NCBI GenBank assembly: GCA_029433265.1
Contig: JAQTHT010000006.1
Span: 1 to 64,000 of the forward strand
DNA: 64,000 bases
Direction: 5' to 3'
From: Leuconostocaceae bacterium ESL0958
GTDB taxonomy: Bacteria > Bacillota > Bacilli > Lactobacillales > Lactobacillaceae
Shown: positions 1-64,000 of the stretch, in pieces
How positions within the stretch are numbered: position 1 is the first letter of the stretch
Layout: the number at the start of each line of letters is the position of its first letter
Made by a program: the position numbers and the translations under genes
The notes under the pieces: generated by a model
The model's database searches: none
Seen by the model: the letters and a program-made list of their open reading frames with translations, nothing else
Told to the model about the DNA's origin: nothing

Positions 1-107
1 CCAGAAAAATATTTGGTTGGCAATCATCCAACCAGGTTTATCAGGAAAAACTGTTGCACTTGAATTGACAATTCACCCCCTATTATAGAAGAAAGATACG
101 CTGCGAC

Positions 108-137
108 TTGTCAAAGGAACTACTGCACTGGTATGAT
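108..137 (+). promoter_or_regulatory. topA promoter
   Basis: TTGTCA at 108-113, an 18-base spacer and TATGAT at 132-137. TG at 129-130 makes this an extended -10. It is the best sigma-A-type promoter ahead of topA and leaves a leader of about 60 bases. Confidence 0.6.
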
Positions 138-205
138 GGGAGAGTTATCAAGCCAGCATGCATTGCTAGCTTGAAGAGACTGTTTAGAAAACGAGGAGCT
201 TTCCT

Positions 206-2275
206 TTGGCAGCAGCAAGTACAAAGAAAAAAACGAGTCGTAAGAAGACAAGTAAGAAAACACCGAAGAAATTAGTCATTGTCGAGAGTCCGTCCAAGGC
301 GAAGACAATTGAAAAATACTTGGGTTCGACTTATCAAGTCGTAGCTTCCATCGGCCATGTACGGGATTTGCCGAAGTCCACTTTGGGGGTCGATGTCGAC
401 CATGACTACCAGCCTAAGTACATCAATATTCGGGGCAAAGGGCCGGTCATTAAGGACCTCAAAAAAGCAGCCAAGGCAGCTAAAAAAGTCTACCTGGCTT
501 CCGATCCGGATCGGGAGGGGGAGGCCATTGCCTGGCACTTGCAACACATCCTAGAATTGGATGAAACAGAGGCTAATCGAGTTGTCTTTAATGAAATTAC
601 GAAGGATACGGTCAAAAATGCTTTCCAAGAACCGCGTACCATCAACCAAAATTTGGTGGATGCGCAGCAGGCTCGGCGGATTATTGACCGTTTGGTCGGC
701 TATTCTATTTCACCTGTCCTCTGGAAGACGGTTAAACGGGGCCTGTCTGCTGGCCGAGTGCAATCGGTTGCATTGGGCTTAATTATCGCGCGGGAACGGG
801 AGATTCAAGCGTTCCGTCCGGAAGAATATTGGACCTTGGATTCTGAATTCAAGGCGGGCCGTGCTAAGTTCAAGTCAAGCTTTTATGGCTTTGATGGCAA
901 AAAGCAAAACCTCCCCGATAATGAAGCAGTTCAGGGCGTCTTGAAGGACTTAGACCGGTCCCAGCCCTTTGACGTGACCTCTGTCAAAGCGAAGGAACGG
1001 AAGCGGCAACCGCAGCCGCCCTTTACTACTTCGACCATGCAGCAAACGGCCAACACCCAGTTGAAATTCCGGACTCGGAAGACGATGATGACTGCTCAGC
1101 AGCTCTATGAAGGCATTAATTTGGGTAAGGGCCTGGGTCAGGTCGGCTTGATTACCTACATGCGAACCGATTCGACTCGGCTGTCATCGCTGGCTAAAAA
1201 CGCAGCAGCTGAATACATCCACCAGGAATGGGGAGCTGAGTATTCTCGGCACAAGCCGGTGGCTGGTAAGCAGGCGGAAGGGGCTCAGGACGCCCACGAA
1301 GCCATCCGACCAACGGATGTCTTTAAGACACCAGAATCCATTAAAGATAAGCTGACAAATGATCAGTATAAGCTCTATTCGCTGATTTGGTCCCGTTTTG
1401 TGGCTTCACTGATGACGCCAGAAATTCTGGATACGATGGCCGTGACAGTTGAACAAAATGGCGTACTCTTCCATGCCAACGGCTCGCAAACCAAGTTCCC
1501 AGGGTTCACGAAAGCCTATCAGGCAGCCAAGCAGAAAGATAACAAATTGCCAGCCTTAAAGGAAGGCGATCAAGTTTCCTTGGAAAAAATTGATCCCGAG
1601 CAGCACTTTACCATGCCACCAGCCCGCTATTCCGAAGCGGCTTTGATTAAGGCTCTGGAAGAAAATGGCGTCGGTCGTCCTTCCACCTATGCGCCTACCT
1701 TGGATACTATCCAAAGGCGAAATTACGTCCGAGTGGATGCCCGTAAGTTCGTACCAACGGAACTGGGGGAAATCGTCCAAACGATTGTCGAGGATAAATT
1801 CCCCGATATTACCGATACCAAATTCACGGCTTCAGTCGAATCCTCTTTGGATGAAATTGAAGTGGGCGAAAAAAAGTGGGTGCCCGTGGTCGACGAATTC
1901 TACCGGCCCTTTGAAAAGGAAGTCCAGTCCGCCGAGGAAACCTTGGAAAAGATCACCATGCACGACGAACTGGCGGGTCATGATTGTACCGTCTGCGGGG
2001 CACCGATGATTGTGAAGATGGGCCGTTATGGCAAATTCTACGCTTGTGCTCGCTTCCCTGATTGTCGGAACACGGAAGCCATTGTACAGGAAATTGGTAT
2101 TCCTTGTCCTAAGTGTAAAAAGGGCCAGGTGGTCGAACGTAAGACCAAGCGTGGTCGTAAATTCTACGGCTGCTCCCGTTATCCTGAATGTGATTTTGTT
2201 TCCTGGGAAAAACCAAAGAACGAGCAGGAAGCAGCCAAAACAGACGAGCCAGCAGCAAATAGCACCGCTTCTTAA
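206..2275 (+). CDS. topA: DNA topoisomerase I
   Basis: Type IA topoisomerase that relaxes negative supercoils through a transient 5'-phosphotyrosine link. The Toprim domain starts near residue 22 ([18 protein letters not shown]) with the acidic cluster DPDREGE near 100-106. The active-site tyrosine is Y318 in [10 protein letters not shown]. Two C-terminal four-cysteine zinc motifs (CTVCG...CARFPDC and CPKC...CSRYPEC) and a basic N-terminus complete a normal-length protein of 689 residues. The start is TTG at 206, set by GAGGAG at 193-198 with 7-base spacing; no suitable ATG lies nearby. It is followed by a strong terminator and is probably transcribed alone. Confidence 0.96.
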
Positions 2276-2276
2276 A

Positions 2277-2300
2277 AAAACCGCCGGCAAGGCGGTTTTT
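2277..2300 (+). terminator. topA intrinsic terminator
   Basis: Stem AACCGCC (2279-2285) / GGCGGTT (2291-2297) with loop GGCAA, followed by a T run. It begins right after the topA stop codon. Confidence 0.85.
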
Positions 2301-2324
2301 CATTAGCAGTAGAAAGGATTGTTT

Positions 2325-3080
2325 ATGACAGCAACTAGGCAGAAAATTTTGACCATTGCGGGCTCCGATTCCTTGGCTGGAGGTGGGCTACAAGCCGACC
2401 TGGCAACCTTTGCCAAAGCAGGTTTTGTAGGTTATGCTGCCATTACGGCTATCGTTTCCATTGGCGAATCAGTACAAGTAGCTGCTACGTCAACGTCCGT
2501 TCTGCAAGCACAATTGGCTTCCTTAGCCGCCATCAAGGGTGATTTTGCCGCCATTAAGGTGGGGCTACTCTGTAACTGTAGTCAATTACGAGCAGTGGCC
2601 GCTTTTCTGACTGACTATCAGGGGCCAATTGTGGTCGACCCCGTGCTGGCCTTTAAGGAAGGGACCTTGGCGGTCCCGGCCGAACTCTTGCAGGCCTATC
2701 GGACCATTCTACTGCCCTTAGCCACGGTTATCACGCCCAATTGGCAGGAAGGGCTCGCTTTAGCGGACTGGTCGCTTGAGACGTCGAAGACAGCAGGCCA
2801 GGAACTAGCGCAAGCTCTGCTCGGAATGGGGACCCAAGCTGTCTTCTTAAAAGCTGGCTTTGTAGCAGAAGCAGGCCAGTGCCTGGATTACTTCGCCAAA
2901 GCGGACGAGCAGCAGGTCTTGTGGCATGAGTTGCTGTCACACAGAGGTCCAGTCAATGGTGCTGGTTGTACCTTGTCTGCCAACTATACGGTAGGACTAG
3001 CACAGGGGCAGCGCTGGCTGTCTGCTGGCCAGCAGGCAGTTGCTGCGACTACTGCAGCCATTCAAAATAATTGGTTATAA
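2325..3080 (+). CDS. PdxK/ThiD-family vitamin kinase
   Basis: Ribokinase-fold kinase of the ThiD/PdxK group, which phosphorylates hydroxymethylpyrimidine or pyridoxal/pyridoxine. The N-terminal GSDSLAGGGLQADLATF matches the family substrate loop, and the C-terminal GAGCTLSA is the anion-hole motif with its catalytic-region cysteine (commonly GTGCTLSA). Length is 251 residues, slightly short for ThiD. ATG at 2325 is chosen over an in-frame TTG at 2319 because GAAAGGA (2312-2318) is correctly spaced for it. There are no thiamine or B6 genes nearby, so the substrate cannot be decided; pyridoxal kinase is my preference. Confidence 0.85.
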   Translation: MTATRQKILTIAGSDSLAGGGLQADLATFAKAGFVGYAAITAIVSIGESVQVAATSTSVLQAQLASLAAIKGDFAAIKVGLLCNCSQLRAVAAFLTDYQGPIVVDPVLAFKEGTLAVPAELLQAYRTILLPLATVITPNWQEGLALADWSLETSKTAGQELAQALLGMGTQAVFLKAGFVAEAGQCLDYFAKADEQQVLWHELLSHRGPVNGAGCTLSANYTVGLAQGQRWLSAGQQAVAATTAAIQNNWL

Positions 3081-3110
3081 AAAAAGCGAGTGCTTGTGCA
3101 CTCGCTTTTT
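3081..3110. terminator. Bidirectional terminator between convergent genes
   Basis: Perfect 13-bp stem AAAAAGCGAGTGC (3081-3093) / GCACTCGCTTTTT (3098-3110) with loop TTGT. It gives a T run on both strands, ending the kinase (plus) and the SDR gene (minus). Confidence 0.9.
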
Positions 3111-3122
3111 AGCATGCGTTGC

Positions 3123-3908
3123 TTAGCCCTTACCACCTTGGAAGGAAGGGTAGAGGGACATGCCACCGTCGACAAACATCGTCGTACCAGTAACATACTT
3201 AGATTGATTAGAAGCCAGCCAAACCGCTGCATCGGCAACATCTTCTGGATCACCAATCTTGGCCATTGGCACCATGGAACGTGTCTGTTCGTACTGTGCC
3301 TTATCAGCAAACTTCTTAGCGTTGATTGGCGTGTTGATAGCCCCTGGTGCCAAAGCATTCACTCGAATGTTGTGAGGGGCGTATTCCATGGCCGTTGTTT
3401 CTGTCAACAACTTCACACCACCCTTAGCCGTCGCATAGGACGCAAAGGTAGGCCATGGGATTTGTTGGTGAACTGAAGACATGTTAATGATGGCGCCGGG
3501 CTGCTTCTTATCCAACCAATAGTTCAAGGCAGCTTTTTCACCCAAGAAGACACCGGTCATGTTGATATCAATGACCTTGTTCCACTCTTCTAAGGAAACT
3601 TCGTGCGTTGGGCGCTGGATTTCCATACCGGCGTTGTTCACCCAAACATCAAGTCCCCCGAAGTTGTCAATGGCGGCGTCCAAAAGTGCTTGAACACCGG
3701 CTTCCGTGGACACGTCAGCCTGGACGGCGACGGCATCGCCGCCCGCTTCCTTAATCTGTTCAACGGCCTTGTCTGCGCCAGCCTGATCGGAGTGATAGTT
3801 AATCACAACTTTCATCTTCTCTTGGGCGTAACGGATGGCAATGGCATTACCGATTCCTTTAGAACCGCCAGTAATGACGGCCACTTTTTGGTTCAAATCT
3901 TCGAACAT
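3123..3908 (-). CDS. SDR-family oxidoreductase, glucose 1-dehydrogenase-like
   Basis: Classical short-chain dehydrogenase of 261 residues using NAD(P). It has the cofactor motif TGGSKGIG near the N-terminus, NNAG in the middle, a serine in NMSS and the catalytic YATAK. It resembles Bacillus glucose 1-dehydrogenases, but sugar specificity cannot be read from sequence. The start is the ATG at 3908 preceded by GAGGAGG; an upstream in-frame ATG would add seven residues and lacks such a site. A good promoter lies just upstream, between this gene and adaA, so the two need not be co-transcribed. Confidence 0.9.
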   Translation of the reverse strand: MFEDLNQKVAVITGGSKGIGNAIAIRYAQEKMKVVINYHSDQAGADKAVEQIKEAGGDAVAVQADVSTEAGVQALLDAAIDNFGGLDVWVNNAGMEIQRPTHEVSLEEWNKVIDINMTGVFLGEKAALNYWLDKKQPGAIINMSSVHQQIPWPTFASYATAKGGVKLLTETTAMEYAPHNIRVNALAPGAINTPINAKKFADKAQYEQTRSMVPMAKIGDPEDVADAAVWLASNQSKYVTGTTMFVDGGMSLYPSFQGGKG

Positions 3909-3946
3909 AAGTCCTCCTCGTACTATCAAACAAATCTACAGTTTTT

Positions 3947-3975
3947 AGAATAGACCAATTTTAATTTAAGTGCAA
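3947..3975 (-). promoter_or_regulatory. Promoter of the SDR gene
   Basis: Reading the minus strand: TTGCAC (plus coordinates 3970-3975), a 17-base spacer, TATTCT (3947-3952). It lies immediately downstream of the adaA stop codon, giving the dehydrogenase its own transcription start. Confidence 0.65.
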
Positions 3976-3979
3976 GTTT

Positions 3980-4531
3980 TTAGGAAAAATCTTTGCGATA
4001 TTGCACGGCTGTCAGACCGTTTTCTTGCTTAAACACCGTGTTGAAGTAGGAAAGGTTAGGGATGCCCACTTTAAGGCCGACCATGGCAACGGAATCATTG
4101 CTTTGACGTAGTAGTTTTTTGGCATGATACATCCGGACCCGCAGCAAGTAGTGCTGTGGCGTTTCGTCTGTGAGGGTCAAAAAAGCCCGGTGCAAAATGC
4201 CGGTAGAGCGGCCGAAGTCTTTGCTCATTGATTCCAGCGTAATCCGTTTTTTATAGTTCTTAGCCAGATAGACTTTCATCTGGTCCACCAACATTGCCTT
4301 ATCGGAGTCCTCCCCGAAAGGATGGCAGTCCTGGCAGGGAATATAGCCTTCAAAGAGGGCTTCATCCTCGGTCTTAAAAATCTTGACATCACGCTGCTCG
4401 CAACCCTTGTCCGCAGAACAAGATGGACAGCAAACTCGCCTATCTGTGGCAACGCCATAATAAAATTGACCGTCGTACTGCTGGTCACGGTTTTCAATTG
4501 CTTGCCAACGTTTTTTCGTTAATGAGTACAT
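3980..4531 (-). CDS. adaA: AdaA-type methylphosphotriester acceptor and AraC-type activator
   Basis: Senses DNA alkylation by moving a methyl group from a phosphotriester to a zinc-bound cysteine, then activates repair genes. The N-terminal Ada domain carries the four zinc cysteines as CCPSC and CQDC (about residues 33-70). The family usually has C-R-P-S-C; here the Arg is replaced by Cys. The rest is an AraC-type double HTH ending near GLTAVQYRKDFS. The 183-residue length matches stand-alone AdaA with no fused O6-methylguanine transferase. The start at 4531 has AAAGGAG five bases upstream. No alkyltransferase gene lies nearby. Confidence 0.88.
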   Translation of the reverse strand: MYSLTKKRWQAIENRDQQYDGQFYYGVATDRRVCCPSCSADKGCEQRDVKIFKTEDEALFEGYIPCQDCHPFGEDSDKAMLVDQMKVYLAKNYKKRITLESMSKDFGRSTGILHRAFLTLTDETPQHYLLRVRMYHAKKLLRQSNDSVAMVGLKVGIPNLSYFNTVFKQENGLTAVQYRKDFS

Positions 4532-4627
4532 GGCAACTCCTTTCATGACATTTATTACATTTTCATTACCCAGTCTAGCATAAATTGGTCTACTTGACTA
4601 TTGATAGTGTCCAATTGCTAAAAAAAT

Positions 4628-4656
4628 TTGGGAACACTTTACTTTTATTGTAAAAT
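4628..4656 (+). promoter_or_regulatory. Promoter of the TPR gene
   Basis: TTGGGA (4628-4633), 17-base spacer, TAAAAT (4651-4656), about 40 bases before the proposed start and divergent from adaA. Confidence 0.55.
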
Positions 4657-4694
4657 GAAAACAAGTAATACTAATAAAAGTGAGGGTGATAGCT

Positions 4695-5960
4695 TTGGAA
4701 AATCACGCAGAAGAGGTCTTGGCTGCCTTAGAATTGGGCCAGATGGCAGTGGCAGAAACCGCCTTGGCGGCATCATTAGCCAGCGACTCAGACGATCTCA
4801 TTTATTCACTGGCGGAAGCACTGCAGGCGAGTGGGTACCGTGATTTTGCCAAGCAGGCCTACCAGAAATTATTAGCCGATTACCCAACGGAAGGTTCGGT
4901 GCTAACCGCCCTGGCTGATTTGGCCATCGATGATGATCAATTAGATCTCGCTCAGGAGTACTTAGCGACCGTGGGCAGCGATAATCCGGCTTATTTGCAG
5001 GTACTGTTAGTCAAAGCCGACCTTTATCAGGAGGAGGGGCTAACCGAATCAGCTGAACACTGTTTGCTAGAAGCGAGTCGGCTAGCACCGGATGAGCCGA
5101 TTGTTCGCTTTGCACTGGGGGAGTTTTACTTTGCCAATGGGCAGTATCGGCCAGCCATCAGTGCTTACCGAGCCTTACTCCTCCAAGGGCAGCGAAAAAT
5201 GGCGGATATTGATTTGGTGGCACGCATTGGCTCTGCCTACGCGGCTATCGGTAAAATAGACCAAGCAGTGGGCTATTTAGAACAGATTAAGGATTTTGAA
5301 CAGACGACGGATACCAAGTTTGAATTGGCCTTTCTCTACGTAGAACAGGGCGACGATGAGCAGGCCGAGCCGCTCTTTCGCGAGGTATTGGCTGCAGATC
5401 CGCAGTATACGTCCATTTATCCCCTGCTGGGCCAACTCTATGAGCGGGCCAACCGAAAGCATGAGGCCTTAAAAACCTATCAAATTGGCCTGTCCTATGA
5501 TCAAACCAATCCACTCTTGTACCGCTTGGCTGGCTTACAGGCTTTTCAGCAGGGTGAGGATGCTCTGGCCAAAGGTTACTATGAAAAGGCACTGATCTTA
5601 GATGACCAGGATTTGGCAAGCTATCTGGCACTTGTGGACCTATATTTGGCACAGCATGACTACGAGCAGGTGCTGGCAACTATCCAAGCTGCCGAGGCAG
5701 AAGAACTCGTGGACCCTCAGTTTAACTGGGCCCGGGCCCGGGCCTATCACGCCCTGGAAAAAGAAGAACAGGCGGCCCAGTACTGGACAGCGGCCCAAGC
5801 TGATTACGCCGATAATGCCGACTTTTATCACGATTTAGCGGACTGGTACCACGAAACAGCTGCGTCGTTGGCCAAAGAACGCCAGGCCCTGCAACGGGCG
5901 GTTGCTTTAGATCCAAGCAATCAAGAGCTGCAGGATCGGTTAGCCATGATAGAAGAATAG
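4695..5960 (+). CDS. Tetratricopeptide-repeat protein (YpiA-like)
   Basis: A 421-residue, almost entirely helical protein built of TPR units; A/Y/G spacing recurs about every 34 residues (for example AYAAIGKIDQAVGYLEQI and LYERANRKHEALKTYQIG). It has no signal peptide or membrane segment, so it is a cytosolic scaffold of unknown partner, as for Bacillus YpiA. The likely start is TTG at 4695, with GAGGGTGA seven bases upstream; in-frame GTG codons at 4680 and 4686 are alternatives. It has its own promoter and terminator. Confidence 0.85.
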   Translation: MENHAEEVLAALELGQMAVAETALAASLASDSDDLIYSLAEALQASGYRDFAKQAYQKLLADYPTEGSVLTALADLAIDDDQLDLAQEYLATVGSDNPAYLQVLLVKADLYQEEGLTESAEHCLLEASRLAPDEPIVRFALGEFYFANGQYRPAISAYRALLLQGQRKMADIDLVARIGSAYAAIGKIDQAVGYLEQIKDFEQTTDTKFELAFLYVEQGDDEQAEPLFREVLAADPQYTSIYPLLGQLYERANRKHEALKTYQIGLSYDQTNPLLYRLAGLQAFQQGEDALAKGYYEKALILDDQDLASYLALVDLYLAQHDYEQVLATIQAAEAEELVDPQFNWARARAYHALEKEEQAAQYWTAAQADYADNADFYHDLADWYHETAASLAKERQALQRAVALDPSNQELQDRLAMIEE

Positions 5961-5965
5961 ATGAC

Positions 5966-5988
5966 AGCTAGCTGGGGCTAGCTTTTTT
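5966..5988 (+). terminator. Terminator after the TPR gene
   Basis: Stem AGCTAGC (5966-5972) / GCTAGCT (5977-5983), loop TGGG, then a T run to 5988. Confidence 0.85.
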
Positions 5989-6024
5989 GTTAGCGCTAAG
6001 TTTCGTGAAAAAAAACAAAAAAAT

Positions 6025-6033
6025 TGCTAAGAT
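6025..6033 (+). promoter_or_regulatory. Extended -10 promoter for cca
   Basis: TGC-TAAGAT at 6025-6033 is a TGn extended -10 in an A-rich stretch 32 bases before the cca start. No good -35 hexamer is seen. Confidence 0.35.
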
Positions 6034-6064
6034 AGTGGGGATAGAAAAAAAGGATGACTTTTGT

Positions 6065-7282
6065 ATGCAAATCAAAGAACTGCCAGCAGCACTCATTGCA
6101 GCAAAACCGATTTTAGAACAAATTAATCGCGCTGGTTTTGAAGCCTACTTTGTGGGTGGGGCCGTCAGGGATACCCTGTTAAACAAGCCAATTCATGATG
6201 TGGACATTGCTAGTTCAGCCTATCCAGAAGAGATTAAGGCTATTTTTAACAAGACGGTGGATACCGGCATTCAGCACGGAACCGTCATGGTCTTAGACCA
6301 CGGTCAAGGGTATGAAGTCACGACCTTTCGAACGGAATCTACTTACACGGATTTTAGACGACCTGATTCGGTCACTTTCGTACGTTCCTTGGATGAGGAC
6401 TTACAACGGCGGGATTTCACCATTAATGCCTTTGCGCTTCAAGCTGATGGTACGGTCGTCGATCGTTTTGATGGCTTAGCCGATTTAAAAGCAGGCCGCA
6501 TTCGAGCGGTGGGGGAGCCAACTGCTCGTTTTCAGGAGGACGCCTTGCGGATGATGCGGGCGTTACGTTTTGCCGCGCAACTAGACTTTACGGTAGCTCC
6601 GGGAACGCTAGCTGCGCTTACCGAGCTGGCCCCCAACTTGCAACACATTGCAGTCGAGCGCATTCAAGTTGAATTTGAAAAGCTCCTGCAAGGGCCAGGC
6701 GCAGCCAATAGTCTGGTGCTATTAATGCAGACGAATTTGCAAGCTTACTTACCCGGGCAGGCAGCAGACTATTCGTTAGTCGCGCTGCAACGGTTAGCCG
6801 GACACTTGGTCAAGCAACAGCCTGAAACGGCCATGTTGGCCTGGGTTGCCTTTTTAACCGCCATGCAGCCTACGGCCACACCATTAGCAACATTAGTGCG
6901 GCAGTGGAAACTGTCCCGGGAAATCATGCAGGCGGTTTTGGCTGTCGCAGCGGCCTACCCCCAAGCAGACCAATTAACCAGTCTTGATTTGTACCATTTA
7001 GGGCAACATCGGCGTGTTCTACTAGCTGTGCTGCAGCTTTTCGAGACGGATGCTGAGTTGATTGCGCATTTGACTAGATTGAGCGAAGCGCTGCCGATTC
7101 AGTCAGCTAAAGACCTGGCGCTTTCTGGTGGGGACCTGATTCAGGCTGGATTAGCAGCACCGGGTCCGCAGTTAGGGCAGTTACTGCAGGCCATCACGGA
7201 AGCAGTGGTCCAGGGGGACCTTGCCAATGAAGCAGACGCCATCAAAAGTTTTGCAAAGGAGTACCAACATGCCAACAGTTAG
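6065..7282 (+). CDS. cca: CCA tRNA nucleotidyltransferase
   Basis: Adds or repairs the 3'-CCA end of tRNA (class II nucleotidyltransferase). The head domain has VGGAVRDTLL near residue 30 and the metal-binding pair D45/D47 in HDVDIASSA, followed by RRDFTINA and the conserved ARFQEDALRMMRALRFAA segment. Length is 405 residues, normal for Gram-positives. ATG at 6065 follows an AAGGA about ten bases upstream; a longer in-frame extension has no homology-like content. The gene overlaps folA by 14 bases and heads a tight run of five genes. Confidence 0.95.
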   Translation: MQIKELPAALIAAKPILEQINRAGFEAYFVGGAVRDTLLNKPIHDVDIASSAYPEEIKAIFNKTVDTGIQHGTVMVLDHGQGYEVTTFRTESTYTDFRRPDSVTFVRSLDEDLQRRDFTINAFALQADGTVVDRFDGLADLKAGRIRAVGEPTARFQEDALRMMRALRFAAQLDFTVAPGTLAALTELAPNLQHIAVERIQVEFEKLLQGPGAANSLVLLMQTNLQAYLPGQAADYSLVALQRLAGHLVKQQPETAMLAWVAFLTAMQPTATPLATLVRQWKLSREIMQAVLAVAAAYPQADQLTSLDLYHLGQHRRVLLAVLQLFETDAELIAHLTRLSEALPIQSAKDLALSGGDLIQAGLAAPGPQLGQLLQAITEAVVQGDLANEADAIKSFAKEYQHANS

Positions 7283-7775
7283 AATGGTTTGGGCCCAAGA
7301 TGAAGACCGAGCCATTGGCAAGGATGGGCGTATTCCTTGGTTCTTTCCCAAAGATTTGGCCCATTTTAAGGCAGAAACGATTGACAGCACCATGGTGATG
7401 GGCCGTGCGACCTATGAATCAATCGGTCGCGCGCTACCAGGGCGGGAAAACGTTGTGCTGACCAGTCAGCGCAACTATGACCCAGAAGATGACCGAGTAC
7501 GACTCTGCCATACTTTAACCGAACTAGAACAGCTCATCCAAAATCGTTTGGCCGCTGGAAAGCTAGTTACAGTTGCCGGCGGCGCCCAGCTCTACCAGGC
7601 ATTATGGCCGCTTGCAACGGAATTGGTCATCACTAAAATTCCGGGCCGGCACGACGGCGATACCTTTGTGACCGGGCTGACACTGGATGACTTTCGTTTG
7701 GTATCTGAGTGGACTGTAATCGATCAAGGACAAGCGCTAGTCTTTCAGCGCTACCAGCGGCAAAAAGGAGAGTAA
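7269..7775 (+). CDS. folA: Dihydrofolate reductase
   Basis: NADPH-dependent reduction of dihydrofolate to tetrahydrofolate. Visible family motifs are AIGKDGRIPWFFPKDL (substrate loop), VMGRATYESIG (cofactor site), LPGRENVVLT and the late GGAQLYQ. Length is 168 residues, standard for bacterial DHFR. The ATG at 7269 follows AAAGGAG and lies inside the end of cca, indicating translational coupling. No thymidylate synthase gene is present beside it. Confidence 0.95.
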   Translation: MPTVRMVWAQDEDRAIGKDGRIPWFFPKDLAHFKAETIDSTMVMGRATYESIGRALPGRENVVLTSQRNYDPEDDRVRLCHTLTELEQLIQNRLAAGKLVTVAGGAQLYQALWPLATELVITKIPGRHDGDTFVTGLTLDDFRLVSEWTVIDQGQALVFQRYQRQKGE

Positions 7776-7778
7776 ACA

Positions 7779-8633
7779 ATGACAAAAGTACAGATTGTGA
7801 CGGATTCAGCCGCCACGCTCACCAAAGGAGAAATTGCGCAATATGATATCCGCGTCATCCCCATGACGGTGGAAATTGAAGGCACGGTTTATCAAGACGG
7901 TGTGACCATTACCAATCAAGAATTTCTTGATAAGATGGCGACTGCTAAAGAATTGCCCAAGACTTCCCAGCCAACCATTGGCGCCTTTCAAGAAGTCTAT
8001 GACCGCTGCTATCAAGATGATCCTGAAGCAGCCGTCTTTTCCATGCACGTTGATTCCAAGTTATCTGGCACGGTCAACACGGCCCATCAAGCAGACAGCT
8101 TGACGAAGGCGGCGGTCCATCCCTTTGATACCCTGATGATTGATCGGGCCGAAGGCTTCATTGTCTTGGCGGCGGCTAAAGTGGCCCAAGCGGGCGGTAG
8201 TCTAGCAGAAGTGCAAGCAGCTGCAGAAGAAGCTCGTAGTGAATGCCTCATTTACCTGAGTTTCCGTGAGTTAGACAATGTCGTGGCCGGTGGCCGCCTG
8301 TCAAAGACCCAGGGCCTGATCGGTAACCTTTTGAACATTAAGGTTGGGGCTTGGGTCAATCATGAGGGCGAACTGGCGGTCATTAAAAAGGGCCGGGGCT
8401 TGAAAACGATTGCCGCTTTTAATGACGATATCATCGCCAAGATGCAAGCCTATCAAGAAATTAAGCAAATTGGGGTCTCCTACACAGGGGTCAAGGACGA
8501 AGCGATTGCCCTAAAGGAGCGACTAGAAGCGCTCTTTCCGGGCATTGACATTCTGCTGTCAGTTGCCAATCCTGTTGTGTCCACGCACACGGGCATGGGC
8601 GCTTTGGCGGTACTCTTCCAAGGAAAGGAATAG
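7779..8633 (+). CDS. DegV family protein
   Basis: Fatty-acid-binding protein of the DegV/FakB family, which presents acyl chains to a fatty-acid kinase. The N-terminal KVQIVTDSAATL, the central HVDSKLSGT and the C-terminal TGMGALAVLF are family hallmarks. Length is 284 residues, typical. It starts four bases after folA, so it is co-transcribed. Ligand and kinase partner cannot be inferred from the window. Confidence 0.92.
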   Translation: MTKVQIVTDSAATLTKGEIAQYDIRVIPMTVEIEGTVYQDGVTITNQEFLDKMATAKELPKTSQPTIGAFQEVYDRCYQDDPEAAVFSMHVDSKLSGTVNTAHQADSLTKAAVHPFDTLMIDRAEGFIVLAAAKVAQAGGSLAEVQAAAEEARSECLIYLSFRELDNVVAGGRLSKTQGLIGNLLNIKVGAWVNHEGELAVIKKGRGLKTIAAFNDDIIAKMQAYQEIKQIGVSYTGVKDEAIALKERLEALFPGIDILLSVANPVVSTHTGMGALAVLFQGKE

Positions 8634-8642
8634 GAACTTTTG

Positions 8643-9218
8643 ATGAAAAAACGCAGTGGATTTTGGTTTTATCTGTTTTGGTTATTGATTTTAGCTTTGT
8701 TGGCGGGGGGCGCCTATACTGCTTACCTGGCCTATACACCAACTAGGACGAATTTTTCAACGGTCAAGCAAAGTGATAGCAGTTCTTCCTTTGACGTCTC
8801 CTTAGATCGGGATCAGGTCAATGACTTATTAAAGACCTACTTCAGCGAACAGGATCACAACCGCTATGATGTCCATGTTCAACAGGATAACTTAGAGATG
8901 GCGACAACGGTCAAGATTTTGGGTCAGTCAATGGACGCTAAGATTACGGCAGAACCAAAGTTGGCGGACAATGGCAATGTCGTGCTGGCCGTGAAGGAAG
9001 TTTCTTTGGGCAAGATGAACCTGCCAACCAATGTGGCCTTAGGATACATCGCCAAGATGTATGATGGCCCAAAGGGGGTTAGTTTCCAGCCGGACCAACA
9101 GCAGATTGCCTTGGACATGCACAAGTTAACCCAGAAGGGGCAGCTGTCCTTTACGGCAAAGGAACTAAACATGAAGGACGGTCATTTCGTCTTTACTGGT
9201 ATGGTGGATCATGACTAA
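8643..9218 (+). CDS. YpmS-like DUF2140 membrane-anchored protein
   Basis: A 191-residue protein with one N-terminal membrane segment (about residues 7-32) and an extracellular domain rich in beta strands. It matches the YpmS/DUF2140 family by topology, size and its place after degV. Function is unknown. ATG at 8643 is preferred over TTG at 8640 because AGGAA at 8632-8636 is six bases upstream. Its last codons overlap the next gene. Confidence 0.78.
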   Translation: MKKRSGFWFYLFWLLILALLAGGAYTAYLAYTPTRTNFSTVKQSDSSSSFDVSLDRDQVNDLLKTYFSEQDHNRYDVHVQQDNLEMATTVKILGQSMDAKITAEPKLADNGNVVLAVKEVSLGKMNLPTNVALGYIAKMYDGPKGVSFQPDQQQIALDMHKLTQKGQLSFTAKELNMKDGHFVFTGMVDHD

Positions 9219-9438
9219 TCCCAACCGTTCCTTTTATGCATGGTTGATGACGCAGCGGAACACAGTGGCAGCTAATGAAGTCCAGCAGCTTGCCAACAAC
9301 GCTTTTTTGGATGCCAGCTTTCCCAAGCAGTCAATGGATTTCGAAGTCCTCTCTGACTATTTAGAAAAATCAGCCAGTTATGTCCCTTCCATGACGGTCT
9401 TTGATCAGGCTTGGGAAGCCTATCAAGCGGACCGTTAA
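9211..9438 (+). CDS. yozE: YozE family small protein (UPF0346)
   Basis: A 75-residue cytosolic protein with the family pattern RSFYAWLMTQ, FPKQSMDFEVLSDYLE and a final FDQAWEAY. YozE proteins adopt a small SAM-like helical fold of unknown role. The ATG overlaps the ypmS-like gene by eight bases, and the gene closes the cca-folA-degV-ypmS-yozE run. Confidence 0.88.
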   Translation: MTNPNRSFYAWLMTQRNTVAANEVQQLANNAFLDASFPKQSMDFEVLSDYLEKSASYVPSMTVFDQAWEAYQADR

Positions 9439-9443
9439 CGTTG

Positions 9444-9476
9444 AACGCCTCATGCACCTTGGTGCAGGGCGTTTTT
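9444..9476 (+). terminator. Terminator after yozE
   Basis: Two-part stem: AACGCC (9444-9449) with GGCGTT (9468-9473) and TGCACC (9453-9458) with GGTGCA (9461-9466), with an asymmetric bulge, then T's. Confidence 0.75.
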
Positions 9477-9499
9477 GTCATCAAGAAAGGAGGTCAGTG

Positions 9500-10339
9500 A
9501 TGGCCCAAGTTATTCAATGGTATCCCGGTCACATGGCGAAGGCCTTTCGGTTGATGCGGGAAAATCTAAAATTAGTCGACATCGTCTTTGAACTAGTCGA
9601 CGCCCGCATTCCCTTAGCCTCACGTAATCCCGAGGTCGATAAGTTGATTGGGACTAAGCCCCGCTTATTGATTATGACCAAGGCGGATCTGGCTGATCCC
9701 AAGGCGACCCAGTCTTGGCGGACTTATTTCGAAAAACAGGGGCTGGCGGTGCTGGTCTTGGACAGTCGGGCCCCAAAAACGGCCGCTACCGTCACGAAGG
9801 CCGCTCGGACTGTCTTAGCAGATCAGATTGCTGCCCAGGAAGAACGAGGCATTCACCAACGGCCGATTCGGGCCATGCTAGCTGGTGTGCCCAATGTTGG
9901 GAAGTCCACGCTCTTGAACCACTTGGTAACGAAAAACGTGGCCCAAACGGCTAACAAACCGGGGGTCACCAAGAAGGTTGCCTGGTTGAAGACCCCCGCC
10001 GGCTTAGAAATCCTGGATTCACCCGGGGTGCTCTGGCCAAAGTTTGAAGATCAAGAAATTGGGATGCACCTGGCGTTGACGGGAGCGGTCAAGGATACGC
10101 TCTTTGCTAAGGACGATGCCGCGCTAGCGCTCTTGGCCTATTTTCGTCAGCAGCAGCCGACGGCCATCATTGACCGTTATCATTTGGACCAGGATGCCTT
10201 TGACTTATCGGATGTGGAATTGCTTCTGGCGATTACGGCTAAGTTAGGTTTCCAGGATGACTATGACAAGGCAGCCATCCGCATGCTCAATGACCTCCGG
10301 TCCGGTAAGCTAGGCCGTTATACCTTGGACCGCCCATGA
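9500..10339 (+). CDS. rbgA: Ribosome biogenesis GTPase RbgA
   Basis: Circularly permuted GTPase needed for late 50S maturation. The G4-like motif TKAD (about residue 67) precedes G1 GVPNVGKST, followed by G3 DSPG, the order that defines the YlqF/RbgA group. The opening QWYPGHMAKA is a family signature. Length is 279 residues. The start at 9500 has AAAGGAGG at 9486-9493. The stop overlaps the rnhB start (ATGA), and the rbgA-rnhB pairing is widespread in Firmicutes. Confidence 0.95.
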   Translation: MAQVIQWYPGHMAKAFRLMRENLKLVDIVFELVDARIPLASRNPEVDKLIGTKPRLLIMTKADLADPKATQSWRTYFEKQGLAVLVLDSRAPKTAATVTKAARTVLADQIAAQEERGIHQRPIRAMLAGVPNVGKSTLLNHLVTKNVAQTANKPGVTKKVAWLKTPAGLEILDSPGVLWPKFEDQEIGMHLALTGAVKDTLFAKDDAALALLAYFRQQQPTAIIDRYHLDQDAFDLSDVELLLAITAKLGFQDDYDKAAIRMLNDLRSGKLGRYTLDRP

Positions 10340-11133
10340 TGACTGAGTCGATTGTACAGATTAAAGCAGCTCTGGCAGACATAGCCGCTGACGATCCCCG
10401 TTTGACCCGTTGGCGGCAGGATCATCGGGTTGGCGTGCAAAAACTAGTCGCCAGTTATGACCGTAAGCAGGCGCAGCTTGCTGACGCCCAAGCGGCTTTT
10501 GCCGAACGTTTTGCCTTTGAGCGGACACTCTGGGCAAAGGGTTACCAGGCCATTGCCGGTGTGGATGAAGTTGGGCGAGGACCGTTAGCAGGACCAGTCG
10601 TGGCGGCTGCCGTCATTTTACCCGCTGATTTTGAGGGCTACGGTGTGATTGATTCCAAGCAACTGTCTGCCGAAAAAAGGGTGGCCTACGCGGCAGTCAT
10701 CCGGGAACAAGCCCTTGCCTATGGCTTGGGGGTGGTCGATGCCGCCATCATTGATGCAGTCAACATTTACGAAGCCAGTCGGTTAGCCATGCGTCAGGCG
10801 GTTCAGGCGCTGGAACGGCCTGCGGACTACCTCCTGGTCGATGCCATGCAGGTACCCGTTGACCTGGAGCAGCAGTCACTCATCAAAGGGGATGCCCGGT
10901 CCAATTCCATCGCGGCCGCCAGTATCTTAGCTAAAGTCTACCGGGATCAGTTAATGACGACCTTGGACCAACAATACCCAGGCTATGATTTGGCCCACAA
11001 CGCTGGCTATGGGACGAAAAAGCATTTAGCCGGACTGGCTCAGTTGGGGCCCAGTCCCATTCACCGTCGCTCCTTTAAACCGGTACAAGCGGCCTTTGAA
11101 AGTAAGCAAGAAAGGGAAGAAAAACGTGACTAG
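10336..11133 (+). CDS. rnhB: Ribonuclease HII
   Basis: Removes RNA from RNA/DNA hybrids and single misincorporated ribonucleotides. Catalytic residues appear in GVDEVGRGPLAGPV (Asp and Glu), LLVDAM and KGDARSNSIAAASILAKV. An N-terminal extension of about 70 residues precedes the catalytic core, as in other Firmicute RNase HII. Length is 265 residues. Two adjacent ATGs (10336, 10339) are possible; the first overlaps rbgA by four bases. Confidence 0.94.
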   Translation: MMTESIVQIKAALADIAADDPRLTRWRQDHRVGVQKLVASYDRKQAQLADAQAAFAERFAFERTLWAKGYQAIAGVDEVGRGPLAGPVVAAAVILPADFEGYGVIDSKQLSAEKRVAYAAVIREQALAYGLGVVDAAIIDAVNIYEASRLAMRQAVQALERPADYLLVDAMQVPVDLEQQSLIKGDARSNSIAAASILAKVYRDQLMTTLDQQYPGYDLAHNAGYGTKKHLAGLAQLGPSPIHRRSFKPVQAAFESKQEREEKRD

Positions 11134-11848
11134 GATTCATTTGAAAAAGCGTTTAGCCACCGTTGCGGACTATGTGCCAGCGGGGGCCCGCCTAGCAGAC
11201 ATTGGCTCTGATCACGCCTATTTGCCGGCAGCTCTAGCTAGTACCGGTCGCTTGCAGGCGGCCGTCGTGGGCGAAGTGGCCCCGGGTCCGCTGGCGAACG
11301 CTCGTGAAACGGTGGCGAAGCAAGGCTTAACCGATTTGGTGACCTGCCGCCTGGCGGATGGCTTGGCCGCTGTTCAAGCCGCTGATTACATTGATACGGT
11401 TGTGATTGCTGGGATGGGCGGTTTGTTGATTGAAAAAATTCTACAAAACGATTGGCAGCAGCAACGCCGGGCCTTCGATCGACTGATTCTACAACCAAAC
11501 ACCGATCAAGCCGCACTGAGACGGACCTTGTTGGCACTGGGCTATCAGATTGAAAGGGAAACCATGGTCGCGGAAGGACGACATGTTTATGAAATTATCG
11601 TCGCCCAACCAGGTCCAGCGGCAGCGGCACTGACCGCTGCAGACTACTTTTTCGGCCCTTGTCTACGACGGGAACGGTCGGCTCTCTTTTTGGCCAAATG
11701 GCAGGCCGAGCTGGACCGGCAGCAGCAGGTCCTCAGCCGGCTAGCCGCGGCCGGTCAAACGGACAGTCCCCGCTATCAAGAAGTAGCCCAACGCAAAGCG
11801 ATGATTGAGGAGGAACTCGCCCATGGTGACAGCAGCAGACATTATTGA
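11126..11848 (+). CDS. trmK: tRNA (adenine22-N1)-methyltransferase TrmK
   Basis: SAM-dependent enzyme that makes m1A22 in tRNA. The Rossmann motif ADIGSDHAYLP is near residue 25 and VIAGMGG holds the catalytic region. The C-terminal third is coiled-coil, typical of TrmK. Length is 240 residues. The start is GTG at 11126, inside the end of rnhB, with AAAGGGAAG just upstream. It overlaps the next gene, and the trmK-nif3 pair is conserved in Firmicutes. Confidence 0.92.
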   Translation: MTRIHLKKRLATVADYVPAGARLADIGSDHAYLPAALASTGRLQAAVVGEVAPGPLANARETVAKQGLTDLVTCRLADGLAAVQAADYIDTVVIAGMGGLLIEKILQNDWQQQRRAFDRLILQPNTDQAALRRTLLALGYQIERETMVAEGRHVYEIIVAQPGPAAAALTAADYFFGPCLRRERSALFLAKWQAELDRQQQVLSRLAAAGQTDSPRYQEVAQRKAMIEEELAHGDSSRHY

Positions 11849-12608
11849 GAAAATTGAATCTTTCGCACCGAAAACATTGGCGGAAAAAGGGGACCCGACT
11901 GGCTTGCAAATTGGGGATCCAAAGCAAAGCGTCAAAAAGGTCATGACGACCTTAGACGTGACGGAAGCCGTTGTGGCAGCGGCAATTGACCAGCAGGTCG
12001 ACTTGATTTGGTCACACCACGAACCGATGTTTTTTCCGGCCAAAAATTTAGATTTAACCAAGCCACAGAATCGGCTTTATGCGCAGTTAATTAAACATGA
12101 CATCGTCGTCTATGCCAGTCATACCAACCTTGATGCGGCTCAGGGTGGGCTCAACGACTGGCTCTGCCAAGCCTTTGGCATTCGCGAAACCCGGCCCCTG
12201 ATTGCCAATGAGGATGGACAAACGGGCTTAGGGCGCATCGGCACATTGCCGGCAGCCGTCCCAGTCAAAGACTTTGCCAAAGCGGTGAAGGACACTTGTG
12301 CCGTAGCTGCGGTCCGGCTCATTGCAAACGACCCCAACCGACTCGTGCAAAGAATTGCTGTGCTAGGGGGCGACGGTGGTAAGTTTTGGCCGGCCGCTCA
12401 GGCTGCTGGGGCCGACCTCTATGTGACGGCTGATTTGTATTACCATGTCGGCCATGACATCTTGGCGGCCGACTTTGCGGTCTTAGATCCGGATCACCAC
12501 ATGGAAGCGCTGGCCATGCAGCCAATGGCCGACCTAGTGCAGACTTGGTTCCCCACATTGGCAGTCACTGCTAGCACCGTGAACACCGACCCCTATACGT
12601 ATGAGTAA
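11823..12608 (+). CDS. Nif3-like dinuclear metal centre protein
   Basis: YqfO/Nif3 family protein with the metal-binding WSHHEPM, SHTNLD and late DPDHHMEAL. At 261 residues it is the short form, without the inserted PII-like domain of Bacillus YqfO. Family members form toroidal hexamers; activity is unsettled (GTP cyclohydrolase-like hydrolase suggested). ATG at 11823 follows GAGGAGG and overlaps trmK by 26 bases. Confidence 0.9.
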   Translation: MVTAADIIEKIESFAPKTLAEKGDPTGLQIGDPKQSVKKVMTTLDVTEAVVAAAIDQQVDLIWSHHEPMFFPAKNLDLTKPQNRLYAQLIKHDIVVYASHTNLDAAQGGLNDWLCQAFGIRETRPLIANEDGQTGLGRIGTLPAAVPVKDFAKAVKDTCAVAAVRLIANDPNRLVQRIAVLGGDGGKFWPAAQAAGADLYVTADLYYHVGHDILAADFAVLDPDHHMEALAMQPMADLVQTWFPTLAVTASTVNTDPYTYE

Positions 12609-12626
12609 CAGAAAGGCAGGCAGTAT

Positions 12627-13880
12627 ATGACCAAAACTTATGATGGCTTAATCGATCGTTTCTGGCGCTACGTTCAAATGGATACCCAATCGGATGAACA
12701 ATCCAGCAGTACCCCTTCGACAGCCAAACAGCAAGATTTTTTGGATGCATTGGCAGCAGAGCTGGCCACAGTTGGGTTAACCAACATTCGACAGATGCCA
12801 GATGGCTATCTTTTCGCCGACTTAGCCGCAACCGTAGCTGACAAAACGGTGCCAAAAATTGGTTTGATTGCCCATGTGGATACGGCTGATTTTAACGGAC
12901 ACGGGGTGGCCCCGCAGTTAGTAAAAAATTATGACGGCCAGTCCACCATCCCCCTTGGTGATAGTGGGTACGTTTTGGACCCAGCAACTTTTCCAAGTTT
13001 GAAAAAATATGCTGGCCACGATTTGATTACCACGGATGGTCAAACGCTCTTAGGGGCTGATGATAAAGCGGGGGTAGCCGAATTGGTCACGCTGGCAGCC
13101 TATCTGATCGATCATCCTGAAATCAAACACGGGCCCGTCCGCTTTGCTTTTGGACCAGATGAAGAGATTGGCCGGGGAGCGGATCATTTCCAAGTTGCTG
13201 ATTTTGATGCGGACTTTGCCTATACGGTCGATGGGGGGCCGCTGGGTGAGTTAGAGTGGGAAACCTTTAACGCAGCCGCAGCGACGGTGACGATTCAAGG
13301 GCAAAACGTCCATCCTGGTACGGCCAAGGGGACCATGGTCAATGCGCTGCAAGTAGGGATTGACTTCCACAACGCCCTACCAGCAGACCAACGACCAGAA
13401 GTGACGACTGACCGAGCGGGCTTCTTTCATTTGATAGCCATGACGGGGACAGCGGATCAGGCCAGTTTGCACTACATTATTCGTGACCACGATCGGACCT
13501 TGTTTGAGGAAAAGAAGGCCCGCATGGCTAGCATTGCCGATCAGCTCAACGCTGATTTGGACCAAGACCGGATAGAGCTAGCTGTTCAGGACCAGTATTA
13601 CAACATGGGCGATCGCTTAAAGGACCATCAAGAAGTGGTGGCCTTAGCCAAACGAGCGATGGTAGCTGCAGGGATTGAGCCGGTCATCGAACCGGTCCGA
13701 GGCGGGACGGACGGCTCCAAGATCACTTTCTTAGGCTTACCTACGCCGAATCTCTTTGCTGGTGGGGAGAACATGCACGGCCGTTTTGAGTACGTTTCCA
13801 AGCAGGTGATGGAACAGGCCGTGACGGTCTTAATCGGGATTTTAACAACTGCGGCCAGCGATCGAGCAGTCGATCAGTAA
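12627..13880 (+). CDS. pepT: Tripeptidase T
   Basis: M20-family zinc aminotripeptidase of 417 residues that releases the N-terminal residue of tripeptides in the cytosol. Metal and catalytic motifs are visible: LIAHVDTADF, TLLGADDKAG and FAFGPDEEIGRGADHF. The dimerisation domain lies between about residues 210 and 320. ATG at 12627 follows GAAAGG. A strong terminator follows immediately. Confidence 0.95.
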   Translation: MTKTYDGLIDRFWRYVQMDTQSDEQSSSTPSTAKQQDFLDALAAELATVGLTNIRQMPDGYLFADLAATVADKTVPKIGLIAHVDTADFNGHGVAPQLVKNYDGQSTIPLGDSGYVLDPATFPSLKKYAGHDLITTDGQTLLGADDKAGVAELVTLAAYLIDHPEIKHGPVRFAFGPDEEIGRGADHFQVADFDADFAYTVDGGPLGELEWETFNAAAATVTIQGQNVHPGTAKGTMVNALQVGIDFHNALPADQRPEVTTDRAGFFHLIAMTGTADQASLHYIIRDHDRTLFEEKKARMASIADQLNADLDQDRIELAVQDQYYNMGDRLKDHQEVVALAKRAMVAAGIEPVIEPVRGGTDGSKITFLGLPTPNLFAGGENMHGRFEYVSKQVMEQAVTVLIGILTTAASDRAVDQ

Positions 13881-13885
13881 GCCGT

Positions 13886-13921
13886 AAAAAAACGCACAAC
13901 GGAATTCGTTGTGCGTTTTTT
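13886..13921. terminator. Bidirectional terminator pepT / yjzD-like
   Basis: A-tract plus ACGCACAACG (13892-13901) pairs with CGTTGTGCGT (13907-13916) across loop GAATT, with T run to 13920. It serves both convergent genes. Confidence 0.9.
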
Positions 13922-13930
13922 ATGAGTTGA

Positions 13931-14116
13931 TTATTGTTGGTCTGTGGTCGTGCCCTTAGACAACATTGGTACGCCAATCAGGGCGGCTTCGCCCACGATA
14001 ATTGTCACAATCATGGCCGCCATTGGGTTGAAGTCAACGGAAGTCATTTGAGAAATCAAGTAACCAATCAAAAGGCCAAAGAGTGCGGACCACAGTGCCG
14101 CAATAAGATAACGCAT
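13931..14116 (-). CDS. YjzD-like DUF2929 small membrane protein
   Basis: A 61-residue protein with two predicted membrane helices (about 5-22 and 32-50), starting MRYLIAALWSALFGLLIGYL. Size, sequence style and placement beside dnaE on the opposite strand match the DUF2929/YjzD family of Lactobacillales. Function is unknown. The start at 14116 has AAAGGTGG upstream on the minus strand. Confidence 0.75.
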   Translation of the reverse strand: MRYLIAALWSALFGLLIGYLISQMTSVDFNPMAAMIVTIIVGEAALIGVPMLSKGTTTDQQ

Positions 14117-14201
14117 GCATTCACCACCTTTTCTATTTACTGAACATGATACGCTTTTTTACCCGTTTGGCAAATGGTAAACGGCCCTTTTTATTTTTCG
14201 T

Positions 14202-14207
14202 TATAAT
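14202..14207 (+). promoter_or_regulatory. -10 element of the dnaE promoter
   Basis: A consensus TATAAT lies 30 bases before the dnaE start; no convincing -35 hexamer at 16-18 bases. The upstream sequence is T-rich. Confidence 0.4.
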
Positions 14208-14236
14208 GGATTTTAGTTGTAGACGAGGGGGATGCC

Positions 14237-17200
14237 ATGTACGCACCATTACAAGTCAAAAGTGCTTATTCACTATTGAAAAATCCAAACAGTGTGGCCC
14301 AATTAGTTCAAACGGCCAAGGAGCGGGGCTACCAGGCGCTGTCGCTGGCGGATGAAAACGTCCTCTACGGGCTGATGACTTTCTACCAGGAGGCCGCCGC
14401 AGCCGGAATCAAGCCCATCTTTTCACTGACCTTAACGGTCAACGGCTTGGTCAATACCGCTACTGCCTTTCCCTTGTTATTGACTGCCGTTAATCAGCAG
14501 GGCTATCAAAATCTCCTGCGCCTATCTTCTCAAAAGATGACCGCAGCGGATGGACAACTGGCCGTAACCGATCTTTATCCTTACTTGGCTGGACTGGCCC
14601 TTACTTTTCCGGTTCAGTCAGAATTGGCCCAGTTGGTGCTGGGGCAGGACCCAACGGCCCAGTCCTATTTTGAAGGCACAGCGAAGCAACTCGTAACTGA
14701 GACGGCGGGCACCTATCTGGGTATCCATCCCAATCTGTCGGACAGGTACCTGACCAAGTTGGCTGACTTTGCTAAGAGCCAGCAACTGCCGCTCATTGCC
14801 TGGGACCAGGTTGACTATCTAAACCCCAGCGATGTTTTTACGGCCAATGTACTCAAGGCCATTGCTAGCAACAGCGCACTGGAAAATTGGGCTAGCTTAA
14901 AGCAAGAACAGGGGGCCTTTTACTTACGACCCGCTGCTAGCGTCCAGGCCGATTACCAGCGACAGCCAGACCTAGCGGCAGCCTATGTGAATAATGAAGC
15001 GCTGGTGGACCGCATCCAGGTCAGCTTGGATTTGAAACAAACGGCTTTACCTGTTTTCCAACAGGACAGTGGTCAGTCTTCAGAAGACTACCTCCGCTCC
15101 TTGGCACTGGCTGGCTTGGCTGAACGACCACAGTCATCGAACCATGATGGCAATGCTTATCAAGAACGGTTGGAACGGGAACTACAGGTCATCTGCGCGC
15201 TCGGTTTTGCCGATTACTTCCTCATTGTCTGGGATATCGTTCGCTATGCCAAGGACCACCAGATTCAAACCGGTGCGGGCCGCGGTTCGGCCGCTGGTTC
15301 TCTGGTTGCCTATGTCTTAGGTATCACCGATGTCGATCCGCTTGCCTATGACTTGCTCTTTGAACGGTTCTTAAATCCAGAACGGGTGTCCATGCCGGAT
15401 ATTGACATTGACTGGCCGGATAACCGCCGGGATGAAATTTTACGTTACCTTCATGACCGCTATGGCGCCAGTTCCTTTGCGCAAATCATTACCTTTGGGA
15501 CCTTTGCTGCTAAGGCTGCACTGCGAGATGTGGGTCGTGTCTTTGGGCTCAGTCAAAAGGAGTTGGGCATGCTGTCAAAGGCCGTCCCCGCTGGCAAAAA
15601 TGGTCGGAAAGTGCCCCTAAAAGAAGCGCTAGCGGCCGGCAGTCAGTTACAACAGGTTGCCGCCCAGCTGCCGGCTGGTCAGTTGTTACTGGAAACGGCT
15701 CAAGCTATTGAAAACCTGCCGCGTAATTTCTCGACCCATGCGGCGGGTGTGGTCTTATCCGATCAACCGCTGGTGGATACGTTACCAGTCCAAGCGGGCA
15801 ATGACGGTTATCTACTGACTCAGTTAGAAAAAGGACCCGTGGAAGCCCTGGGCCTGTTAAAGATTGATGTACTGGGTTTGACCAATTTGAAAATCCTGGC
15901 GGAAGCCTTGCGTCTGGCCCAACCAGCATTGCCAGCTAACTTTGACATTAAAAGCGTGCCGCTGGACGACCAAGAAACGTTGGCTCTCTTTGCCAAAGGA
16001 GCGACAACGGGCGTTTTCCAGTTTGAATCGCAGGGCATCCGGCAGCTGCTCCGGAACCTGCGTGTTGATGATTTCGAACAAATCGTGGCGGCTAACGCCC
16101 TTTACCGGCCCGGTCCCTCTGAAAATATCCCAGCCTTTCTTGCCCGACGAAATGGCCAAGAGCAGGTGCCTTCCGTGGATGCCAGTATTGACTTTATTTT
16201 GGCGCCAACTTACGGCATCATGCTCTATCAAGAACAGGTCATGCGGGTGGCCACGCATTATGCTGGCTTTACTTTGGCCCAGGCTGACCGACTACGGGCG
16301 GCAATGTCTAAGAAAAAATTGGCCGAGATGGCCGATCTCAAAGAGGCCTTTTTGGCAGGCGCGCAAGCTCAGGGCCACCAGGCCGCACAGAGTGAAGCGG
16401 TCTTTGCCTATATTGAGCGCTTTGCCAACTATGGTTTTAACCGCTCCCATGCGGTGGCCTATAGTCTCTTAGCCTACCAGTTGGCCTACCTCAAGGCCCA
16501 TTACCCGGCTGCTTTTTATACGGCATTACTGAATGTGACGCTGGGGGATGCGCCTAAGATTGCGACTTATTTACGGGAGGCCAAGGACTTGGGGCTGTCT
16601 GTCTTGGGCCCTGATGTCAATCAGTCTAAGGCGGGCTGGTCCCTGCAAAAAGGCGCTTTGCGGATGGGCTTCTACGGTATCAAAGGCTTGCGTAAGGATT
16701 TTGTTAGCGAGGTCTTACAAATTCGCCGGGAAGCAGGCAGCTTCCAGTCCCTTCAACAATTTATTCAAGCACTGCCCGAGCGTTTCCGTCAGGAAAAGTA
16801 CCTGGCCGCACTGGCCAAAGCGGGCGCCCTGGATCGCTTCGGCTATAACCGAGCGGAAATTTTGCAAAACATTCCGACCCTTCTGGAAGGGGCCAACTAC
16901 TCTTTGGCTATTCTGTCTGAGACCAAGATGGTTCGCGCTGAGGAAATGCCATTAATTGAAAAACTACAGGCCGAAAAAGAAACGATTGGCTTGAATTTAT
17001 CAGGCCATCCCGTTGATTCCTACCGGCACTACTACGACCAGGGCCAGGCGCAGACGATTCAAACCGTCCAAGTTGGCCAAGCTGTCACGGTTCTAGGGCT
17101 TTTGACTAAGTCCAAGGTGATTCGCACCAAGAAGGGGGATGAAATGGCCTTCTTGACTGTAGCGGATGGCTCAGGAGAGATTGAGATTACGGTCTTTCCC

Positions 17201-17602
17201 AAGCTCTACCAGCAGGTGCGGGCTGGCCTGGTCATCGGCGACGTCTACCTGATTCGTGGTAAGGCCCAACTGAGTCCGGCCGAACGCTTGCAGTTAGTGG
17301 GCGACCGGATGACCTTAGCCCAATTGGATCAAGGACGGCAGGAAGCGCCAGACCAGGGCACCTGGTTCCTCCGCTTTGACAGCGAACATGACCAGAATCA
17401 TGTCAAACAGGCACTGAGTCAGCTGATGCTGGCGCAAGCCGGCCAACAGGTGGTGGTCCTTTACTATGAACAACAGCAACAAAAGCAGGTGCTAGAAGCG
17501 CCTTACCAACTGCCTGCCAACCCAGCCTTAGTAGCAGAACTGGAGGCCATTCTGGGTGCTGGCAATGCCATTTACCAGCCAAAGCAGGAAAAATCTTTGT
17601 AA
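14237..17602 (+). CDS. dnaE: DNA polymerase III alpha subunit DnaE
   Basis: Replicative polymerase of the DnaE type that extends RNA primers in Firmicutes alongside PolC. Order: PHP domain (opening VKSAYSLLKN, with the usual metal histidines degenerate), palm domain with GAGRGSAAGSLVAYVLG and catalytic aspartates D388, D390 and D392 in MPDIDIDW, tandem HhH, then an OB fold (about residues 940-1030). Length is 1121 residues, as expected for the short LAB DnaE. ATG at 14237 follows GAGGGGGA. The downstream neighbour is sucrose phosphorylase rather than pfkA. Confidence 0.95.
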   Translation: MYAPLQVKSAYSLLKNPNSVAQLVQTAKERGYQALSLADENVLYGLMTFYQEAAAAGIKPIFSLTLTVNGLVNTATAFPLLLTAVNQQGYQNLLRLSSQKMTAADGQLAVTDLYPYLAGLALTFPVQSELAQLVLGQDPTAQSYFEGTAKQLVTETAGTYLGIHPNLSDRYLTKLADFAKSQQLPLIAWDQVDYLNPSDVFTANVLKAIASNSALENWASLKQEQGAFYLRPAASVQADYQRQPDLAAAYVNNEALVDRIQVSLDLKQTALPVFQQDSGQSSEDYLRSLALAGLAERPQSSNHDGNAYQERLERELQVICALGFADYFLIVWDIVRYAKDHQIQTGAGRGSAAGSLVAYVLGITDVDPLAYDLLFERFLNPERVSMPDIDIDWPDNRRDEILRYLHDRYGASSFAQIITFGTFAAKAALRDVGRVFGLSQKELGMLSKAVPAGKNGRKVPLKEALAAGSQLQQVAAQLPAGQLLLETAQAIENLPRNFSTHAAGVVLSDQPLVDTLPVQAGNDGYLLTQLEKGPVEALGLLKIDVLGLTNLKILAEALRLAQPALPANFDIKSVPLDDQETLALFAKGATTGVFQFESQGIRQLLRNLRVDDFEQIVAANALYRPGPSENIPAFLARRNGQEQVPSVDASIDFILAPTYGIMLYQEQVMRVATHYAGFTLAQADRLRAAMSKKKLAEMADLKEAFLAGAQAQGHQAAQSEAVFAYIERFANYGFNRSHAVAYSLLAYQLAYLKAHYPAAFYTALLNVTLGDAPKIATYLREAKDLGLSVLGPDVNQSKAGWSLQKGALRMGFYGIKGLRKDFVSEVLQIRREAGSFQSLQQFIQALPERFRQEKYLAALAKAGALDRFGYNRAEILQNIPTLLEGANYSLAILSETKMVRAEEMPLIEKLQAEKETIGLNLSGHPVDSYRHYYDQGQAQTIQTVQVGQAVTVLGLLTKSKVIRTKKGDEMAFLTVADGSGEIEITVFPKLYQQVRAGLVIGDVYLIRGKAQLSPAERLQLVGDRMTLAQLDQGRQEAPDQGTWFLRFDSEHDQNHVKQALSQLMLAQAGQQVVVLYYEQQQQKQVLEAPYQLPANPALVAELEAILGAGNAIYQPKQEKSL

Positions 17603-17694
17603 ACGGACGCGCCTTCCTGTATGATTTGTATTAAAGAAAATATTTACAAAGTCCATTTAGCTGTTTTTGAAAGTGAAAAGATGACCTTTGTAAA
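17595..17694. promoter_or_regulatory. Three CTTTGTAAA motifs upstream of sucrose phosphorylase
   Basis: The 9-mer CTTTGTAAA occurs at 17595-17603 and 17686-17694, and inverted (TTTACAAAG) at 17643-17651, starting 48 and 43 bases apart. Copies one and three overlap the two candidate promoters. This looks like a regulator-binding array; the regulator is unknown. Confidence 0.4.
17597..17625 (+). promoter_or_regulatory. Candidate sucrose phosphorylase promoter 1
   Basis: TTGTAA (17597-17602, overlapping the dnaE stop codon), 17-base spacer, TATGAT (17620-17625). A second weaker candidate is TTGAAA (17667-17672), 18 bases, TAAAAC (17691-17696). Both are surrounded by repeats of CTTTGTAAA. Confidence 0.5.
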
Positions 17695-17753
17695 ACTAGC
17701 AGGCAGCAGTTCAGTCCAAGGTGACTGTGAGCAAATATGAGGAGAATATCACC

Positions 17754-19223
17754 GTGAAGATTCAAAATAAAGCCATGCTGATTACCTATGCGGATGCCAT
17801 GGGCCAGAACCTGAAAGACTTGCGCCAGGTTTTGCAGGAAGAAATTGGCGCTGCTATTGGTGGCGTCCATCTACTGCCTTTCTTCCCCTCCACGGGGGAC
17901 CGGGGTTTTGCACCGTCTGACTATACGCGGGTGGATGCAGCCTTTGGCGACTGGTCGGACGTAGAAGCATTGGGCGAAGACTATTACCTGATGTTTGACT
18001 TTATGATCAACCATATTTCCCGTGAGTCGATCATGTACCAGGATTTTCAGCAAAAGCATGATGAGTCCGAGTATAAGGACTTCTTTATTCGCTGGGAAAA
18101 GTTCTGGGAACAAGCTGGTCCTAACCGGCCCACGCAGGCAGATATCGACCTGATTTATAAGCGGAAGGACAAGGCGCCCATCCAGGCGATTACCTTTGCC
18201 GATGGGCAAACGGAGCATTTGTGGAATACCTTCGGAGAAGAGCAGATTGATATCGACGTCAATGCCGACATCGCCAAGGCCTTTATCAAGCAGACCTTGA
18301 CCGATATGGTTCAGCACGGGGCCAGCTTGATTCGCTTGGATGCTTTTGCTTACGCCATCAAAAAAGTGGATACGAACGATTTCTTCATTGAGCCCGAAAT
18401 TTGGGACACGTTGAACGAAGTCCGCGAAATTTTAGCACCCCTGGATGCTGAAATTCTGCCAGAAATTCACGAACACTACAGTATTCCACAAAAGATTAGT
18501 GAACACGATTACTTTGTCTATGACTTTGCACTGCCGATGACAACCTTGTACACGCTTTATTCCGGTAAAACGGAGCGGCTGGCCAAGTGGTTACGCATGT
18601 CTCCTATGAAGCAGTTCACCACACTGGACACGCACGACGGCATTGGGGTGGTTGATGCCCGGGATGTACTGACTGACGAAGAAATCGACTACGCTTCCAA
18701 CAAGCTTTACGAAGTAGGGGCCAATGTCAAAAAGACCTACTCTTCGGCGGCCTATAACAACTTGGACATCTACCAAATCAATTCCACTTACTATTCGGCT
18801 CTGGGCAACGATGATGCGGCTTATCTGTTGAGCCGGGTCTTCCAAGTCTTTGCCCCAGGCATTCCGCAAATTTACTATGTCGGGCTGCTAGCAGGGGAAA
18901 ATGATATTGACTTGTTGGAGGAAACGAAGGAAGGGCGCAACATCAACCGGCACTACTATGCCTTAGATGAAATCAAGGCAGCCGTGCAGCGGCCTGTCGT
19001 TGCTCAGTTACTGCGCCTGCTAACTTGGCGGAACCAAAGTGCTGCCTTTGATTTGGCCGGTAGCATTGAGGTGGACACGCCAACGGCCACGACGATCACG
19101 GTTAAGCGCCAGGATTACACAGGGGCCGTGACGGCTGTTTTGTCAGCTGATGCTGCAGAAAAGACCTTTGAAATCGTGGAAAATGGGGCTGTGGTCATGA
19201 CCAGCGCGGACTTATTTGCCTAA
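17754..19223 (+). CDS. sucP: Sucrose phosphorylase
   Basis: GH13 subfamily 18 enzyme converting sucrose and phosphate to glucose 1-phosphate and fructose, saving ATP for a phosphoketolase fermenter. Catalytic residues by family alignment are D196 ([10 protein letters not shown]), E237 (ILPEIHEHY) and D295 (TLDTHDGIG), identical in number to the Leuconostoc mesenteroides enzyme, which it closely resembles throughout. Length is 489 residues. The start is GTG at 17754 with GAGGAGA eight bases upstream; an upstream in-frame ATG has no such site. It sits between dnaE and pyk with no sugar transporter nearby. Confidence 0.95.
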
Positions 19224-19294
19224 GTCTTTCATGGTGGATTAAGGAGCAATTAAGGCCTTTCGTGACTTTTCCGACAAAAAGCGCAAATTGTGCC

Positions 19295-19324
19295 TTGTGA
19301 AAGCAGTGCAAAGTGTAATACAAT
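19295..19324 (+). promoter_or_regulatory. pyk promoter
   Basis: TTGTGA (19295-19300), 18-base spacer, TACAAT (19319-19324), about 55 bases before the pyk ATG. Confidence 0.6.
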
Positions 19325-19379
19325 AGTGGCAGGAAGTTGTGATAGACAACTCACCAAGATATCAAAGGAGCTATTACCC

Positions 19380-20798
19380 ATGAAAAAGACGAAAATCGTC
19401 TCCACTCTTGGTCCGGCATCAACTGATGTCGACACCATCGTGAAGTTAATCGAAGCTGGTGCGAACGTATTCCGCTTTAACTTCTCCCACGGTGACCACG
19501 AAGAACAACTCGGTCGGATGCAAAACGTTGCCGAAGCCGAAAAGATCACTGGTAAGACAGTTGGTCGTTTGCTGGACACGAAGGGTGCCGAAATTCGGAC
19601 TACGAAGCAAGTTGACGGCAAGATTGCTTTTGCCACTGGTGATGTCTTCCGGATTTCAATGGATGGCAACCACGAAGGTACTAAGGAAAAGATTGCCGTT
19701 ACTTACCCTGGTTTGTATGACGATGTAAAAGTTGGCGGACACGTGCTTTTCGATGATGGTTTGGTTTCCACGACTGTCACTGAAAAGGATGAAGCCAACC
19801 GTGAATTGGTTGTCAAGGTTGATAACCACGGTGTAATTGGTTCCCGTAAGGGTGTGAACGCCCCAGGCGTTTCCATCAACTTGCCTGGTATTACTGAAAA
19901 GGATGCCGATGACATCCGCTTCGGTTTGGACAACGAAATCAACTACATCGCGGCTTCCTTCGTGCGTAAGCCTGAAGATGTTTTGGACATCCGTGCGCTT
20001 TTGAAGGAAAAGAACATGGAACACGTTCAAATCATCCCTAAGATCGAATCCCAAGAAGGAATCGATAACTTGGATGCTATCTTGGATGTTTCTGATGGGT
20101 TGATGGTGCCTCGTGGCGACATGGGTGTTGAAATCCCTGCCGAAAACGTGCCTTTGATCCAAAAGGAAATGATTGCCAACTTGAACAAGCGTGGTTTGCC
20201 AGTTATTACGGCAACGCAAATGTTGGATTCCATGGAAGACAACCCACGCCCAACGCGTGCCGAAGCTGCCGATGTGGCCAACGCCGTCTTTGATGGTACG
20301 GACGCAACCATGCTTTCTGGAGAATCTGCTAACGGCGAATACCCAGTGGAAGCTGTTACGATGATGGCTAAGTTGGACGCTCATGCTGAAACTGCTTTGA
20401 AGCAGTACAGCCGTCACAACGAAAGCTTCTACCAGAACGACTCTGTCGAAGCGGTTGCAGCTGCAGCTGCTCGTTTGTCAGACCAAATTGACGCCAAGGC
20501 TGTGGTTGTCTTGACTGAATCTGGTTACGCTGCTCGGATGATTTCAAAGCACCGTCCAGCAGCCAACATCATTGCATTGACACAGTCAGAACGCGTACAA
20601 CGTGGTTTGACTTTGAACAATGGCGTTGTGCCTGTTTTGGCAGACAAGCCACAAACTGTTGATGACTTCGTTGACGCAGCTAAGCAAGCTGCCCAAGATC
20701 AAGGCTTGGCAAGTAAGGGTGACCAGATTGTTGTGGTCACTGTTGCCCCAATCGTTGAAGGTAAGGCAACGAACGCTACGTCTGTCGAAACAGTCTAA
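19380..20798 (+). CDS. pyk: Pyruvate kinase
   Basis: Converts phosphoenolpyruvate and ADP to pyruvate and ATP. Visible motifs: KKTKIVSTLGPAS at the start, FRFNFSHG, IIPKIESQEGIDN (catalytic lysine), the DGLMVPRGDMGVEIP metal site and ITATQMLDSM. Length is 472 residues, without the C-terminal PEP-utiliser-like extension of Bacillus enzymes. Codon use is more restricted than in neighbours (TTG, GGT, AAG preferred), as expected for high expression. ATG at 19380 has AAAGGAG nine bases upstream. It has its own promoter and terminator. Confidence 0.97.
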   Translation: MKKTKIVSTLGPASTDVDTIVKLIEAGANVFRFNFSHGDHEEQLGRMQNVAEAEKITGKTVGRLLDTKGAEIRTTKQVDGKIAFATGDVFRISMDGNHEGTKEKIAVTYPGLYDDVKVGGHVLFDDGLVSTTVTEKDEANRELVVKVDNHGVIGSRKGVNAPGVSINLPGITEKDADDIRFGLDNEINYIAASFVRKPEDVLDIRALLKEKNMEHVQIIPKIESQEGIDNLDAILDVSDGLMVPRGDMGVEIPAENVPLIQKEMIANLNKRGLPVITATQMLDSMEDNPRPTRAEAADVANAVFDGTDATMLSGESANGEYPVEAVTMMAKLDAHAETALKQYSRHNESFYQNDSVEAVAAAAARLSDQIDAKAVVVLTESGYAARMISKHRPAANIIALTQSERVQRGLTLNNGVVPVLADKPQTVDDFVDAAKQAAQDQGLASKGDQIVVVTVAPIVEGKATNATSVETV

Positions 20799-20811
20799 TC
20801 GAATCAATGCG

Positions 20812-20838
20812 AAAGTCCGACCTAGTCGGGCTTTTTTT
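20812..20838 (+). terminator. pyk terminator
   Basis: AAAGTCCGAC (20812-20821) pairs with GTCGGGCTTT (20825-20834), one G-U pair, loop CTA, T run to 20838. Confidence 0.88.
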
Positions 20839-20839
20839 G

Positions 20840-20848
20840 TGTTAAAAT
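20840..20848 (+). promoter_or_regulatory. Extended -10 promoter for the phoH operon
   Basis: TGT-TAAAAT at 20840-20848, directly after the pyk terminator T run and 32 bases before phoH. No clear -35. Confidence 0.45.
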
Positions 20849-20880
20849 TAGAATAGTTTAGTCGATAAGAGGTACGATTT

Positions 20881-21852
20881 TTGACAGATCAAACGGAAAA
20901 GATTTTCACCTTTGAAAATATGGAGCAGCAGACCAAGCTGGCGGGCCCACAGGACCAGTTACTTGTGCTGATTGAAGAAGCCCTGTCGGTGCGGCTGCAT
21001 GTGCGGGGCAATCAGGTCGCGATTCAAGGCGATTCTGACCAGGCCAGTCTTGCTTTGGCAGTCTTGCAAGCGCTCGTTGCGCTGGTTAAAAAGCAGATTC
21101 ATATTGGTCCAGCCGACGTTATTTCAGCCTGTACCATGGCCAAAAAGGGTACCTTAGCTTATTTTACTGACCTCTATAGTGAGACCTTGATTCGAGACCA
21201 TCAGGGTCGGCCCATTCGGATTAAAAATTATGGCCAACGGCAGTACATTCAGGCCATTCGTCAAAATGATGTTACCTTTGGAATTGGACCAGCTGGAACC
21301 GGGAAGACCTTCTTAGCAGTGGCTATGGCCGTGGCTGCTTTGAAAAGAGGCGATGTAGAACGGTTGATCATTACCCGGCCTGCGGTCGAAGCTGGGGAGT
21401 CCTTGGGCTTCTTGCCCGGTGACTTGAAGGAAAAGGTGGATCCCTACATGCGGCCTATCTATGATGCCATTAACCGCTTGCTGGGGCCCAATCATGCAGA
21501 GCGGCTCTTAGACCGGGGTGTCTTAGAAATTGCGCCTTTGGCTTACATGCGCGGTCGGACTTTGGATGATGCCTTTATTATTATGGACGAGGCCCAAAAC
21601 ACCACCAATGCGCAGATGAAAATGATGCTCACTCGTTTGGGCTTTGGGTCCAAGATGGTGGTCAACGGGGATCCCTCTCAGATTGATTTGCCCAAAAAGG
21701 TGTCCTCGGGCCTCTTAGTCGCCGATCGCATCTTGTCCGGCCTGAACCGGGTGGCCTTTGTCCACTTTGATAGTGCCGATGTGGTTCGACACCCAGTGGT
21801 GGGCCAGATTGTGGCGGCCTATGAAGCTGCCGACCAAGCCCAGGAACGTTAA
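20881..21852 (+). CDS. phoH: PhoH-like ATPase
   Basis: P-loop ATPase/putative RNA helicase of the PhoH family, 323 residues. Walker A is GPAGTGKTFLAVA, Walker B region AFIIMDEAQNTT, and GDPSQIDLP is a conserved late motif; a KH-like N-terminal part covers about residues 1-100. The start is TTG at 20881, preceded by AAGAGG with 8-base spacing. It leads the phoH-ybeY-dgkA-era group, linking it to RNA and ribosome maturation; its precise role is unknown. Confidence 0.93.
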   Translation: MTDQTEKIFTFENMEQQTKLAGPQDQLLVLIEEALSVRLHVRGNQVAIQGDSDQASLALAVLQALVALVKKQIHIGPADVISACTMAKKGTLAYFTDLYSETLIRDHQGRPIRIKNYGQRQYIQAIRQNDVTFGIGPAGTGKTFLAVAMAVAALKRGDVERLIITRPAVEAGESLGFLPGDLKEKVDPYMRPIYDAINRLLGPNHAERLLDRGVLEIAPLAYMRGRTLDDAFIIMDEAQNTTNAQMKMMLTRLGFGSKMVVNGDPSQIDLPKKVSSGLLVADRILSGLNRVAFVHFDSADVVRHPVVGQIVAAYEAADQAQER

Positions 21853-21876
21853 GCATACTCTAATAGAAGGAAGATT

Positions 21877-22359
21877 ATGGATTTAGCCATTATTGATCAA
21901 ACTCAGGACGGGGTTTCCCGCTACCACCAAGATTTGGTTCGCGCTGTGTTAGATTATGCAGGAGCCTACTTGGATTTGGCAGCAGATACGGAAATGTCGG
22001 TTACCTTTTTGAATAACGACGCCATTCAGCAGTACAACCGTGATTACCGCGGTCTTGATCGGCCCACAGATGTTATTTCTTTTGCCATTGAAGAGCAGGG
22101 GGAAGATAGCCCAGTCATTTTTGACGAAGACATGGCGGCTGATTTACCAGAAAACATCGGTGATATTTTAGTTTCTGTCGACATTATTGCCAGTCAAGCC
22201 GAATACCTGGGCCATTCCTATGAACGGGAACTGGGCTTCCTGGTTGTGCATGGCTTTTTGCACTTGAATGGCTATGATCATATGCTCGGAGAAGCCGAAG
22301 AGAAGGAAATGTTTGATTTGCAACGGAAGATTTTAGACGATTATGGACTCACGCGATAA
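21877..22359 (+). CDS. ybeY: Endoribonuclease YbeY
   Basis: Zinc-dependent rRNA maturation endoribonuclease, 160 residues. The metal motif H-x3-H-x5-H is present as HGFLHLNGYDH, and RPTDVISF is the other conserved block. ATG at 21877 follows AGAAGGAAG. The gene overlaps dgkA by 17 bases, implying coupled translation. Confidence 0.95.
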   Translation: MDLAIIDQTQDGVSRYHQDLVRAVLDYAGAYLDLAADTEMSVTFLNNDAIQQYNRDYRGLDRPTDVISFAIEEQGEDSPVIFDEDMAADLPENIGDILVSVDIIASQAEYLGHSYERELGFLVVHGFLHLNGYDHMLGEAEEKEMFDLQRKILDDYGLTR

Positions 22360-22786
22360 GGCAAAAGACGCAGTAAAACGTAATAAGAATTTTTTCCGCT
22401 CCATGATAAATGCGCTATCAGGAATTTTTAGAGTCCTGGCGCGCGAACGGAATATGCGCTTCCACCTATTCTTTGCGCTGGTTATTATTCTGGTGGGCCT
22501 CTACTTTGGACTGAACCGGTCCGAATGGCTCTGGGTCGTTATCGCAGTCTTCTTGGCAATTTACGGTGAGTTTTTGAATACCGTGGTGGAATCCGTGGTC
22601 GATCTGATTGTTGATTACAAATACCATCCGCTGGCGGGTTTCATTAAGGATGTTTCGGCCGGGATGGTGCTCGTCGCTGTTTCTGCCGAAATGATTATTC
22701 TTTTTTTGATTTTTCAACCCTACGTTTGGCGCTATTTCGGTATCGTTACTAATTTTTCACAGTTTATTCATGATTTGAAAGGATAG
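22343..22786 (+). CDS. dgkA: Undecaprenol/diacylglycerol kinase DgkA
   Basis: Small integral-membrane kinase that recycles undecaprenol in Gram-positives. Three membrane helices are visible (about residues 40-56, 60-80 and 105-127), with the signature GEFLNTVVESVVDLIVD and K in AGFIKDVSAG. Length is 147 residues; the final 15-20 residues extend past the common length. ATG at 22343 lies inside ybeY. It is followed after three bases by era. Confidence 0.92.
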   Translation: MDSRDKAKDAVKRNKNFFRSMINALSGIFRVLARERNMRFHLFFALVIILVGLYFGLNRSEWLWVVIAVFLAIYGEFLNTVVESVVDLIVDYKYHPLAGFIKDVSAGMVLVAVSAEMIILFLIFQPYVWRYFGIVTNFSQFIHDLKG

Positions 22787-22789
22787 TTC

Positions 22790-23701
22790 ATGACAGATCA
22801 GGCATTTAAGTCAGGTTTTGTGGCCATTATCGGCCGGCCCAACGTTGGGAAATCAACGCTCTTAAATCGAATTGTTGGCGAAAAAATCGCCATCATGTCG
22901 AATAAGGCGCAGACAACACGAAACAAGATTCAAGGCATTTATACTCGGGATGATGCACAGGTGGTCTTTATTGATACGCCCGGGATTCACAAACCCCAGA
23001 ATTCACTCGGCGATTATATGGTCAAGGCTTCCTTTTCCGCCTTGCATGAAGCCGATGCCATCTGGTTTGTGGTGGATGCTAGTAAGAAACGCGGTGGTGG
23101 CGACGATTATATCATCGAACGTCTGAAGCAAATCACCGAAACGCCTATTTTTCTACTCGTGAACAAGGTTGACTTGTTGCCTAAGGAAGAACTTTTCCAA
23201 GTCATTCAAAGCTATCAAGAAAACGCGCCCCAGTGGACAGAGATTTTCCCAATTTCCGCCACGGAAGGGGACAACGTCCCGGAACTCTTGGATACGGTAG
23301 TCGCCGACTTGGATGAAGGACCCCAGTACTTTGATGCGGACCAGCTGACGGACCATCCAGAACGCTTCGTCATTGCCGAATTAATTCGGGAAAAAGTGCT
23401 GCAATTGACCCAACAGGAAGTCCCCCATTCGGTTGCCGTGGTAATTGATCAAATCGAAACCGAAGATGATGGCGTGGTGCACGTGCAGGCCTCGATTATT
23501 GTCGAGCGGCCAACCCAGAAGAACATCATCATTGGGAAACAAGGGCGGATGATCAAACAGATTGGTACGCGGGCTCGGAAGGATATCGAGAACCTGCTTG
23601 GTTCCAAAGTCTTCCTGGAAACCTGGGTGAAGGTGGAGGAACGTTGGCGAGATCGGCCACAAGCGTTGCAATCCTTTGGTTACCGCAAGGATGATTTTTA
23701 A
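22790..23701 (+). CDS. era: GTPase Era
   Basis: Essential GTPase that binds the 3' end of 16S rRNA during 30S assembly. G1 [10 protein letters not shown]3 DTPGIH and G4 NKVD lie in the first half; the C-terminal KH domain contains [14 protein letters not shown]. Length is 303 residues, typical. It begins three bases after dgkA. The cytidine deaminase gene often found here in other Firmicutes is absent. Confidence 0.96.
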
Positions 23702-23721
23702 CAAGCAGGGTGTTTTTGCAC

Positions 23722-23750
23722 AAGACGTGGCCATGGCTACGTCTTTTTTA
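23722..23750 (+). terminator. Terminator after era
   Basis: AAGACGT (23722-23728) pairs with ACGTCTT (23739-23745), with possible inner GGC/GCT pairing, followed by a T run to 23749. Confidence 0.8.
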
Positions 23751-23769
23751 TGCCAGATAGGAGGGTTGC

Positions 23770-24561
23770 ATGGCTTTAATAGAAGGACTCATTCTCTACA
23801 CCAGGCCCTACCGTGAACATGATCTGCTGATTCGTTTGTTAACGAAAGAGCGGGGCACTTTAACGGTGCTAGCCAGGGGGGCGAAAAAGGTACAATCACC
23901 GTTGGCGGCGGCTACGCAGCCCTATACCTGGGTCGTCTACGAGGGTGCTTGGCCAAAGGAAGGGCAGGGTCTGGGCTTTGTCAATAGTGTCCAAGATAGT
24001 CGCTACTATCGCCGGTTGACCACCGATTTAACCAGTTCCGCTTACGCCGCCTTACAGGCCAAGCTTGTCGATACAGCCTTAGAGGAAGGACAGGCAGCGC
24101 CCGACTGGTTTGACCGGCTCGCAACCGCCTTGGCGAAAATGGACGCTGGAGCTGACCCACAAGTCGTGACGAATATCATCGAGCTACAACTCTTACCGCT
24201 TTTTGGCGTGGCTCCCAACTGGCAGGCCGATCCAATCAATGGGGCTCAAAGTGGCCTTTTTGACTATTCGGAACGGTACAATGGCATCATCGAGCAAAGC
24301 AATTTTCATCTGGACGAACACCGCTTGGGCTTACAACCGAAGACGGTTTACTATCTACGGTTATTTTCAGCTATTGATTTACATAAGTTAGGGCAAATCA
24401 ACTTATCGCTAGCCACCAAGCGCGCCATTCAACGGGTGATCGATTACCTTTACGAGCGGCAGGTAGGCTTGATGACTAAGGAAAAATACTTTATTCAAAA
24501 AATGGCGAGTTGGGAAGCACAGGTCCAAATCCCAAAGAGAAAGCAGCAGGAGGAATCATGA
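23770..24561 (+). CDS. recO: DNA repair protein RecO
   Basis: RecFOR-pathway mediator that loads RecA onto single-stranded DNA. An N-terminal OB fold (ALIEGLILYTRPYREHDLLIRLLT...LTVLARGAKK, interrupted here) is followed by a helical domain. The four-cysteine zinc finger found in many RecO proteins is absent: the equivalent segment (FDYSERYNGII) has no cysteines. Length is 263 residues. ATG at 23770 has GGAGGG upstream. The stop overlaps the asparaginase start. Confidence 0.9.
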   Translation: MALIEGLILYTRPYREHDLLIRLLTKERGTLTVLARGAKKVQSPLAAATQPYTWVVYEGAWPKEGQGLGFVNSVQDSRYYRRLTTDLTSSAYAALQAKLVDTALEEGQAAPDWFDRLATALAKMDAGADPQVVTNIIELQLLPLFGVAPNWQADPINGAQSGLFDYSERYNGIIEQSNFHLDEHRLGLQPKTVYYLRLFSAIDLHKLGQINLSLATKRAIQRVIDYLYERQVGLMTKEKYFIQKMASWEAQVQIPKRKQQEES

Positions 24562-25520
24562 AAAAAATTTTGATCTTACATACGGGCGGGACGATTGCCA
24601 TGGCAGAGGCTGCCGATGGTGGGGTCTTGCCAGGCGAACAGAACCCCTTGAATGCGGCGCACTTTGATTTAGCCGAGGCGGACCTGACGGTCGAAAATAT
24701 TTTCAACATCCCATCCGAACACATTACGCCCAGCCACATGCTCCGTTTACATGACCGCTTGGTTGGGGCGGACCAGGAATTTGACGGTGTCGTCATTACC
24801 CATGGCACCGACACGTTGGAAGAAACGTCCTTCTTCTTAGATGCGACGCTGGGATTGACCATTCCCGTCGTCATGACTGGGGCCATGCGCTCTTCCAACG
24901 AACTGGGGGCCGATGGTCTCTATAATTTCCAAACGGCGCTACGGGTGGCTTTGGACGAGCAATCCCGGCAGCGGGGCGTGTTAGTGGTCATGAATGATGA
25001 AATTCATGCTGCGCGTTTTGTGACTAAAACCCACACAACCAATGTGGCCACCTTTGCTTCCCCCATTGCTGGACCAGTCGGCATCGTCACCAAAAAGAAA
25101 ATTCTCTACCTCTATGATTTGCCAGCGGAAAAGACCTATCCGGTCCAGTCGGTGGCCTATAACATTCCCGTCATCAAAGCTTATGCCGGTATGGACGGGC
25201 GCCTGCTCAAACTTCTGGCAGAAACCGGGATCAACGGGATCGTCATTGAGGCGCTTGGCGCTGGTAATTTAGGTGAGGACGCTGCCCGCGGGGTCCAAGC
25301 TTTGTTGGCCGCGGCCATTCCAGTCGTCATTGTCTCCCGGTCCTTGAACGGGATTGCAGAACCGGTCTACGATTATCTAGGTGGGGGCGTTCAGTTAGAA
25401 AAGGATGGCGCCATTTTTGCCACGGTGGTCAATGGCCAGAAGGCACGATTAAAGTTGCTGATTGGCTTGGATAACCAACTTAGCCAGGCCGCATTGACCA
25501 ATTTTTTGCATGAATTTTAA
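24558..25520 (+). CDS. ansA: Type I L-asparaginase
   Basis: Cytosolic hydrolysis of asparagine to aspartate and ammonia. Both catalytic threonine motifs are visible: HTGGTIAM near residue 8 and THGTDTLEET near residue 82; the conserved MTGAMRSSNELGADG follows. There is no signal peptide, so it is the cytoplasmic AnsA type. Length is 320 residues. ATG at 24558 follows AGGAGG and overlaps the recO stop by four bases. Confidence 0.93.
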   Translation: MKKILILHTGGTIAMAEAADGGVLPGEQNPLNAAHFDLAEADLTVENIFNIPSEHITPSHMLRLHDRLVGADQEFDGVVITHGTDTLEETSFFLDATLGLTIPVVMTGAMRSSNELGADGLYNFQTALRVALDEQSRQRGVLVVMNDEIHAARFVTKTHTTNVATFASPIAGPVGIVTKKKILYLYDLPAEKTYPVQSVAYNIPVIKAYAGMDGRLLKLLAETGINGIVIEALGAGNLGEDAARGVQALLAAAIPVVIVSRSLNGIAEPVYDYLGGGVQLEKDGAIFATVVNGQKARLKLLIGLDNQLSQAALTNFLHEF

Positions 25521-25576
25521 GGTCGGCTGGTTGTTAACGGGGCCACACACTAGTTCGAAGCAGTAGCTAATGAAAG

Positions 25577-25599
25577 CAAGCCTTGCGGCTTGTTTTTTT
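25577..25599 (+). terminator. Terminator after asparaginase
   Basis: CAAGCC (25577-25582) / GGCTTG (25587-25592) with loop TTGC and a T run to 25599. Confidence 0.85.
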
Positions 25600-25601
25600 A
25601 C

Positions 25602-25630
25602 TTGAAAAAGGGAACAAATGTTCGTATAAT
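25602..25630 (+). promoter_or_regulatory. LexA-controlled promoter of the polymerase operon
   Basis: TTGAAA (25602-25607), 17-base spacer and consensus TATAAT (25625-25630). The spacer contains GAAC-AAAT-GTTC at 25612-25623, an exact match to the Gram-positive LexA/DinR operator GAAC-N4-GTTC. LexA bound here would block RNA polymerase. Confidence 0.88.
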
Positions 25631-25660
25631 AAAAGGGCCAATTAACAGGGAGGTTCGTGC

Positions 25661-26992
25661 ATGGCCACTGAGTTGACGACAATTTATGAACGAGAAGCAC
25701 GGCGTGTGATTTTTTTGATTGATTCCAAGTCTTTCTATGCCAGTGTAGAAGCGGTAGACCGGGGACTCAATCCCCTCAAAGCGCTTTTAGTCGTGATGTC
25801 CCACCAGGAAAATGACACGGGGGGCTTGGTCCTCGCGGCTTCGCCCATGGCCAAACGCTATCTAGGAATTTCCAATGTAACCCGGCAAAAAGATGTGCCA
25901 GACCGGCCTGGGCTCATCAAAGCCCAGCCCCGTATGAACCGTTATATCCAGGAAAATGTCACGATTCAACAGATTTACCAGCAGTACGTGGATGATGACC
26001 ATCTGTGGCCTTATTCAATCGATGAATCCATTTTGGACATGACCGATTTTTGGCCGCTCTTTGGGGATAGTCCGGTCGCAGTGGCCCAGCAAATTCAAAA
26101 GCGGGTACTAGCGGAGACTGGTATTTACTTGTCTGTGGGCATCGGCGACAGTCCCGTATTAGCCAAGTTGGCTTTAGATTTGGAAGCTAAAAAAGCCAGC
26201 CATCTCTTAGCCGAATGGCACTATGAAGATGTCCCGGAAAAATTGTGGCCAGTGACCGATTTTGGAAAGGTCTGGAGTATTGGGCCCCGTTTGGCCAAAC
26301 GCTTTGCCGATTGGGGTATTCAATCGGTCGGAGACTTAGCCCGAGCTAACCCCTATGAATTGAAAGCCCGACTCGGCTTACGTGGAGAACAGGCCTATGC
26401 CCTAGCCTGGGGGATTGACCGCTCGGATCTAACGGAGCAGTTAACACCCAAGCACAAGACCTTTAGTAACTCCCAAGTCCTGCCCCACAACTATCAAGAT
26501 GCCCAAGCTTTGACCGCTGTTATCCAGGAAATGGGGGATCAGGTTGCAGCCCGCCTCCGGGCCAATCACCAGCAAGCCAGCCATGTCTCCCTGTACTTGG
26601 GCTATGCCAACCAAGGCATTCAATTTAACACCCGCCACGAACGCAAAACTGGCCTTCATGAAGGGCAAAAAGTGCCTGCCAGCAATCACAGTCAGCCGCT
26701 GATGCGGGCCCTGGTCAGCCTCTTTCAGCAATATTGGCAGGGCCAACCGGTTCGTTACATTGGGGTCTCTTATAGTGGCCTGCAGTCTGATCAGATCCAA
26801 GAGCTCTCGCTGTTCGAAGAAGAAAGAGCGGTTGACGATAGCCAGCAGCAGTTAGACCAGACGATTGATCAACTACGGCAGCGTTTTGGGGCTGCTGCCA
26901 TCGTCCGGTCCTTTTCCTTGGACGAGGGCGCAACAGCTATCACAAGAGCAAACTTAGTGGGCGGTCATAATGGCGGTAATGCATATGAGTAA
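25661..26992 (+). CDS. Y-family DNA polymerase (UmuC-like)
   Basis: Error-prone translesion polymerase, 443 residues. The catalytic acids appear in FLIDSKSFYASVEA (about residue 20) and YSIDESILDMT (about 115). A thumb domain with HhH (VWSIGPRLAKRF) and a little-finger domain follow. It is closer to the UvrX/YqjW/UmuC-like group than to DinB. The LexA-box promoter and the following YolD-like gene give the usual SOS polymerase context of Firmicutes. ATG at 25661 follows GGGAGG. Confidence 0.93.
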   Translation: MATELTTIYEREARRVIFLIDSKSFYASVEAVDRGLNPLKALLVVMSHQENDTGGLVLAASPMAKRYLGISNVTRQKDVPDRPGLIKAQPRMNRYIQENVTIQQIYQQYVDDDHLWPYSIDESILDMTDFWPLFGDSPVAVAQQIQKRVLAETGIYLSVGIGDSPVLAKLALDLEAKKASHLLAEWHYEDVPEKLWPVTDFGKVWSIGPRLAKRFADWGIQSVGDLARANPYELKARLGLRGEQAYALAWGIDRSDLTEQLTPKHKTFSNSQVLPHNYQDAQALTAVIQEMGDQVAARLRANHQQASHVSLYLGYANQGIQFNTRHERKTGLHEGQKVPASNHSQPLMRALVSLFQQYWQGQPVRYIGVSYSGLQSDQIQELSLFEEERAVDDSQQQLDQTIDQLRQRFGAAAIVRSFSLDEGATAITRANLVGGHNGGNAYE

Positions 26993-27371
26993 CTTATTTT
27001 TAAAGGAAGCGGACTGGTTGGCCACCGTCAAGACGTATTTTGAACAGGATTATCAAGAGCGGGGCAAGGTGAAGTGGCAGGGCTTCTTGCTCTCCGATCA
27101 CACGGCCCAATTAAAGAAAATGAAGCGGCAGTCATCGGGCAGAACAATCCCAGAACAGCAGAGCCAGATGACAATTCAGCAACGGGTCTTACAGGCTTAC
27201 CAGCAGCATCAAAAGCTAGTCGTTCAGGTCAATACGGTAGATGTCAATCAAAATCAACCAGCAGCAAGGACCGGCTTCGTGACCGCTGTGCTTGCTGATG
27301 GCTTTGATTTGGACTATCAACACTTTCCCTTTGAGGAGATTGCAGCGGTGGAGATTGATAATGGAAAATGA
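26985..27371 (+). CDS. YolD-like protein
   Basis: A 128-residue protein with the YolD signature RGKVKWQGFLLSDHTAQL near its N-terminus and a beta-rich C-terminal half. YolD proteins are encoded with Y-family polymerases and may play a UmuD-like accessory role; that is family inference. Several ATGs are possible (26970, 26979, 26985); 26985 is preferred because GGCGG at 26973-26977 is well spaced and the overlap with the polymerase gene is only eight bases. Confidence 0.75.
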   Translation: MSNLFLKEADWLATVKTYFEQDYQERGKVKWQGFLLSDHTAQLKKMKRQSSGRTIPEQQSQMTIQQRVLQAYQQHQKLVVQVNTVDVNQNQPAARTGFVTAVLADGFDLDYQHFPFEEIAAVEIDNGK

Positions 27372-27621
27372 AGCATTAACAGCAGAAATTGTGGCACTGG
27401 TAACAGCACTTATACAAAAGCAGGGAAAGACCATTTACCAGCTACGTGTCGTTAATCAGCGCTATACGCAACAGATTACCTTCTTTTTGGAATGGTACCA
27501 GTTGGGACGGGCCACCGTTTCCCGACAAATCAAATCAGTGAAGCGACAGCGCATTGCTGATTTTGAGGCTTTTCTATCAGTTTTAAAAGCTGCTAGTCCG
27601 GTCGCTATTCTCCTGGCATAA
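27361..27621 (+). CDS. Small unknown protein in the SOS polymerase operon
   Basis: An 86-residue protein that I do not recognise, starting MENEALTAEIVALV. It is mostly helical, with a basic stretch RATVSRQIKSVKRQR near the middle and no membrane segment or signal. It overlaps the YolD-like gene by 11 bases and should be transcribed from the same LexA-controlled promoter. A DNA-damage-related role is inference from position only. Confidence 0.65.
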   Translation: MENEALTAEIVALVTALIQKQGKTIYQLRVVNQRYTQQITFFLEWYQLGRATVSRQIKSVKRQRIADFEAFLSVLKAASPVAILLA

Positions 27622-27631
27622 GTTAATCATA

Positions 27632-27660
27632 CTGACGAAAATAATAAGTGTACTTATAAA
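27632..27660 (+). promoter_or_regulatory. Candidate promoter and dyad before the nitroreductase gene
   Basis: CTGACG (27632-27637), 17-base spacer, TATAAA (27655-27660). A dyad ATAAGT-GT-ACTTAT (27644-27657) overlaps the -10. The half-motif ATAATAAGT recurs near 27736, closer to the gene. Confidence 0.4.
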
Positions 27661-27774
27661 AATTAGGGGGCTAGATGTCTGAGCACCCGAAAAAGCAACT
27701 AGACCAGTCTTGTATTTGTGCTAGCTAACGTTCATAATAATAAGTAAATTAGTGCGAATACGAAGGAGGATTCC

Positions 27775-28431
27775 ATGGAACTATCAACGATTTTGAACGA
27801 AAGGCACTCAGCCCGTTGGTTCAAAGAAGATCAGATTGACCGCTCTAAGATTGAGGCAATCGTGAAGGCTGCGCAGCATGCCCCTTCCTGGATTAACTCC
27901 CAGACGCCAAAAGCAGTGGTAGCCATGGGGACTACGTTAAAGCAAATTCGGGCGGAACATGCTAGCTTAAACCACGATGAGCAGACGCCCTCTGCCCCTT
28001 ATTTACCCTATAAGCCCGTTCCCGAATGGGATGCCCGTTCACAAAAGAACATGAAGGGCTGGTTTGCTAGTCGGGCCGCTGTCTTAGGCGACGATTGGTC
28101 TGCCAAGTTAGGCCAAGCAGGTGATGCACTCTATAATGCCCAGGCAGTGGTTTACTTTATCCTCCCCAAGGACTTCAGTCAGTGGTCCCTGATTGACCTG
28201 GGTTCCTTCATGGAAAACATGATTTTGGCTGCTCACGATGAAGGTTTGGCCTCAATTCCTGCTTACCAGTACGTGCTCTATCCAGATCACCTTGCTAAGC
28301 ACCTAGGACTGGCTGATGATGAGGTAGCGGTGATGGGGCTCGGCTTAGGCTACCGGGATGATCAAGCTGCTGTGAATGAGTCGCAATCCACTCGGGCAGC
28401 AACGGATGAGATTTTGCGGATTTTAGATTAG
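27775..28431 (+). CDS. Nitroreductase family protein
   Basis: FMN-dependent NAD(P)H oxidoreductase, 218 residues, cytosolic. The opening ILNERHSARWFK, the APSWINSQ segment and the late GLGLGYRDD match the nitroreductase fold. Substrate is unknown; quinones, nitro compounds or enoates are possible. ATG at 27775 follows a strong GAAGGAGGA. It is followed 54 bases later by an NAD(P)-binding protein, suggesting a redox-stress pair. Confidence 0.9.
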   Translation: MELSTILNERHSARWFKEDQIDRSKIEAIVKAAQHAPSWINSQTPKAVVAMGTTLKQIRAEHASLNHDEQTPSAPYLPYKPVPEWDARSQKNMKGWFASRAAVLGDDWSAKLGQAGDALYNAQAVVYFILPKDFSQWSLIDLGSFMENMILAAHDEGLASIPAYQYVLYPDHLAKHLGLADDEVAVMGLGLGYRDDQAAVNESQSTRAATDEILRILD

Positions 28432-28485
28432 GTCGGTAACAATAGTTATTTAATAGCAGTAAATGATTCAGAAAGGAGTTACTTG

Positions 28486-29145
28486 ATGACGACAACACTC
28501 GTAATTGGTGCCCATGGTAAAGTCGGTCGTTTGGTCGTGCGTGATTTAGCGGCGAAAGGCCACACGGTCCTGGCTGGGTTCCGCAAGGAAAAGCAGTTTG
28601 AAACCGTAGCAGATGTGCAGGGCGTCCACCCCGTACTCTTTGATCTTGATCAAGGACCTAAGGAAATGGCCAGCTTTTTGCATGATCAACAAGTTGATCA
28701 AATTGTCTTCTCTGCCGGTGCAGGTGGGGCTGCTCCAGCTGCTAGAACTACAGAAATCGACTTAGATGGCGCCGTGAAGACCATGGAAGCCGCTAAGATT
28801 GCTAAAGTTGGTCGTTATATCATGGTTTCAGCGGCTGGTGTGGACGATCGAGCAACTTGGAAGAAGTCCGGTATCTACACCTACTTCATGATGAAGCACT
28901 ATGCGGACCAGATTTTGCAGGGGACTGGACTGGACTACACTATCGTGCGCCCAGTTACGCTTTCGGATGAAGCCGGTACTGGCAAGATTGCCATGACAGC
29001 AACAGCCGATCAACCAAAGATTCCAAGGGCCGACGTGGCTGCTTTCATTGCAGCGGTGATTGATAATCAAACGACTTATGGTCAAGTCTATGAACTGACT
29101 GCCGGTGATCAAGCTATTTCTGATCTCTTTGCAGCTCAAGCATGA
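28486..29145 (+). CDS. NAD(P)-binding atypical SDR protein
   Basis: A 219-residue single-domain Rossmann protein of the NmrA/YwnB-like group. The cofactor motif is GAHGKVGRLVVRDL at the N-terminus, and IMVSAAGVDD, YTIVRPVTL and a final YELTAGD are typical. It has no membrane segment. ATG at 28486 is preferred over TTG at 28483, with AAAGGAG seven bases upstream. A redox or stress role is inferred from its nitroreductase neighbour. Confidence 0.87.
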   Translation: MTTTLVIGAHGKVGRLVVRDLAAKGHTVLAGFRKEKQFETVADVQGVHPVLFDLDQGPKEMASFLHDQQVDQIVFSAGAGGAAPAARTTEIDLDGAVKTMEAAKIAKVGRYIMVSAAGVDDRATWKKSGIYTYFMMKHYADQILQGTGLDYTIVRPVTLSDEAGTGKIAMTATADQPKIPRADVAAFIAAVIDNQTTYGQVYELTAGDQAISDLFAAQA

Positions 29146-29163
29146 TAACTAGGCCGGTAAATG

Positions 29164-29200
29164 AAAAGGAGGACCAGCGAACAGCTGGTCCTCCTTTTTT
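29164..29200. terminator. Bidirectional terminator
   Basis: AAAAGGAGGACCAGC (29164-29178) / GCTGGTCCTCCTTTT (29184-29198), loop GAACA. It separates convergent genes and has a T tract on each strand. Confidence 0.92.
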
Positions 29201-29894
29201 AGTCTGATAGTAAGAATTGTTGTAAGGCCTTGAGGTCCTTGCCCTGATAGGTGGGTTCAGGTTCCGGCGTTCTTTGTGTTGGTTCTGCCTGGAGCCAGTA
29301 GGTATCGATACCAGCAGCTTGCCCCCCAGCAATGTCCGAGAAGAGGCTATCACCAATCATTAAGGCATTTTGTTTGTTCATGCCCGGATTAGCAGCAAAA
29401 ATCGGCTCATAAAAACGACGATCGGGCTTGGCAAAACCAATTTCGTCGGAAATATAAACTTGATCGAAGTATTGGCCTAAGCCAGTTTTGTCTAAGCGCC
29501 GGTGCTGCATGGGGGCCTGGCCATTGGTGCCCGCAATGAGGGTAAAGCCAGCGGCTTTCAGGTTGACCAAGGTCTCCGTCGCAGCAGGAAGCAGTCGATA
29601 ATTGCTGAGCAGCAGCTCGTGGTACCTGGCTTCCAAGGCAGCGGCATCCCCCGACAAGTGCTGAGCCGCTAGCGTAGCAGGGAAACGGCGTGCAAAAATA
29701 TCATCACGCTGAATCCGTCCCGCTGCGTAGTCTGCCCAGAGACCCTGGTTAATCTGGTGGTAACTAGCAAGGGTGTCAGCCAACGCTGCTGGTGATAAGT
29801 GCCAGTCAGCAAACAGTTCGGTTAAGTTGGCCTGTTCGCCCCCTTGAAAGTCAAATAGCGTGTCGTCTAGATCAAAAATTAAATACTGATACAT
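29199..29894 (-). CDS. YjjG-type HAD hydrolase
   Basis: HAD-superfamily phosphatase, 231 residues. Motif I is FDLDDTLFD near residue 7, motif II region AGTNG, motif III FAKPDRRFY, and motif IV MIGDSLFSDI. Length and motifs fit the YjjG/YfnB noncanonical pyrimidine nucleotidase group, which removes phosphate from damaged nucleoside monophosphates. The start at 29894 has AAAAGGATGG upstream. It lies after purA on the same strand, separated by a terminator. Confidence 0.9.
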   Translation of the reverse strand: MYQYLIFDLDDTLFDFQGGEQANLTELFADWHLSPAALADTLASYHQINQGLWADYAAGRIQRDDIFARRFPATLAAQHLSGDAAALEARYHELLLSNYRLLPAATETLVNLKAAGFTLIAGTNGQAPMQHRRLDKTGLGQYFDQVYISDEIGFAKPDRRFYEPIFAANPGMNKQNALMIGDSLFSDIAGGQAAGIDTYWLQAEPTQRTPEPEPTYQGKDLKALQQFLLSD

Positions 29895-29932
29895 AAGCCA
29901 TCCTTTTCCATTGTTCTGCTGCCTATTTTAGC

Positions 29933-29966
29933 AAAGAAAAAGAACAACCAGTTGACTGATTGTTCT
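29933..29966 (-). terminator. purA terminator
   Basis: On the minus strand AGAACAA and TTGTTCT (plus coordinates 29960-29966 and 29941-29947) form the stem, with inner CAG/CTG pairing, followed by a U-rich stretch. Confidence 0.75.
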
Positions 29967-29975
29967 GTTCAAGCT

Positions 29976-31262
29976 TTAGTCCCGCCATAGTTGACCTAAG
30001 ACATTGGTGGCGGACCGGTCGGCGCCAACAGCGAAGGTGGCTAGCGGTAAGTCGACCAATTCGCAAACCCGGTTCAAATAGGCCCGGGCAGCAGCGGGAA
30101 GGTCGGCCAAGGTTTTGCAAGTTGTAATATCTTCTGACCAACCGGGGAGTTCTTCGTAAATCGGCTGGCAGCGGGCTAAGTCCCGTTCGGAAGCAGGGTA
30201 GTAGTCGATGACCTGTCCGTCCAATTCGTAAGCGGTCGCGATTTTCACCGTTTCAAAGCCAGAGAGCACATCCAAGCAATTGAGCGATAACTGGGTTAAG
30301 CCAGAAACACGCTTAGCATGGCGTAATGCCACAATGTCTAGCCAACCAATTCGCCGGGGACGACCAGTTACAACGCCATATTCGTGGGCCGTATCCCGGA
30401 TGGTTTGGGCAGTTTCATCATGGAGTTCCGTTGGGAAGGGACCGGCACCAACACGGGAACAGTAGACCTTAGCAACGCCGATGATTTCCTGAATACGCTG
30501 CGGGCCAACGCCGGCCCCGACAGCGGCACCCCCGGCTACTGGATTGGAAGAGGTGACGAAGGGATAAGTCCCGTGGTCAATGTCCAACATGATGCCCTGG
30601 GCCCCTTCAAAGAGCACCCGTTGGCCAGCATCCAGTGCTTCGTTAATCAGATAGGAAGTATCAGCAACGTAAGGGCGCAGTTTTTCGCCGTAGGCCAGAT
30701 ATTCCTGGTAAATACTGTCAAAATCCAAGGGTTCCTGTTCGTATACCTTCGTTAAAAGTAAATTCTTAACAGACAGGGCTTGTTCCAGGCGCAAGCGGAG
30801 GGTTTCTGGATCCAGGAGGTCCGCGATGCGAATCCCAATCCGTTCCAACTTATCCTGATAGGCGGGACCGATTCCTTTGTGCGTAGTACCAATTTTTTCG
30901 CTCTTGAGGCTTTCTTGTAATTGGTCGAAGAGCTGGTGGTAGGGCATAATGACCTGCGCCCGGGAGGACACTTTGAGATTGTGGACGGCCACGCCATGCG
31001 CTGCTAAGTAATCAATTTCAGCAAAGAGTGTTTTGGGATTGACGACAACACCTGTGCCAATTACATTTTGGACATGGGGCAGGCAAATACCAGATGGAAT
31101 CAGCTGAACGTGCAGCTTTTGTCCGGCATGCACGAGCGTGTGACCTGCATTATCCCCACCGGCATAGCGGACTACAAAGTCCGCTTTTTGACTGAGAAAG
31201 TCGGTAATCTTTCCTTTTCCTTCGTCGCCCCACTGGGCACCGGCAATTACAAGTGAAGACAT
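29976..31262 (-). CDS. purA: Adenylosuccinate synthetase
   Basis: GTP-dependent step from IMP to adenylosuccinate in AMP synthesis. The P-loop-like GDEGKGK lies near the N-terminus ([14 protein letters not shown]), followed by [20 protein letters not shown] and [18 protein letters not shown]. Length is 428 residues, typical. Start at 31262 (ATG, minus strand). It is divergent from purB, the next step in the same branch, across a 200-base intergenic region. Confidence 0.96.
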
Positions 31263-31381
31263 CGTGTAAAACCTCTTGCTTTCTTTTTTCGTTTGAAACC
31301 AAAAGCTAGTATAGCGATTGCCAGGGGGAAAAGCAATAAAATAATAAAATAAAAGGCAATTAATGCTTTTTATCGCCTTAA

Positions 31382-31433
31382 AAAACGAACATTAAAATTA
31401 AAGCAGTCTTTATATTCTGTTTTTGCTATAATA
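31382..31433 (+). promoter_or_regulatory. purA-purB intergenic control region
   Basis: purB has an extended -10, TGC-TATAAT, at 31425-31433. Upstream at 31382-31394 is AAAAACGAACATT, matching the Gram-positive PurBox AWWWCCGAACWWT at 12 of 13 positions. No paired inverted PurBox is seen, so PurR control is only suggested. Confidence 0.45.
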
Positions 31434-31463
31434 GCACTAGTGTCAAAAGCAAAGGAGTGTCCC

Positions 31464-32765
31464 ATGATTAACCGTTATACAAGACCAGCAATGGCCCACA
31501 TTTGGTCTTTAGAAAATCAATATCAAGCTTGGTTGACTGTTGAGGTTGCCATTGTCGAAGCCTGGGCTGATCTGGGTCAGATTCCGGCTGAAGATGTTGC
31601 CAAAATTAAAGAAAAGGCCCGCTTTGATGTGGACCGAGTGGCTGAAATAGAAGCGGTAACCCATCACGACATGGTGGCCTTTACCCGGACCGTATCCGAA
31701 TCACTGGGCGCCGAAAAAAAGTGGATTCACTACGGCGTGACTTCCACGGATGTTGTTGATACGGCCAATGGCCTGCGCTTAAAACAGGCGAATGCAGTCA
31801 TTAAGAAAGACATTGAAGCCTTCTTGTCAGTCCTACGTGACAAAGTTCAACAATACCGAAATACAGTGATGATTGGCCGTACCCATGGCGTACAGGCAGA
31901 ACCAACGACCTTTGGGTTAAAGTTGGCACGCTGGTATGCAGAAATGCAACGAAATTTAGCCCGTTTTGAACGGGCGGGGGCGGCTGTCGAAGTCGGGGAA
32001 ATTTCGGGTGCTGTCGGCACCTTTGCGAACATTCCACCAGAGGTGGAAGCCTTTGTCTGTGACAAGCTGGGCCTGCAGGCGCAGGACATTAGTTCCCAAA
32101 TTCTGCCCCGAGATTTACATGCCGATTATCTAGCCACGATTGCCCTCATTGCCTCTTCGCTAGAAAATTTTGCAACGGAAATCCGTAGCTTACAGCGGTC
32201 CGAAATCCATGAGGTCGAAGAATACTTTAACCCTGGACAAAAGGGTTCTTCCGCCATGCCGCATAAGCGCAATCCGATTGGTTCCGAAAATATCTGTGGC
32301 TTAGCCCGGGTCATTCGGGGGCACATGCTGACCGCTTATGAAGACATTCCGCTCTGGCATGAGCGGGATATTTCCCACTCATCAGCGGAACGGGTGATTT
32401 TACCCGATGCCACAAAGCTGCTGGACTACCTCCTGGTTCGCTTTACTAAGATTGTTGAAACGCTGACGGTCTTTCCTGAACGAATGAAGGCCAACCTTGA
32501 CCGGACGCACGGCTTGATCTATAGTCAGCGCGTTCTCTTGAAACTAATTGATGCTGGCCTGTCACGGGAGGAAGCCTATGACCTGGTGCAACCACTAACG
32601 GCCCAAGCTTGGGACGAAGAGCGGTCCTTCAAGACACTAGTCGTGGAAAATGAAGCAATCCGGGCACGACTCGACCAAGCGGCAATTGAAGATGCATTTG
32701 ACTACCATTACCACCTTAGCCAGGTCGACACCATTTTGGACCGGTTGGGGTTAACGAAAGCATAA
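31464..32765 (+). CDS. purB: Adenylosuccinate lyase
   Basis: Fumarase/aspartase-superfamily lyase acting in both AMP and early IMP synthesis; 433 residues. The signature GSSAMPHKRNPIGSE is present, together with THHDMVAF and IGRTHGVQAEPTTFG (catalytic histidine). ATG at 31464 is chosen for AAAGGAGTG upstream; an earlier in-frame GTG at 31440 is very close to the -10 element. It probably leads a unit with fhs. Confidence 0.96.
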   Translation: MINRYTRPAMAHIWSLENQYQAWLTVEVAIVEAWADLGQIPAEDVAKIKEKARFDVDRVAEIEAVTHHDMVAFTRTVSESLGAEKKWIHYGVTSTDVVDTANGLRLKQANAVIKKDIEAFLSVLRDKVQQYRNTVMIGRTHGVQAEPTTFGLKLARWYAEMQRNLARFERAGAAVEVGEISGAVGTFANIPPEVEAFVCDKLGLQAQDISSQILPRDLHADYLATIALIASSLENFATEIRSLQRSEIHEVEEYFNPGQKGSSAMPHKRNPIGSENICGLARVIRGHMLTAYEDIPLWHERDISHSSAERVILPDATKLLDYLLVRFTKIVETLTVFPERMKANLDRTHGLIYSQRVLLKLIDAGLSREEAYDLVQPLTAQAWDEERSFKTLVVENEAIRARLDQAAIEDAFDYHYHLSQVDTILDRLGLTKA

Positions 32766-32777
32766 AAGGAAGGTAAC

Positions 32778-34439
32778 ATGAAAAGTGATATTGACATTGC
32801 CCAGGCAGCAACCCTAACACCGATTACGACCATTGCTGAAAAGGTCGGCCTAGCTGCTGACCAAATCGAACCCTATGGCTATGACAAAGCTAAAATCAAC
32901 TGGCAGCCAACTAGTGCCCAGGCAACAAAGGGTAAGTTAGTCTTAGTGACCTCTATCAACCCAACCCCAGCCGGAGAGGGAAAGTCGACCGTGACGATTG
33001 GCCTGGCAGACGCCCTGGCAGCACGTGGGCAGAAAGCGATGGTGGCGCTGCGCGAACCATCTCTTGGCCCCGTGATGGGTTTGAAGGGGGGTGCGACGGG
33101 TGGTGGCTATGCCCAAGTCGTGCCCATGACCGATATTAATCTCCATTTTACGGGCGATATGCACGCGTTGACGTCTGCCCACAATACACTGGCGGCACTG
33201 CTTGACAATTCCTTACAGCAGGGCAACCCCCTCCAGTTGGACCCGCGCCGCATTTTGTGGAAGCGTGTCTTGGATATTAACGACCGGGCCTTACGGCAAG
33301 TGACAATTGGCCTGGGTGGTCCAGTCAACGGTGTGCCCCGCGAGGACGGTTTTGATATCACGGTGGCCTCAGAACTGATGGCTATCTTGACCTTGGCCAC
33401 TGATTTGAAGGATTTAAAGGCCCGGATTAACCGAATTGTACTGGGCTATACCTATGACCGAAAGCCGGTTACCGTAGCAGATTTGGGCGTAGCTGGGGCC
33501 ATTACGGTCCTGCTCAAGGACGCTTTGAAGCCGAACCTAGTGCAAACGCTAGCCGGTACACCAGCCCTGATTCATGGGGGCCCTTTTGCCAACATCGCCC
33601 AAGGCACCAATTCCGTTATGGCCACCAAAACAGCGCTGGCGCTGGCTGACATTGTGGTCACAGAGGCTGGCTTTGGGGCTGATCTTGGTGGCGAAAAGTT
33701 TATGGACATTAAGGCGCCGGTACTAGGTCAGGCACCGGATGCCGTCGTTGTTGTCGCAACCGTACGGGCATTGAAACATCACGGCGGGGTGGCACTCGAT
33801 GCGCTCAACCAAGAAAATCTAGCCGCACTGGCTAGCGGATTGGAAAATCTGGGTCGGGCCATTCGCGCCATGCAGCAGTACGGGCGCCCAGTGTTAGTGG
33901 CCGTCAATCAGTTTACGGCTGATACACCCGCAGAACTGGACATGGTGCTGGACTATGCCCAGCAAATGGGCGCAAAAGGACGGGTGGCCAATGTTTGGGC
34001 TGAAGGGGGCCAGGGGGCGCTCGACTTAGCGGATCTTGTCAGTCAAGTGGTCCAAACCGAGCATGCTTTCCAACCGCTTTACCAAGCAACGGATCCACTG
34101 GTTGATAAGATGACGGCTATTGTCCAGAAAATTTATGGTGGGGCCGCCTTAGAATTATCTGCAAAAGCCAAGAAGCAACTCGCAAGCTTTGCCCAGTTTG
34201 GCTGGGACCAACTACCCGTGGTAATGGCCAAAACGCAGTACTCACTTTCGGATGATGCCAAGGCAATTAATGCACCAACTGGCTTCACGATTCATGTCCG
34301 GGAATTTATTCCAAAACTCGGCGCAGGCTTCATCGTCGCTCTGACAGGTAATGTCCTGACCATGCCAGGCCTGCCCAAGCATCCGGCCGCCTTGGATATT
34401 GATTTAGACGACCAGGGCCAAATCAAAGGATTGTTTTAA
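32778..34439 (+). CDS. fhs: Formate-tetrahydrofolate ligase
   Basis: ATP-driven synthesis of 10-formyl-tetrahydrofolate, the formyl donor for purines and fMet-tRNA. The nucleotide loop is [14 protein letters not shown] (about residue 57), followed by [19 protein letters not shown]. Length is 553 residues, typical. It starts 12 bases after purB with AAGGAAGG, which makes functional sense because 10-formyl-THF feeds purine synthesis. Confidence 0.96.
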
Positions 34440-34440
34440 A

Positions 34441-35142
34441 ATGAAAGCGGCGTTGACACAAATCAAAGCCTATAGTCAGTCTGTGCTGGCTGATGATCGC
34501 ACTGGCCATGACTACCTCCATGCTCAACAGGTCGCCAATCTGGCGCTGAAACTTTACCAACAGGATCACGGGACTGGTTCCTTGACCGACTCAGAGCAGG
34601 TTATCTTGTTGGGCGCAGCTTACCTCCATGACACCATCGATGATAAAGTGGTGGCCGACGTTGCCGCTAGTATGGAGATGGTGGCATCCTTGCTACAGGA
34701 AGTAGGGCTATCCTTACTCATTCAGGCCGAAATTGCGGATATTATCACGCATATGTCCTATTCAGCTAACTTGAGACAGCGCTATCAGCTCAGCCAACTG
34801 GGACAGTATGTGCAAGATGCGGATCGACTGGCAGCACTCGGTGCTATCGGCATCGCCCGGGCCTTTGCCTTTGGCGGGCAGCACCAGCGCAAGCTATATG
34901 ATCCTGCTAGTAAGCCCGTGCTCCTCACCGATAAGGCGCAGTATCGCCAGCACGAAGGCACAACGATTAATCATTTTTATGAAAAATTACTGCATTTAGC
35001 GCCTTTACTGAATACGCCCGCCGGGCAGCAGGAAGGCCAGCGTCGCACCGCCTATATGAAAGACTTTCTGCGAGAATTTGACTTGGAAACAGGCGCTTTA
35101 AGCGATCCAGCTTTTGCCCTGGATGATGAAAAACGCCCATAG
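34441..35142 (+). CDS. HD-domain phosphohydrolase
   Basis: A 233-residue HD-superfamily hydrolase of the YedJ-like group. Metal ligands are visible in GHDYLHAQQV, AAYLHDTIDD and QDADRLAALG. The substrate is not known; nucleotides are plausible for the superfamily. ATG lies one base after the fhs stop, so translation is coupled. The 3' end overlaps a terminator stem. Confidence 0.88.
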   Translation: MKAALTQIKAYSQSVLADDRTGHDYLHAQQVANLALKLYQQDHGTGSLTDSEQVILLGAAYLHDTIDDKVVADVAASMEMVASLLQEVGLSLLIQAEIADIITHMSYSANLRQRYQLSQLGQYVQDADRLAALGAIGIARAFAFGGQHQRKLYDPASKPVLLTDKAQYRQHEGTTINHFYEKLLHLAPLLNTPAGQQEGQRRTAYMKDFLREFDLETGALSDPAFALDDEKRP

Positions 35143-35155
35143 TGGCGTTTTTTCA
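35129..35155 (+). terminator. Terminator overlapping the HD gene end
   Basis: AAAAACGCC (35129-35137) / GGCGTTTTT (35144-35152), loop CATAGT containing the stop codon, then T's. Confidence 0.82.
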
Positions 35156-35192
35156 TTGCTATGACTGCAGCAGAAAATAACAAGGAGCGTCC

Positions 35193-37256
35193 ATGCCTCA
35201 TTATTTAATTTTGACGGAAAAACCTAGTGCCAGACGTAATTTTGAACAGGCGCTCGGCGGCAGCCGGGGAACATTTGCAGGTTTTTCTTATGAACTGGCC
35301 AACTTACGCGGGCACGTCATGACGTTGAAGGAGCCAGCTGAACAAGTGCCAGCCACTTTGAAACAGCAGTACAGTAGCTGGAAGTTGGCCGATCTTCCCT
35401 GGGATGTCAAACGGTTTACCTGGCAGCGAACCTATCTGAAAAGTAAAAACCCCAGAACGGGCCGCCAAGAAAGCAGTCGTACGCTTCTGCAAGCATTAAA
35501 GCAACAGGTAGCTGCGGGGGTTGATGGCATTGTTATTGCTACGGATAATGATCCTTCCGGCGAGGGAGAGCTACTCGCCTGGGAAGCACTGGATGCCATT
35601 CATTGGCAGGGTCCCGTGCTCAGGGCCTATTTTGTCGATGAAAGTAAGCAGGGAATCCAGAAAGCGCTGCGCCAACTAGTCGTCATTGAAGGTAAAGAAA
35701 AGGATGCCGCCTACCAAAAAGGATTGGCCCGAAATAAATGGGACTTCGCATCAATGCAGCTGACCAGGGCCGCCACAACGGCTAGCCGACAGCAGGGCTT
35801 CCAATTTGTGAGTCGACAAGGGCGGTTAAAATCAGCCATGATTGCTCGTATTTACCAGCAATTACAGGCTATTGAAAACTATCAACGGATTCCTTACTTT
35901 GAAAATCGCTATCGGGATGATCAAGGGCATCTCTATGCCCGGGCTGTGCCTAAAGATGGTGAGCAGATTTCGTTTCGTTACCCTGATAAAGCGACTGCGT
36001 TAGCACACTTTCAAGACCAAGTACCGACCGGCAAACCGGTTGTGCTATCTCAAGCTATTAAACAAAAGCAACCACCCCGATTGTTAGATTTATCTACTTT
36101 GTCCGCCCAACTGGCCAAGTTCGGCTACAGCGCCAAAAGCGTGCTGGTAACCTATCAAAAAATGTATGAAAATCAATTGGTTTCCTACCCAAGAACCGCT
36201 GATAAAACCATTACACCGGACCAATTCCAAGAGTTATTACCGCTGGTGGACCAAATGGCCCAACTCGTTGGGATTAATCGGGATTTATTGACGCACCGGC
36301 AGGCACGGGCCAGCCATGTGCAAACAGGGGGCAGCCATGGTGCTAACCGTCCGGGCCCTCAGTTACCCAGCAATTTGGCCAGTTTAAAAAAATATGGGAC
36401 AGCAGGTCCCAAAATATATGAACTGTTAGCGAAGAATTTCTTGGCCATGTTTGCTGAAAACTATCGCTACCGCCAAACGAAAGCGGCCATTCAAGAAGCA
36501 CCCGATTTCCAGACAACAATCAATGAACCGGTCGCCGCGGGCTGGCAGGCACTGTACCAGACAGGGGACAAAGAAGTGGCCAAACCGATGGGCAGTCGGG
36601 CCGAACTTTTTGTTTATGAAGGGCAAAATCCAAAGCCAATAACGCCAACTTGGTCCTGGCTCAAAGCTTTCTTGGAGAAGTATGATATCGGAACAGGGGC
36701 CACGCGGACCAGTACTTATGCTGATTTAAGCACGGGACCCGCTGCCTACATTCGAGATCAAAAGGGGCAAATTACGCTCAGTTCCTACGGTCGTGCAGCA
36801 GCGCACATCATTCAAGGCACCTACATTGCCCATCCGAAAACGACCAAGCGCATCTTTGATATTTTTGATCAGGTGGGGCGCTTTGAACTATCGGCAGACC
36901 AGGCCCTTGAATCCCTGAACATCACCGTGGCACATGATCTACCAGTGATCATGCAAAATGCCCAAACGTTGCCAGAACAGGTAACCCCACCAGCTAAGAA
37001 AAAGTATCCTAAAAAAGAGAAGGTGACCGGTTTTTGGGCACCCAAACAAGCTCAGGTCAGTTTTAGTAAAAGCTTTGCGGGCCATACATTTACCGACGTC
37101 GAGCTGGCAGCGTTGTTAGCAGGGCAGACCATCTCCTTTCCGGCCAAGAAAAAACGAGGGGGTTCTTTTACCGCCAAGGGCCACTTAGCGGAAAAACGAT
37201 TTCGGGGCAAGCCGTATGTGGGCTTTACGTTGCTTGATCAGGAATCAAAAGCATAA
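35193..37256 (+). CDS. topB: Type IA topoisomerase (TopB-like)
   Basis: Second type IA enzyme in the window, of the topoisomerase III kind that decatenates replication and recombination intermediates. Toprim residues: EKPSA near 9-13 and DNDPSGEGE at 118-126. The active tyrosine is Y332 in LVSYPRT. There are no zinc fingers. The last about 60 residues (SFAGHTFTDVELAALLAG... KPYVGF) form a small domain also found in topoisomerases and other proteins of mobile elements. Length is 687 residues. ATG at 35193 has AAGGAG upstream. It lies shortly before the plasmid-like segment. Confidence 0.9.
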   Translation: MPHYLILTEKPSARRNFEQALGGSRGTFAGFSYELANLRGHVMTLKEPAEQVPATLKQQYSSWKLADLPWDVKRFTWQRTYLKSKNPRTGRQESSRTLLQALKQQVAAGVDGIVIATDNDPSGEGELLAWEALDAIHWQGPVLRAYFVDESKQGIQKALRQLVVIEGKEKDAAYQKGLARNKWDFASMQLTRAATTASRQQGFQFVSRQGRLKSAMIARIYQQLQAIENYQRIPYFENRYRDDQGHLYARAVPKDGEQISFRYPDKATALAHFQDQVPTGKPVVLSQAIKQKQPPRLLDLSTLSAQLAKFGYSAKSVLVTYQKMYENQLVSYPRTADKTITPDQFQELLPLVDQMAQLVGINRDLLTHRQARASHVQTGGSHGANRPGPQLPSNLASLKKYGTAGPKIYELLAKNFLAMFAENYRYRQTKAAIQEAPDFQTTINEPVAAGWQALYQTGDKEVAKPMGSRAELFVYEGQNPKPITPTWSWLKAFLEKYDIGTGATRTSTYADLSTGPAAYIRDQKGQITLSSYGRAAAHIIQGTYIAHPKTTKRIFDIFDQVGRFELSADQALESLNITVAHDLPVIMQNAQTLPEQVTPPAKKKYPKKEKVTGFWAPKQAQVSFSKSFAGHTFTDVELAALLAGQTISFPAKKKRGGSFTAKGHLAEKRFRGKPYVGFTLLDQESKA

Positions 37257-37282
37257 AAAAAACGCTCGTAAGAGCGTTTTTT
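37257..37282 (+). terminator. topB terminator
   Basis: AAAAAACGCTC (37257-37267) / GAGCGTTTTTT (37272-37282), loop GTAA; a usable T run on both strands, so it could also stop the convergent apf-like gene. Confidence 0.88.
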
Positions 37283-37300
37283 CCATCAGCACTTCTTTTT

Positions 37301-37993
37301 TTAGTACCAACCATACTGTTGGCTGTGTGCCGCTGCATTTTCCCATGAACCATAACGGCTCGTGACATATTGATCGGCAACTCGTTCTTGGTTAGCGGCT
37401 GATTCGTCGCCGTTCAAGTAGCTAGCCGAAAGTTGATACTTTCCAACGTAGTTGCCGTTACGGACTGTGTAAGAACCACCAGATTCGCGGTTGGCAATGT
37501 AGTCCTTAGCAGCAGAGGACGTTGTCGTGCTGTTCGTGTTGGCACTGTTGTCCTGCGTCGTTACTGCGGCAGTGGACTGCACATTGGCATTCGTCGTGCT
37601 AGCAGTTGCCGCTGTGGCCTGTACGTTGGCCTGCGTCTCATCGGCAGTGGCTGCCTGAGGCGTTACTGTTGCACTGGCTGCATCATTGTTCGCCGTTTTC
37701 ACTTGGCCATCCGTTGTCGTCACGGATTCAATCTTTTGATTGTCGGCAGAGAACTTAATCTTGTCGCCAACGTAAATCAAATCAATGTTTTGAATACCAC
37801 TATTGTTGGCCAAAGTTTGGGCATCCGTGTTGTGTGCTTGCGCGATTTCACTTAACGTATCACCAGCTTGAACGGTATACGTTTCACCGGTGTCGACTTG
37901 GTCCGCGTTGACCTTCTGGTCGGCTGTAAAAGCCATCGTGCCCATCAAGGCTGCGGACATTCCTGCAAATACAATTTTTTTCGTTATACTCAT
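37301..37993 (-). CDS. LysM and Apf-type C-terminal domain wall protein
   Basis: Secreted 230-residue protein. Signal peptide about residues 1-31 (ending VNADQ), one LysM peptidoglycan-binding domain (TYTVQAGDTLSEIA... about 38-82), an Ala/Thr/Gln-rich linker, and a C-terminal domain (IANRESGGSYTVRNG... about 163-230) typical of aggregation-promoting factors and related to transglycosylases; the Glu in RESGG is the likely catalytic acid. It ends in QYGWY as family members do. A TATAAT on the minus strand (38079-38084) is a possible -10 with a long leader. Confidence 0.9.
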   Translation of the reverse strand: MSITKKIVFAGMSAALMGTMAFTADQKVNADQVDTGETYTVQAGDTLSEIAQAHNTDAQTLANNSGIQNIDLIYVGDKIKFSADNQKIESVTTTDGQVKTANNDAASATVTPQAATADETQANVQATAATASTTNANVQSTAAVTTQDNSANTNSTTTSSAAKDYIANRESGGSYTVRNGNYVGKYQLSASYLNGDESAANQERVADQYVTSRYGSWENAAAHSQQYGWY

Positions 37994-38180
37994 GAATTTA
38001 ATAACCTCGCTTAGATAACATGCTAACTGAAATCAATTAGCTGCGCTATTTGCTATAGGGACACAATAACGAGGCCATATTATATGAGGATTAAGCAAAT
38101 GACATTTATTTGATAATGGTAACGAATGTTGCATGTAATTGACTAGCGCCAGGCTTTACCGGAAACTACTGTTCGCACTT

Positions 38181-38663
38181 TCAACTTTGATCCACTAATT
38201 GTTGGGTGGAAATTTCTTTTGATTTGAGCGTTTCCTTCAGGCGGTAAACTTTCTGGCCAGAATAGAGCACAATCAGAATCGGCTGATCATAGTAGTCGCT
38301 CACGTTTGGCAAGTTAGGAAAGGCAAACGTACCTGTGGCTGAAACTTTTGCTGAGACATTTAAAGGCACTGTATCGGAATAGAAGGTAGGCCCCTGTGTT
38401 TTGCCAGCAATCACTTGCTTGATGGCAGGTAGAAAAACCGTTTTCCGACTGGGTAAGCTGACGATGGCCACTCGTGTAATAGACAAGGGCAGTGCGGCAC
38501 TGTTATAAATGCCTAGTCGAAAATACAACCAGTTTGTTGCTTTGTCGGCGTGAGCCCAATAAACTAGCAGGTGGGGCTTGCGTTTTTTATCCAAAAAGAC
38601 ATAACAAGAAGAGCCAACCGAAATCAAAAAAGAGGCAATAGACAGGATAAGTGTGAGATTCAT
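38181..38663 (-). CDS. Membrane-anchored protein of unknown function
   Basis: A 160-residue protein I do not recognise. One N-terminal membrane helix (about residues 3-24), then a short basic turn DKKRKP and a beta-rich domain (HLLVYWAHADK, LYFRLGIYNSAALPLSI). The pattern N-A-A-L-P-L-S-I after a strand recalls small Ig-like domains of membrane proteins. ATG at 38663 has a strong GAGGAGG. It is the last gene before the plasmid-like DNA; which side it belongs to is unclear. Confidence 0.7.
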   Translation of the reverse strand: MNLTLILSIASFLISVGSSCYVFLDKKRKPHLLVYWAHADKATNWLYFRLGIYNSAALPLSITRVAIVSLPSRKTVFLPAIKQVIAGKTQGPTFYSDTVPLNVSAKVSATGTFAFPNLPNVSDYYDQPILIVLYSGQKVYRLKETLKSKEISTQQLVDQS

Positions 38664-38844
38664 TGGCTTCCTCCTCAGTTGAAGCAGTTAGAAAATGATC
38701 CTAAAAATCGGCCATGCAAGGAAAATATGGTACGTCATGATAATAGTAGGAATCAACATGGACAATCAAACGATACAGTTGATAGTGATGTTGTCTAACA
38801 AATCAGATAAATCTGTTCGACCCGCATGGTGACAGACTTTAGCA

Positions 38845-38853
38845 TGATATAAT
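38845..38853 (+). promoter_or_regulatory. Toxin mRNA promoter (extended -10)
   Basis: TGA-TATAAT at 38845-38853 with no good -35. It starts a leader of about 100 bases before the toxin ATG. The preceding stretch 38664-38844 holds no gene that I can support, only a small dyad CAGAT-AA-ATCTG at 38804-38815. Confidence 0.55.
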
Positions 38854-38884
38854 GACCGCATAGCGAGCAAGTAAAGATGGTGGC

Positions 38885-38950
38885 TATCCTGGAAAGGTGG
38901 TGGTGCCTATGATTTTAAAATCATAAGCCACGTTATCCTAGGAAAGGAGA
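38885..38950 (+). promoter_or_regulatory. Structured toxin leader with mini-ORF and two RBS copies
   Basis: The leader holds a near-repeat, TATCCTGGAAAGG at 38885-38897 and TATCCTAGGAAAGG at 38935-38948, each including a ribosome binding site. Between them lies a perfect palindrome TATGATTTTAAAATCATA (38908-38925) containing a five-codon ORF, ATG at 38909 to TAA, encoding MILKS. The second RBS serves the toxin. Confidence 0.6.
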
Positions 38951-38957
38951 AGCCTGG

Positions 38958-39065
38958 ATGTCGGTAACGGCAGCCATACAACTAATGTTTATGTTTGGGA
39001 TGTTCATCCTAGCATTGATTACATTGGTTGTTGAGCTAATCGAAAAAATTAGCAATAAAAAATAA
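38958..39065 (+). CDS. Hol_Tox-type small membrane toxin
   Basis: A 35-codon gene starting MSVTAAIQLMFMFGMF, with one strongly hydrophobic helix and a charged tail EKISNKK. Sequence style, size and a convergent antisense RNA fit the Fst/holin-like (Hol_Tox) type I toxins found on plasmids and chromosomes of Firmicutes. The ATG at 38958 follows GGAAAGGAGA. Overexpressed family members damage the membrane. Its position at the edge of a RepA_N replicon suggests a plasmid-addiction role, which is inference. Confidence 0.82.
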   Translation: MSVTAAIQLMFMFGMFILALITLVVELIEKISNKK

Positions 39066-39175
39066 CCATCTCTGCTTTCGCCGGCCGTGATGGTTATTAA
39101 CTAATCTAAAGGCTAGCCACCGTTGAACGGGTTCGCTAGGAAGGCACTAGTTCCAGCTAGTGCCTTTTTCTTATG
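39056..39175 (-). ncRNA. Antisense RNA (type I antitoxin)
   Basis: Predicted about 115-base RNA transcribed against the toxin mRNA 3' region from the promoter at 39181-39208. It ends at stem AATAACCATC/GATGGTTATT (39061-39070 with 39089-39098), which on the minus strand is followed by TTTTTTATTG. The overlap with the toxin transcript spans about 39060-39170 and contains several hairpins, including CCGT-TGA-ACGG. Confidence 0.65.
39141..39169 (+). terminator. Toxin mRNA terminator
   Basis: AAGGCACTAG (39141-39150) / CTAGTGCCTT (39157-39166), loop TTCCAG, then T's. Confidence 0.85.
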
Positions 39176-39180
39176 CCTTT

Positions 39181-39208
39181 ATTATATCACTACCAGTAAA
39201 AAGAACAA
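39181..39208 (-). promoter_or_regulatory. Antisense RNA promoter
   Basis: Minus strand: TTGTTC (plus 39203-39208), 16-base spacer, TATAAT (plus 39181-39186) preceded by TGA, an extended -10. It is the strongest promoter in this region. Confidence 0.7.
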
Positions 39209-39455
39209 CAATAGAAAATGGGACAACGTATATGCCAAACATACAATTGAATCATTTAACTTATTTTATTGCTCGTATTAGAAAATATTTACCCAGTTAT
39301 GTTTACGAATTTGAAAAATTGAACCAATTGAAGTTGAGTACTCTATAATCATTTGGTTTAGCCGATTTTTTTCCTGAGTTCGACGACGGAACCGATTATA
39401 TTAATAAAAGAAAGGGATTAACCGGTCCATATCATTTGGATTGTTAACTTAAGGG
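39209..39455. other. Stretch without a supported gene
   Basis: AT-rich sequence between the toxin-antitoxin module and the replication leader. A 38-codon frame from ATG 39232 to 39348 has no recognisable protein features and no ribosome binding site. I see no tRNA, insertion sequence or attachment site. Confidence 0.5.
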
Positions 39456-39588
39456 TTGACAAGTGCCGATAGCATATAACCGCACTTTTGAAATAATAAA
39501 GTTAACAAAGATAGCTTAAACAGCCAGTGCCAATGGTTAATACCCTGCGCTACTGTTCCAGAAAAAGCTAACTTTGTTAGCTTTTTTT
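39456..39588 (+). promoter_or_regulatory. Attenuator-like replication leader
   Basis: A bidirectional terminator hairpin, AAAGCTAAC (39564-39572) / GTTAGCTTT (39576-39584) plus T run, can be replaced by pairing of 39499-39517 with 39566-39584 (17 Watson-Crick and one G-U pair out of 19). TTGACA lies at 39456-39461 and a dyad AAGTGC/GCACTT at 39461-39466 and 39482-39487. The layout is that of transcription attenuation used in plasmid copy control. Confidence 0.5.
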
Positions 39589-39597
39589 ATTACTTCT

Positions 39598-39670
39598 TTA
39601 CTCAGAAATGGGTAAGGCAGTTGAGAAGTATACTTTATTTTTTTAATGTAATTGACTCATTTTTGAGTAA
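39598..39670 (+). promoter_or_regulatory. xre promoter flanked by two operators
   Basis: Promoter TTGAGA (39621-39626), 17 bases, TAATGT (39644-39649). It is bracketed by two 18-bp dyads of consensus TTACTCA-N4-TGAGTAA, each with one mismatch, at 39598-39615 and 39653-39670. This is a likely autoregulatory operator pair for the adjacent Xre protein. Confidence 0.65.
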
Positions 39671-39690
39671 AACAGTTACTTGAGGCGAAT

Positions 39691-39933
39691 ATGAAAAAGA
39701 CGTTAGGGACACTAATTCATGATTATCGGATGCAACATGCACTGAGCCAAGCTGACTTTGCTAGGCAAGCTAATTTAAGTCAACAAAAGGTTTCAAGAAT
39801 TGAAGCTAAGGGGTTTTATAACCCAACATTGTTAGATTTAGAAAAAATTGCACACGCGATGTTTCTGACAGTACCCGAATTGCTAAGTCAACTTTTTTTT
39901 GAAGAATTAGAGGATCCCTATGGAGCGAATTAA
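39691..39933 (+). CDS. Xre-family repressor
   Basis: An 80-residue helix-turn-helix protein; the HTH covers about residues 10-65 (LSQADFARQANLSQQKVSRIE). It has no other domain. The gene overlaps repA by 14 bases, and two matching dyads flank its promoter, so it probably represses its own operon and so controls RepA supply. ATG at 39691 follows GAGGCG. Confidence 0.85.
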   Translation: MKKTLGTLIHDYRMQHALSQADFARQANLSQQKVSRIEAKGFYNPTLLDLEKIAHAMFLTVPELLSQLFFEELEDPYGAN

Positions 39934-40771
39934 TCTTAGCCAAATTAAAACTTTTGAGCAGTTTTATCGGCTTCCAAAAGTATTCTTTACTTCTGACAAA
40001 TATAAAGACATGAGGCTCGAATCAAAAACTGCCTATGCAATCTTACGTGATCGTTTTGAACTATCGATTCAAAATGGTTGGGTCGATAATCAGGGCGATG
40101 TATTCTTCGTCTTTACCGTCGATGAACTTGGAGCACTTCTTAGTTGCGGAAAAAATAAGGTGATTGGCATTAAAAAAGACTTGTCCCAACATGGGTTGTT
40201 GGAAGAAGAGCGGCAAGGACTAAATCGACCAAACCGTCTATATCTTGGGACAATTGCCTCTGATATTGAAGCTAAAAAAAGCTCAGAACCCTTGGTAAAA
40301 GCGGAAGTTTCAAAATCAAACTTCCGGGGGTTTGAAAATCAAACTTCCGGAGGTTTAAAAAACAAACTTCAAGAAGTTTCAAAATCAAACCCTAATGATA
40401 CTGAGTATAGTGATACTGATTTAAATGATGACGATGATGAATATACATATACAGCACCCGAGAGAAACACATCGGTCAGCCAATCGTCATGCTCAGATGA
40501 ATTAGCAAGGCTCTATGCCAATGAAACTGGTCAAACTTTAAACCCAGCTCAAGTTAAGAAGCTGAAAAATCTAGGCGACTGGTTTGGAGTTGAAAAAACG
40601 CAGGCGGCTATTAAGACTGCCGCCGAAGCAGGGGGCCAGAGTCTTCGTTACGTAGAGGTTGTACTAAATAATGCAGCTAAAGAACAGGCAGCGCTTGGCC
40701 ACTTAAATCAGCAATCACCAGATCAAGTCCATAAACCGAAAGTGCCAGCGTTTAAATTTGCTGGCTTTTAG
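39920..40771 (+). CDS. repA: RepA_N-family replication initiator
   Basis: Theta-type plasmid initiator of 283 residues. The N-terminal domain (about residues 1-115: KTFEQFYRLPKVFF..., YAILRDRFELS, GWVDNQGDVFF, CGKNKVIGIKKDL) is characteristic of RepA_N plasmids of Firmicutes. The middle is low-complexity and encoded by the iteron array, and residues about 185-255 form a separate helical domain (ELARLYANETGQTLNPAQ). In this family the origin lies within the gene, which the iterons here support. It overlaps the xre gene. Confidence 0.9.
   Translation: MERINLSQIKTFEQFYRLPKVFFTSDKYKDMRLESKTAYAILRDRFELSIQNGWVDNQGDVFFVFTVDELGALLSCGKNKVIGIKKDLSQHGLLEEERQGLNRPNRLYLGTIASDIEAKKSSEPLVKAEVSKSNFRGFENQTSGGLKNKLQEVSKSNPNDTEYSDTDLNDDDDEYTYTAPERNTSVSQSSCSDELARLYANETGQTLNPAQVKKLKNLGDWFGVEKTQAAIKTAAEAGGQSLRYVEVVLNNAAKEQAALGHLNQQSPDQVHKPKVPAFKFAGF
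40307..40398 (+). repeat. Four 23-bp iterons inside repA (probable origin)
   Basis: Direct repeats begin at 40307, 40330, 40353 and 40376, exactly 23 bp apart. Each opens with GTTT-N7-AAAC, followed in the first three by CTTCC or CTTCA. Because 23 is not a multiple of three, each copy is read in a different frame, so selection is on DNA, consistent with RepA binding. Confidence 0.85.
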
Positions 40772-41054
40772 AGGGGTGGCAGCGTCCTGAGTAAGACGCC
40801 ATAAAAGACTTAACTTTGTACTTTGAAAATTTAGAAAAAGCGACGTCCTGATTAGCACGGCTAGGGATAAGACAAATAGGGGAGTCGCTATACTGTGAAA
40901 ATCAGACCCGCCGCCACAGTGAGTAGTAGAAGCTCACGGAGTTAGAGATTCCTTGACTAAAAATCTCGCATAAAAAATGCAGTCACCTATCTATCATTTA
41001 GATAGCGTTCAGCTAAAGCTGTAATACAGCCATGCAGCCTAAGGAGGTCGTAAC
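40772..41054 (+). ncRNA. Hairpin-rich structured leader before the partition genes
   Basis: 283 bases with no reading frame but a chain of stems: GCGTC/GACGC (40782-40799), AGCGAC/GTCGCT (40839-40889), ACTGTG/CACAGT (40892-40920), GTGAG/CTCAC (40919-40937), GAGATT/AATCTC (40945-40967), GCAT/ATGC (40968-40980), CTATCT/AGATAG (40987-41005) and GCTGT/ACAGC (41018-41030). AAGGAGG and the next ATG follow directly. I know no named RNA class that fits; it could be a cis-regulator, an antisense target or part of an origin or transfer site. Confidence 0.5.
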
Positions 41055-41345
41055 ATGCATGAAATTACTATTAACGATTTAAGGCGCCTAGGGCGTTTGG
41101 GGAATGTAACCGGTCGACTTAATAATGGTCGGCAAGGAGAATTGCGGCAAGATGGCTTTTATTATCGCCGCCATGATGCCATTATTGGTGGCCTTTCGGC
41201 CGAAGTTAAATTTAGAATCAGTTACAGGAAGGCCATCGGCCAAATCCAGATTCTAAAGCAAGGAACTAAGCTGATTGCGACGAGACAAAATAATTGCCTC
41301 GTTGCCACAATTCACTATGACTTACCCAAAGCACCTAGGAGCTAA
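41055..41345 (+). CDS. Small unknown protein, paralogue A
   Basis: A 96-residue basic protein I do not recognise, starting MHEITINDLRRLGRL. It shares a pattern with the protein at 42322-42585: D-[LI]-R, L-[ND]-[ND]-G, ELR-[QE]-D and a final I-x-x-G-x-[RK]-[LM]-[IL]-A-[TI]-R. It has no membrane helix. The ATG at 41055 is preceded by AAGGAGG, and the gene ends three bases before parA, so a role in partition or its control is inferred. Confidence 0.75.
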   Translation: MHEITINDLRRLGRLGNVTGRLNNGRQGELRQDGFYYRRHDAIIGGLSAEVKFRISYRKAIGQIQILKQGTKLIATRQNNCLVATIHYDLPKAPRS

Positions 41346-41347
41346 TT

Positions 41348-42073
41348 ATGAAAATCATTACTATCAACGTCAATAAGGGTGGGGCCGGTAAAACAACCCT
41401 GGCCTACAACCTGGCAGAATATTTGAAACAGGACCAGCGGGTCTTGTTGATGGACTTTGACGATTCCACAAACTTAACGCATCGTTATGGTCATTACACT
41501 AACCTGAACCAAACAGTAATTAATCTGTTTGAAAACGGTGATGTGACACCAATTAATTTGTCAAAGAACTTAGATTTAATTGCTGGACACGCTTCTGTGG
41601 AACAGCTAAAAGAACGGTTAAACACACGCCGCCGTCGTGAATACATCTTAGGGAAGTGGTTAGGGTTAAACGAAGAGTCCTTAACCGCAAAATATGACTA
41701 CATCGTAATTGACACTGAAAACGATGAAGGGATTCTCACGCAGAACGCCCTAATCGTCTCTGATTTGATTTTAGGTGTTGCGGAAGCAGCCAAAGACTCC
41801 TTCATGGCCCTCATTGCCTTGAAAAATTTTGTCCAAGAGCTCAACGAAGAGTTCGCCACCAATGCCAAATTAGCTTTTATCGCGAACAAGATTAATTTTT
41901 CAGAAAACGCGTCAAAGGCTTTACTCGAAGATTTAAATGAATATCCCGAATATCTTGGATATTTACCGCGAAGAACGAAAATTGCGGATGAAAAACCAAT
42001 TTTTGGCACGAATGACACGGCGCTTCAAAAGCAAGTACGGGGAATCTTCACCAGAATTTTGGAGGTGGCTTGA
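41348..42073 (+). CDS. parA: ParA-type partition ATPase
   Basis: Walker-type plasmid partition ATPase, 241 residues, without an N-terminal HTH. The deviant Walker A is NKGGAGKTTLAYNL near residue 8, Walker A' LLMDFDDSTNLT, and Walker B YDYIVIDTEN. The usual second Asp-Gln of ParA (DxDPQ) is replaced by DFDDS. The gene overlaps its probable centromere-binding partner by one base. Confidence 0.92.
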   Translation: MKIITINVNKGGAGKTTLAYNLAEYLKQDQRVLLMDFDDSTNLTHRYGHYTNLNQTVINLFENGDVTPINLSKNLDLIAGHASVEQLKERLNTRRRREYILGKWLGLNEESLTAKYDYIVIDTENDEGILTQNALIVSDLILGVAEAAKDSFMALIALKNFVQELNEEFATNAKLAFIANKINFSENASKALLEDLNEYPEYLGYLPRRTKIADEKPIFGTNDTALQKQVRGIFTRILEVA

Positions 42074-42318
42074 TGGGAAAATTTAATCAGTTTGTTGATG
42101 AATTTGAGAAACAAAAAGCCGTCAGTGAGACAACTGGCTTAAAGAACGAGGGACGAAAGTTAGTTGCTAATGAACCAACGAATAGGCCAAGGTCAGTTCG
42201 AGTCAAGGCCCATAGCTACGAGCAGCTGTTGGAATTGAAAGTAAAGACTGATCGATCCTTATTGTCTCTTCTTGATGAAGCTGTTCAAAACTTTTATGAA
42301 TTGAAAGAAATGGGGTAA
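42073..42318 (+). CDS. ParB/ParG-like small partner
   Basis: An 81-residue protein: a disordered, basic N-terminal half and a C-terminal helix-rich part (RVKAHSYEQLLELKVKTDRSLLSLLDEAVQNFYEL) of ribbon-helix-helix type, shown here in part. Proteins of this build follow ParA in many LAB plasmids and bind the centromere. ATG at 42073 follows GGAGGTGG and overlaps the parA stop. The assignment rests on size, position and the RHH-like pattern. Confidence 0.7.
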   Translation: MGKFNQFVDEFEKQKAVSETTGLKNEGRKLVANEPTNRPRSVRVKAHSYEQLLELKVKTDRSLLSLLDEAVQNFYELKEMG

Positions 42319-42321
42319 GAG

Positions 42322-42585
42322 ATGAGATTAAAGGATATCCGACAGATTGCTTATCAGTACCAAGTAGCAACAGCTAAGTTGGACGATGGACAGATTTACG
42401 AATTAAGGGAAGATTGTTTGATTAGTCGTCAACCAGAATTGGCAGTAATTGCTAATCGCGAGCATGAGATCCGACGCAAATTGTCGTTGTCACAAAATTG
42501 GGAACGCATTCAGTCCATTAAGGTGGGGCATCGGATGTTAGCTATTCGTGATCGTAAGGGAAGCTTGGTTCAAAAAGAAAATTAA
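42322..42585 (+). CDS. Small unknown protein, paralogue B
   Basis: An 87-residue charged protein starting MRLKDIRQIAYQYQV. It is related to paralogue A at 41055-41345 across most of its length, with conserved ELREDCL, LSLSQNWERIQ and MLAIRDR segments. Function is unknown. It starts three bases after the ParB/ParG-like gene, so it belongs to the same operon. Confidence 0.72.
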   Translation: MRLKDIRQIAYQYQVATAKLDDGQIYELREDCLISRQPELAVIANREHEIRRKLSLSQNWERIQSIKVGHRMLAIRDRKGSLVQKEN

Positions 42586-42599
42586 AGTGGAAATGCAGG

Positions 42600-42815
42600 A
42601 TGTATATACTAAAAGAATGCTTATTCGGCCTTTATCTAGTATCTTTCTGTTGGTTTTCCTACATGATAGGCAAGGAAGTATGGCGTTACAAACATAGTTC
42701 TAGGACGGTTCATTTAGCCTTTATTGATTTAAGCACGACACTTTTGGTCTATGTTTTGTTGATGGGGATTTGTCTGACTCAGATGATCATTTTATTGCTA
42801 CGATGGCTATTTTAA
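42600..42815 (+). CDS. Small two-helix membrane protein
   Basis: A 71-residue protein with two predicted membrane helices (about 5-23 and 45-68) joined by a basic loop RYKHSSRTVH. No family is recognised. It lies at the end of the partition operon and is followed by a weak terminator-like hairpin (AACGC 42814-42818 / GCGTT 42831-42835 plus T's). Confidence 0.6.
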   Translation: MYILKECLFGLYLVSFCWFSYMIGKEVWRYKHSSRTVHLAFIDLSTTLLVYVLLMGICLTQMIILLLRWLF

Positions 42816-42818
42816 CGC

Positions 42819-42847
42819 TTGATTATATATGCGTTTTTGGTTATAAT
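42819..42847 (+). promoter_or_regulatory. Promoter for the HTH-Fic-DnaJ genes
   Basis: TTGATT (42819-42824), 17-base spacer, TATAAT (42842-42847), 20 bases before the HTH gene start. It overlaps the loop and 3' arm of the weak terminator-like hairpin at 42814-42838. Confidence 0.7.
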
Positions 42848-42867
42848 AATTAGCATAGAGGTGCAAC

Positions 42868-43077
42868 ATGGCAAAGACATTACGAGAACAGGTGCAAGAA
42901 GCCTTAGATAGTGATTTGACGGGCTACCGTTTAGCACAACTATCTGGCATGACGCCCAGTAAGATTTATCGATTGCGTAATAAAACGATTGCCTTGGATA
43001 ATCTAAGTTTAGCCAGTGCGGAAAAAATTGCCTCTGTTATGGCAAAATCAAGGCAGCATCATCGAAAGGAGCCCTAA
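42868..43077 (+). CDS. Small HTH protein
   Basis: A 69-residue cro/C1-like protein (LTGYRLAQLSGMTPSKIYRLRN forms the HTH core, given in part). It has a basic tail (QHHRKEP). It may regulate the downstream fic-dnaJ genes, 39 bases away, which have no separate promoter that I can see. The gene starts at ATG 42868 after GAGGTG. Confidence 0.75.
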   Translation: MAKTLREQVQEALDSDLTGYRLAQLSGMTPSKIYRLRNKTIALDNLSLASAEKIASVMAKSRQHHRKEP

Positions 43078-43116
43078 GGGCTTCGTTGGTGTTCAGCCAG
43101 AGAGGAGTAGGGGCTT

Positions 43117-43746
43117 ATGCTTAAAAATAAATTAGGTATTCAAAACTCTGCTGAGCTAGCCGATGTCGAAGAACGTTTAACCAAAAAACGGGCTATCGAT
43201 CTATATGATAGTGGCAAGATCAATGATATCCCGGTTGGAACTTACCAAGGCTTGTCGGAGATTCATTATGTCTTGTTCCAAGATCTCTATGATTTTGCTG
43301 GTCAGGTGCGTAGTGAAAACTTAGCGAAAGGGAACTTCCGTTTTGCACCGGTTTTATATCTACCAGAAGCAATTCAAGCAGTGGATGCAATGCCACATAA
43401 TAACTATCAAGAGATTATTGCCAAGTATGTTGAGATGAACATCCTGCATCCTTTTAGGGAAGGAAATGGCCGTTCTAGTCGCATCTGGCTTGATCAAATG
43501 TTGAAGAAGGCCTTAGGCCAAGTTGTGGATTGGTCGAAAATATCGAAAGAAGACTATTTATTAGCTATGGAGCGTAGTCCGGTAAAAGATTTAGAAATTA
43601 ACGTGCTTATCGCGAATGCTTTGACAACTGAAATTGACAGCAGGACTGTTTTTATGAAAGGTCTTGATCAATCCTACGCTTATGAAGGCTATCAAGTTTA
43701 TTCTTCAGCGGGACTCACTAACTATTCAGCAAAAAAGGACTCTTAA
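43117..43746 (+). CDS. Class III Fic-domain AMP transferase
   Basis: Fic enzyme of 209 residues. The active site [12 protein letters not shown] is at 111-122, matching HxFx(D/E)GNGRxxR, with a beta-hairpin flap region [10 protein letters not shown] upstream. Near the C-terminus S186-Y-A-Y-E190-G matches the (S/T)xxxE(G/N) inhibitory motif, which places it in autoinhibited class III, so no separate antitoxin is required. Family members modify proteins such as DNA gyrase or topoisomerase IV; the target here is unknown. ATG at 43117 follows GAGGAG; the stop overlaps the dnaJ-like gene. Confidence 0.92.
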
Positions 43747-44297
43747 TGATCGCTAACACCGCCCAAAATTACTATGAACGTCTAGGTTTAGACCCAGAAG
43801 CAAGTCCAGATTTAATTAAGGCTGCTTATCGGACTTTGTCCAAAAAATTCCATCCAGACTTGAACGATGCTCCGGATGCCGAAGAACAGTATATTTTGGT
43901 GCAGGAAGCTTACGAAACACTGAGACAACCAGAACGCCGAGCAGCCTATGATGCAAGTTTGCAGCCAGATGATGTTTGGTCAGAATATGAGGACATGCCT
44001 AATGATGTCAATGACTGGGACTTTGTAGAACCAGAACCACGACCGCAGGCAAAACCGGAACGCAGTACAGCCACGTTAGTATTTTTGACCATTGGGTTAG
44101 TCATTCAATATGCTTTCTTAATCTTCTGTATTTGGTGGCCCATTAAATATACTTGTTTGACCATCATGTGGATTATCATCGGCATATATTGGTTAATTCA
44201 ACTAGCTATTGCGGCAGCTTTCTTGATGGTGATTGTTTTTCCAATTCTATTATTAGCCGGTCTGTGGCTTTGGAATCAGGTCGCCGGTATGTTTTAG
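43746..44297 (+). CDS. Membrane-anchored J-domain protein
   Basis: 183 residues: an N-terminal J domain (about 8-70) with intact HPD at 36-38, an acidic linker ([19 protein letters not shown]), then two to three hydrophobic helices (about 92-175). It lacks Gly/Phe, zinc and peptide-binding regions, so it should recruit DnaK to the membrane rather than act as a full DnaJ. It overlaps fic by one base. Pairing with a T4SS operon suggests help in assembling or moving membrane proteins; that is inference. Confidence 0.88.
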
Positions 44298-44378
44298 GGA
44301 TAGCTGCTATCTAGCAACCATAAAAACCGATTAACGCAACAATCTAATTCAGTAACTGACAAATAAAAAGGATGTACA

Positions 44379-45068
44379 ATGTCATTAAACGTTAAGAAGT
44401 GGACGAAAAAAACTTGGTTGGCCGTTGCCGCCGTTGTATTAGCGATGGTTATCGCTGGTCTGTGGACGGTCGGTGCAACTCGTGACAACCATTCGCACCA
44501 AAACGACCAAAAGCAAAGTCAACATTCGTCAAGTAAGAAGATCTCCAAGTCTTCTTCAAAGTCACAAGAATCCAATAACGATCAAAACGGCAATCAAAGC
44601 CAAGGTCAGGATTCAACGCAAAGCCAGTCACAAGATCAATCGCAAAATCAAACCACTGATCAAGAGGCTGCCCAAACCGGTCAAAATAATAATGGCCAGT
44701 CTGGTCAAACAAATGCTGGCAATTATTCTGCTAATGCTAGCCAGTCAAGTGGCGGTCAAAAGACTAGTTCCGCTAACAACAGTCCTGCTGTCAGTCAGGG
44801 AGCAAGTAGCAACAAGCAAAGTGCTTCCTCAGCGGCACCGGCACAGCCTAGCCAACCCACTCAGCAACAGTCGAGTCAAGCTGCTCCAGCTCAGCAAGCA
44901 CCGGCACAAGCAGCGCCTGCTAAGCAGGATCATGCAGGCTTCGCATATGACGCTAAAGGAAATGTGCTATGGGAAAAACATGGATTTTCAAGTGCAGATG
45001 AGGCAATGAATGCTGCCGCTGATTATGGGGACAGTAATTTAGCTGTTGATTATACAAGAGGTTATTGA
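44379..45068 (+). CDS. Secreted Ser/Gln-rich anchored protein
   Basis: 229 residues: a short basic N-terminus, one membrane helix or signal anchor (about 11-32), a long low-complexity Ser/Gln/Asn/Ala/Pro region (about 36-180), and a compact C-terminal domain (HAGFAYDAKGNVLWEKHG... YTRGY). The low-complexity part looks like a wall-spanning spacer. No catalytic motif is visible. It is immediately upstream of the giant adhesin and ends in a strong terminator, so it may be a small surface partner. Confidence 0.75.
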   Translation: MSLNVKKWTKKTWLAVAAVVLAMVIAGLWTVGATRDNHSHQNDQKQSQHSSSKKISKSSSKSQESNNDQNGNQSQGQDSTQSQSQDQSQNQTTDQEAAQTGQNNNGQSGQTNAGNYSANASQSSGGQKTSSANNSPAVSQGASSNKQSASSAAPAQPSQPTQQQSSQAAPAQQAPAQAAPAKQDHAGFAYDAKGNVLWEKHGFSSADEAMNAAADYGDSNLAVDYTRGY

Positions 45069-45081
45069 TATTGATATAACT

Positions 45082-45107
45082 AGCCACTCGCAAGAGTGGT
45101 TTTTTTA
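45082..45107 (+). terminator. Terminator before the adhesin gene
   Basis: CCACTC (45084-45089) / GAGTGG (45094-45099), loop GCAA, T run to 45107. It is followed directly by the hairpin at 45109-45124. Confidence 0.8.
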
Positions 45108-45108
45108 T

Positions 45109-45124
45109 TGCCTAGATTTAGGCA
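45109..45124 (+). promoter_or_regulatory. Leader hairpin copy 1 (adhesin)
   Basis: Perfect stem TGCCTA-GATT-TAGGCA directly between a terminator T run and the RBS GGAAAGG of the adhesin gene. A second copy with the same layout precedes the pilin gene at 53511-53528. Confidence 0.6.
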
Positions 45125-45140
45125 GGAAAGGAAAAAGCGT

Positions 45141-48100
45141 ATGGAAAGAATGATCGAACAACGGCCATTCCAGCGATATAAGTTGTACAAGGATGGAAAA
45201 GCCTTAGTGACTGCGTTAATGTTGGGAACTCTCATGATTGGAGGTTCCTTATTGACGAATCATACGGCTTCTGCAGATTCTGGTCGAGTGGCCTATAACG
45301 GCAAAGATGGTTACGTTAAATTTGACAATGGCCAGTCTGAGCCGGTTGTGAATTTATCAATGGATGGTCAAGTTGTTTTCTGTATTAACCCCTTTGTGTT
45401 AGTACAAAATGGAGCCCTGGCTACGCCTGGTGGCCAAACTTCTGCCCAAAATGATTTGTGGGCTAAGCTGAGTAGTTATCAGCGTGCTCTAATTAATAAT
45501 GTGGCTTGGGTGGGCCAATCACAAGGTGCTGCAACAGACCGTGAAACTTACATGGCGACTCAGATTGTTGTCTGGCAACTTCTAGCAGGACAGAATGGTG
45601 TCCCAGGTATCATGAACGGCTCAGGCCGAGTGGATGCCAGTCAATTGACGAATACCATGGGTACCAAAGTTACAGGCTGGGACTCTAATTTAGGGGCTGG
45701 AGTAGTCAATAAGGCGCAATCCATCTTGGATAATGCGGCAGCCCTTTCTCAGGTTCCAGAGTTTTCTGCAGCTCCCCTGAACGTCACTGCTGGAGGAACG
45801 GCTGAACTAGCCGCTACTAATGGCGTTGATTTGTCCAAATTTAAGTACGTTCGAGGCGATAACTCAATCTCCATGGTGCCTAACGGTTCGGGCGGATTGA
45901 CATTATCCGTAGCGGATTCGGCATCGGCAGGCACCCATTCCATCACATTGGATACTGGAATTAACCGGAATAATGTTAGTTATGTATATGGTGTTACCAA
46001 TCCGGACGGTTCGGAAGGCCAACCACTTTATGGAGCAAAAGACCCATCTCGCCAAGCAGCGAATGTCCAAGTTGAGGTCAAAAAAGCCAATCTGAAAATT
46101 GATAAATCTATTCTGAAGGCAGGAATGGGTGATAGTAAGCAGCCAACCAATGGCAACTATTCCTTGTCCGGCAATGTTTTTGAAGTTCACAAAGATACGG
46201 CAGATGGGCCCGTTGTCCGAGAACTGACCACTGATGATCAAGGACAAGCCGAAACGGGCCCTAATATGGATTATGGTCGTTATGTCATCACGGAAAAGCA
46301 GGCCAGCCAGGGCCTTAATCGTTCTTGGAAGCCGGTAACGGTCGATCTAAATGGGAGCGGCCAAATCGAGCAAACCGCTCGAGGTGATAATCAGGAAGTA
46401 ACTGGCGGCATTAAGATCCAAAAGACTGGAGCTGAGTCTGGCACCCAGCAATGGAATGCCAACTACTCCTTGAAGGATAATGTCTTCAAAATTCATAAGG
46501 ATAGCCTAGATGGTGAAGTGGTCGCAGAAGTGTCCACAGATGCAAATGGTGTTGCTGAAAGTGCCAAGAATCTACCCCTAGGACACTATGTGGTTGAAGA
46601 GGTGCAGGCTTCTAAGGGATTCTTGAAAACTTTCAAGCCCCAGGAAGTTGATATTAAGTACGCTGGTCAGGAAGTGCCGATTGTTATTGCCGCTACTGGC
46701 GGTGCTAACCAGGAAGTCAAGGGGCAGTTGATTATTGATAAGTCGGGGGCCCAATCCGGCAAGAACATGATCAATAACCATTACTCCTTGGCCGGCAATG
46801 AATTTGATATTTTCGATGAACAAAACCGGTTAGTCGATCACGTTGTGACTGATGCCAGCGGGAAAGCTTATTCTAAGACGGACCTAAAGTTAGGCAAGTA
46901 TACGGTCGTAGAAACGAAAGCTTCCGAAGGCTTTGCCAAAACAGCCCAACCCCAAAAGGTAGCGTTGACCTATAACGGCCAACAAACTCCGGTCGTCTTT
47001 GACACGGCCTATGCCCAAAATCAGGAAGTTAAGGGTGGCATTACCATTCAGAAGACTGGGGCCGAAACTGGCACTCAAATGTGGAATAACAACTATTCAC
47101 TTTCGGGCAATGTCTTCAAGATTCATAAGGGCGACATTAACGGTGAGGTTGTCGATGAAGTATCCACGGATGCCAATGGCTATGCTCATACAAGAGAAGA
47201 TTTGCCATTAGGCCATTACGTTGTCGAAGAGGTCCAGGCTTCCAAAGGCTTTGTCAAGACCTTCCAACCAAAGGATGTTGATATTAATTATGCCGGTCAA
47301 GATGTTCCTCTAGTTTTGTCTATGACCAGTGGTTCAAACCAAGAAGTGAAGGGGCAGCTTGTTATTGATAAGTCCGGTGCTACCTCGGGCAAGCAGATGA
47401 TCAATGGTCACTACTCTTTGGCGGGCAATGAATTTGATATTTTGAATGAAGGCGGTCAAGTCGTTGACCATGTTGTGACTGATGCTTCAGGTAAGGCTTA
47501 TTCGAAAGCAGACTTGAAGCTAGGTAAGTACACTGTTAAGGAAACCAAAGCTTCGGAAGGCTTTGCCAAAACAGCCCAACCGCAAAAGGTTGAGCTTGCC
47601 TATGCTGGCCAGCAAGTACCCGTGGTAATGGACACCGCTTATGCCCAAAATCAGGAAGTTAAGGGCGGCATTAGCATCCAAAAGACCGGCGCCGAATCTG
47701 GTACCCAGGCCTGGAATGCTAACTACTCCTTAGTTGGTAACGTCTTCAAGATTCACAAGGATAACCTGCAGGGTGACGTGGTGGCTGAAGTCGCCACCGA
47801 TGCCAACGGGCATGCCGAAACCCCTAAGGATTTACCGCTAGGTCATTATGTCGTCGAAGAAGTCCAAGCTTCTAAGGGATTCTTGAAAACTTTCAAGCCC
47901 CAGGAAGTTGATATTAAGTACGCTGGTCAGGAAGTGCCGATTGTTATTGCCGCTACTGGCGGTACCAACCAAGAAGTTAAGGGACAACTGATTATTGATA
48001 AGTCGGGTGCGCAATCCGGCAAGAACATGATCAATAACCATTACTCTTTGGCCGGCAATGAATTCGATATTTTCGATGAACAAAACCGGTTAGTCGATCA

Positions 48101-51100
48101 CGTTGTGACTGATGCCAGCGGAAAAGCTTATTCTAAGACGGACCTAAAGCTAGGCAAGTACACAGTCGTGGAAACCAAGGCCTCGGAAGGCTTTGCCAAG
48201 ACGGCTGATCCACAAAAAGTAGCGTTGACCTATAACGGCCAACAAACCCCGGTCGTCTTTGATACGGCTTACGCCAAGAACCAAGAAGTTAAGGGTGGCA
48301 TCACCATTCAAAAGACTGGTGCAGAGTCGGGTAAGCAACAATGGAATGGTAATTACTCGCTAGCGGGCAACGTGTTCAAGATTCATAAGGATAGCCTGAA
48401 CGGTGAAGTCGTGGATGAAGTAACGACGGACGCCAACGGTTATGCGAAAACTCGGGAAGATTTGCCACTAGGCCATTACGTGGTTGAAGAAGTGCAGGCT
48501 TCCAAAGGCTTTGTCAAGACCTTCCAACCAAAGGATGTTGATATTAATTATGCCGGCCAAGATGTTCCTTTAGTCTTGTCTATGACCGAGGGTACGAATC
48601 AGGAGGTCAAGGGCCAGCTTGTTATTGATAAGTCAGGTGCTACCTCGGGTAAGCAGATGATCAACGGCCACTATTCTTTGGCCGGCAATGAGTTCGATAT
48701 TTTCGATGAACAAAACCACTTGGTGGATCATGTCACGACGGACGCTTCCGGTAAAGCTTACTCCAAGAACGGCTTGAAACTGGGTAAGTATACGGTCGTA
48801 GAAACCAAAGCTTCGGAAGGCTTTGCCAAAACAGCCCAACCGCAGAAGGTTGAACTTTCCTATGCTGGCCAGCAAGTACCCGTCGTCTTTGACACGGCCT
48901 ATGCCCAAAACCAGGAAGTTAAGGGCGGCATTAAGATCCAAAAGACTGGAGCTGAGTCTGGCACCCAGCAATGGAATGCCAACTACTCTTTGAAAGACAA
49001 TGTCTTCAAGATTCATAAGGACAGCCTAGATGGTGAAGTAGTCGCAGAAGTGTCCACGGATGCCAATGGTGTTGCCGAAACTGCCAAGGATCTACCCCTA
49101 GGACACTATGTGGTCGAAGAAGTCCAGGCTTCTAAGGGATTTTTGAAGACCTTTAAGCCGCAAGATGTCAATATTAAGTACGCTGGTCAGGAAGTGCCAA
49201 TTGTCATTGCCGCTACCGGCGGTACCAACCAAGAAGTTAAGGGACAACTGATTATTGATAAGTCGGGTGCGCAATCCGGCAAGAACATGATCAACAACCA
49301 TTACTCCTTGGCCGGCAATGAGTTCGATATCTTCGATGAACAAAACCACTTGGTGGATCATGTCACGACGGACGCTTCCGGTAAAGCTTACTCCAAGAAC
49401 GACTTGAAACTGGGTAAGTATACGGTCGTAGAAACGAAAGCTTCCGAAGGCTTTGCCAAAACGGCCCAACCCCAAAAGGTAGCGTTGACCTATAACGGCC
49501 AACAAACGCCCGTCGTCTTTGACACGGCCTATGCCCAAAACCAGGAAGTTAAGGGCGGCATTAAGATTCAAAAGACCGGGGCTGAGTCTGGTACCCAGCA
49601 ATGGAATGCCAACTACTCCTTGAAGGATAATGTCTTCAAAATTCATAAGGACAGTCTAAATGGTGAAGTGGTCGCAGAAGTGTCCACGGATGCCAATGGT
49701 GTTGCCGAAACTGCCAAGGATCTACCTCTGGGACACTATGTGGTCGAAGAAGTCCAGGCTTCGCAAGGATTCTTGAAGACCTTTAAGCCGCAAGATGTCG
49801 ATATTACCTATGCCAGTCAAGAGGTTCCAATTGTTATTGCTGCTACCGGCGGTACCAACCAAGAAGTTAAGGGACGTATCGTTATCGATAAATCTGGTGT
49901 TAGTTCTGGTAAGAAGATGATCAATGATCACTATACGCTAGAAGGTAACGAATTCGATATTCTCGATGAGCAAGGTAACGTAGTTGACCATGTAACGACC
50001 GATGCTTCTGGTAAGGGTTATTCGAAAACGGACTTGAAGTTGGGCAAGTACACTGTCAAAGAAACCAAGGCTTCAGAAGGATTTGCCAAGACAGCAGAGG
50101 ACCGGCAAGTCACCTTATCTTATAATGGGCAAGATCAAGCCGTTGTTTTTGACACTGCTAATGAAAAGAATCAAGAAGTTTTTGGTGGCATTCAAATTCA
50201 TAAAGAAGGTATGGAATCTGGTAAGAACCCATGGAATGCTAATTATTCTCTGAAGGATAATGTTTTTGCTATTCATAAAGATTCATTAGATGGAGAAGTT
50301 GTTGCCGAAGTATCCACAGATGCCAATGGCTATGCCAATACTGCGTTAAACTTGCCATTAGGCCATTATGTTGTAGAAGAAAAACAAGCTTCTACCGGAT
50401 TCTTAAAGACTTTCAAACCCCAAGAAGTCGATATTAAGTACGCCGGTCAGGAAGTGCCAATTGTCATCGCAGCAACTGGCGGTACCAATCAAGAAGTGAA
50501 AGGCCAATTAATCATTGATAAGTCCGGGGCTACATCAGGCAAAAACATGATTAATGAACACTACACGTTAGCTGGAAATGAATTTGACATTTTCGACGAA
50601 CAAAACCAGTTGGTCGACCATGTGACCACCGATGCTTCAGGTAAGGCCTACTCCAAGACGGACCTAAAGTTAGGCAAGTATACGGTCAAAGAAACCAAGG
50701 CTTCAGAAGGCTTTGCCAAAACGGCTGATCCACAAAAAGTTGCACTGACCTATAACGGCCAACAAACCCCGGTCGTTTTTGATACAGCCTATGCCAAGAA
50801 CCAGGAAGTGAAGGGTGGCATCACCATTCAAAAGACTGGGGCCGAAACGGGTACCCAGCAATGGAATAATCACTATTCTCTGGCGGGTAACGTGTTTAAG
50901 ATTCATAAAGACAACCTAAACGGTGACGTCGTGGATGAAGTAACGACCGATGCCAACGGTTATGCGAAAACTCGGGAAGATTTGCCACTAGGCCATTATG
51001 TTGTCGAAGAAGTCCAGGCCTCCAAAGGGTTTGTCAAAACCTTCCAACCGAAGGATGTTGATATTAATTACGCCGGTCAAGATGTCCCTCTAGTTTTGTC

Positions 51101-53393
51101 CATGACCGAAGGTACGAACCAAGAGGTTAAAGGAAAGATTGTGGTCGACAAATCCGGCTTGGAGTCCGGCAAGAAGCAGTGGAATGGGAACTATTCACTA
51201 GCCGGCAATGTCTTTGATGTACACGAAGGTAACGAATTAGGACGTGTGGTTGCCCAAATGACGACCGATGACCAAGGACATGCGGAAACCTCCACTAATC
51301 TGCCGCTTGGCGACTACGTTGTCACTGAAAGTAAGGCTTCCAAGGGATTTACGAAAACGTTTAAACCTCAAAAAGTTAGCCTGAAGTATGCCGGGCAAAA
51401 AGTGGCACTAGTCGCTGATTTGGCCCGAGATACCAATCAAGAAGTGACTGGCGAAACCACTGTTACCAAGCAAGATAAGCAGACAGGTGACAATACGCAA
51501 GGACGAGCAACCTTTGCAGGGGCAGAATACACCCTTTATCACCAAGATGGCACGCCTGTGAAGTGGCGAGAAAGTGGTCAGCCGACACCAGAAGTAACTG
51601 TTGGTAAAAAAGTAAATCGTGATCAAGTAACGCTCCGAATTGATGAAGATTTGAATCAAGCTGGGGTGAAGCATTTAGCTTTGGGAGATTATTATTGGCA
51701 GGAAACCAAAGCCCCTGAAGGCTATCAAATTGATAAAAAGCAATATCAATTCGCCATTAATTACCAGGATGAGTACACGCCGGTTGTAACCAATGATGAG
51801 ACTTCTCAGGAGCAGGTCATTAACTTCTCGTTTGACGGCTTTAAGTACGTCAAGTCTGCTTCTGGCTCGGCTCAATCCGGTTACAACGGTATTCAGTTGA
51901 AGATGATCCCGATTAACGGTACCAAGGGAGAGCCACAGGTTGTCACAACGGAAACGGATGCCAATGGTTATGATGGCTACTATCGCTTCAATAATTTGGC
52001 CTATGGGGACTATGAACTTTGGGAAGTGAATGCACCAGAAGGCTTCCAACATATTGAACCACTTTATGTACACATTCGAATGAATGCAGATAAGACAGCC
52101 TATGTCTTTACGGTAAATGAAAAAGGCCAAGAAGCACCGATTAAAACCATGACTGTACCGGTTAGCCAAATCAATGAGCAGTCGGACAACATTTATCTAT
52201 CCAAGTTATTCCTTTTTGATGCGTCTGAAAAGCACAATGATTGTCAAACTTGCGCCGGAGGTGGACAGCCTAATATCAACATTAACAACAGTTCATCAGC
52301 TAATCCGGTCATCAATACCAACGCTAATCCATCAGTGCAGAATAATCCTGCTATCAACGCTAATCCATCAGTGCAGAATAATCCTGCTATCAACGCTAAC
52401 CCATCTGCACAAAGCAATTCCGTTACGAATGCTAATCCTATTGTTAATAACACAAATCAACAACAACAGGAAGAACACCAACAGCAGGCTAATGGGAATA
52501 ACGACTTGAGGCAAGAAGGTGGTACCAACAATCAAAATAGTCAACCTTCAGTGGATGTCAAAGCACCAGATGTTCATCAAACAACAGGATCTGTTAATCA
52601 GGAAGGACAACCGGTTCAGATTAGTACTGGTAGAGTTGAACAGACAGGAAGCCCAATCACACAAACAGGGGCTCCTGTGCATCAGGAAACTGGTGCAGTA
52701 ACGCAAGGGGGTGCCCAAACCGAGCAAAAGACTGGTGCTGTTGAACAAGCAGGCTCCCCAGTTCATCAACAAACTGGCGGTGTTGTTCAGGAAGGGGCCA
52801 AGGCTAATCAAACGACTGGTGCTGTTGAACAAACTGGCAGTCCAGTTACTCAAAATGGCGGCACGATGGCACAAACAGCTAATCCATCGAATAATGTCAA
52901 TCAACAGCAGCAACAGCAACAACAACAGCAGTTGATGCCAAAAATTGAGCAGCAGCCACAAGAGGAACAGACCACCACAAAGCAAACGCAGACACAGCCT
53001 ACTCAACCAAAGGTAGAACAGGGTAGCAATCAGCAAACACAGGAACAGCATTCTCAAACAGATGCAGATCCACAAGTTGCTTCATCAGTGCCAAAGCAAA
53101 GTGAAAACGTTACCGAATCGGCTCCAGTGACTGAAAGTACTCAACCACAAGAAACGGCTGCACCAGTTAATTCAGCCTCACAGGTTCAGCAACAAGAACC
53201 AACACGGGCAGCGGCCGTTAAGCAAGACTTGCCGTCGACGGGTAAAAAAGCAAAGCATAATGCAAAACCAGGATACTTAGCACTTGGTTTCGCAGCGGCC
53301 AGTGCAATTGTCGTTACAGGAAACTTTGACCAAACCAAGCAACTCTATCGCAAGAAGAAGCGGCTGGCTTTAAAGAAGAAAGCTACAGCATAA
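45141..53393 (+). CDS. Giant LPXTG adhesin with thioester domain and Cna-B array
   Basis: 2750 residues. Signal peptide 1-45 (cleavage near TASA-DS). A thioester domain (about 50-225) has C81 in VVFCINP and Q141 in ATQIVVW, the pair that forms the reactive bond in Gram-positive adhesins. Then one divergent and 16 regular Cna-B-like units (about 315-2100), each with the Lys (IxKxG), Glu (VVEE or VVET) and Asn (NQEV) expected for isopeptide bonds, and two further SpaA-like domains to about 2340. A CQTC motif, an Asn/Gln-rich stalk with TG repeats and LPSTG at 2697, with hydrophobic helix and basic tail, complete it. No sortase gene is in the window. Confidence 0.93.
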   Translation: MERMIEQRPFQRYKLYKDGKALVTALMLGTLMIGGSLLTNHTASADSGRVAYNGKDGYVKFDNGQSEPVVNLSMDGQVVFCINPFVLVQNGALATPGGQTSAQNDLWAKLSSYQRALINNVAWVGQSQGAATDRETYMATQIVVWQLLAGQNGVPGIMNGSGRVDASQLTNTMGTKVTGWDSNLGAGVVNKAQSILDNAAALSQVPEFSAAPLNVTAGGTAELAATNGVDLSKFKYVRGDNSISMVPNGSGGLTLSVADSASAGTHSITLDTGINRNNVSYVYGVTNPDGSEGQPLYGAKDPSRQAANVQVEVKKANLKIDKSILKAGMGDSKQPTNGNYSLSGNVFEVHKDTADGPVVRELTTDDQGQAETGPNMDYGRYVITEKQASQGLNRSWKPVTVDLNGSGQIEQTARGDNQEVTGGIKIQKTGAESGTQQWNANYSLKDNVFKIHKDSLDGEVVAEVSTDANGVAESAKNLPLGHYVVEEVQASKGFLKTFKPQEVDIKYAGQEVPIVIAATGGANQEVKGQLIIDKSGAQSGKNMINNHYSLAGNEFDIFDEQNRLVDHVVTDASGKAYSKTDLKLGKYTVVETKASEGFAKTAQPQKVALTYNGQQTPVVFDTAYAQNQEVKGGITIQKTGAETGTQMWNNNYSLSGNVFKIHKGDINGEVVDEVSTDANGYAHTREDLPLGHYVVEEVQASKGFVKTFQPKDVDINYAGQDVPLVLSMTSGSNQEVKGQLVIDKSGATSGKQMINGHYSLAGNEFDILNEGGQVVDHVVTDASGKAYSKADLKLGKYTVKETKASEGFAKTAQPQKVELAYAGQQVPVVMDTAYAQNQEVKGGISIQKTGAESGTQAWNANYSLVGNVFKIHKDNLQGDVVAEVATDANGHAETPKDLPLGHYVVEEVQASKGFLKTFKPQEVDIKYAGQEVPIVIAATGGTNQEVKGQLIIDKSGAQSGKNMINNHYSLAGNEFDIFDEQNRLVDHVVTDASGKAYSKTDLKLGKYTVVETKASEGFAKTADPQKVALTYNGQQTPVVFDTAYAKNQEVKGGITIQKTGAESGKQQWNGNYSLAGNVFKIHKDSLNGEVVDEVTTDANGYAKTREDLPLGHYVVEEVQASKGFVKTFQPKDVDINYAGQDVPLVLSMTEGTNQEVKGQLVIDKSGATSGKQMINGHYSLAGNEFDIFDEQNHLVDHVTTDASGKAYSKNGLKLGKYTVVETKASEGFAKTAQPQKVELSYAGQQVPVVFDTAYAQNQEVKGGIKIQKTGAESGTQQWNANYSLKDNVFKIHKDSLDGEVVAEVSTDANGVAETAKDLPLGHYVVEEVQASKGFLKTFKPQDVNIKYAGQEVPIVIAATGGTNQEVKGQLIIDKSGAQSGKNMINNHYSLAGNEFDIFDEQNHLVDHVTTDASGKAYSKNDLKLGKYTVVETKASEGFAKTAQPQKVALTYNGQQTPVVFDTAYAQNQEVKGGIKIQKTGAESGTQQWNANYSLKDNVFKIHKDSLNGEVVAEVSTDANGVAETAKDLPLGHYVVEEVQASQGFLKTFKPQDVDITYASQEVPIVIAATGGTNQEVKGRIVIDKSGVSSGKKMINDHYTLEGNEFDILDEQGNVVDHVTTDASGKGYSKTDLKLGKYTVKETKASEGFAKTAEDRQVTLSYNGQDQAVVFDTANEKNQEVFGGIQIHKEGMESGKNPWNANYSLKDNVFAIHKDSLDGEVVAEVSTDANGYANTALNLPLGHYVVEEKQASTGFLKTFKPQEVDIKYAGQEVPIVIAATGGTNQEVKGQLIIDKSGATSGKNMINEHYTLAGNEFDIFDEQNQLVDHVTTDASGKAYSKTDLKLGKYTVKETKASEGFAKTADPQKVALTYNGQQTPVVFDTAYAKNQEVKGGITIQKTGAETGTQQWNNHYSLAGNVFKIHKDNLNGDVVDEVTTDANGYAKTREDLPLGHYVVEEVQASKGFVKTFQPKDVDINYAGQDVPLVLSMTEGTNQEVKGKIVVDKSGLESGKKQWNGNYSLAGNVFDVHEGNELGRVVAQMTTDDQGHAETSTNLPLGDYVVTESKASKGFTKTFKPQKVSLKYAGQKVALVADLARDTNQEVTGETTVTKQDKQTGDNTQGRATFAGAEYTLYHQDGTPVKWRESGQPTPEVTVGKKVNRDQVTLRIDEDLNQAGVKHLALGDYYWQETKAPEGYQIDKKQYQFAINYQDEYTPVVTNDETSQEQVINFSFDGFKYVKSASGSAQSGYNGIQLKMIPINGTKGEPQVVTTETDANGYDGYYRFNNLAYGDYELWEVNAPEGFQHIEPLYVHIRMNADKTAYVFTVNEKGQEAPIKTMTVPVSQINEQSDNIYLSKLFLFDASEKHNDCQTCAGGGQPNININNSSSANPVINTNANPSVQNNPAINANPSVQNNPAINANPSAQSNSVTNANPIVNNTNQQQQEEHQQQANGNNDLRQEGGTNNQNSQPSVDVKAPDVHQTTGSVNQEGQPVQISTGRVEQTGSPITQTGAPVHQETGAVTQGGAQTEQKTGAVEQAGSPVHQQTGGVVQEGAKANQTTGAVEQTGSPVTQNGGTMAQTANPSNNVNQQQQQQQQQQLMPKIEQQPQEEQTTTKQTQTQPTQPKVEQGSNQQTQEQHSQTDADPQVASSVPKQSENVTESAPVTESTQPQETAAPVNSASQVQQQEPTRAAAVKQDLPSTGKKAKHNAKPGYLALGFAAASAIVVTGNFDQTKQLYRKKKRLALKKKATA
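46404..51131 (+). repeat. Tandem 630-bp A/B Cna-B repeat array
   Basis: Alternating type A (GGIxIQKTGAExG) and type B (GQLxIDKSGAxSG) units of about 106 and 104 residues. Type A units start near 46404, 47034, 47664, 48294, 48924, 49554, 50184 and 50814, 630 bp apart; seven B units lie between, and a hybrid final unit starts near 51132. Some stretches are identical 1,260 bp apart, for example around 46609-46702 and 47869-47962. Confidence 0.9.
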
Positions 53394-53481
53394 CGAATGA
53401 TGAAGCGTAGTAGCCCTCATAATAGGAGAGGACCGTAATGTTTTATTAGTAGAAACATACTTCAAAATAAGGAACACGAGC

Positions 53482-53510
53482 AGCAACGAAAATTTTTCGT
53501 TGCTTTTTTA
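53482..53510 (+). terminator. Adhesin terminator
   Basis: AGCAACGAAAA (53482-53492) / TTTTCGTTGCT (53494-53504), then T's. It is directly followed by leader hairpin copy 2. Confidence 0.85.
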
Positions 53511-53528
53511 TTGCCTAAGTATAGGCAA
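53511..53528 (+). promoter_or_regulatory. Leader hairpin copy 2 (pilin)
   Basis: TTGCCTA-AGTA-TAGGCAA, followed by GAAAGGAAAAAG and the pilin ATG. Same order as copy 1: terminator T run, hairpin, RBS. Confidence 0.6.
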
Positions 53529-53543
53529 GAAAGGAAAAAGAAT

Positions 53544-53771
53544 ATGGATATTGTCGCTAAATTAATAGGTGTCATTGGAGCAGTTGTTGTCGTTGTCGGT
53601 CTCATCAACGTATTGATTGGATTGCAAAAATGGTACGAGGGATATAAAAACGATGACCCTAATAAGCAAGATAGTGGCACTAAGTCAATGGTTTTAGGCG
53701 GTGTCATTGCCTCCATTTCTGGGGGTGTGGTTGCCGGTATCTTAGGCGCTTTGAATGCCATTAAGTTTTAA
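53544..53771 (+). CDS. Maff2/VirB2-like pilin candidate
   Basis: A 75-residue protein with two hydrophobic helices (about 3-24 and 48-72) separated by a charged loop WYEGYKNDDPNKQDSGTKSM. The form matches Maff2/VirB2-like proteins that precede VirB6 in Gram-positive conjugation operons. ATG at 53544 follows GAAAGG. The pilin role is inferred from size, topology and neighbours; sequence identity to known pilins is not claimed. Confidence 0.7.
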   Translation: MDIVAKLIGVIGAVVVVVGLINVLIGLQKWYEGYKNDDPNKQDSGTKSMVLGGVIASISGGVVAGILGALNAIKF

Positions 53772-53846
53772 CAACAAAGGACGGCCCCTTTTAGCCCGAA
53801 CGGGGTGGAAGGCCCGTTCTACATATTAAAGAAAGGAGTCTTCCCA

Positions 53847-54650
53847 ATGAATATCGATCGAGAAACATTTAGTAATTTAACGGCTTCAATGAATGAATAT
53901 AACAGTACTGCCAATCATTGGGTTGAAGCAATTGCCCATAGTGTACAGGCAATTGCCTTAATTATTTTAGGGGTCACTTTTTTAATGCAGGTCTCTAAAA
54001 CCAGCAATCAGTTTCGAGAAACACAAGGAAGTCCACTCAATACGGATGTGGTCGCACAAATTGCTGTTGGCTATTTAGTTTCATTGCTGATGATTATGCT
54101 TTCAGTACAAATTGTTGATGCCATTATCTGGGTGGGGAATTTGATAGCCAAAGTAGTGGCAACTACAGGCGGCTTATCTAACGGACATGCTCCTGATCCG
54201 GCTAATATGAATTCTGCTATTTTTGACTCCTCTAAAGTTAATCTGCATTGGTATCAAAAGCCGTTATTTTTTGTCATTTATTCAATCCATCAAATTATTT
54301 GGTCAGCAGTCAAGGTCATTGCGACAATACTGATTTTCTTACGTTTCTTGTCCCTATGTATCTTTAAGGCCACGGCCCCAGTAATGGTTTCTTTTTGGAT
54401 GATTGATGATTTTCGGCCGGTAGCGATCAATTATTTAAAACAGATTATGGCCATTGCTTTACAATCAGTTGTTTTAATCGTGGTATTAAAGCTCTATCCA
54501 CTATTTTTGAGTTCTGATTCTTTAACTGGTAATCATATTGCTTTTGGCACATGGGTCAGTGTTGCGGGTGTAGCACTGATTAAATCCATTGCCGTTATTA
54601 TTGCCATTATTGGTACACAAAATCTAGCAAGAAGAATGGTAGGAGTATAG
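53847..54650 (+). CDS. VirB6-like conjugation membrane protein
   Basis: 267 residues with about six membrane helices (for example AIALIILGVTFLMQV and VIATILIFLRFLSLCIF). It corresponds to the TrbL/VirB6-like channel protein that sits before PrgI and VirB4 in Gram-positive T4SS operons. ATG at 53847 follows AAAGGAG. A hairpin GAACGGG/CCCGTTC (53798-53819) lies in its leader. Confidence 0.85.
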   Translation: MNIDRETFSNLTASMNEYNSTANHWVEAIAHSVQAIALIILGVTFLMQVSKTSNQFRETQGSPLNTDVVAQIAVGYLVSLLMIMLSVQIVDAIIWVGNLIAKVVATTGGLSNGHAPDPANMNSAIFDSSKVNLHWYQKPLFFVIYSIHQIIWSAVKVIATILIFLRFLSLCIFKATAPVMVSFWMIDDFRPVAINYLKQIMAIALQSVVLIVVLKLYPLFLSSDSLTGNHIAFGTWVSVAGVALIKSIAVIIAIIGTQNLARRMVGV

Positions 54651-54652
54651 CA

Positions 54653-54952
54653 ATGAAATCTAAATTTTACGCAGATTTATCAAAATATGAACCTAAAACA
54701 AATGGTGGTACTTTTACAAAGAAGCAAGCAAGATTGCTGTGGCAACTAGTCCCCATCAGTTTGGCCATGATTGCTTCTTGGATTTTTGTGACTAGTTGGA
54801 TTGGCCCAGCGCTGGCGATTATGATTGGCCTTTTTCTCATGGTGCCCCTACTTTTAAAGTGGGCCGATAGATGGGACAACTTGAAACACAGCTATGATTT
54901 TTTCTTTGTCATTAAAGACCGTACTTTTCGATCAAAAAACAGTAGGAGGTAA
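54653..54952 (+). CDS. PrgI-family (VirB3-like) protein
   Basis: 99 residues, two close membrane helices (about 31-48 and 50-68) after a polar N-terminus, ending FFFVIKDRTFRSKNSRR. Size, topology and location between VirB6 and VirB4 genes are diagnostic of PrgI/TrsC-type proteins. It begins two bases after the VirB6-like gene and ends two bases before virB4. Confidence 0.88.
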   Translation: MKSKFYADLSKYEPKTNGGTFTKKQARLLWQLVPISLAMIASWIFVTSWIGPALAIMIGLFLMVPLLLKWADRWDNLKHSYDFFFVIKDRTFRSKNSRR

Positions 54953-54954
54953 TC

Positions 54955-57330
54955 ATGTTTTTGAAATCAAAATCATCTAAAAAGCGTCGGCCAGTTGCTG
55001 CGCTACGTAAGCAGGGACGTTTAGCTGAAGAGCTCCCTAGTACCCAAGACAGCCTGCATTTTACAAGCATTGATCAGACCGGGCTGATGCGGTTACCACA
55101 AACAGAATATTCGCAACAATATCAATTAAACGATATTGCTTACGAAGCGGCTGGAGAGATGAAACAAGATGATGTTGTAGAATCCTATGCCCGAGCGATT
55201 AATAAGCTGGATCATCATGATCGATTACAGTTATTGGTGGTCAATGAACGGGTAGGTAAGCGCGCTATTGAAAAATTATTGATGCCACTGGCCGATGATT
55301 CAAATGATGTCTACCGTCAAGAAATCAATCAGCTAATTACTGAAAAATTTGAAAAGAACGAAAACGAATTCAATGCGAAACGTTACTTAACGCTCACTAC
55401 GGAAAGTATGACGGCTGCCCAAGGAAGTCGCGATCTTAACACCTTAGCACAATCTTTTGCACAATCCTTCCAGGACAATGCCGTGGATCTACAAATGACC
55501 CCTTTAGACGGTCAGGAACGGATTGACCAAATCAATCAATTAACCAATCCAGGGGTACAAAATCCAACCGTTCGTTGGCAAGCAGAAGATGATAGTAAAG
55601 ATTACGTTGCCCCCGCAAATCTTCATTTTGATAATGCTTTTTTTAAAGTTAACGAACGTTATGCGCGTGTTCTGTATATTCGTAACTATCCAACCTTAAT
55701 GGAAGATAAGTTGATTCGAGAACTATTAAAGTTGAATGAAGAGTTAGCCATTAGCCTGCATGCTAGTCCCTATAATATGCAGGAAGCCAAACGCAAAGTT
55801 CAAAAAATTGCCACCTTAAACAAGATTGATTTAATCCGTCAACAAAAATCTAATTTTAAAGAGGGGATTGGCGAAGATCTGGTTTCGGGCCTGTCGACCA
55901 ATGTCAAGGACAGTACTGAATCGTTAATGCAACATTTTGAAGATAATACCGAAAAATTGTTTGTAGGAACCTTTGCTGTGATGTTTTTTGCTGACAGTCG
56001 TAAAGAAATGAAGCGGATTACCGATGACATTAAGGGCGTCGGGCAAGCAGCAGGAGTCAATTTTGAAACAGCTTACAATTGGCAAGAAGAAGGATTTAAT
56101 AGCATTTTGCCCTTTGGAAAAAATTACTTAAATCAACCAATGGCCAAAGAACATATTCGTGATATGACCACTTTAAATATAGCGACTCAAGTTCCCTTTA
56201 CCTCCGTTGAGATGCAAAGTGAGCATGGCGAATTTTTTGGTCAAAATCAAATAACAGGTAACGTCATCACTATTGATCGCAAGAACCGGCATGAATTGTT
56301 AACACCTTCAGGTTTGATTTTAGGAACTTCAGGATCGGGAAAATCAGTGGCCACAAAGTATCAAATTATGAATACGCTTTTAAATCATCCCAATGATCGT
56401 ATCGTTATCGTTGATCCAGAAAGTGAATATTTACCCATTGGCCAAGCATTAGGAGCTGAGATCTTGGACATCTCAACGGGCACCAATAATCATTTGAATT
56501 TATTGGATCTGCCTAAAAAGGAAGATTTGGACCGTGAAGATCAAAAACTGGATTTGGTCAAGGAAAAGACTAATCTTTTGGTGTCATTGTTGGAAGAGGT
56601 GGTGGAATTATCTGCCGTAGATCGAGGCATTATTGATCGGGTAACTGGCGAAACTTATCGCAAATATGATCAGCCCACATTGAAGGAATGGCAGTTGGTT
56701 TTAGAAGAACAACCAGATCCACAGGCAGATGACTTAGCCAATGCCATGTATCCCTACACAATGGGTTCCCAGGATATTTTTGCTTACCCAACTAATATTG
56801 ATTTGTCGAGCCGTTTTTTGATTTTTAACACCAAGAATTTAGACCGGAAGTTGAAAACCTTTGCTATGAAGGTTATTTTGGACCAAATTTGGAAGCAGGT
56901 TGTTGTTAATCAAAATAAAGCCGCCACTTGGCTATACTTTGACGAAATCCAAGTTAACTTTGATACAGCGGATAACGCACAATGGTTTACCAATCTGTGG
57001 GCTCGAGTTCGAAAATATGGTGCGATTCCAACGGGTATTACCCAAAATATCATGACCCTCTTGGAGAAAGAAGCGGGTCAAAAAATGGTGATGAACACAG
57101 AATTTATGATCTTACTAAGACAGAAAGGGCCTGACTTAAAGTTAATGTCAGAATTGCTCGGTTATGATGAAGTCTTATTGAGACAATTTTGTGGTGGCCG
57201 CCCCGCAAAGGGAACCGGAATTATTCAGGCCGATAATGTCATGATTCCGTTTGAAAACGAAATTCCAGAGAATACCAAGCTATTTGGTCTCTTAAATACT
57301 GATGTAGTTACTGATGTAGTTAATGAATAG
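54955..57330 (+). CDS. VirB4/TraE-family T4SS ATPase
   Basis: 791-residue cytoplasmic ATPase that energises assembly of the transfer channel. Walker A GTSGSGKSVATKY is near residue 457, Walker B region is WLYFDEIQVNF, and FMILLRQKGPDLKLM and the final GRPAKGTGII are typical of TraE/TrsE. The N-terminal half (about 1-440) is the CagE/TrbE-like domain. ATG at 54955 follows AGGAGG. The best-conserved gene of the element and a good phylogenetic marker. Confidence 0.95.
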   Translation: MFLKSKSSKKRRPVAALRKQGRLAEELPSTQDSLHFTSIDQTGLMRLPQTEYSQQYQLNDIAYEAAGEMKQDDVVESYARAINKLDHHDRLQLLVVNERVGKRAIEKLLMPLADDSNDVYRQEINQLITEKFEKNENEFNAKRYLTLTTESMTAAQGSRDLNTLAQSFAQSFQDNAVDLQMTPLDGQERIDQINQLTNPGVQNPTVRWQAEDDSKDYVAPANLHFDNAFFKVNERYARVLYIRNYPTLMEDKLIRELLKLNEELAISLHASPYNMQEAKRKVQKIATLNKIDLIRQQKSNFKEGIGEDLVSGLSTNVKDSTESLMQHFEDNTEKLFVGTFAVMFFADSRKEMKRITDDIKGVGQAAGVNFETAYNWQEEGFNSILPFGKNYLNQPMAKEHIRDMTTLNIATQVPFTSVEMQSEHGEFFGQNQITGNVITIDRKNRHELLTPSGLILGTSGSGKSVATKYQIMNTLLNHPNDRIVIVDPESEYLPIGQALGAEILDISTGTNNHLNLLDLPKKEDLDREDQKLDLVKEKTNLLVSLLEEVVELSAVDRGIIDRVTGETYRKYDQPTLKEWQLVLEEQPDPQADDLANAMYPYTMGSQDIFAYPTNIDLSSRFLIFNTKNLDRKLKTFAMKVILDQIWKQVVVNQNKAATWLYFDEIQVNFDTADNAQWFTNLWARVRKYGAIPTGITQNIMTLLEKEAGQKMVMNTEFMILLRQKGPDLKLMSELLGYDEVLLRQFCGGRPAKGTGIIQADNVMIPFENEIPENTKLFGLLNTDVVTDVVNE

Positions 57331-57340
57331 GAGTGAGTAT

Positions 57341-57943
57341 ATGTTGAACTCAAAAAAATTAAAGTGGAAAAAAAGATTAGGAAGGGTCATTCTATTATTC
57401 TTCGGCGTCCTAATCGGACTGGCCATGACTCATTTTTCAACCAAACCGATTCAAGATTCTAGTAATAAGGCGCAAGACAGTATCAGTAAGAAGGCCCCAA
57501 CTTTGTCCCAAAAACAAGTTAAAAACTTTTTGATTGCTTATTATACCAAGGAAGATTTGGGAGAAAACCGTAACCGATACCAGGATTACATGACCAAAAG
57601 TGAATATCAGTCGGTTACAAACGATGAAGATCAACCAGCTAAACAAGCTTACAAAGGCTTTGTAGTGGATCAAGTATTTGATAAAGCGGATATCTATATT
57701 GATAACGCCAACCAACAAGTGATTGCTAATGTTACGTATCATAATTCTTCTTTGAAGAATAAAAATGACCGTTCCTCAGCCACAACCCAAAATAAGAGTG
57801 AAACCCTCGTAATCTCTTATAGCAACGATCATGGCGACTTAAAAGTAAATGATTTGAAACAGAAGAAGCTATCTGATCCAGATCAAAACGAGCAGCCTCA
57901 AGATTTGAATCAAGTCCGATCAATCCATGATGACAACAATTAG
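57341..57943 (+). CDS. VirB8/TcpC-like transfer protein
   Basis: 200 residues: basic N-terminus, one membrane helix (about 14-32), a short linker and a domain of mixed strands with KNFLIAYYTKEDLGENRNRY, followed by a charged disordered tail. Position after virB4 and bitopic topology with an NTF2-like-sized domain point to the VirB8 component. The start at 57341 has GGAGTGAG upstream; an in-frame ATG at 57323 overlaps virB4. Confidence 0.72.
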   Translation: MLNSKKLKWKKRLGRVILLFFGVLIGLAMTHFSTKPIQDSSNKAQDSISKKAPTLSQKQVKNFLIAYYTKEDLGENRNRYQDYMTKSEYQSVTNDEDQPAKQAYKGFVVDQVFDKADIYIDNANQQVIANVTYHNSSLKNKNDRSSATTQNKSETLVISYSNDHGDLKVNDLKQKKLSDPDQNEQPQDLNQVRSIHDDNN

Positions 57944-57955
57944 AAAGGAAATCCC

Positions 57956-58144
57956 ATGCCGAATCAAAAAACCTTAAATAAACAAAAACGCTTGCAACAT
58001 GAAATTGAGCAACTCGAAAGCAAACTGTCGGAAAAAAAGACGGAGCTAAATCACTTGGAAACCAACACCATCCAAGAAATCATGCAGGAGCATCAATTGA
58101 ATACAGAAGAATTGCTTGACTTACTTGAAGAAAGGGGACAGTAA
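57956..58144 (+). CDS. Small coiled-coil protein (DUF4315-like)
   Basis: 62 residues, almost all one coiled coil (EIEQLESKLSEKKTELNHLE) with an acidic end. Such proteins recur in conjugation operons; the DUF4315 resemblance is by pattern and size. ATG at 57956 follows AAAGGAAA. The stop lies one base before the next ATG. Confidence 0.68.
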   Translation: MPNQKTLNKQKRLQHEIEQLESKLSEKKTELNHLETNTIQEIMQEHQLNTEELLDLLEERGQ

Positions 58145-58145
58145 G

Positions 58146-59231
58146 ATGGTATCAATTTGGCCTTTTGGAAAAAAGAAAAAGGACGATGTGTGGACTTATA
58201 GCGTTCAATTCGGCCAGTACGTATCAGATCGCGTACTGAAAACACCGGATGATTTACTGAATTATGTTGAAAGCCAAAGCAATTACTTGGAAAATCGCCA
58301 GTTATCGGATCGAATTGTGGCGGTTAAAAAGAACCAAGATGATTACGTGGCTTTCGCGCAAGAAATTTATTTACCCTTGCAGGCAGAGGTGGATAGTCTA
58401 ATGGCAGATTTTTACGATAACAAACGGTTGGTTTTTGATAAAAACCTTTTAACCCCGCCAACTGAAGGGATTACTTCCATGCCAGATGCGCCTTCAGACA
58501 ATGTTGAAGATGCTTTCCAGCAGAAGATGCAAGGAAGTAACGGACACACTGAGACAGATACAAGGCAAAGCGATGTTCAAGCAAATATGTCAGCGATTGA
58601 CGAACAACAAGAGCTGGCAGCTTTAAAGCAACGTATTGCACAACAAGATCAGTTTATTGAAGCACAAGCTAAAGAATTAGATCTGCAAAAAGAAGCGTTG
58701 GCTACACAACAACAAGCTGTTGATCAAGAGGAAAAAGAACAGGTTGATATTGCACCAAAGGACCGTGCGACCGACAACGCTTCAAACCATTCGAAAACTG
58801 ACATTGTGCCTGAAGAACGCTTGACTCCTGGGAAGAGTTTAATTCAACATCTGAAACAAGAATTGGCACGTTTAGACCAACAATTAGCTGCAGATCAGGT
58901 GACTCAGATTAAGGCAGAAGTTGACGGTGACTATTCGGAAAAGTTAGAAAGCGCTCTAGTAGTAGCTTTAGATGAAATTCATCAAGAAAATGAAAGGGCC
59001 ATGGATGCTGAAAAGCAACGGCATCAAGATGCAATTCAAAAGTTAACCGCACGTCATGAACAAGCCGTGGAAGAAAAACGTTTGGAAATTCTGGAATCCT
59101 TAACCAAAGAAAACGAGCAAGTGCTGCAGCAACGCTTAGCACAGGCCGATCAGGGGAAAGAACGAGCGGCTCAAGCCAAGGAAAGAATTGAAAAACGTTT
59201 AGCTGCAGCCGAAAAAATTATGGGCGTTTAG
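58146..59231 (+). CDS. Coiled-coil protein of the transfer operon
   Basis: 361 residues, no membrane helix. An N-terminal folded region (about 1-105, MVSIWPFGKKKKDDVW start), a disordered acidic middle, and two long coiled coils (about 155-205 and 265-360: HQENERAMDAEKQRHQDAIQ, given in part). I recognise no family. It may be a scaffold or mating-pair factor on the cytosolic side. It ends in a strong terminator. Confidence 0.7.
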   Translation: MVSIWPFGKKKKDDVWTYSVQFGQYVSDRVLKTPDDLLNYVESQSNYLENRQLSDRIVAVKKNQDDYVAFAQEIYLPLQAEVDSLMADFYDNKRLVFDKNLLTPPTEGITSMPDAPSDNVEDAFQQKMQGSNGHTETDTRQSDVQANMSAIDEQQELAALKQRIAQQDQFIEAQAKELDLQKEALATQQQAVDQEEKEQVDIAPKDRATDNASNHSKTDIVPEERLTPGKSLIQHLKQELARLDQQLAADQVTQIKAEVDGDYSEKLESALVVALDEIHQENERAMDAEKQRHQDAIQKLTARHEQAVEEKRLEILESLTKENEQVLQQRLAQADQGKERAAQAKERIEKRLAAAEKIMGV

Positions 59232-59234
59232 TCA

Positions 59235-59265
59235 AAAGTAGTCGAATTGATCGACTACTTTTTTT
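59235..59265 (+). terminator. Terminator inside the transfer operon
   Basis: AAAGTAGTCGA (59235-59245) / TCGACTACTTT (59251-59261), loop ATTGA, T run. It would split the T4SS operon unless it is read through or antiterminated. Confidence 0.85.
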
Positions 59266-59285
59266 ATGTAAGAAAGAGGTCAATC

Positions 59286-62200
59286 ATGGTAGACAAAAAT
59301 CACGAAAAGCAGCTACAAGAAGAGAAAGACAAGCAGCGTCGGTACCGTCGGCAACAGGCACAAAAGTCTGCCTTGTCTAAAAAAGAACCTGCGGGTTCTG
59401 CTTTACATAGTAATTCCACAGTAAGGAAACAGCCATTCCATCAGGCCACAGTGTCGACAACCCACAACGTGGCCCCTAAATCTAGCCTAGGAGAGGACTT
59501 CGGGTTGTCAGAAGATAAAACCGGTAATTCTGTCAAGAATCGCTTGCATCAATATGATGAAAAAAATAGTCAACCGGAAACAGGCAAAAGCGATCAAAGA
59601 CGTTCATCACCTTCAAAGCGGTCTGGTTTTTCTAAAAAAAATTGGGAAAGCAATCCCAGCGCTTTGCAGAATAATGCTCTTGTAGAACGTCTTCATGAAA
59701 ATGAAGGCAATCATCGAAAAGACCGTTCAAACCCAGATAAAAACAAGGTGGTGAAAAGCTCCCAAAATAATCGTCAAAATGATGGCCAAACTGATCCACT
59801 TAAAGAGCGTCTTCATGAAAATGAAAAAAACTATCAAAAAGCTAGTTCTACCATTAATAAGAATGGAGAAGCGACAAAACCGCAAAATAATCACCAAAAA
59901 GCTAGCAAAGATAATCCGCTTAGAGAACATCTACATGAGCATGAAAAGCAATATCAGAAAACTACTTCGGGACAAAATCAGACAAATCGTTCCAAACAAA
60001 CAGATACTGCACAGCAAAAATCCCAAGATGGAGATCGTCTAAGAAATCGACTTCATGAAAATGATACTGGTAATACCAGGGACAGCCAGTTTAAGCAAGG
60101 ATCTGATCAAACCCAAAAAGCACAGGGAGCACAACAGGCTTTTGATGACTTGGGAGAAGAGCAAGAAGATAATTTTGCTAGTCATTCTTCCCAACCTAAT
60201 GGCATCCGGGAGCACTGGGATAATTATTGGAGCAAACGGTCAGATATTAGAGGCCGTTTACACGAATATGATCAACTTCCTCCTAGGGAGGCCCGACTAC
60301 AGGCGAAACAAAACTATCGCCAAGCAAAACACGACTATCGTGAGCAACACCGGCATTATAGTCAAAAATTAGGAGGAACTTGGGAAGCTGATCGACAATT
60401 ACGAGATGAACGCCATGAACGCAAAGTGGCCAAAAAACAGTACAAATATGCCAAAAAAACAGATCCAGCCACTGTCAAAAATCGTGTGACAGGTTCCCTT
60501 AAAACTGGCGTGAAACAAGGGCTCCAGCAAAAAACGTTGGGCAAAGTGAAGCAAGAGCTACGTCAGGATGATTATGGTGAGACCGCCCTCAATACCTATG
60601 ACCAATATCAACAAGGTAAATTTTATGGTCGCACGGGTCAGTCCCTGGCTAAAAATACAGGCAAAATTACTGGGAATACCATCAAAGGGGGCTATCATTT
60701 AGCCAATCGTTCTAAGAATTTGGTAGTGGGGAAGGGGTTTGTAAAAACCCCTTATGACAAGCAACTTTGGGGCGCGCGGAAGGGCGCGAAGGCGGTCCGT
60801 CGAAAAGCACAACGAAAGATGCGGCGTAATGCACAACGATTATTGGGGCGACATAAAGCGGTGGGGCGTGGCTCACAGTACCTGTTTAAGTTTTTGCGAA
60901 TCGGTGCAAAAGGGGTGAAGACGACCCTATCACCCGTTGGCCTAGGTATTGCTGCCATTGTCTTGTTACTAATTATCGTCATTGCAGCAGCGTCTTCGAC
61001 GAATCCTGGTATCAAGCAGACCAACAATGACATTAATAAGACATGGTTAGATTTAACGAAAATTGATGCTGAAAAAAGTGATCAGACCCATCATTACTTT
61101 ACGAATTGGTCTCCCTATATGTTTTATTTAAATGAACGTTTTGGTGATTTCAATCCTCGCGACACGAATAACGGCCAGGGAATATCTCAACTGCGTAGTA
61201 AGTTCTCTTCAAATGAACAAATTACCACCTACCCCCAGATGCTCCAGCAACTTTGGACCGAGACGAATCAAGATGATAAACCGCTGACAGTGCAACAATT
61301 AATGGACGGTAAAAATGTCAAAAAGGGTTCCGAAAGAGAAAATCAGTGGAATTCTTGGGCCATGGTACCGGAGAAACAGGAAGATGTGAAAACGGCCATG
61401 GAAGATTTAGGGTTTGATCCATTGGACAACCAATTAGACCCCTTACAAGACAGCGATGAAGTCAACATTATTGAACGTTTCGGTTATGAAAAACGTAACG
61501 ATAAAGTTGTGCGGCATGACAGTAATGTCATTGCCGCCAGTCCTAATACCATGGTGAAAGCGCCATTGTCAGGTAAGGTTCAAGTTCTCAATGCAAATAC
61601 GGTGAAGATTAGTGTGGATCAAACAGCCGCGCTGACGATTGCAGGGATTGATACAAGTCACGTGCTGAATGGCCAAGATGTCGTAAGTGGTCAAGCATTG
61701 GGGAATGCACAAGGAGATTTCTTAGACATTCGCTATGACCTTTATGATCGTTTGGAAAAAGAATGGTTTCCGACTAATATCGGATTTTATGTAAAAAAAG
61801 CAAATTATTTGCAATTTACCACGGTCGTTTCGGATGATTTTGATCCATCAAAAAATCGAGAAGGACGAGCACAAGATGCTTACAATTATCTAACCAAAAA
61901 GGGCTATAAAAAAGCAGGCATTGTGGCCATGTTAGGGAATTTTGATGTCGAAAGTGGCATCAATCCCAAGCGAGCAGAAGGGGATTATCTGAACCCACCC
62001 GTTGGTAAATCTGATAGCTCTTGGGATGACGATAATTGGCTTAATATGGGCGGTCCAGCTATTTATAACGGCCGCTTTCCAAATATTATTCATCGTGGAC
62101 TGGGCTTAGGCCAATGGACTGATGTGGCCCCCGGACCGGGTGGCCGAAACACCATGTTGCGCGAATTTGCCAAGTCGAAAAATAAAAAATGGTATGACTT

Positions 62201-62456
62201 GGGTGTTCAGTTAGATTTTCTATTAGAAGTCGACAGCAAAGCGGCAGTAGCGCGCAATATCTTGAATTCCGATAGTCAAGACGTGCAAGCATTGACGATA
62301 CAATTTTTAAATCAATGGGAAGGCAATCCGGGCGATAAAGTTCAAGCCCGGGCCCAATCGGCCTTTAACTGGTTTAGTCACTTGAAGAATGAGGATGACA
62401 AGCAGAAAGAAAAAGATGATGCTTTGTGGGATAAGTACAAAGATGCAAGCAATTAA
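59286..62456 (+). CDS. VirB1-like cell-wall hydrolase with repeat-rich cytosolic arm
   Basis: 1056 residues. A long charged, presumably cytosolic N-terminal part (1-550) carries six short RLHE-type motifs, four of them exactly 40 residues apart. One membrane helix follows (about 551-572, GLGIAAIVLLLIIVIAA). Outside lie a LytM/M23-like but degenerate domain (about 750-830, KAPLSGKVQVLNANTV) and a phage-tail-lysozyme domain (about 860-1036, GIVAMLGNFDVESGINP), whose Glu is the likely catalytic residue. It should open peptidoglycan for the transfer channel. ATG at 59286 follows AAAGAGG. Confidence 0.88.
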   Translation: MVDKNHEKQLQEEKDKQRRYRRQQAQKSALSKKEPAGSALHSNSTVRKQPFHQATVSTTHNVAPKSSLGEDFGLSEDKTGNSVKNRLHQYDEKNSQPETGKSDQRRSSPSKRSGFSKKNWESNPSALQNNALVERLHENEGNHRKDRSNPDKNKVVKSSQNNRQNDGQTDPLKERLHENEKNYQKASSTINKNGEATKPQNNHQKASKDNPLREHLHEHEKQYQKTTSGQNQTNRSKQTDTAQQKSQDGDRLRNRLHENDTGNTRDSQFKQGSDQTQKAQGAQQAFDDLGEEQEDNFASHSSQPNGIREHWDNYWSKRSDIRGRLHEYDQLPPREARLQAKQNYRQAKHDYREQHRHYSQKLGGTWEADRQLRDERHERKVAKKQYKYAKKTDPATVKNRVTGSLKTGVKQGLQQKTLGKVKQELRQDDYGETALNTYDQYQQGKFYGRTGQSLAKNTGKITGNTIKGGYHLANRSKNLVVGKGFVKTPYDKQLWGARKGAKAVRRKAQRKMRRNAQRLLGRHKAVGRGSQYLFKFLRIGAKGVKTTLSPVGLGIAAIVLLLIIVIAAASSTNPGIKQTNNDINKTWLDLTKIDAEKSDQTHHYFTNWSPYMFYLNERFGDFNPRDTNNGQGISQLRSKFSSNEQITTYPQMLQQLWTETNQDDKPLTVQQLMDGKNVKKGSERENQWNSWAMVPEKQEDVKTAMEDLGFDPLDNQLDPLQDSDEVNIIERFGYEKRNDKVVRHDSNVIAASPNTMVKAPLSGKVQVLNANTVKISVDQTAALTIAGIDTSHVLNGQDVVSGQALGNAQGDFLDIRYDLYDRLEKEWFPTNIGFYVKKANYLQFTTVVSDDFDPSKNREGRAQDAYNYLTKKGYKKAGIVAMLGNFDVESGINPKRAEGDYLNPPVGKSDSSWDDDNWLNMGGPAIYNGRFPNIIHRGLGLGQWTDVAPGPGGRNTMLREFAKSKNKKWYDLGVQLDFLLEVDSKAAVARNILNSDSQDVQALTIQFLNQWEGNPGDKVQARAQSAFNWFSHLKNEDDKQKEKDDALWDKYKDASN
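59688..60068 (+). repeat. 120-bp tandem repeats coding the RLHENE motif
   Basis: The RLHENE-type codons begin at 59688, 59808, 59928 and 60048, exactly 120 bp apart (40 residues). Diverged copies lie outside the array near 59541 and 60254. Confidence 0.85.
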
Positions 62457-62470
62457 GGAGGACTGAGAGT

Positions 62471-62980
62471 ATGGAACAAGAACAAGTCATGCGTCGTTTC
62501 GAATCAATTGGTTACCCGACGTTAAAGGGAGTCACGAAAGCACTAGCGATTGTCACGGGGGTGGGGGTTCGGGAAGCCATTCGTGCTGGCTGGCAAAAGG
62601 CCCGCCCTATCCGAGGGGAAGTTAGTTATGAGCGGCTAATGGCCCAAAATACAGCCAAGGAGCTTGAATTATTGCCCGACGCTTTTCGTGATCCGGCGAA
62701 TTTAGATAAGTTAAAAAACTACTTAAGTGAAAAAGGTATTGCTTTTTCTTTCCGGCATCAACCGAACGGCCGCACAGAACTGCTTTACCAAGTTAAAAAT
62801 CAAGCCTTAGCGAAGCGAGCGCTGGCTGATTTCTTGGAAGATTTACAAAATCCACACAAAGATTTCTTCGACAGCATTCGTCGCTCCAAGGAACCCCGGG
62901 CCAGCGAACAGGTGAAAGCAGCCCGTCAAAAGCAGGCACCCACGAAAACTAAAACAGCAAGGAAACAGATGAGGAGGTAA
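62471..62980 (+). CDS. PcfB-like DUF3801 protein
   Basis: 169 residues; the core (about 30-135) contains EVSYERLMAQNTAKELEL, LKNYLSEKGIAFSF and KRALADFLEDL, matching the PcfB/DUF3801 pattern. In enterococcal pCF10-type systems PcfB binds the relaxase-DNA complex and hands it to the PcfC coupling protein. The next gene is indeed a PcfC/TraG homologue, starting four bases later. The C-terminal tail is strongly basic and disordered. Confidence 0.83.
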   Translation: MEQEQVMRRFESIGYPTLKGVTKALAIVTGVGVREAIRAGWQKARPIRGEVSYERLMAQNTAKELELLPDAFRDPANLDKLKNYLSEKGIAFSFRHQPNGRTELLYQVKNQALAKRALADFLEDLQNPHKDFFDSIRRSKEPRASEQVKAARQKQAPTKTKTARKQMRR

Positions 62981-62983
62981 GCT

Positions 62984-64000
62984 ATGCAAACCTATCAGAA
63001 AAAAATTAAACCACATCTACTATTAGGGGGCGTCTTAGCCGTCTTTTTTTATTGGTTAATCAATTTTTTAATCGGATTACCTGGTCAAACATTTACTGAA
63101 AAAGAGATGGCGTTGTTCAACTTTAATGAAACAGTGCAAAATCATTTGCACCATTGGTACCAATATTTTGGCATCTCTCTATGGGCCTTTCTGGGCGCTT
63201 GGTTTGGATTTATGCTAGCGTTACTACTCTATACCTACCATAATGATCGCGGTGTCTATCGGAATGGCGAAGAGCATGGTTCGGCCCGCTACGCTACCCA
63301 AAAAGAATTAGATCATTTTGCTGATCATCAGCCAGAAAATAATATTTTGTTATCTAAAAATGGCCGGATGGGCCTATTTAATCGGCTAATTCCCCGTCCA
63401 TACCAACGTAATAAGAATTGTGTTGTCATTGGGGGCTCTGGTTCCGGAAAAACGTTCACTTTTTTAAAGCCTAACTTGATGCAAATGAATGCCTCTTTTA
63501 TTGTCACGGATCCGAAAGGATTGTTGGTGCACGAAACCGGGCAGATGTTAAAAAATAATGGGTACCAAATCAAGGTCTTTGATCTAGCGCGCCTAACTGA
63601 TACAGATCGTTTTAATGTATTCAACTACATGCCTACAGAATTAGATGTGGATCGTGTTTTAGAGAGTATTTCGATTGCTATCCAGGATAGCGACAAAAAG
63701 AAAGACTTTTGGCAACTGGCATCAGATTTGCTGTTACGCTCCCTGATTGCTTTTCTATGGTATGACGGCCAAGAAAAAAACTACACACCGAATATTGCGG
63801 AGGTAGCTGATTTGCTACGGGGGCTAGAACGAGAGGACGACAATCGTCCCAGTCTGACGGAAAAGCTGTTTGATGCTTTGGAAAAGAAAAGGCCTGGTAA
63901 CTATGCCAGCAAGCAATTCCAGTTATTTCAGGCGACGGCCGGAGCGCCAGAAACCCAAGCCGGGGTGATTGGCAACGCCGTTGCGATCTTTTCAGTGTTT
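62984..64000 (+). CDS. VirD4/TraG-type coupling protein (partial)
   Basis: Open to the right edge; 339 codons visible. Two N-terminal membrane helices (about 12-32 and 66-86), EHGSARYAT, Walker A IGGSGSGKTFT near residue 150, and FIVTDPKG are typical of T4SS coupling proteins (PcfC/TrsK/TraG). It links the relaxase-bound DNA to the channel. ATG at 62984 follows GAGGAGG. The catalytic Walker B lies beyond the window. Confidence 0.92.
   Translation, partial: MQTYQKKIKPHLLLGGVLAVFFYWLINFLIGLPGQTFTEKEMALFNFNETVQNHLHHWYQYFGISLWAFLGAWFGFMLALLLYTYHNDRGVYRNGEEHGSARYATQKELDHFADHQPENNILLSKNGRMGLFNRLIPRPYQRNKNCVVIGGSGSGKTFTFLKPNLMQMNASFIVTDPKGLLVHETGQMLKNNGYQIKVFDLARLTDTDRFNVFNYMPTELDVDRVLESISIAIQDSDKKKDFWQLASDLLLRSLIAFLWYDGQEKNYTPNIAEVADLLRGLEREDDNRPSLTEKLFDALEKKRPGNYASKQFQLFQATAGAPETQAGVIGNAVAIFSVF

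Follow-up and report, generated by a model that had tools for sequence, protein, structure and literature searches.

The conAn system of pLS20 combines a protein, ConAn1, with an RNA, conAn2, at the head of conjugation operons that exceed 30 kb and contain many terminators (PMC8955417). The RNA antiterminates and the protein confers processivity on the polymerase so altered (PMC8955417). By their descriptions, canT, put and EAR act through RNA and do so without a dedicated protein (PMC11658703; for EAR and put also PMC8955417). The parts of the TraE1 literature considered here describe TraE1 of pAD1 as promoting transcription of the conjugative genes, and those parts state no processivity role in antitermination for it (PMC7117660). 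Here we compare these systems with a leader RNA found in the window, by which we mean the whole 64,000-nucleotide stretch of contig JAQTHT010000006.1 that was analysed. The leader system was not described in the literature searched, and the original conAn study may already include some Lactobacillales members.

The leader (40772-41054) lies between repA (39920-40771) and the ATG at 41055; just as the preliminary description of this DNA had reported, it is free of genes and ends with a Shine-Dalgarno sequence. The two copies of GTCCTGA noted there are also present, one at 40784-40790 in hairpin H1 and the other at 40845-40851 in the core (Table 1). An A-rich stretch separates the 5′ strand of P2b from the 3′ strand of P1. 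The DNA immediately before the leader showed no promoter-like site, and therefore the transcript may begin before repA.

Table 1. Positions of the leader elements, the adjoining genes and the predicted terminators.
Feature	Position	Strand	Remarks
Whole leader RNA	40772-41054	+	spans repA stop to start of the 96-aa ORF
H1 hairpin GCGTCCTGAGTAAGACGC	40782-40799	+	GACCTnAnnAAGTC in relatives; judged by eye
boxA-like sequence GTACTTTGAAAATTTAGAA	40818-40836	+	TGTTCTTTGAAAATTGAATA in relatives
P1 5′ strand GCGACGTCC	40840-40848	+	partner 40880-40888; covariation
TGATTAG, conserved	40849-40855	+	
P2a 5′ strand CGGC	40858-40861	+	partner 40910-40913; covariation
P2b 5′ strand GGG	40864-40866	+	partner 40907-40909; covariation
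P1 3′ strand GGGAGTCGC	40880-40888	+	within the P2 loop, hence pseudoknot; covariation
P2b/P2a 3′ strands CCCGCCG	40907-40913	+	covariation
H4 hairpin GTGAG...CTCAC	40919-40937	+	covariation (helix 4)
GGAGTT and H5 hairpin GAGATT-CCTTGACTAAA-AATCTC	40938-40967	+	most conserved module; covariation; TraE-type RNAs and conAn2 show a related signature
H6 hairpin TATCTATCATTTAGATA	40988-41004	+	UACG loop in relatives; by eye
H7 hairpin GCTGTAATACAGC	41018-41030	+	GTAAAT-type loop in relatives; by eye
Shine-Dalgarno TAAGGAGGT	41040-41048	+	strong; closes the leader
96-aa protein, proposed ConAn1/TraE-like processivity factor	41055-41345	+	predicted helix and small beta barrel
ParA, second gene of the operon	41348-42073	+	accessory; many relatives lack it
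87-aa diverged paralogue of the 96-aa protein	42322-42585	+	E=6e-9; same operon
Predicted intrinsic terminator within operon	45082-45101	+	
Predicted intrinsic terminator within operon	53482-53504	+	
VirB4-type conjugation ATPase	54955-57330	+	
Predicted intrinsic terminator within operon	59234-59262	+	
Weaker terminator-like hairpin near VirD4 gene start	63025-63047	+	

The structure of the leader exists, and the evidence for it is covariation rather than folding energy. The leader does not stand out in folding energy (z = -1.7, with 13 of 200 shuffles folding equally well), and z-scores below its own occur in several of the intergenic stretches nearby. The argument that its pairing density stands far above that of its neighbours therefore fails. 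The eight consecutive stems of the preliminary description are also wrong in detail, since the middle of the leader is a pseudoknotted core, in which P1 is interleaved with P2a and P2b in a way that minimum-energy folding cannot draw. In 16 sequences, P1 and P2 together give a covariation score of 0.766, compared with 0.228 ± 0.028 for shuffled and at most 0.11 for slid controls, where the strands were excised by hand around conserved anchors because MAFFT misaligned the 3′ strand of P1, a procedure that favours pairing and whose bias is bounded only in part by the two kinds of controls. In the same sequences 94.5% of the P1/P2 cells pair, and changes on both sides occur at 13 of the 16 pairs. 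P2, H3, H4 and H5 jointly score 0.608 against 0.187 ± 0.016 after shuffling in a model-fitted alignment, and H5 alone scores 0.613 against 0.203 in a plain MAFFT alignment. Owing to the pseudoknot and to differences in length, RNAalifold recovered two helices and no more from the raw MAFFT alignment. The compensatory changes are of the RNA type, include G-U pairs and are strand-specific, and they argue for an RNA over a DNA site.

Relatives of the 96-aa protein were found in Fructobacillus tropaeoli, Weissella oryzae, the Lactococcus plasmids pFI430 and LB7, L. garvieae and Lactovum miscens, as well as in further Lactobacillales genomes, mostly of one streptococcal-family genus that we take to be Streptococcus. 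A covariance model seeded with seven streptococcal-type leaders only, the window being excluded, matches 40835-40974 of the window at E=1.2e-11, and in a search of the 1.3-Mb genome this match is unique (E=7e-11). The preliminary description had named in advance, as the way to refute it, a check of homologues for conservation and covariation. With the covariance model, the leader was found upstream of the relatives of the 96-aa protein at every one of the 19 loci tested, the seed loci among them (elements of Fructobacillus, Weissella, Lactococcus, Lactovum and streptococcal type), and its helices covary. Across 247 genomes of the order, the RNA match is always accompanied by the protein, genome by genome. 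No Rfam family reaches its gathering score in the leader, the only match at E<=10 being one chance snoRNA (E=2.2). The suggestion of a new cis-regulatory RNA that corresponds to no known riboswitch has thus stood up, the leader being conserved and covarying. Comparison of the leaders with plasmids by blastn gave no match, except for Lactococcus from a Lactococcus query. A first scan of genome contigs with the single 96-aa protein and a scan of viral contigs with its profile gave no match either.

The family of the 96-aa protein can be aligned to ConAn1 over the N-terminal half of the latter (E=5e-4 to 9e-4, HHalign probability 24-32%), and weakly to TraE-type proteins (E=6e-4 and 7e-3). The pLS20-family ConAn1 gene used in these comparisons was set by the record annotated 'Antiterminator protein ConAn1'. 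The 96-aa protein is predicted to fold as a helix and a small beta barrel (pLDDT 84.5). Searches of PDB and of viral folds returned no significant match to it, but weak Sm-like barrels, which are compatible with an RNA-binding role and prove nothing. The 87-aa paralogue is located three genes downstream, without an RNA leader of its own, and is retained in the F. tropaeoli element.

ConAn1 and the TraE-type proteins are clear homologues (E=3e-13), with ConAn1 matching the NCBIfam TraE family (NF041439) at E=3e-4. A single ORF in one genome (G346) is reached both by the 96-aa profile and by the TraE family. Just downstream of TraE-type genes, the RNA model finds matches with E-values of 5e-5, 3e-4 and 5e-4, and a fourth of 0.007 (updated model). 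Through this shared protein and RNA kinship, the TraE-type loci therefore form a bridge between the group of the 96-aa protein with its leader and the ConAn1 group. In loci of other Lactobacillales (L067-L074), NF041439-like genes are followed by RNAs, some of which the model matches; boxA-like sequences come after the TraE-type gene in L073 and L074.

How far, then, does the kinship extend to the conAn2 RNA itself? Judging by conservation, conAn2 presumably corresponds to the conserved stretch just after the ConAn1 gene, at 3083-3465 of pLS20. A match of the whole leader to conAn2, made by eye, did not hold up, as the covariance models R2 and R3 fail to find conAn2. What the two RNAs have in common is a GAGUU-hairpin, with the loop end CUGCUACAAA in conAn2 and AGACUAUAA here. 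In a shuffle test over Bacillus and Listeria sequences, an H5-like hairpin has p values of 0.007-0.037 per sequence, with stems that differ and Bacillus copies that are interdependent. With this one common hairpin, direct homology of the two RNAs is no more than suggested.

Nearly all copies of the leader carry a boxA-like sequence before P1, which in many of them reads (T)GTTCTTTGAAAAYTGAATA or nearly so. In one complete streptococcal-family genome (G342), the spacer between 16S and 23S rRNA contains TGTCCATTGAAAATTGAATATC, 166 nt beyond the end of 16S. The conjugation leader in this genome has AGTTCATTGACAACTGAATATC, which matches that spacer sequence. We take the matched spacer sequence to be the Gram-positive boxA. 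The rRNA spacer TGTCCATTGAAAATTGAATA of this genome may likewise be set against the leader sequence TGTTCTTTGAAAATTGAATA at locus L017. The copy in the window has diverged (GTACTTTGAAAATTTAGAA). The boxA pattern is short, and lone matches are not significant by themselves. In the window's own genome, near matches to boxA do not adjoin recognisable rRNA, and no match to an rRNA spacer was obtained; a genome of the same genus likewise gave no boxA match to an rRNA spacer. Judging from the sequence match, the boxA of the leader may make use of NusB and NusE.

To the left of ~35 kb the contig is chromosomal, with topA, dnaE, pyruvate kinase and purA/purB. At ~35 kb, purB and formate-THF ligase give way to a RepA_N conjugative element, and this junction suggests either an integrated plasmid or ICE or an assembly join. 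To the right, the element encodes RepA_N, ParA, a 2765-aa surface protein, a VirB6-like protein, VirB4, VirD4, MobC and a relaxase, of which VirD4 (contig 62984-64816), MobC and the relaxase (contig 70120-71805) are located beyond the window. Its main genes are on the same strand for ~31 kb, from the first gene at 41055 to the end of the relaxase gene at contig 71805, and form a predicted operon. Compact intergenic sense terminators are predicted at 45082, 53482, 59234 and contig 64815; weaker candidates occur at other sites. Over nine operons, 31 predicted terminators are sense and 19 are antisense, which is a moderate excess.

Three further features of the element may be recorded. The repetitive 2765-aa surface protein is encoded within the conjugation operon at 45096-53393, a place held by an SspB-type adhesin in the Lactococcus plasmids. 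A match to Rfam rli28, a Listeria sRNA, is present at 38838-39049 (60.9 bits), upstream of the element's xre-repA genes. Two type IA topoisomerase genes (35193-37256 and contig C22:73813-75867), whose proteins are 69% identical, are located one near each end of the element.

We propose that the leader is the 5′ RNA of the conjugation operon and that it supplies one of the two halves of a processive antitermination system of the conAn type, a reading to which the sequence comparisons lead us to assign a probability of roughly 0.78. While the leader is being transcribed, its boxA-like sequence, probably together with NusB/NusE, would attach to the elongating RNA polymerase, as would the P1/P2/H5 fold, and the 96-aa ConAn1/TraE-like protein would join the polymerase next, as processivity factor. 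The polymerase modified in this way would pass the terminators and reach virB4, virD4 and the relaxase gene, and stray transcripts that bypass the leader would end at the first terminator. It is from the sequences that we infer polymerase binding, the participation of Nus factors and terminator readthrough for this system.

Does the RNA need the protein at all? The leader could be an antiterminator acting by RNA alone in the style of put, EAR and canT, all of them precedents without a dedicated protein (PMC11658703), and the 96-aa protein could then serve elsewhere, for example in the regulation of conjugation. The weak link between this protein and ConAn1 would suit such an arrangement, but RNA and protein strictly co-occur, the TraE-type loci provide a link to the two-component ConAn system, and a resemblance to canT is absent: near seven Tn916-Xis genes above the curated cut-off there is no R2 match, and upstream of three Tn916-Xis genes the H5 module is missing. 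We therefore consider it unlikely that the RNA works by itself.

Another interpretation is that the 96-aa protein controls translation by binding to its own leader, in the manner of ribosomal proteins, elongation being unaffected. It is not hard to see why this autoregulatory 5′ UTR might be thought of, as the RNA immediately precedes the ORF with H6 and H7 adjoining the Shine-Dalgarno sequence, the two partners always occur together, and a small beta barrel is predicted for the protein. However, in TraE-type systems the RNA of this family comes after the protein gene, where it cannot control the initiation of translation of that gene, and autoregulation explains neither the boxA-like sequence nor the terminators within the operon. 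The explanation is, to our mind, quite improbable.

The preliminary description had placed the leader ahead of a partition operon and had thought of a centromere or an incompatibility RNA, which would here serve the downstream ParA. The gene that follows does encode ParA here, as it does in Fructobacillus, Weissella and Lactovum. However, within the ~20 kb examined, ParA was not found in five of eight related operons (L050, L051, L055, L056 and L057, from the set L050-L057), where the RNA, the protein and VirB4 persist, VirB4 following the RNA and the protein in all eight; what accompanies the RNA throughout is therefore the small protein with the conjugation operon, and not partition. Together with compensatory changes typical of RNA, G-U pairs among them, and with no repeat array being seen in the leader, this makes a role in partition very improbable. 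A part of a transfer origin, to which a hairpin-rich stretch on a conjugative element might point, is hardly credible given that the relaxase and MobC genes are ~29 kb away, that the covariation is that of a strand-specific RNA and that a boxA-like sequence is present.

A wider picture can also be drawn, in which a single superfamily of antitermination RNAs, pseudoknotted and bearing a boxA, would be common to the conjugation operons of Lactobacillales and Bacillales and would work with proteins of the ConAn1/TraE type. The RNA would have borrowed the boxA/Nus machinery of rRNA, and TraE1, long known as an activator of pheromone plasmids, would act as a processivity factor in antitermination and not as an activator in the classical sense. 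We hold this picture tentatively, at somewhat less than even odds. In any case, a covariance-supported pseudoknotted structure is now available for the probable RNA component of a processive antitermination system in conjugative elements of lactic-acid bacterial and streptococcal type, and the findings suggest that these leader RNAs use boxA like rRNA operons do. The older question of how TraE1-type activators turn on very long conjugation operons is thereby made testable. The authors of the conAn study argue that such systems restrict the hosts able to express the transfer operon (PMC8955417), which gives them relevance to the spread of conjugative elements.

Through a comparison with the described systems, the place of the leader can be defined as follows. 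Like the proposed leader system, canT of Tn916 is an RNA for processive antitermination that belongs to a conjugative element of Gram-positive bacteria (PMC11658703), but no partner protein is described for it, and it has no sequence or structure match to the leader. EAR of the eps operon and put of HK022 can be likened to the leader by their descriptions, the nascent RNA making the polymerase terminator-resistant as proposed here, and by the same descriptions they are set apart, since they work without a dedicated protein, unlike the leader with its 96-aa partner. With rRNA boxA/Nus antitermination the leader shares a boxA-like element, as found in the rRNA spacer. The TraE-type systems, among which pAD1 stands outside the comparison, resemble the 96-aa system in having a weakly related protein and an adjoining RNA of the same family, although the RNA is downstream of their gene rather than upstream and the sequences have diverged far. 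Closest is conAn of pLS20, where, as here, an RNA and a small protein head a conjugation operon of more than 30 kb with internal intrinsic terminators. In conAn, however, the RNA comes after the protein gene and ConAn1 has 172 aa, whereas here the RNA comes before the gene and the protein has 96 aa; a boxA-like sequence and the P1/P2 pseudoknot are features of the leader that are not established for conAn2. The working idea is thus that of conAn, to which the present locus adds an RNA placed before the gene, a short protein, a boxA-like sequence and a covarying pseudoknot.
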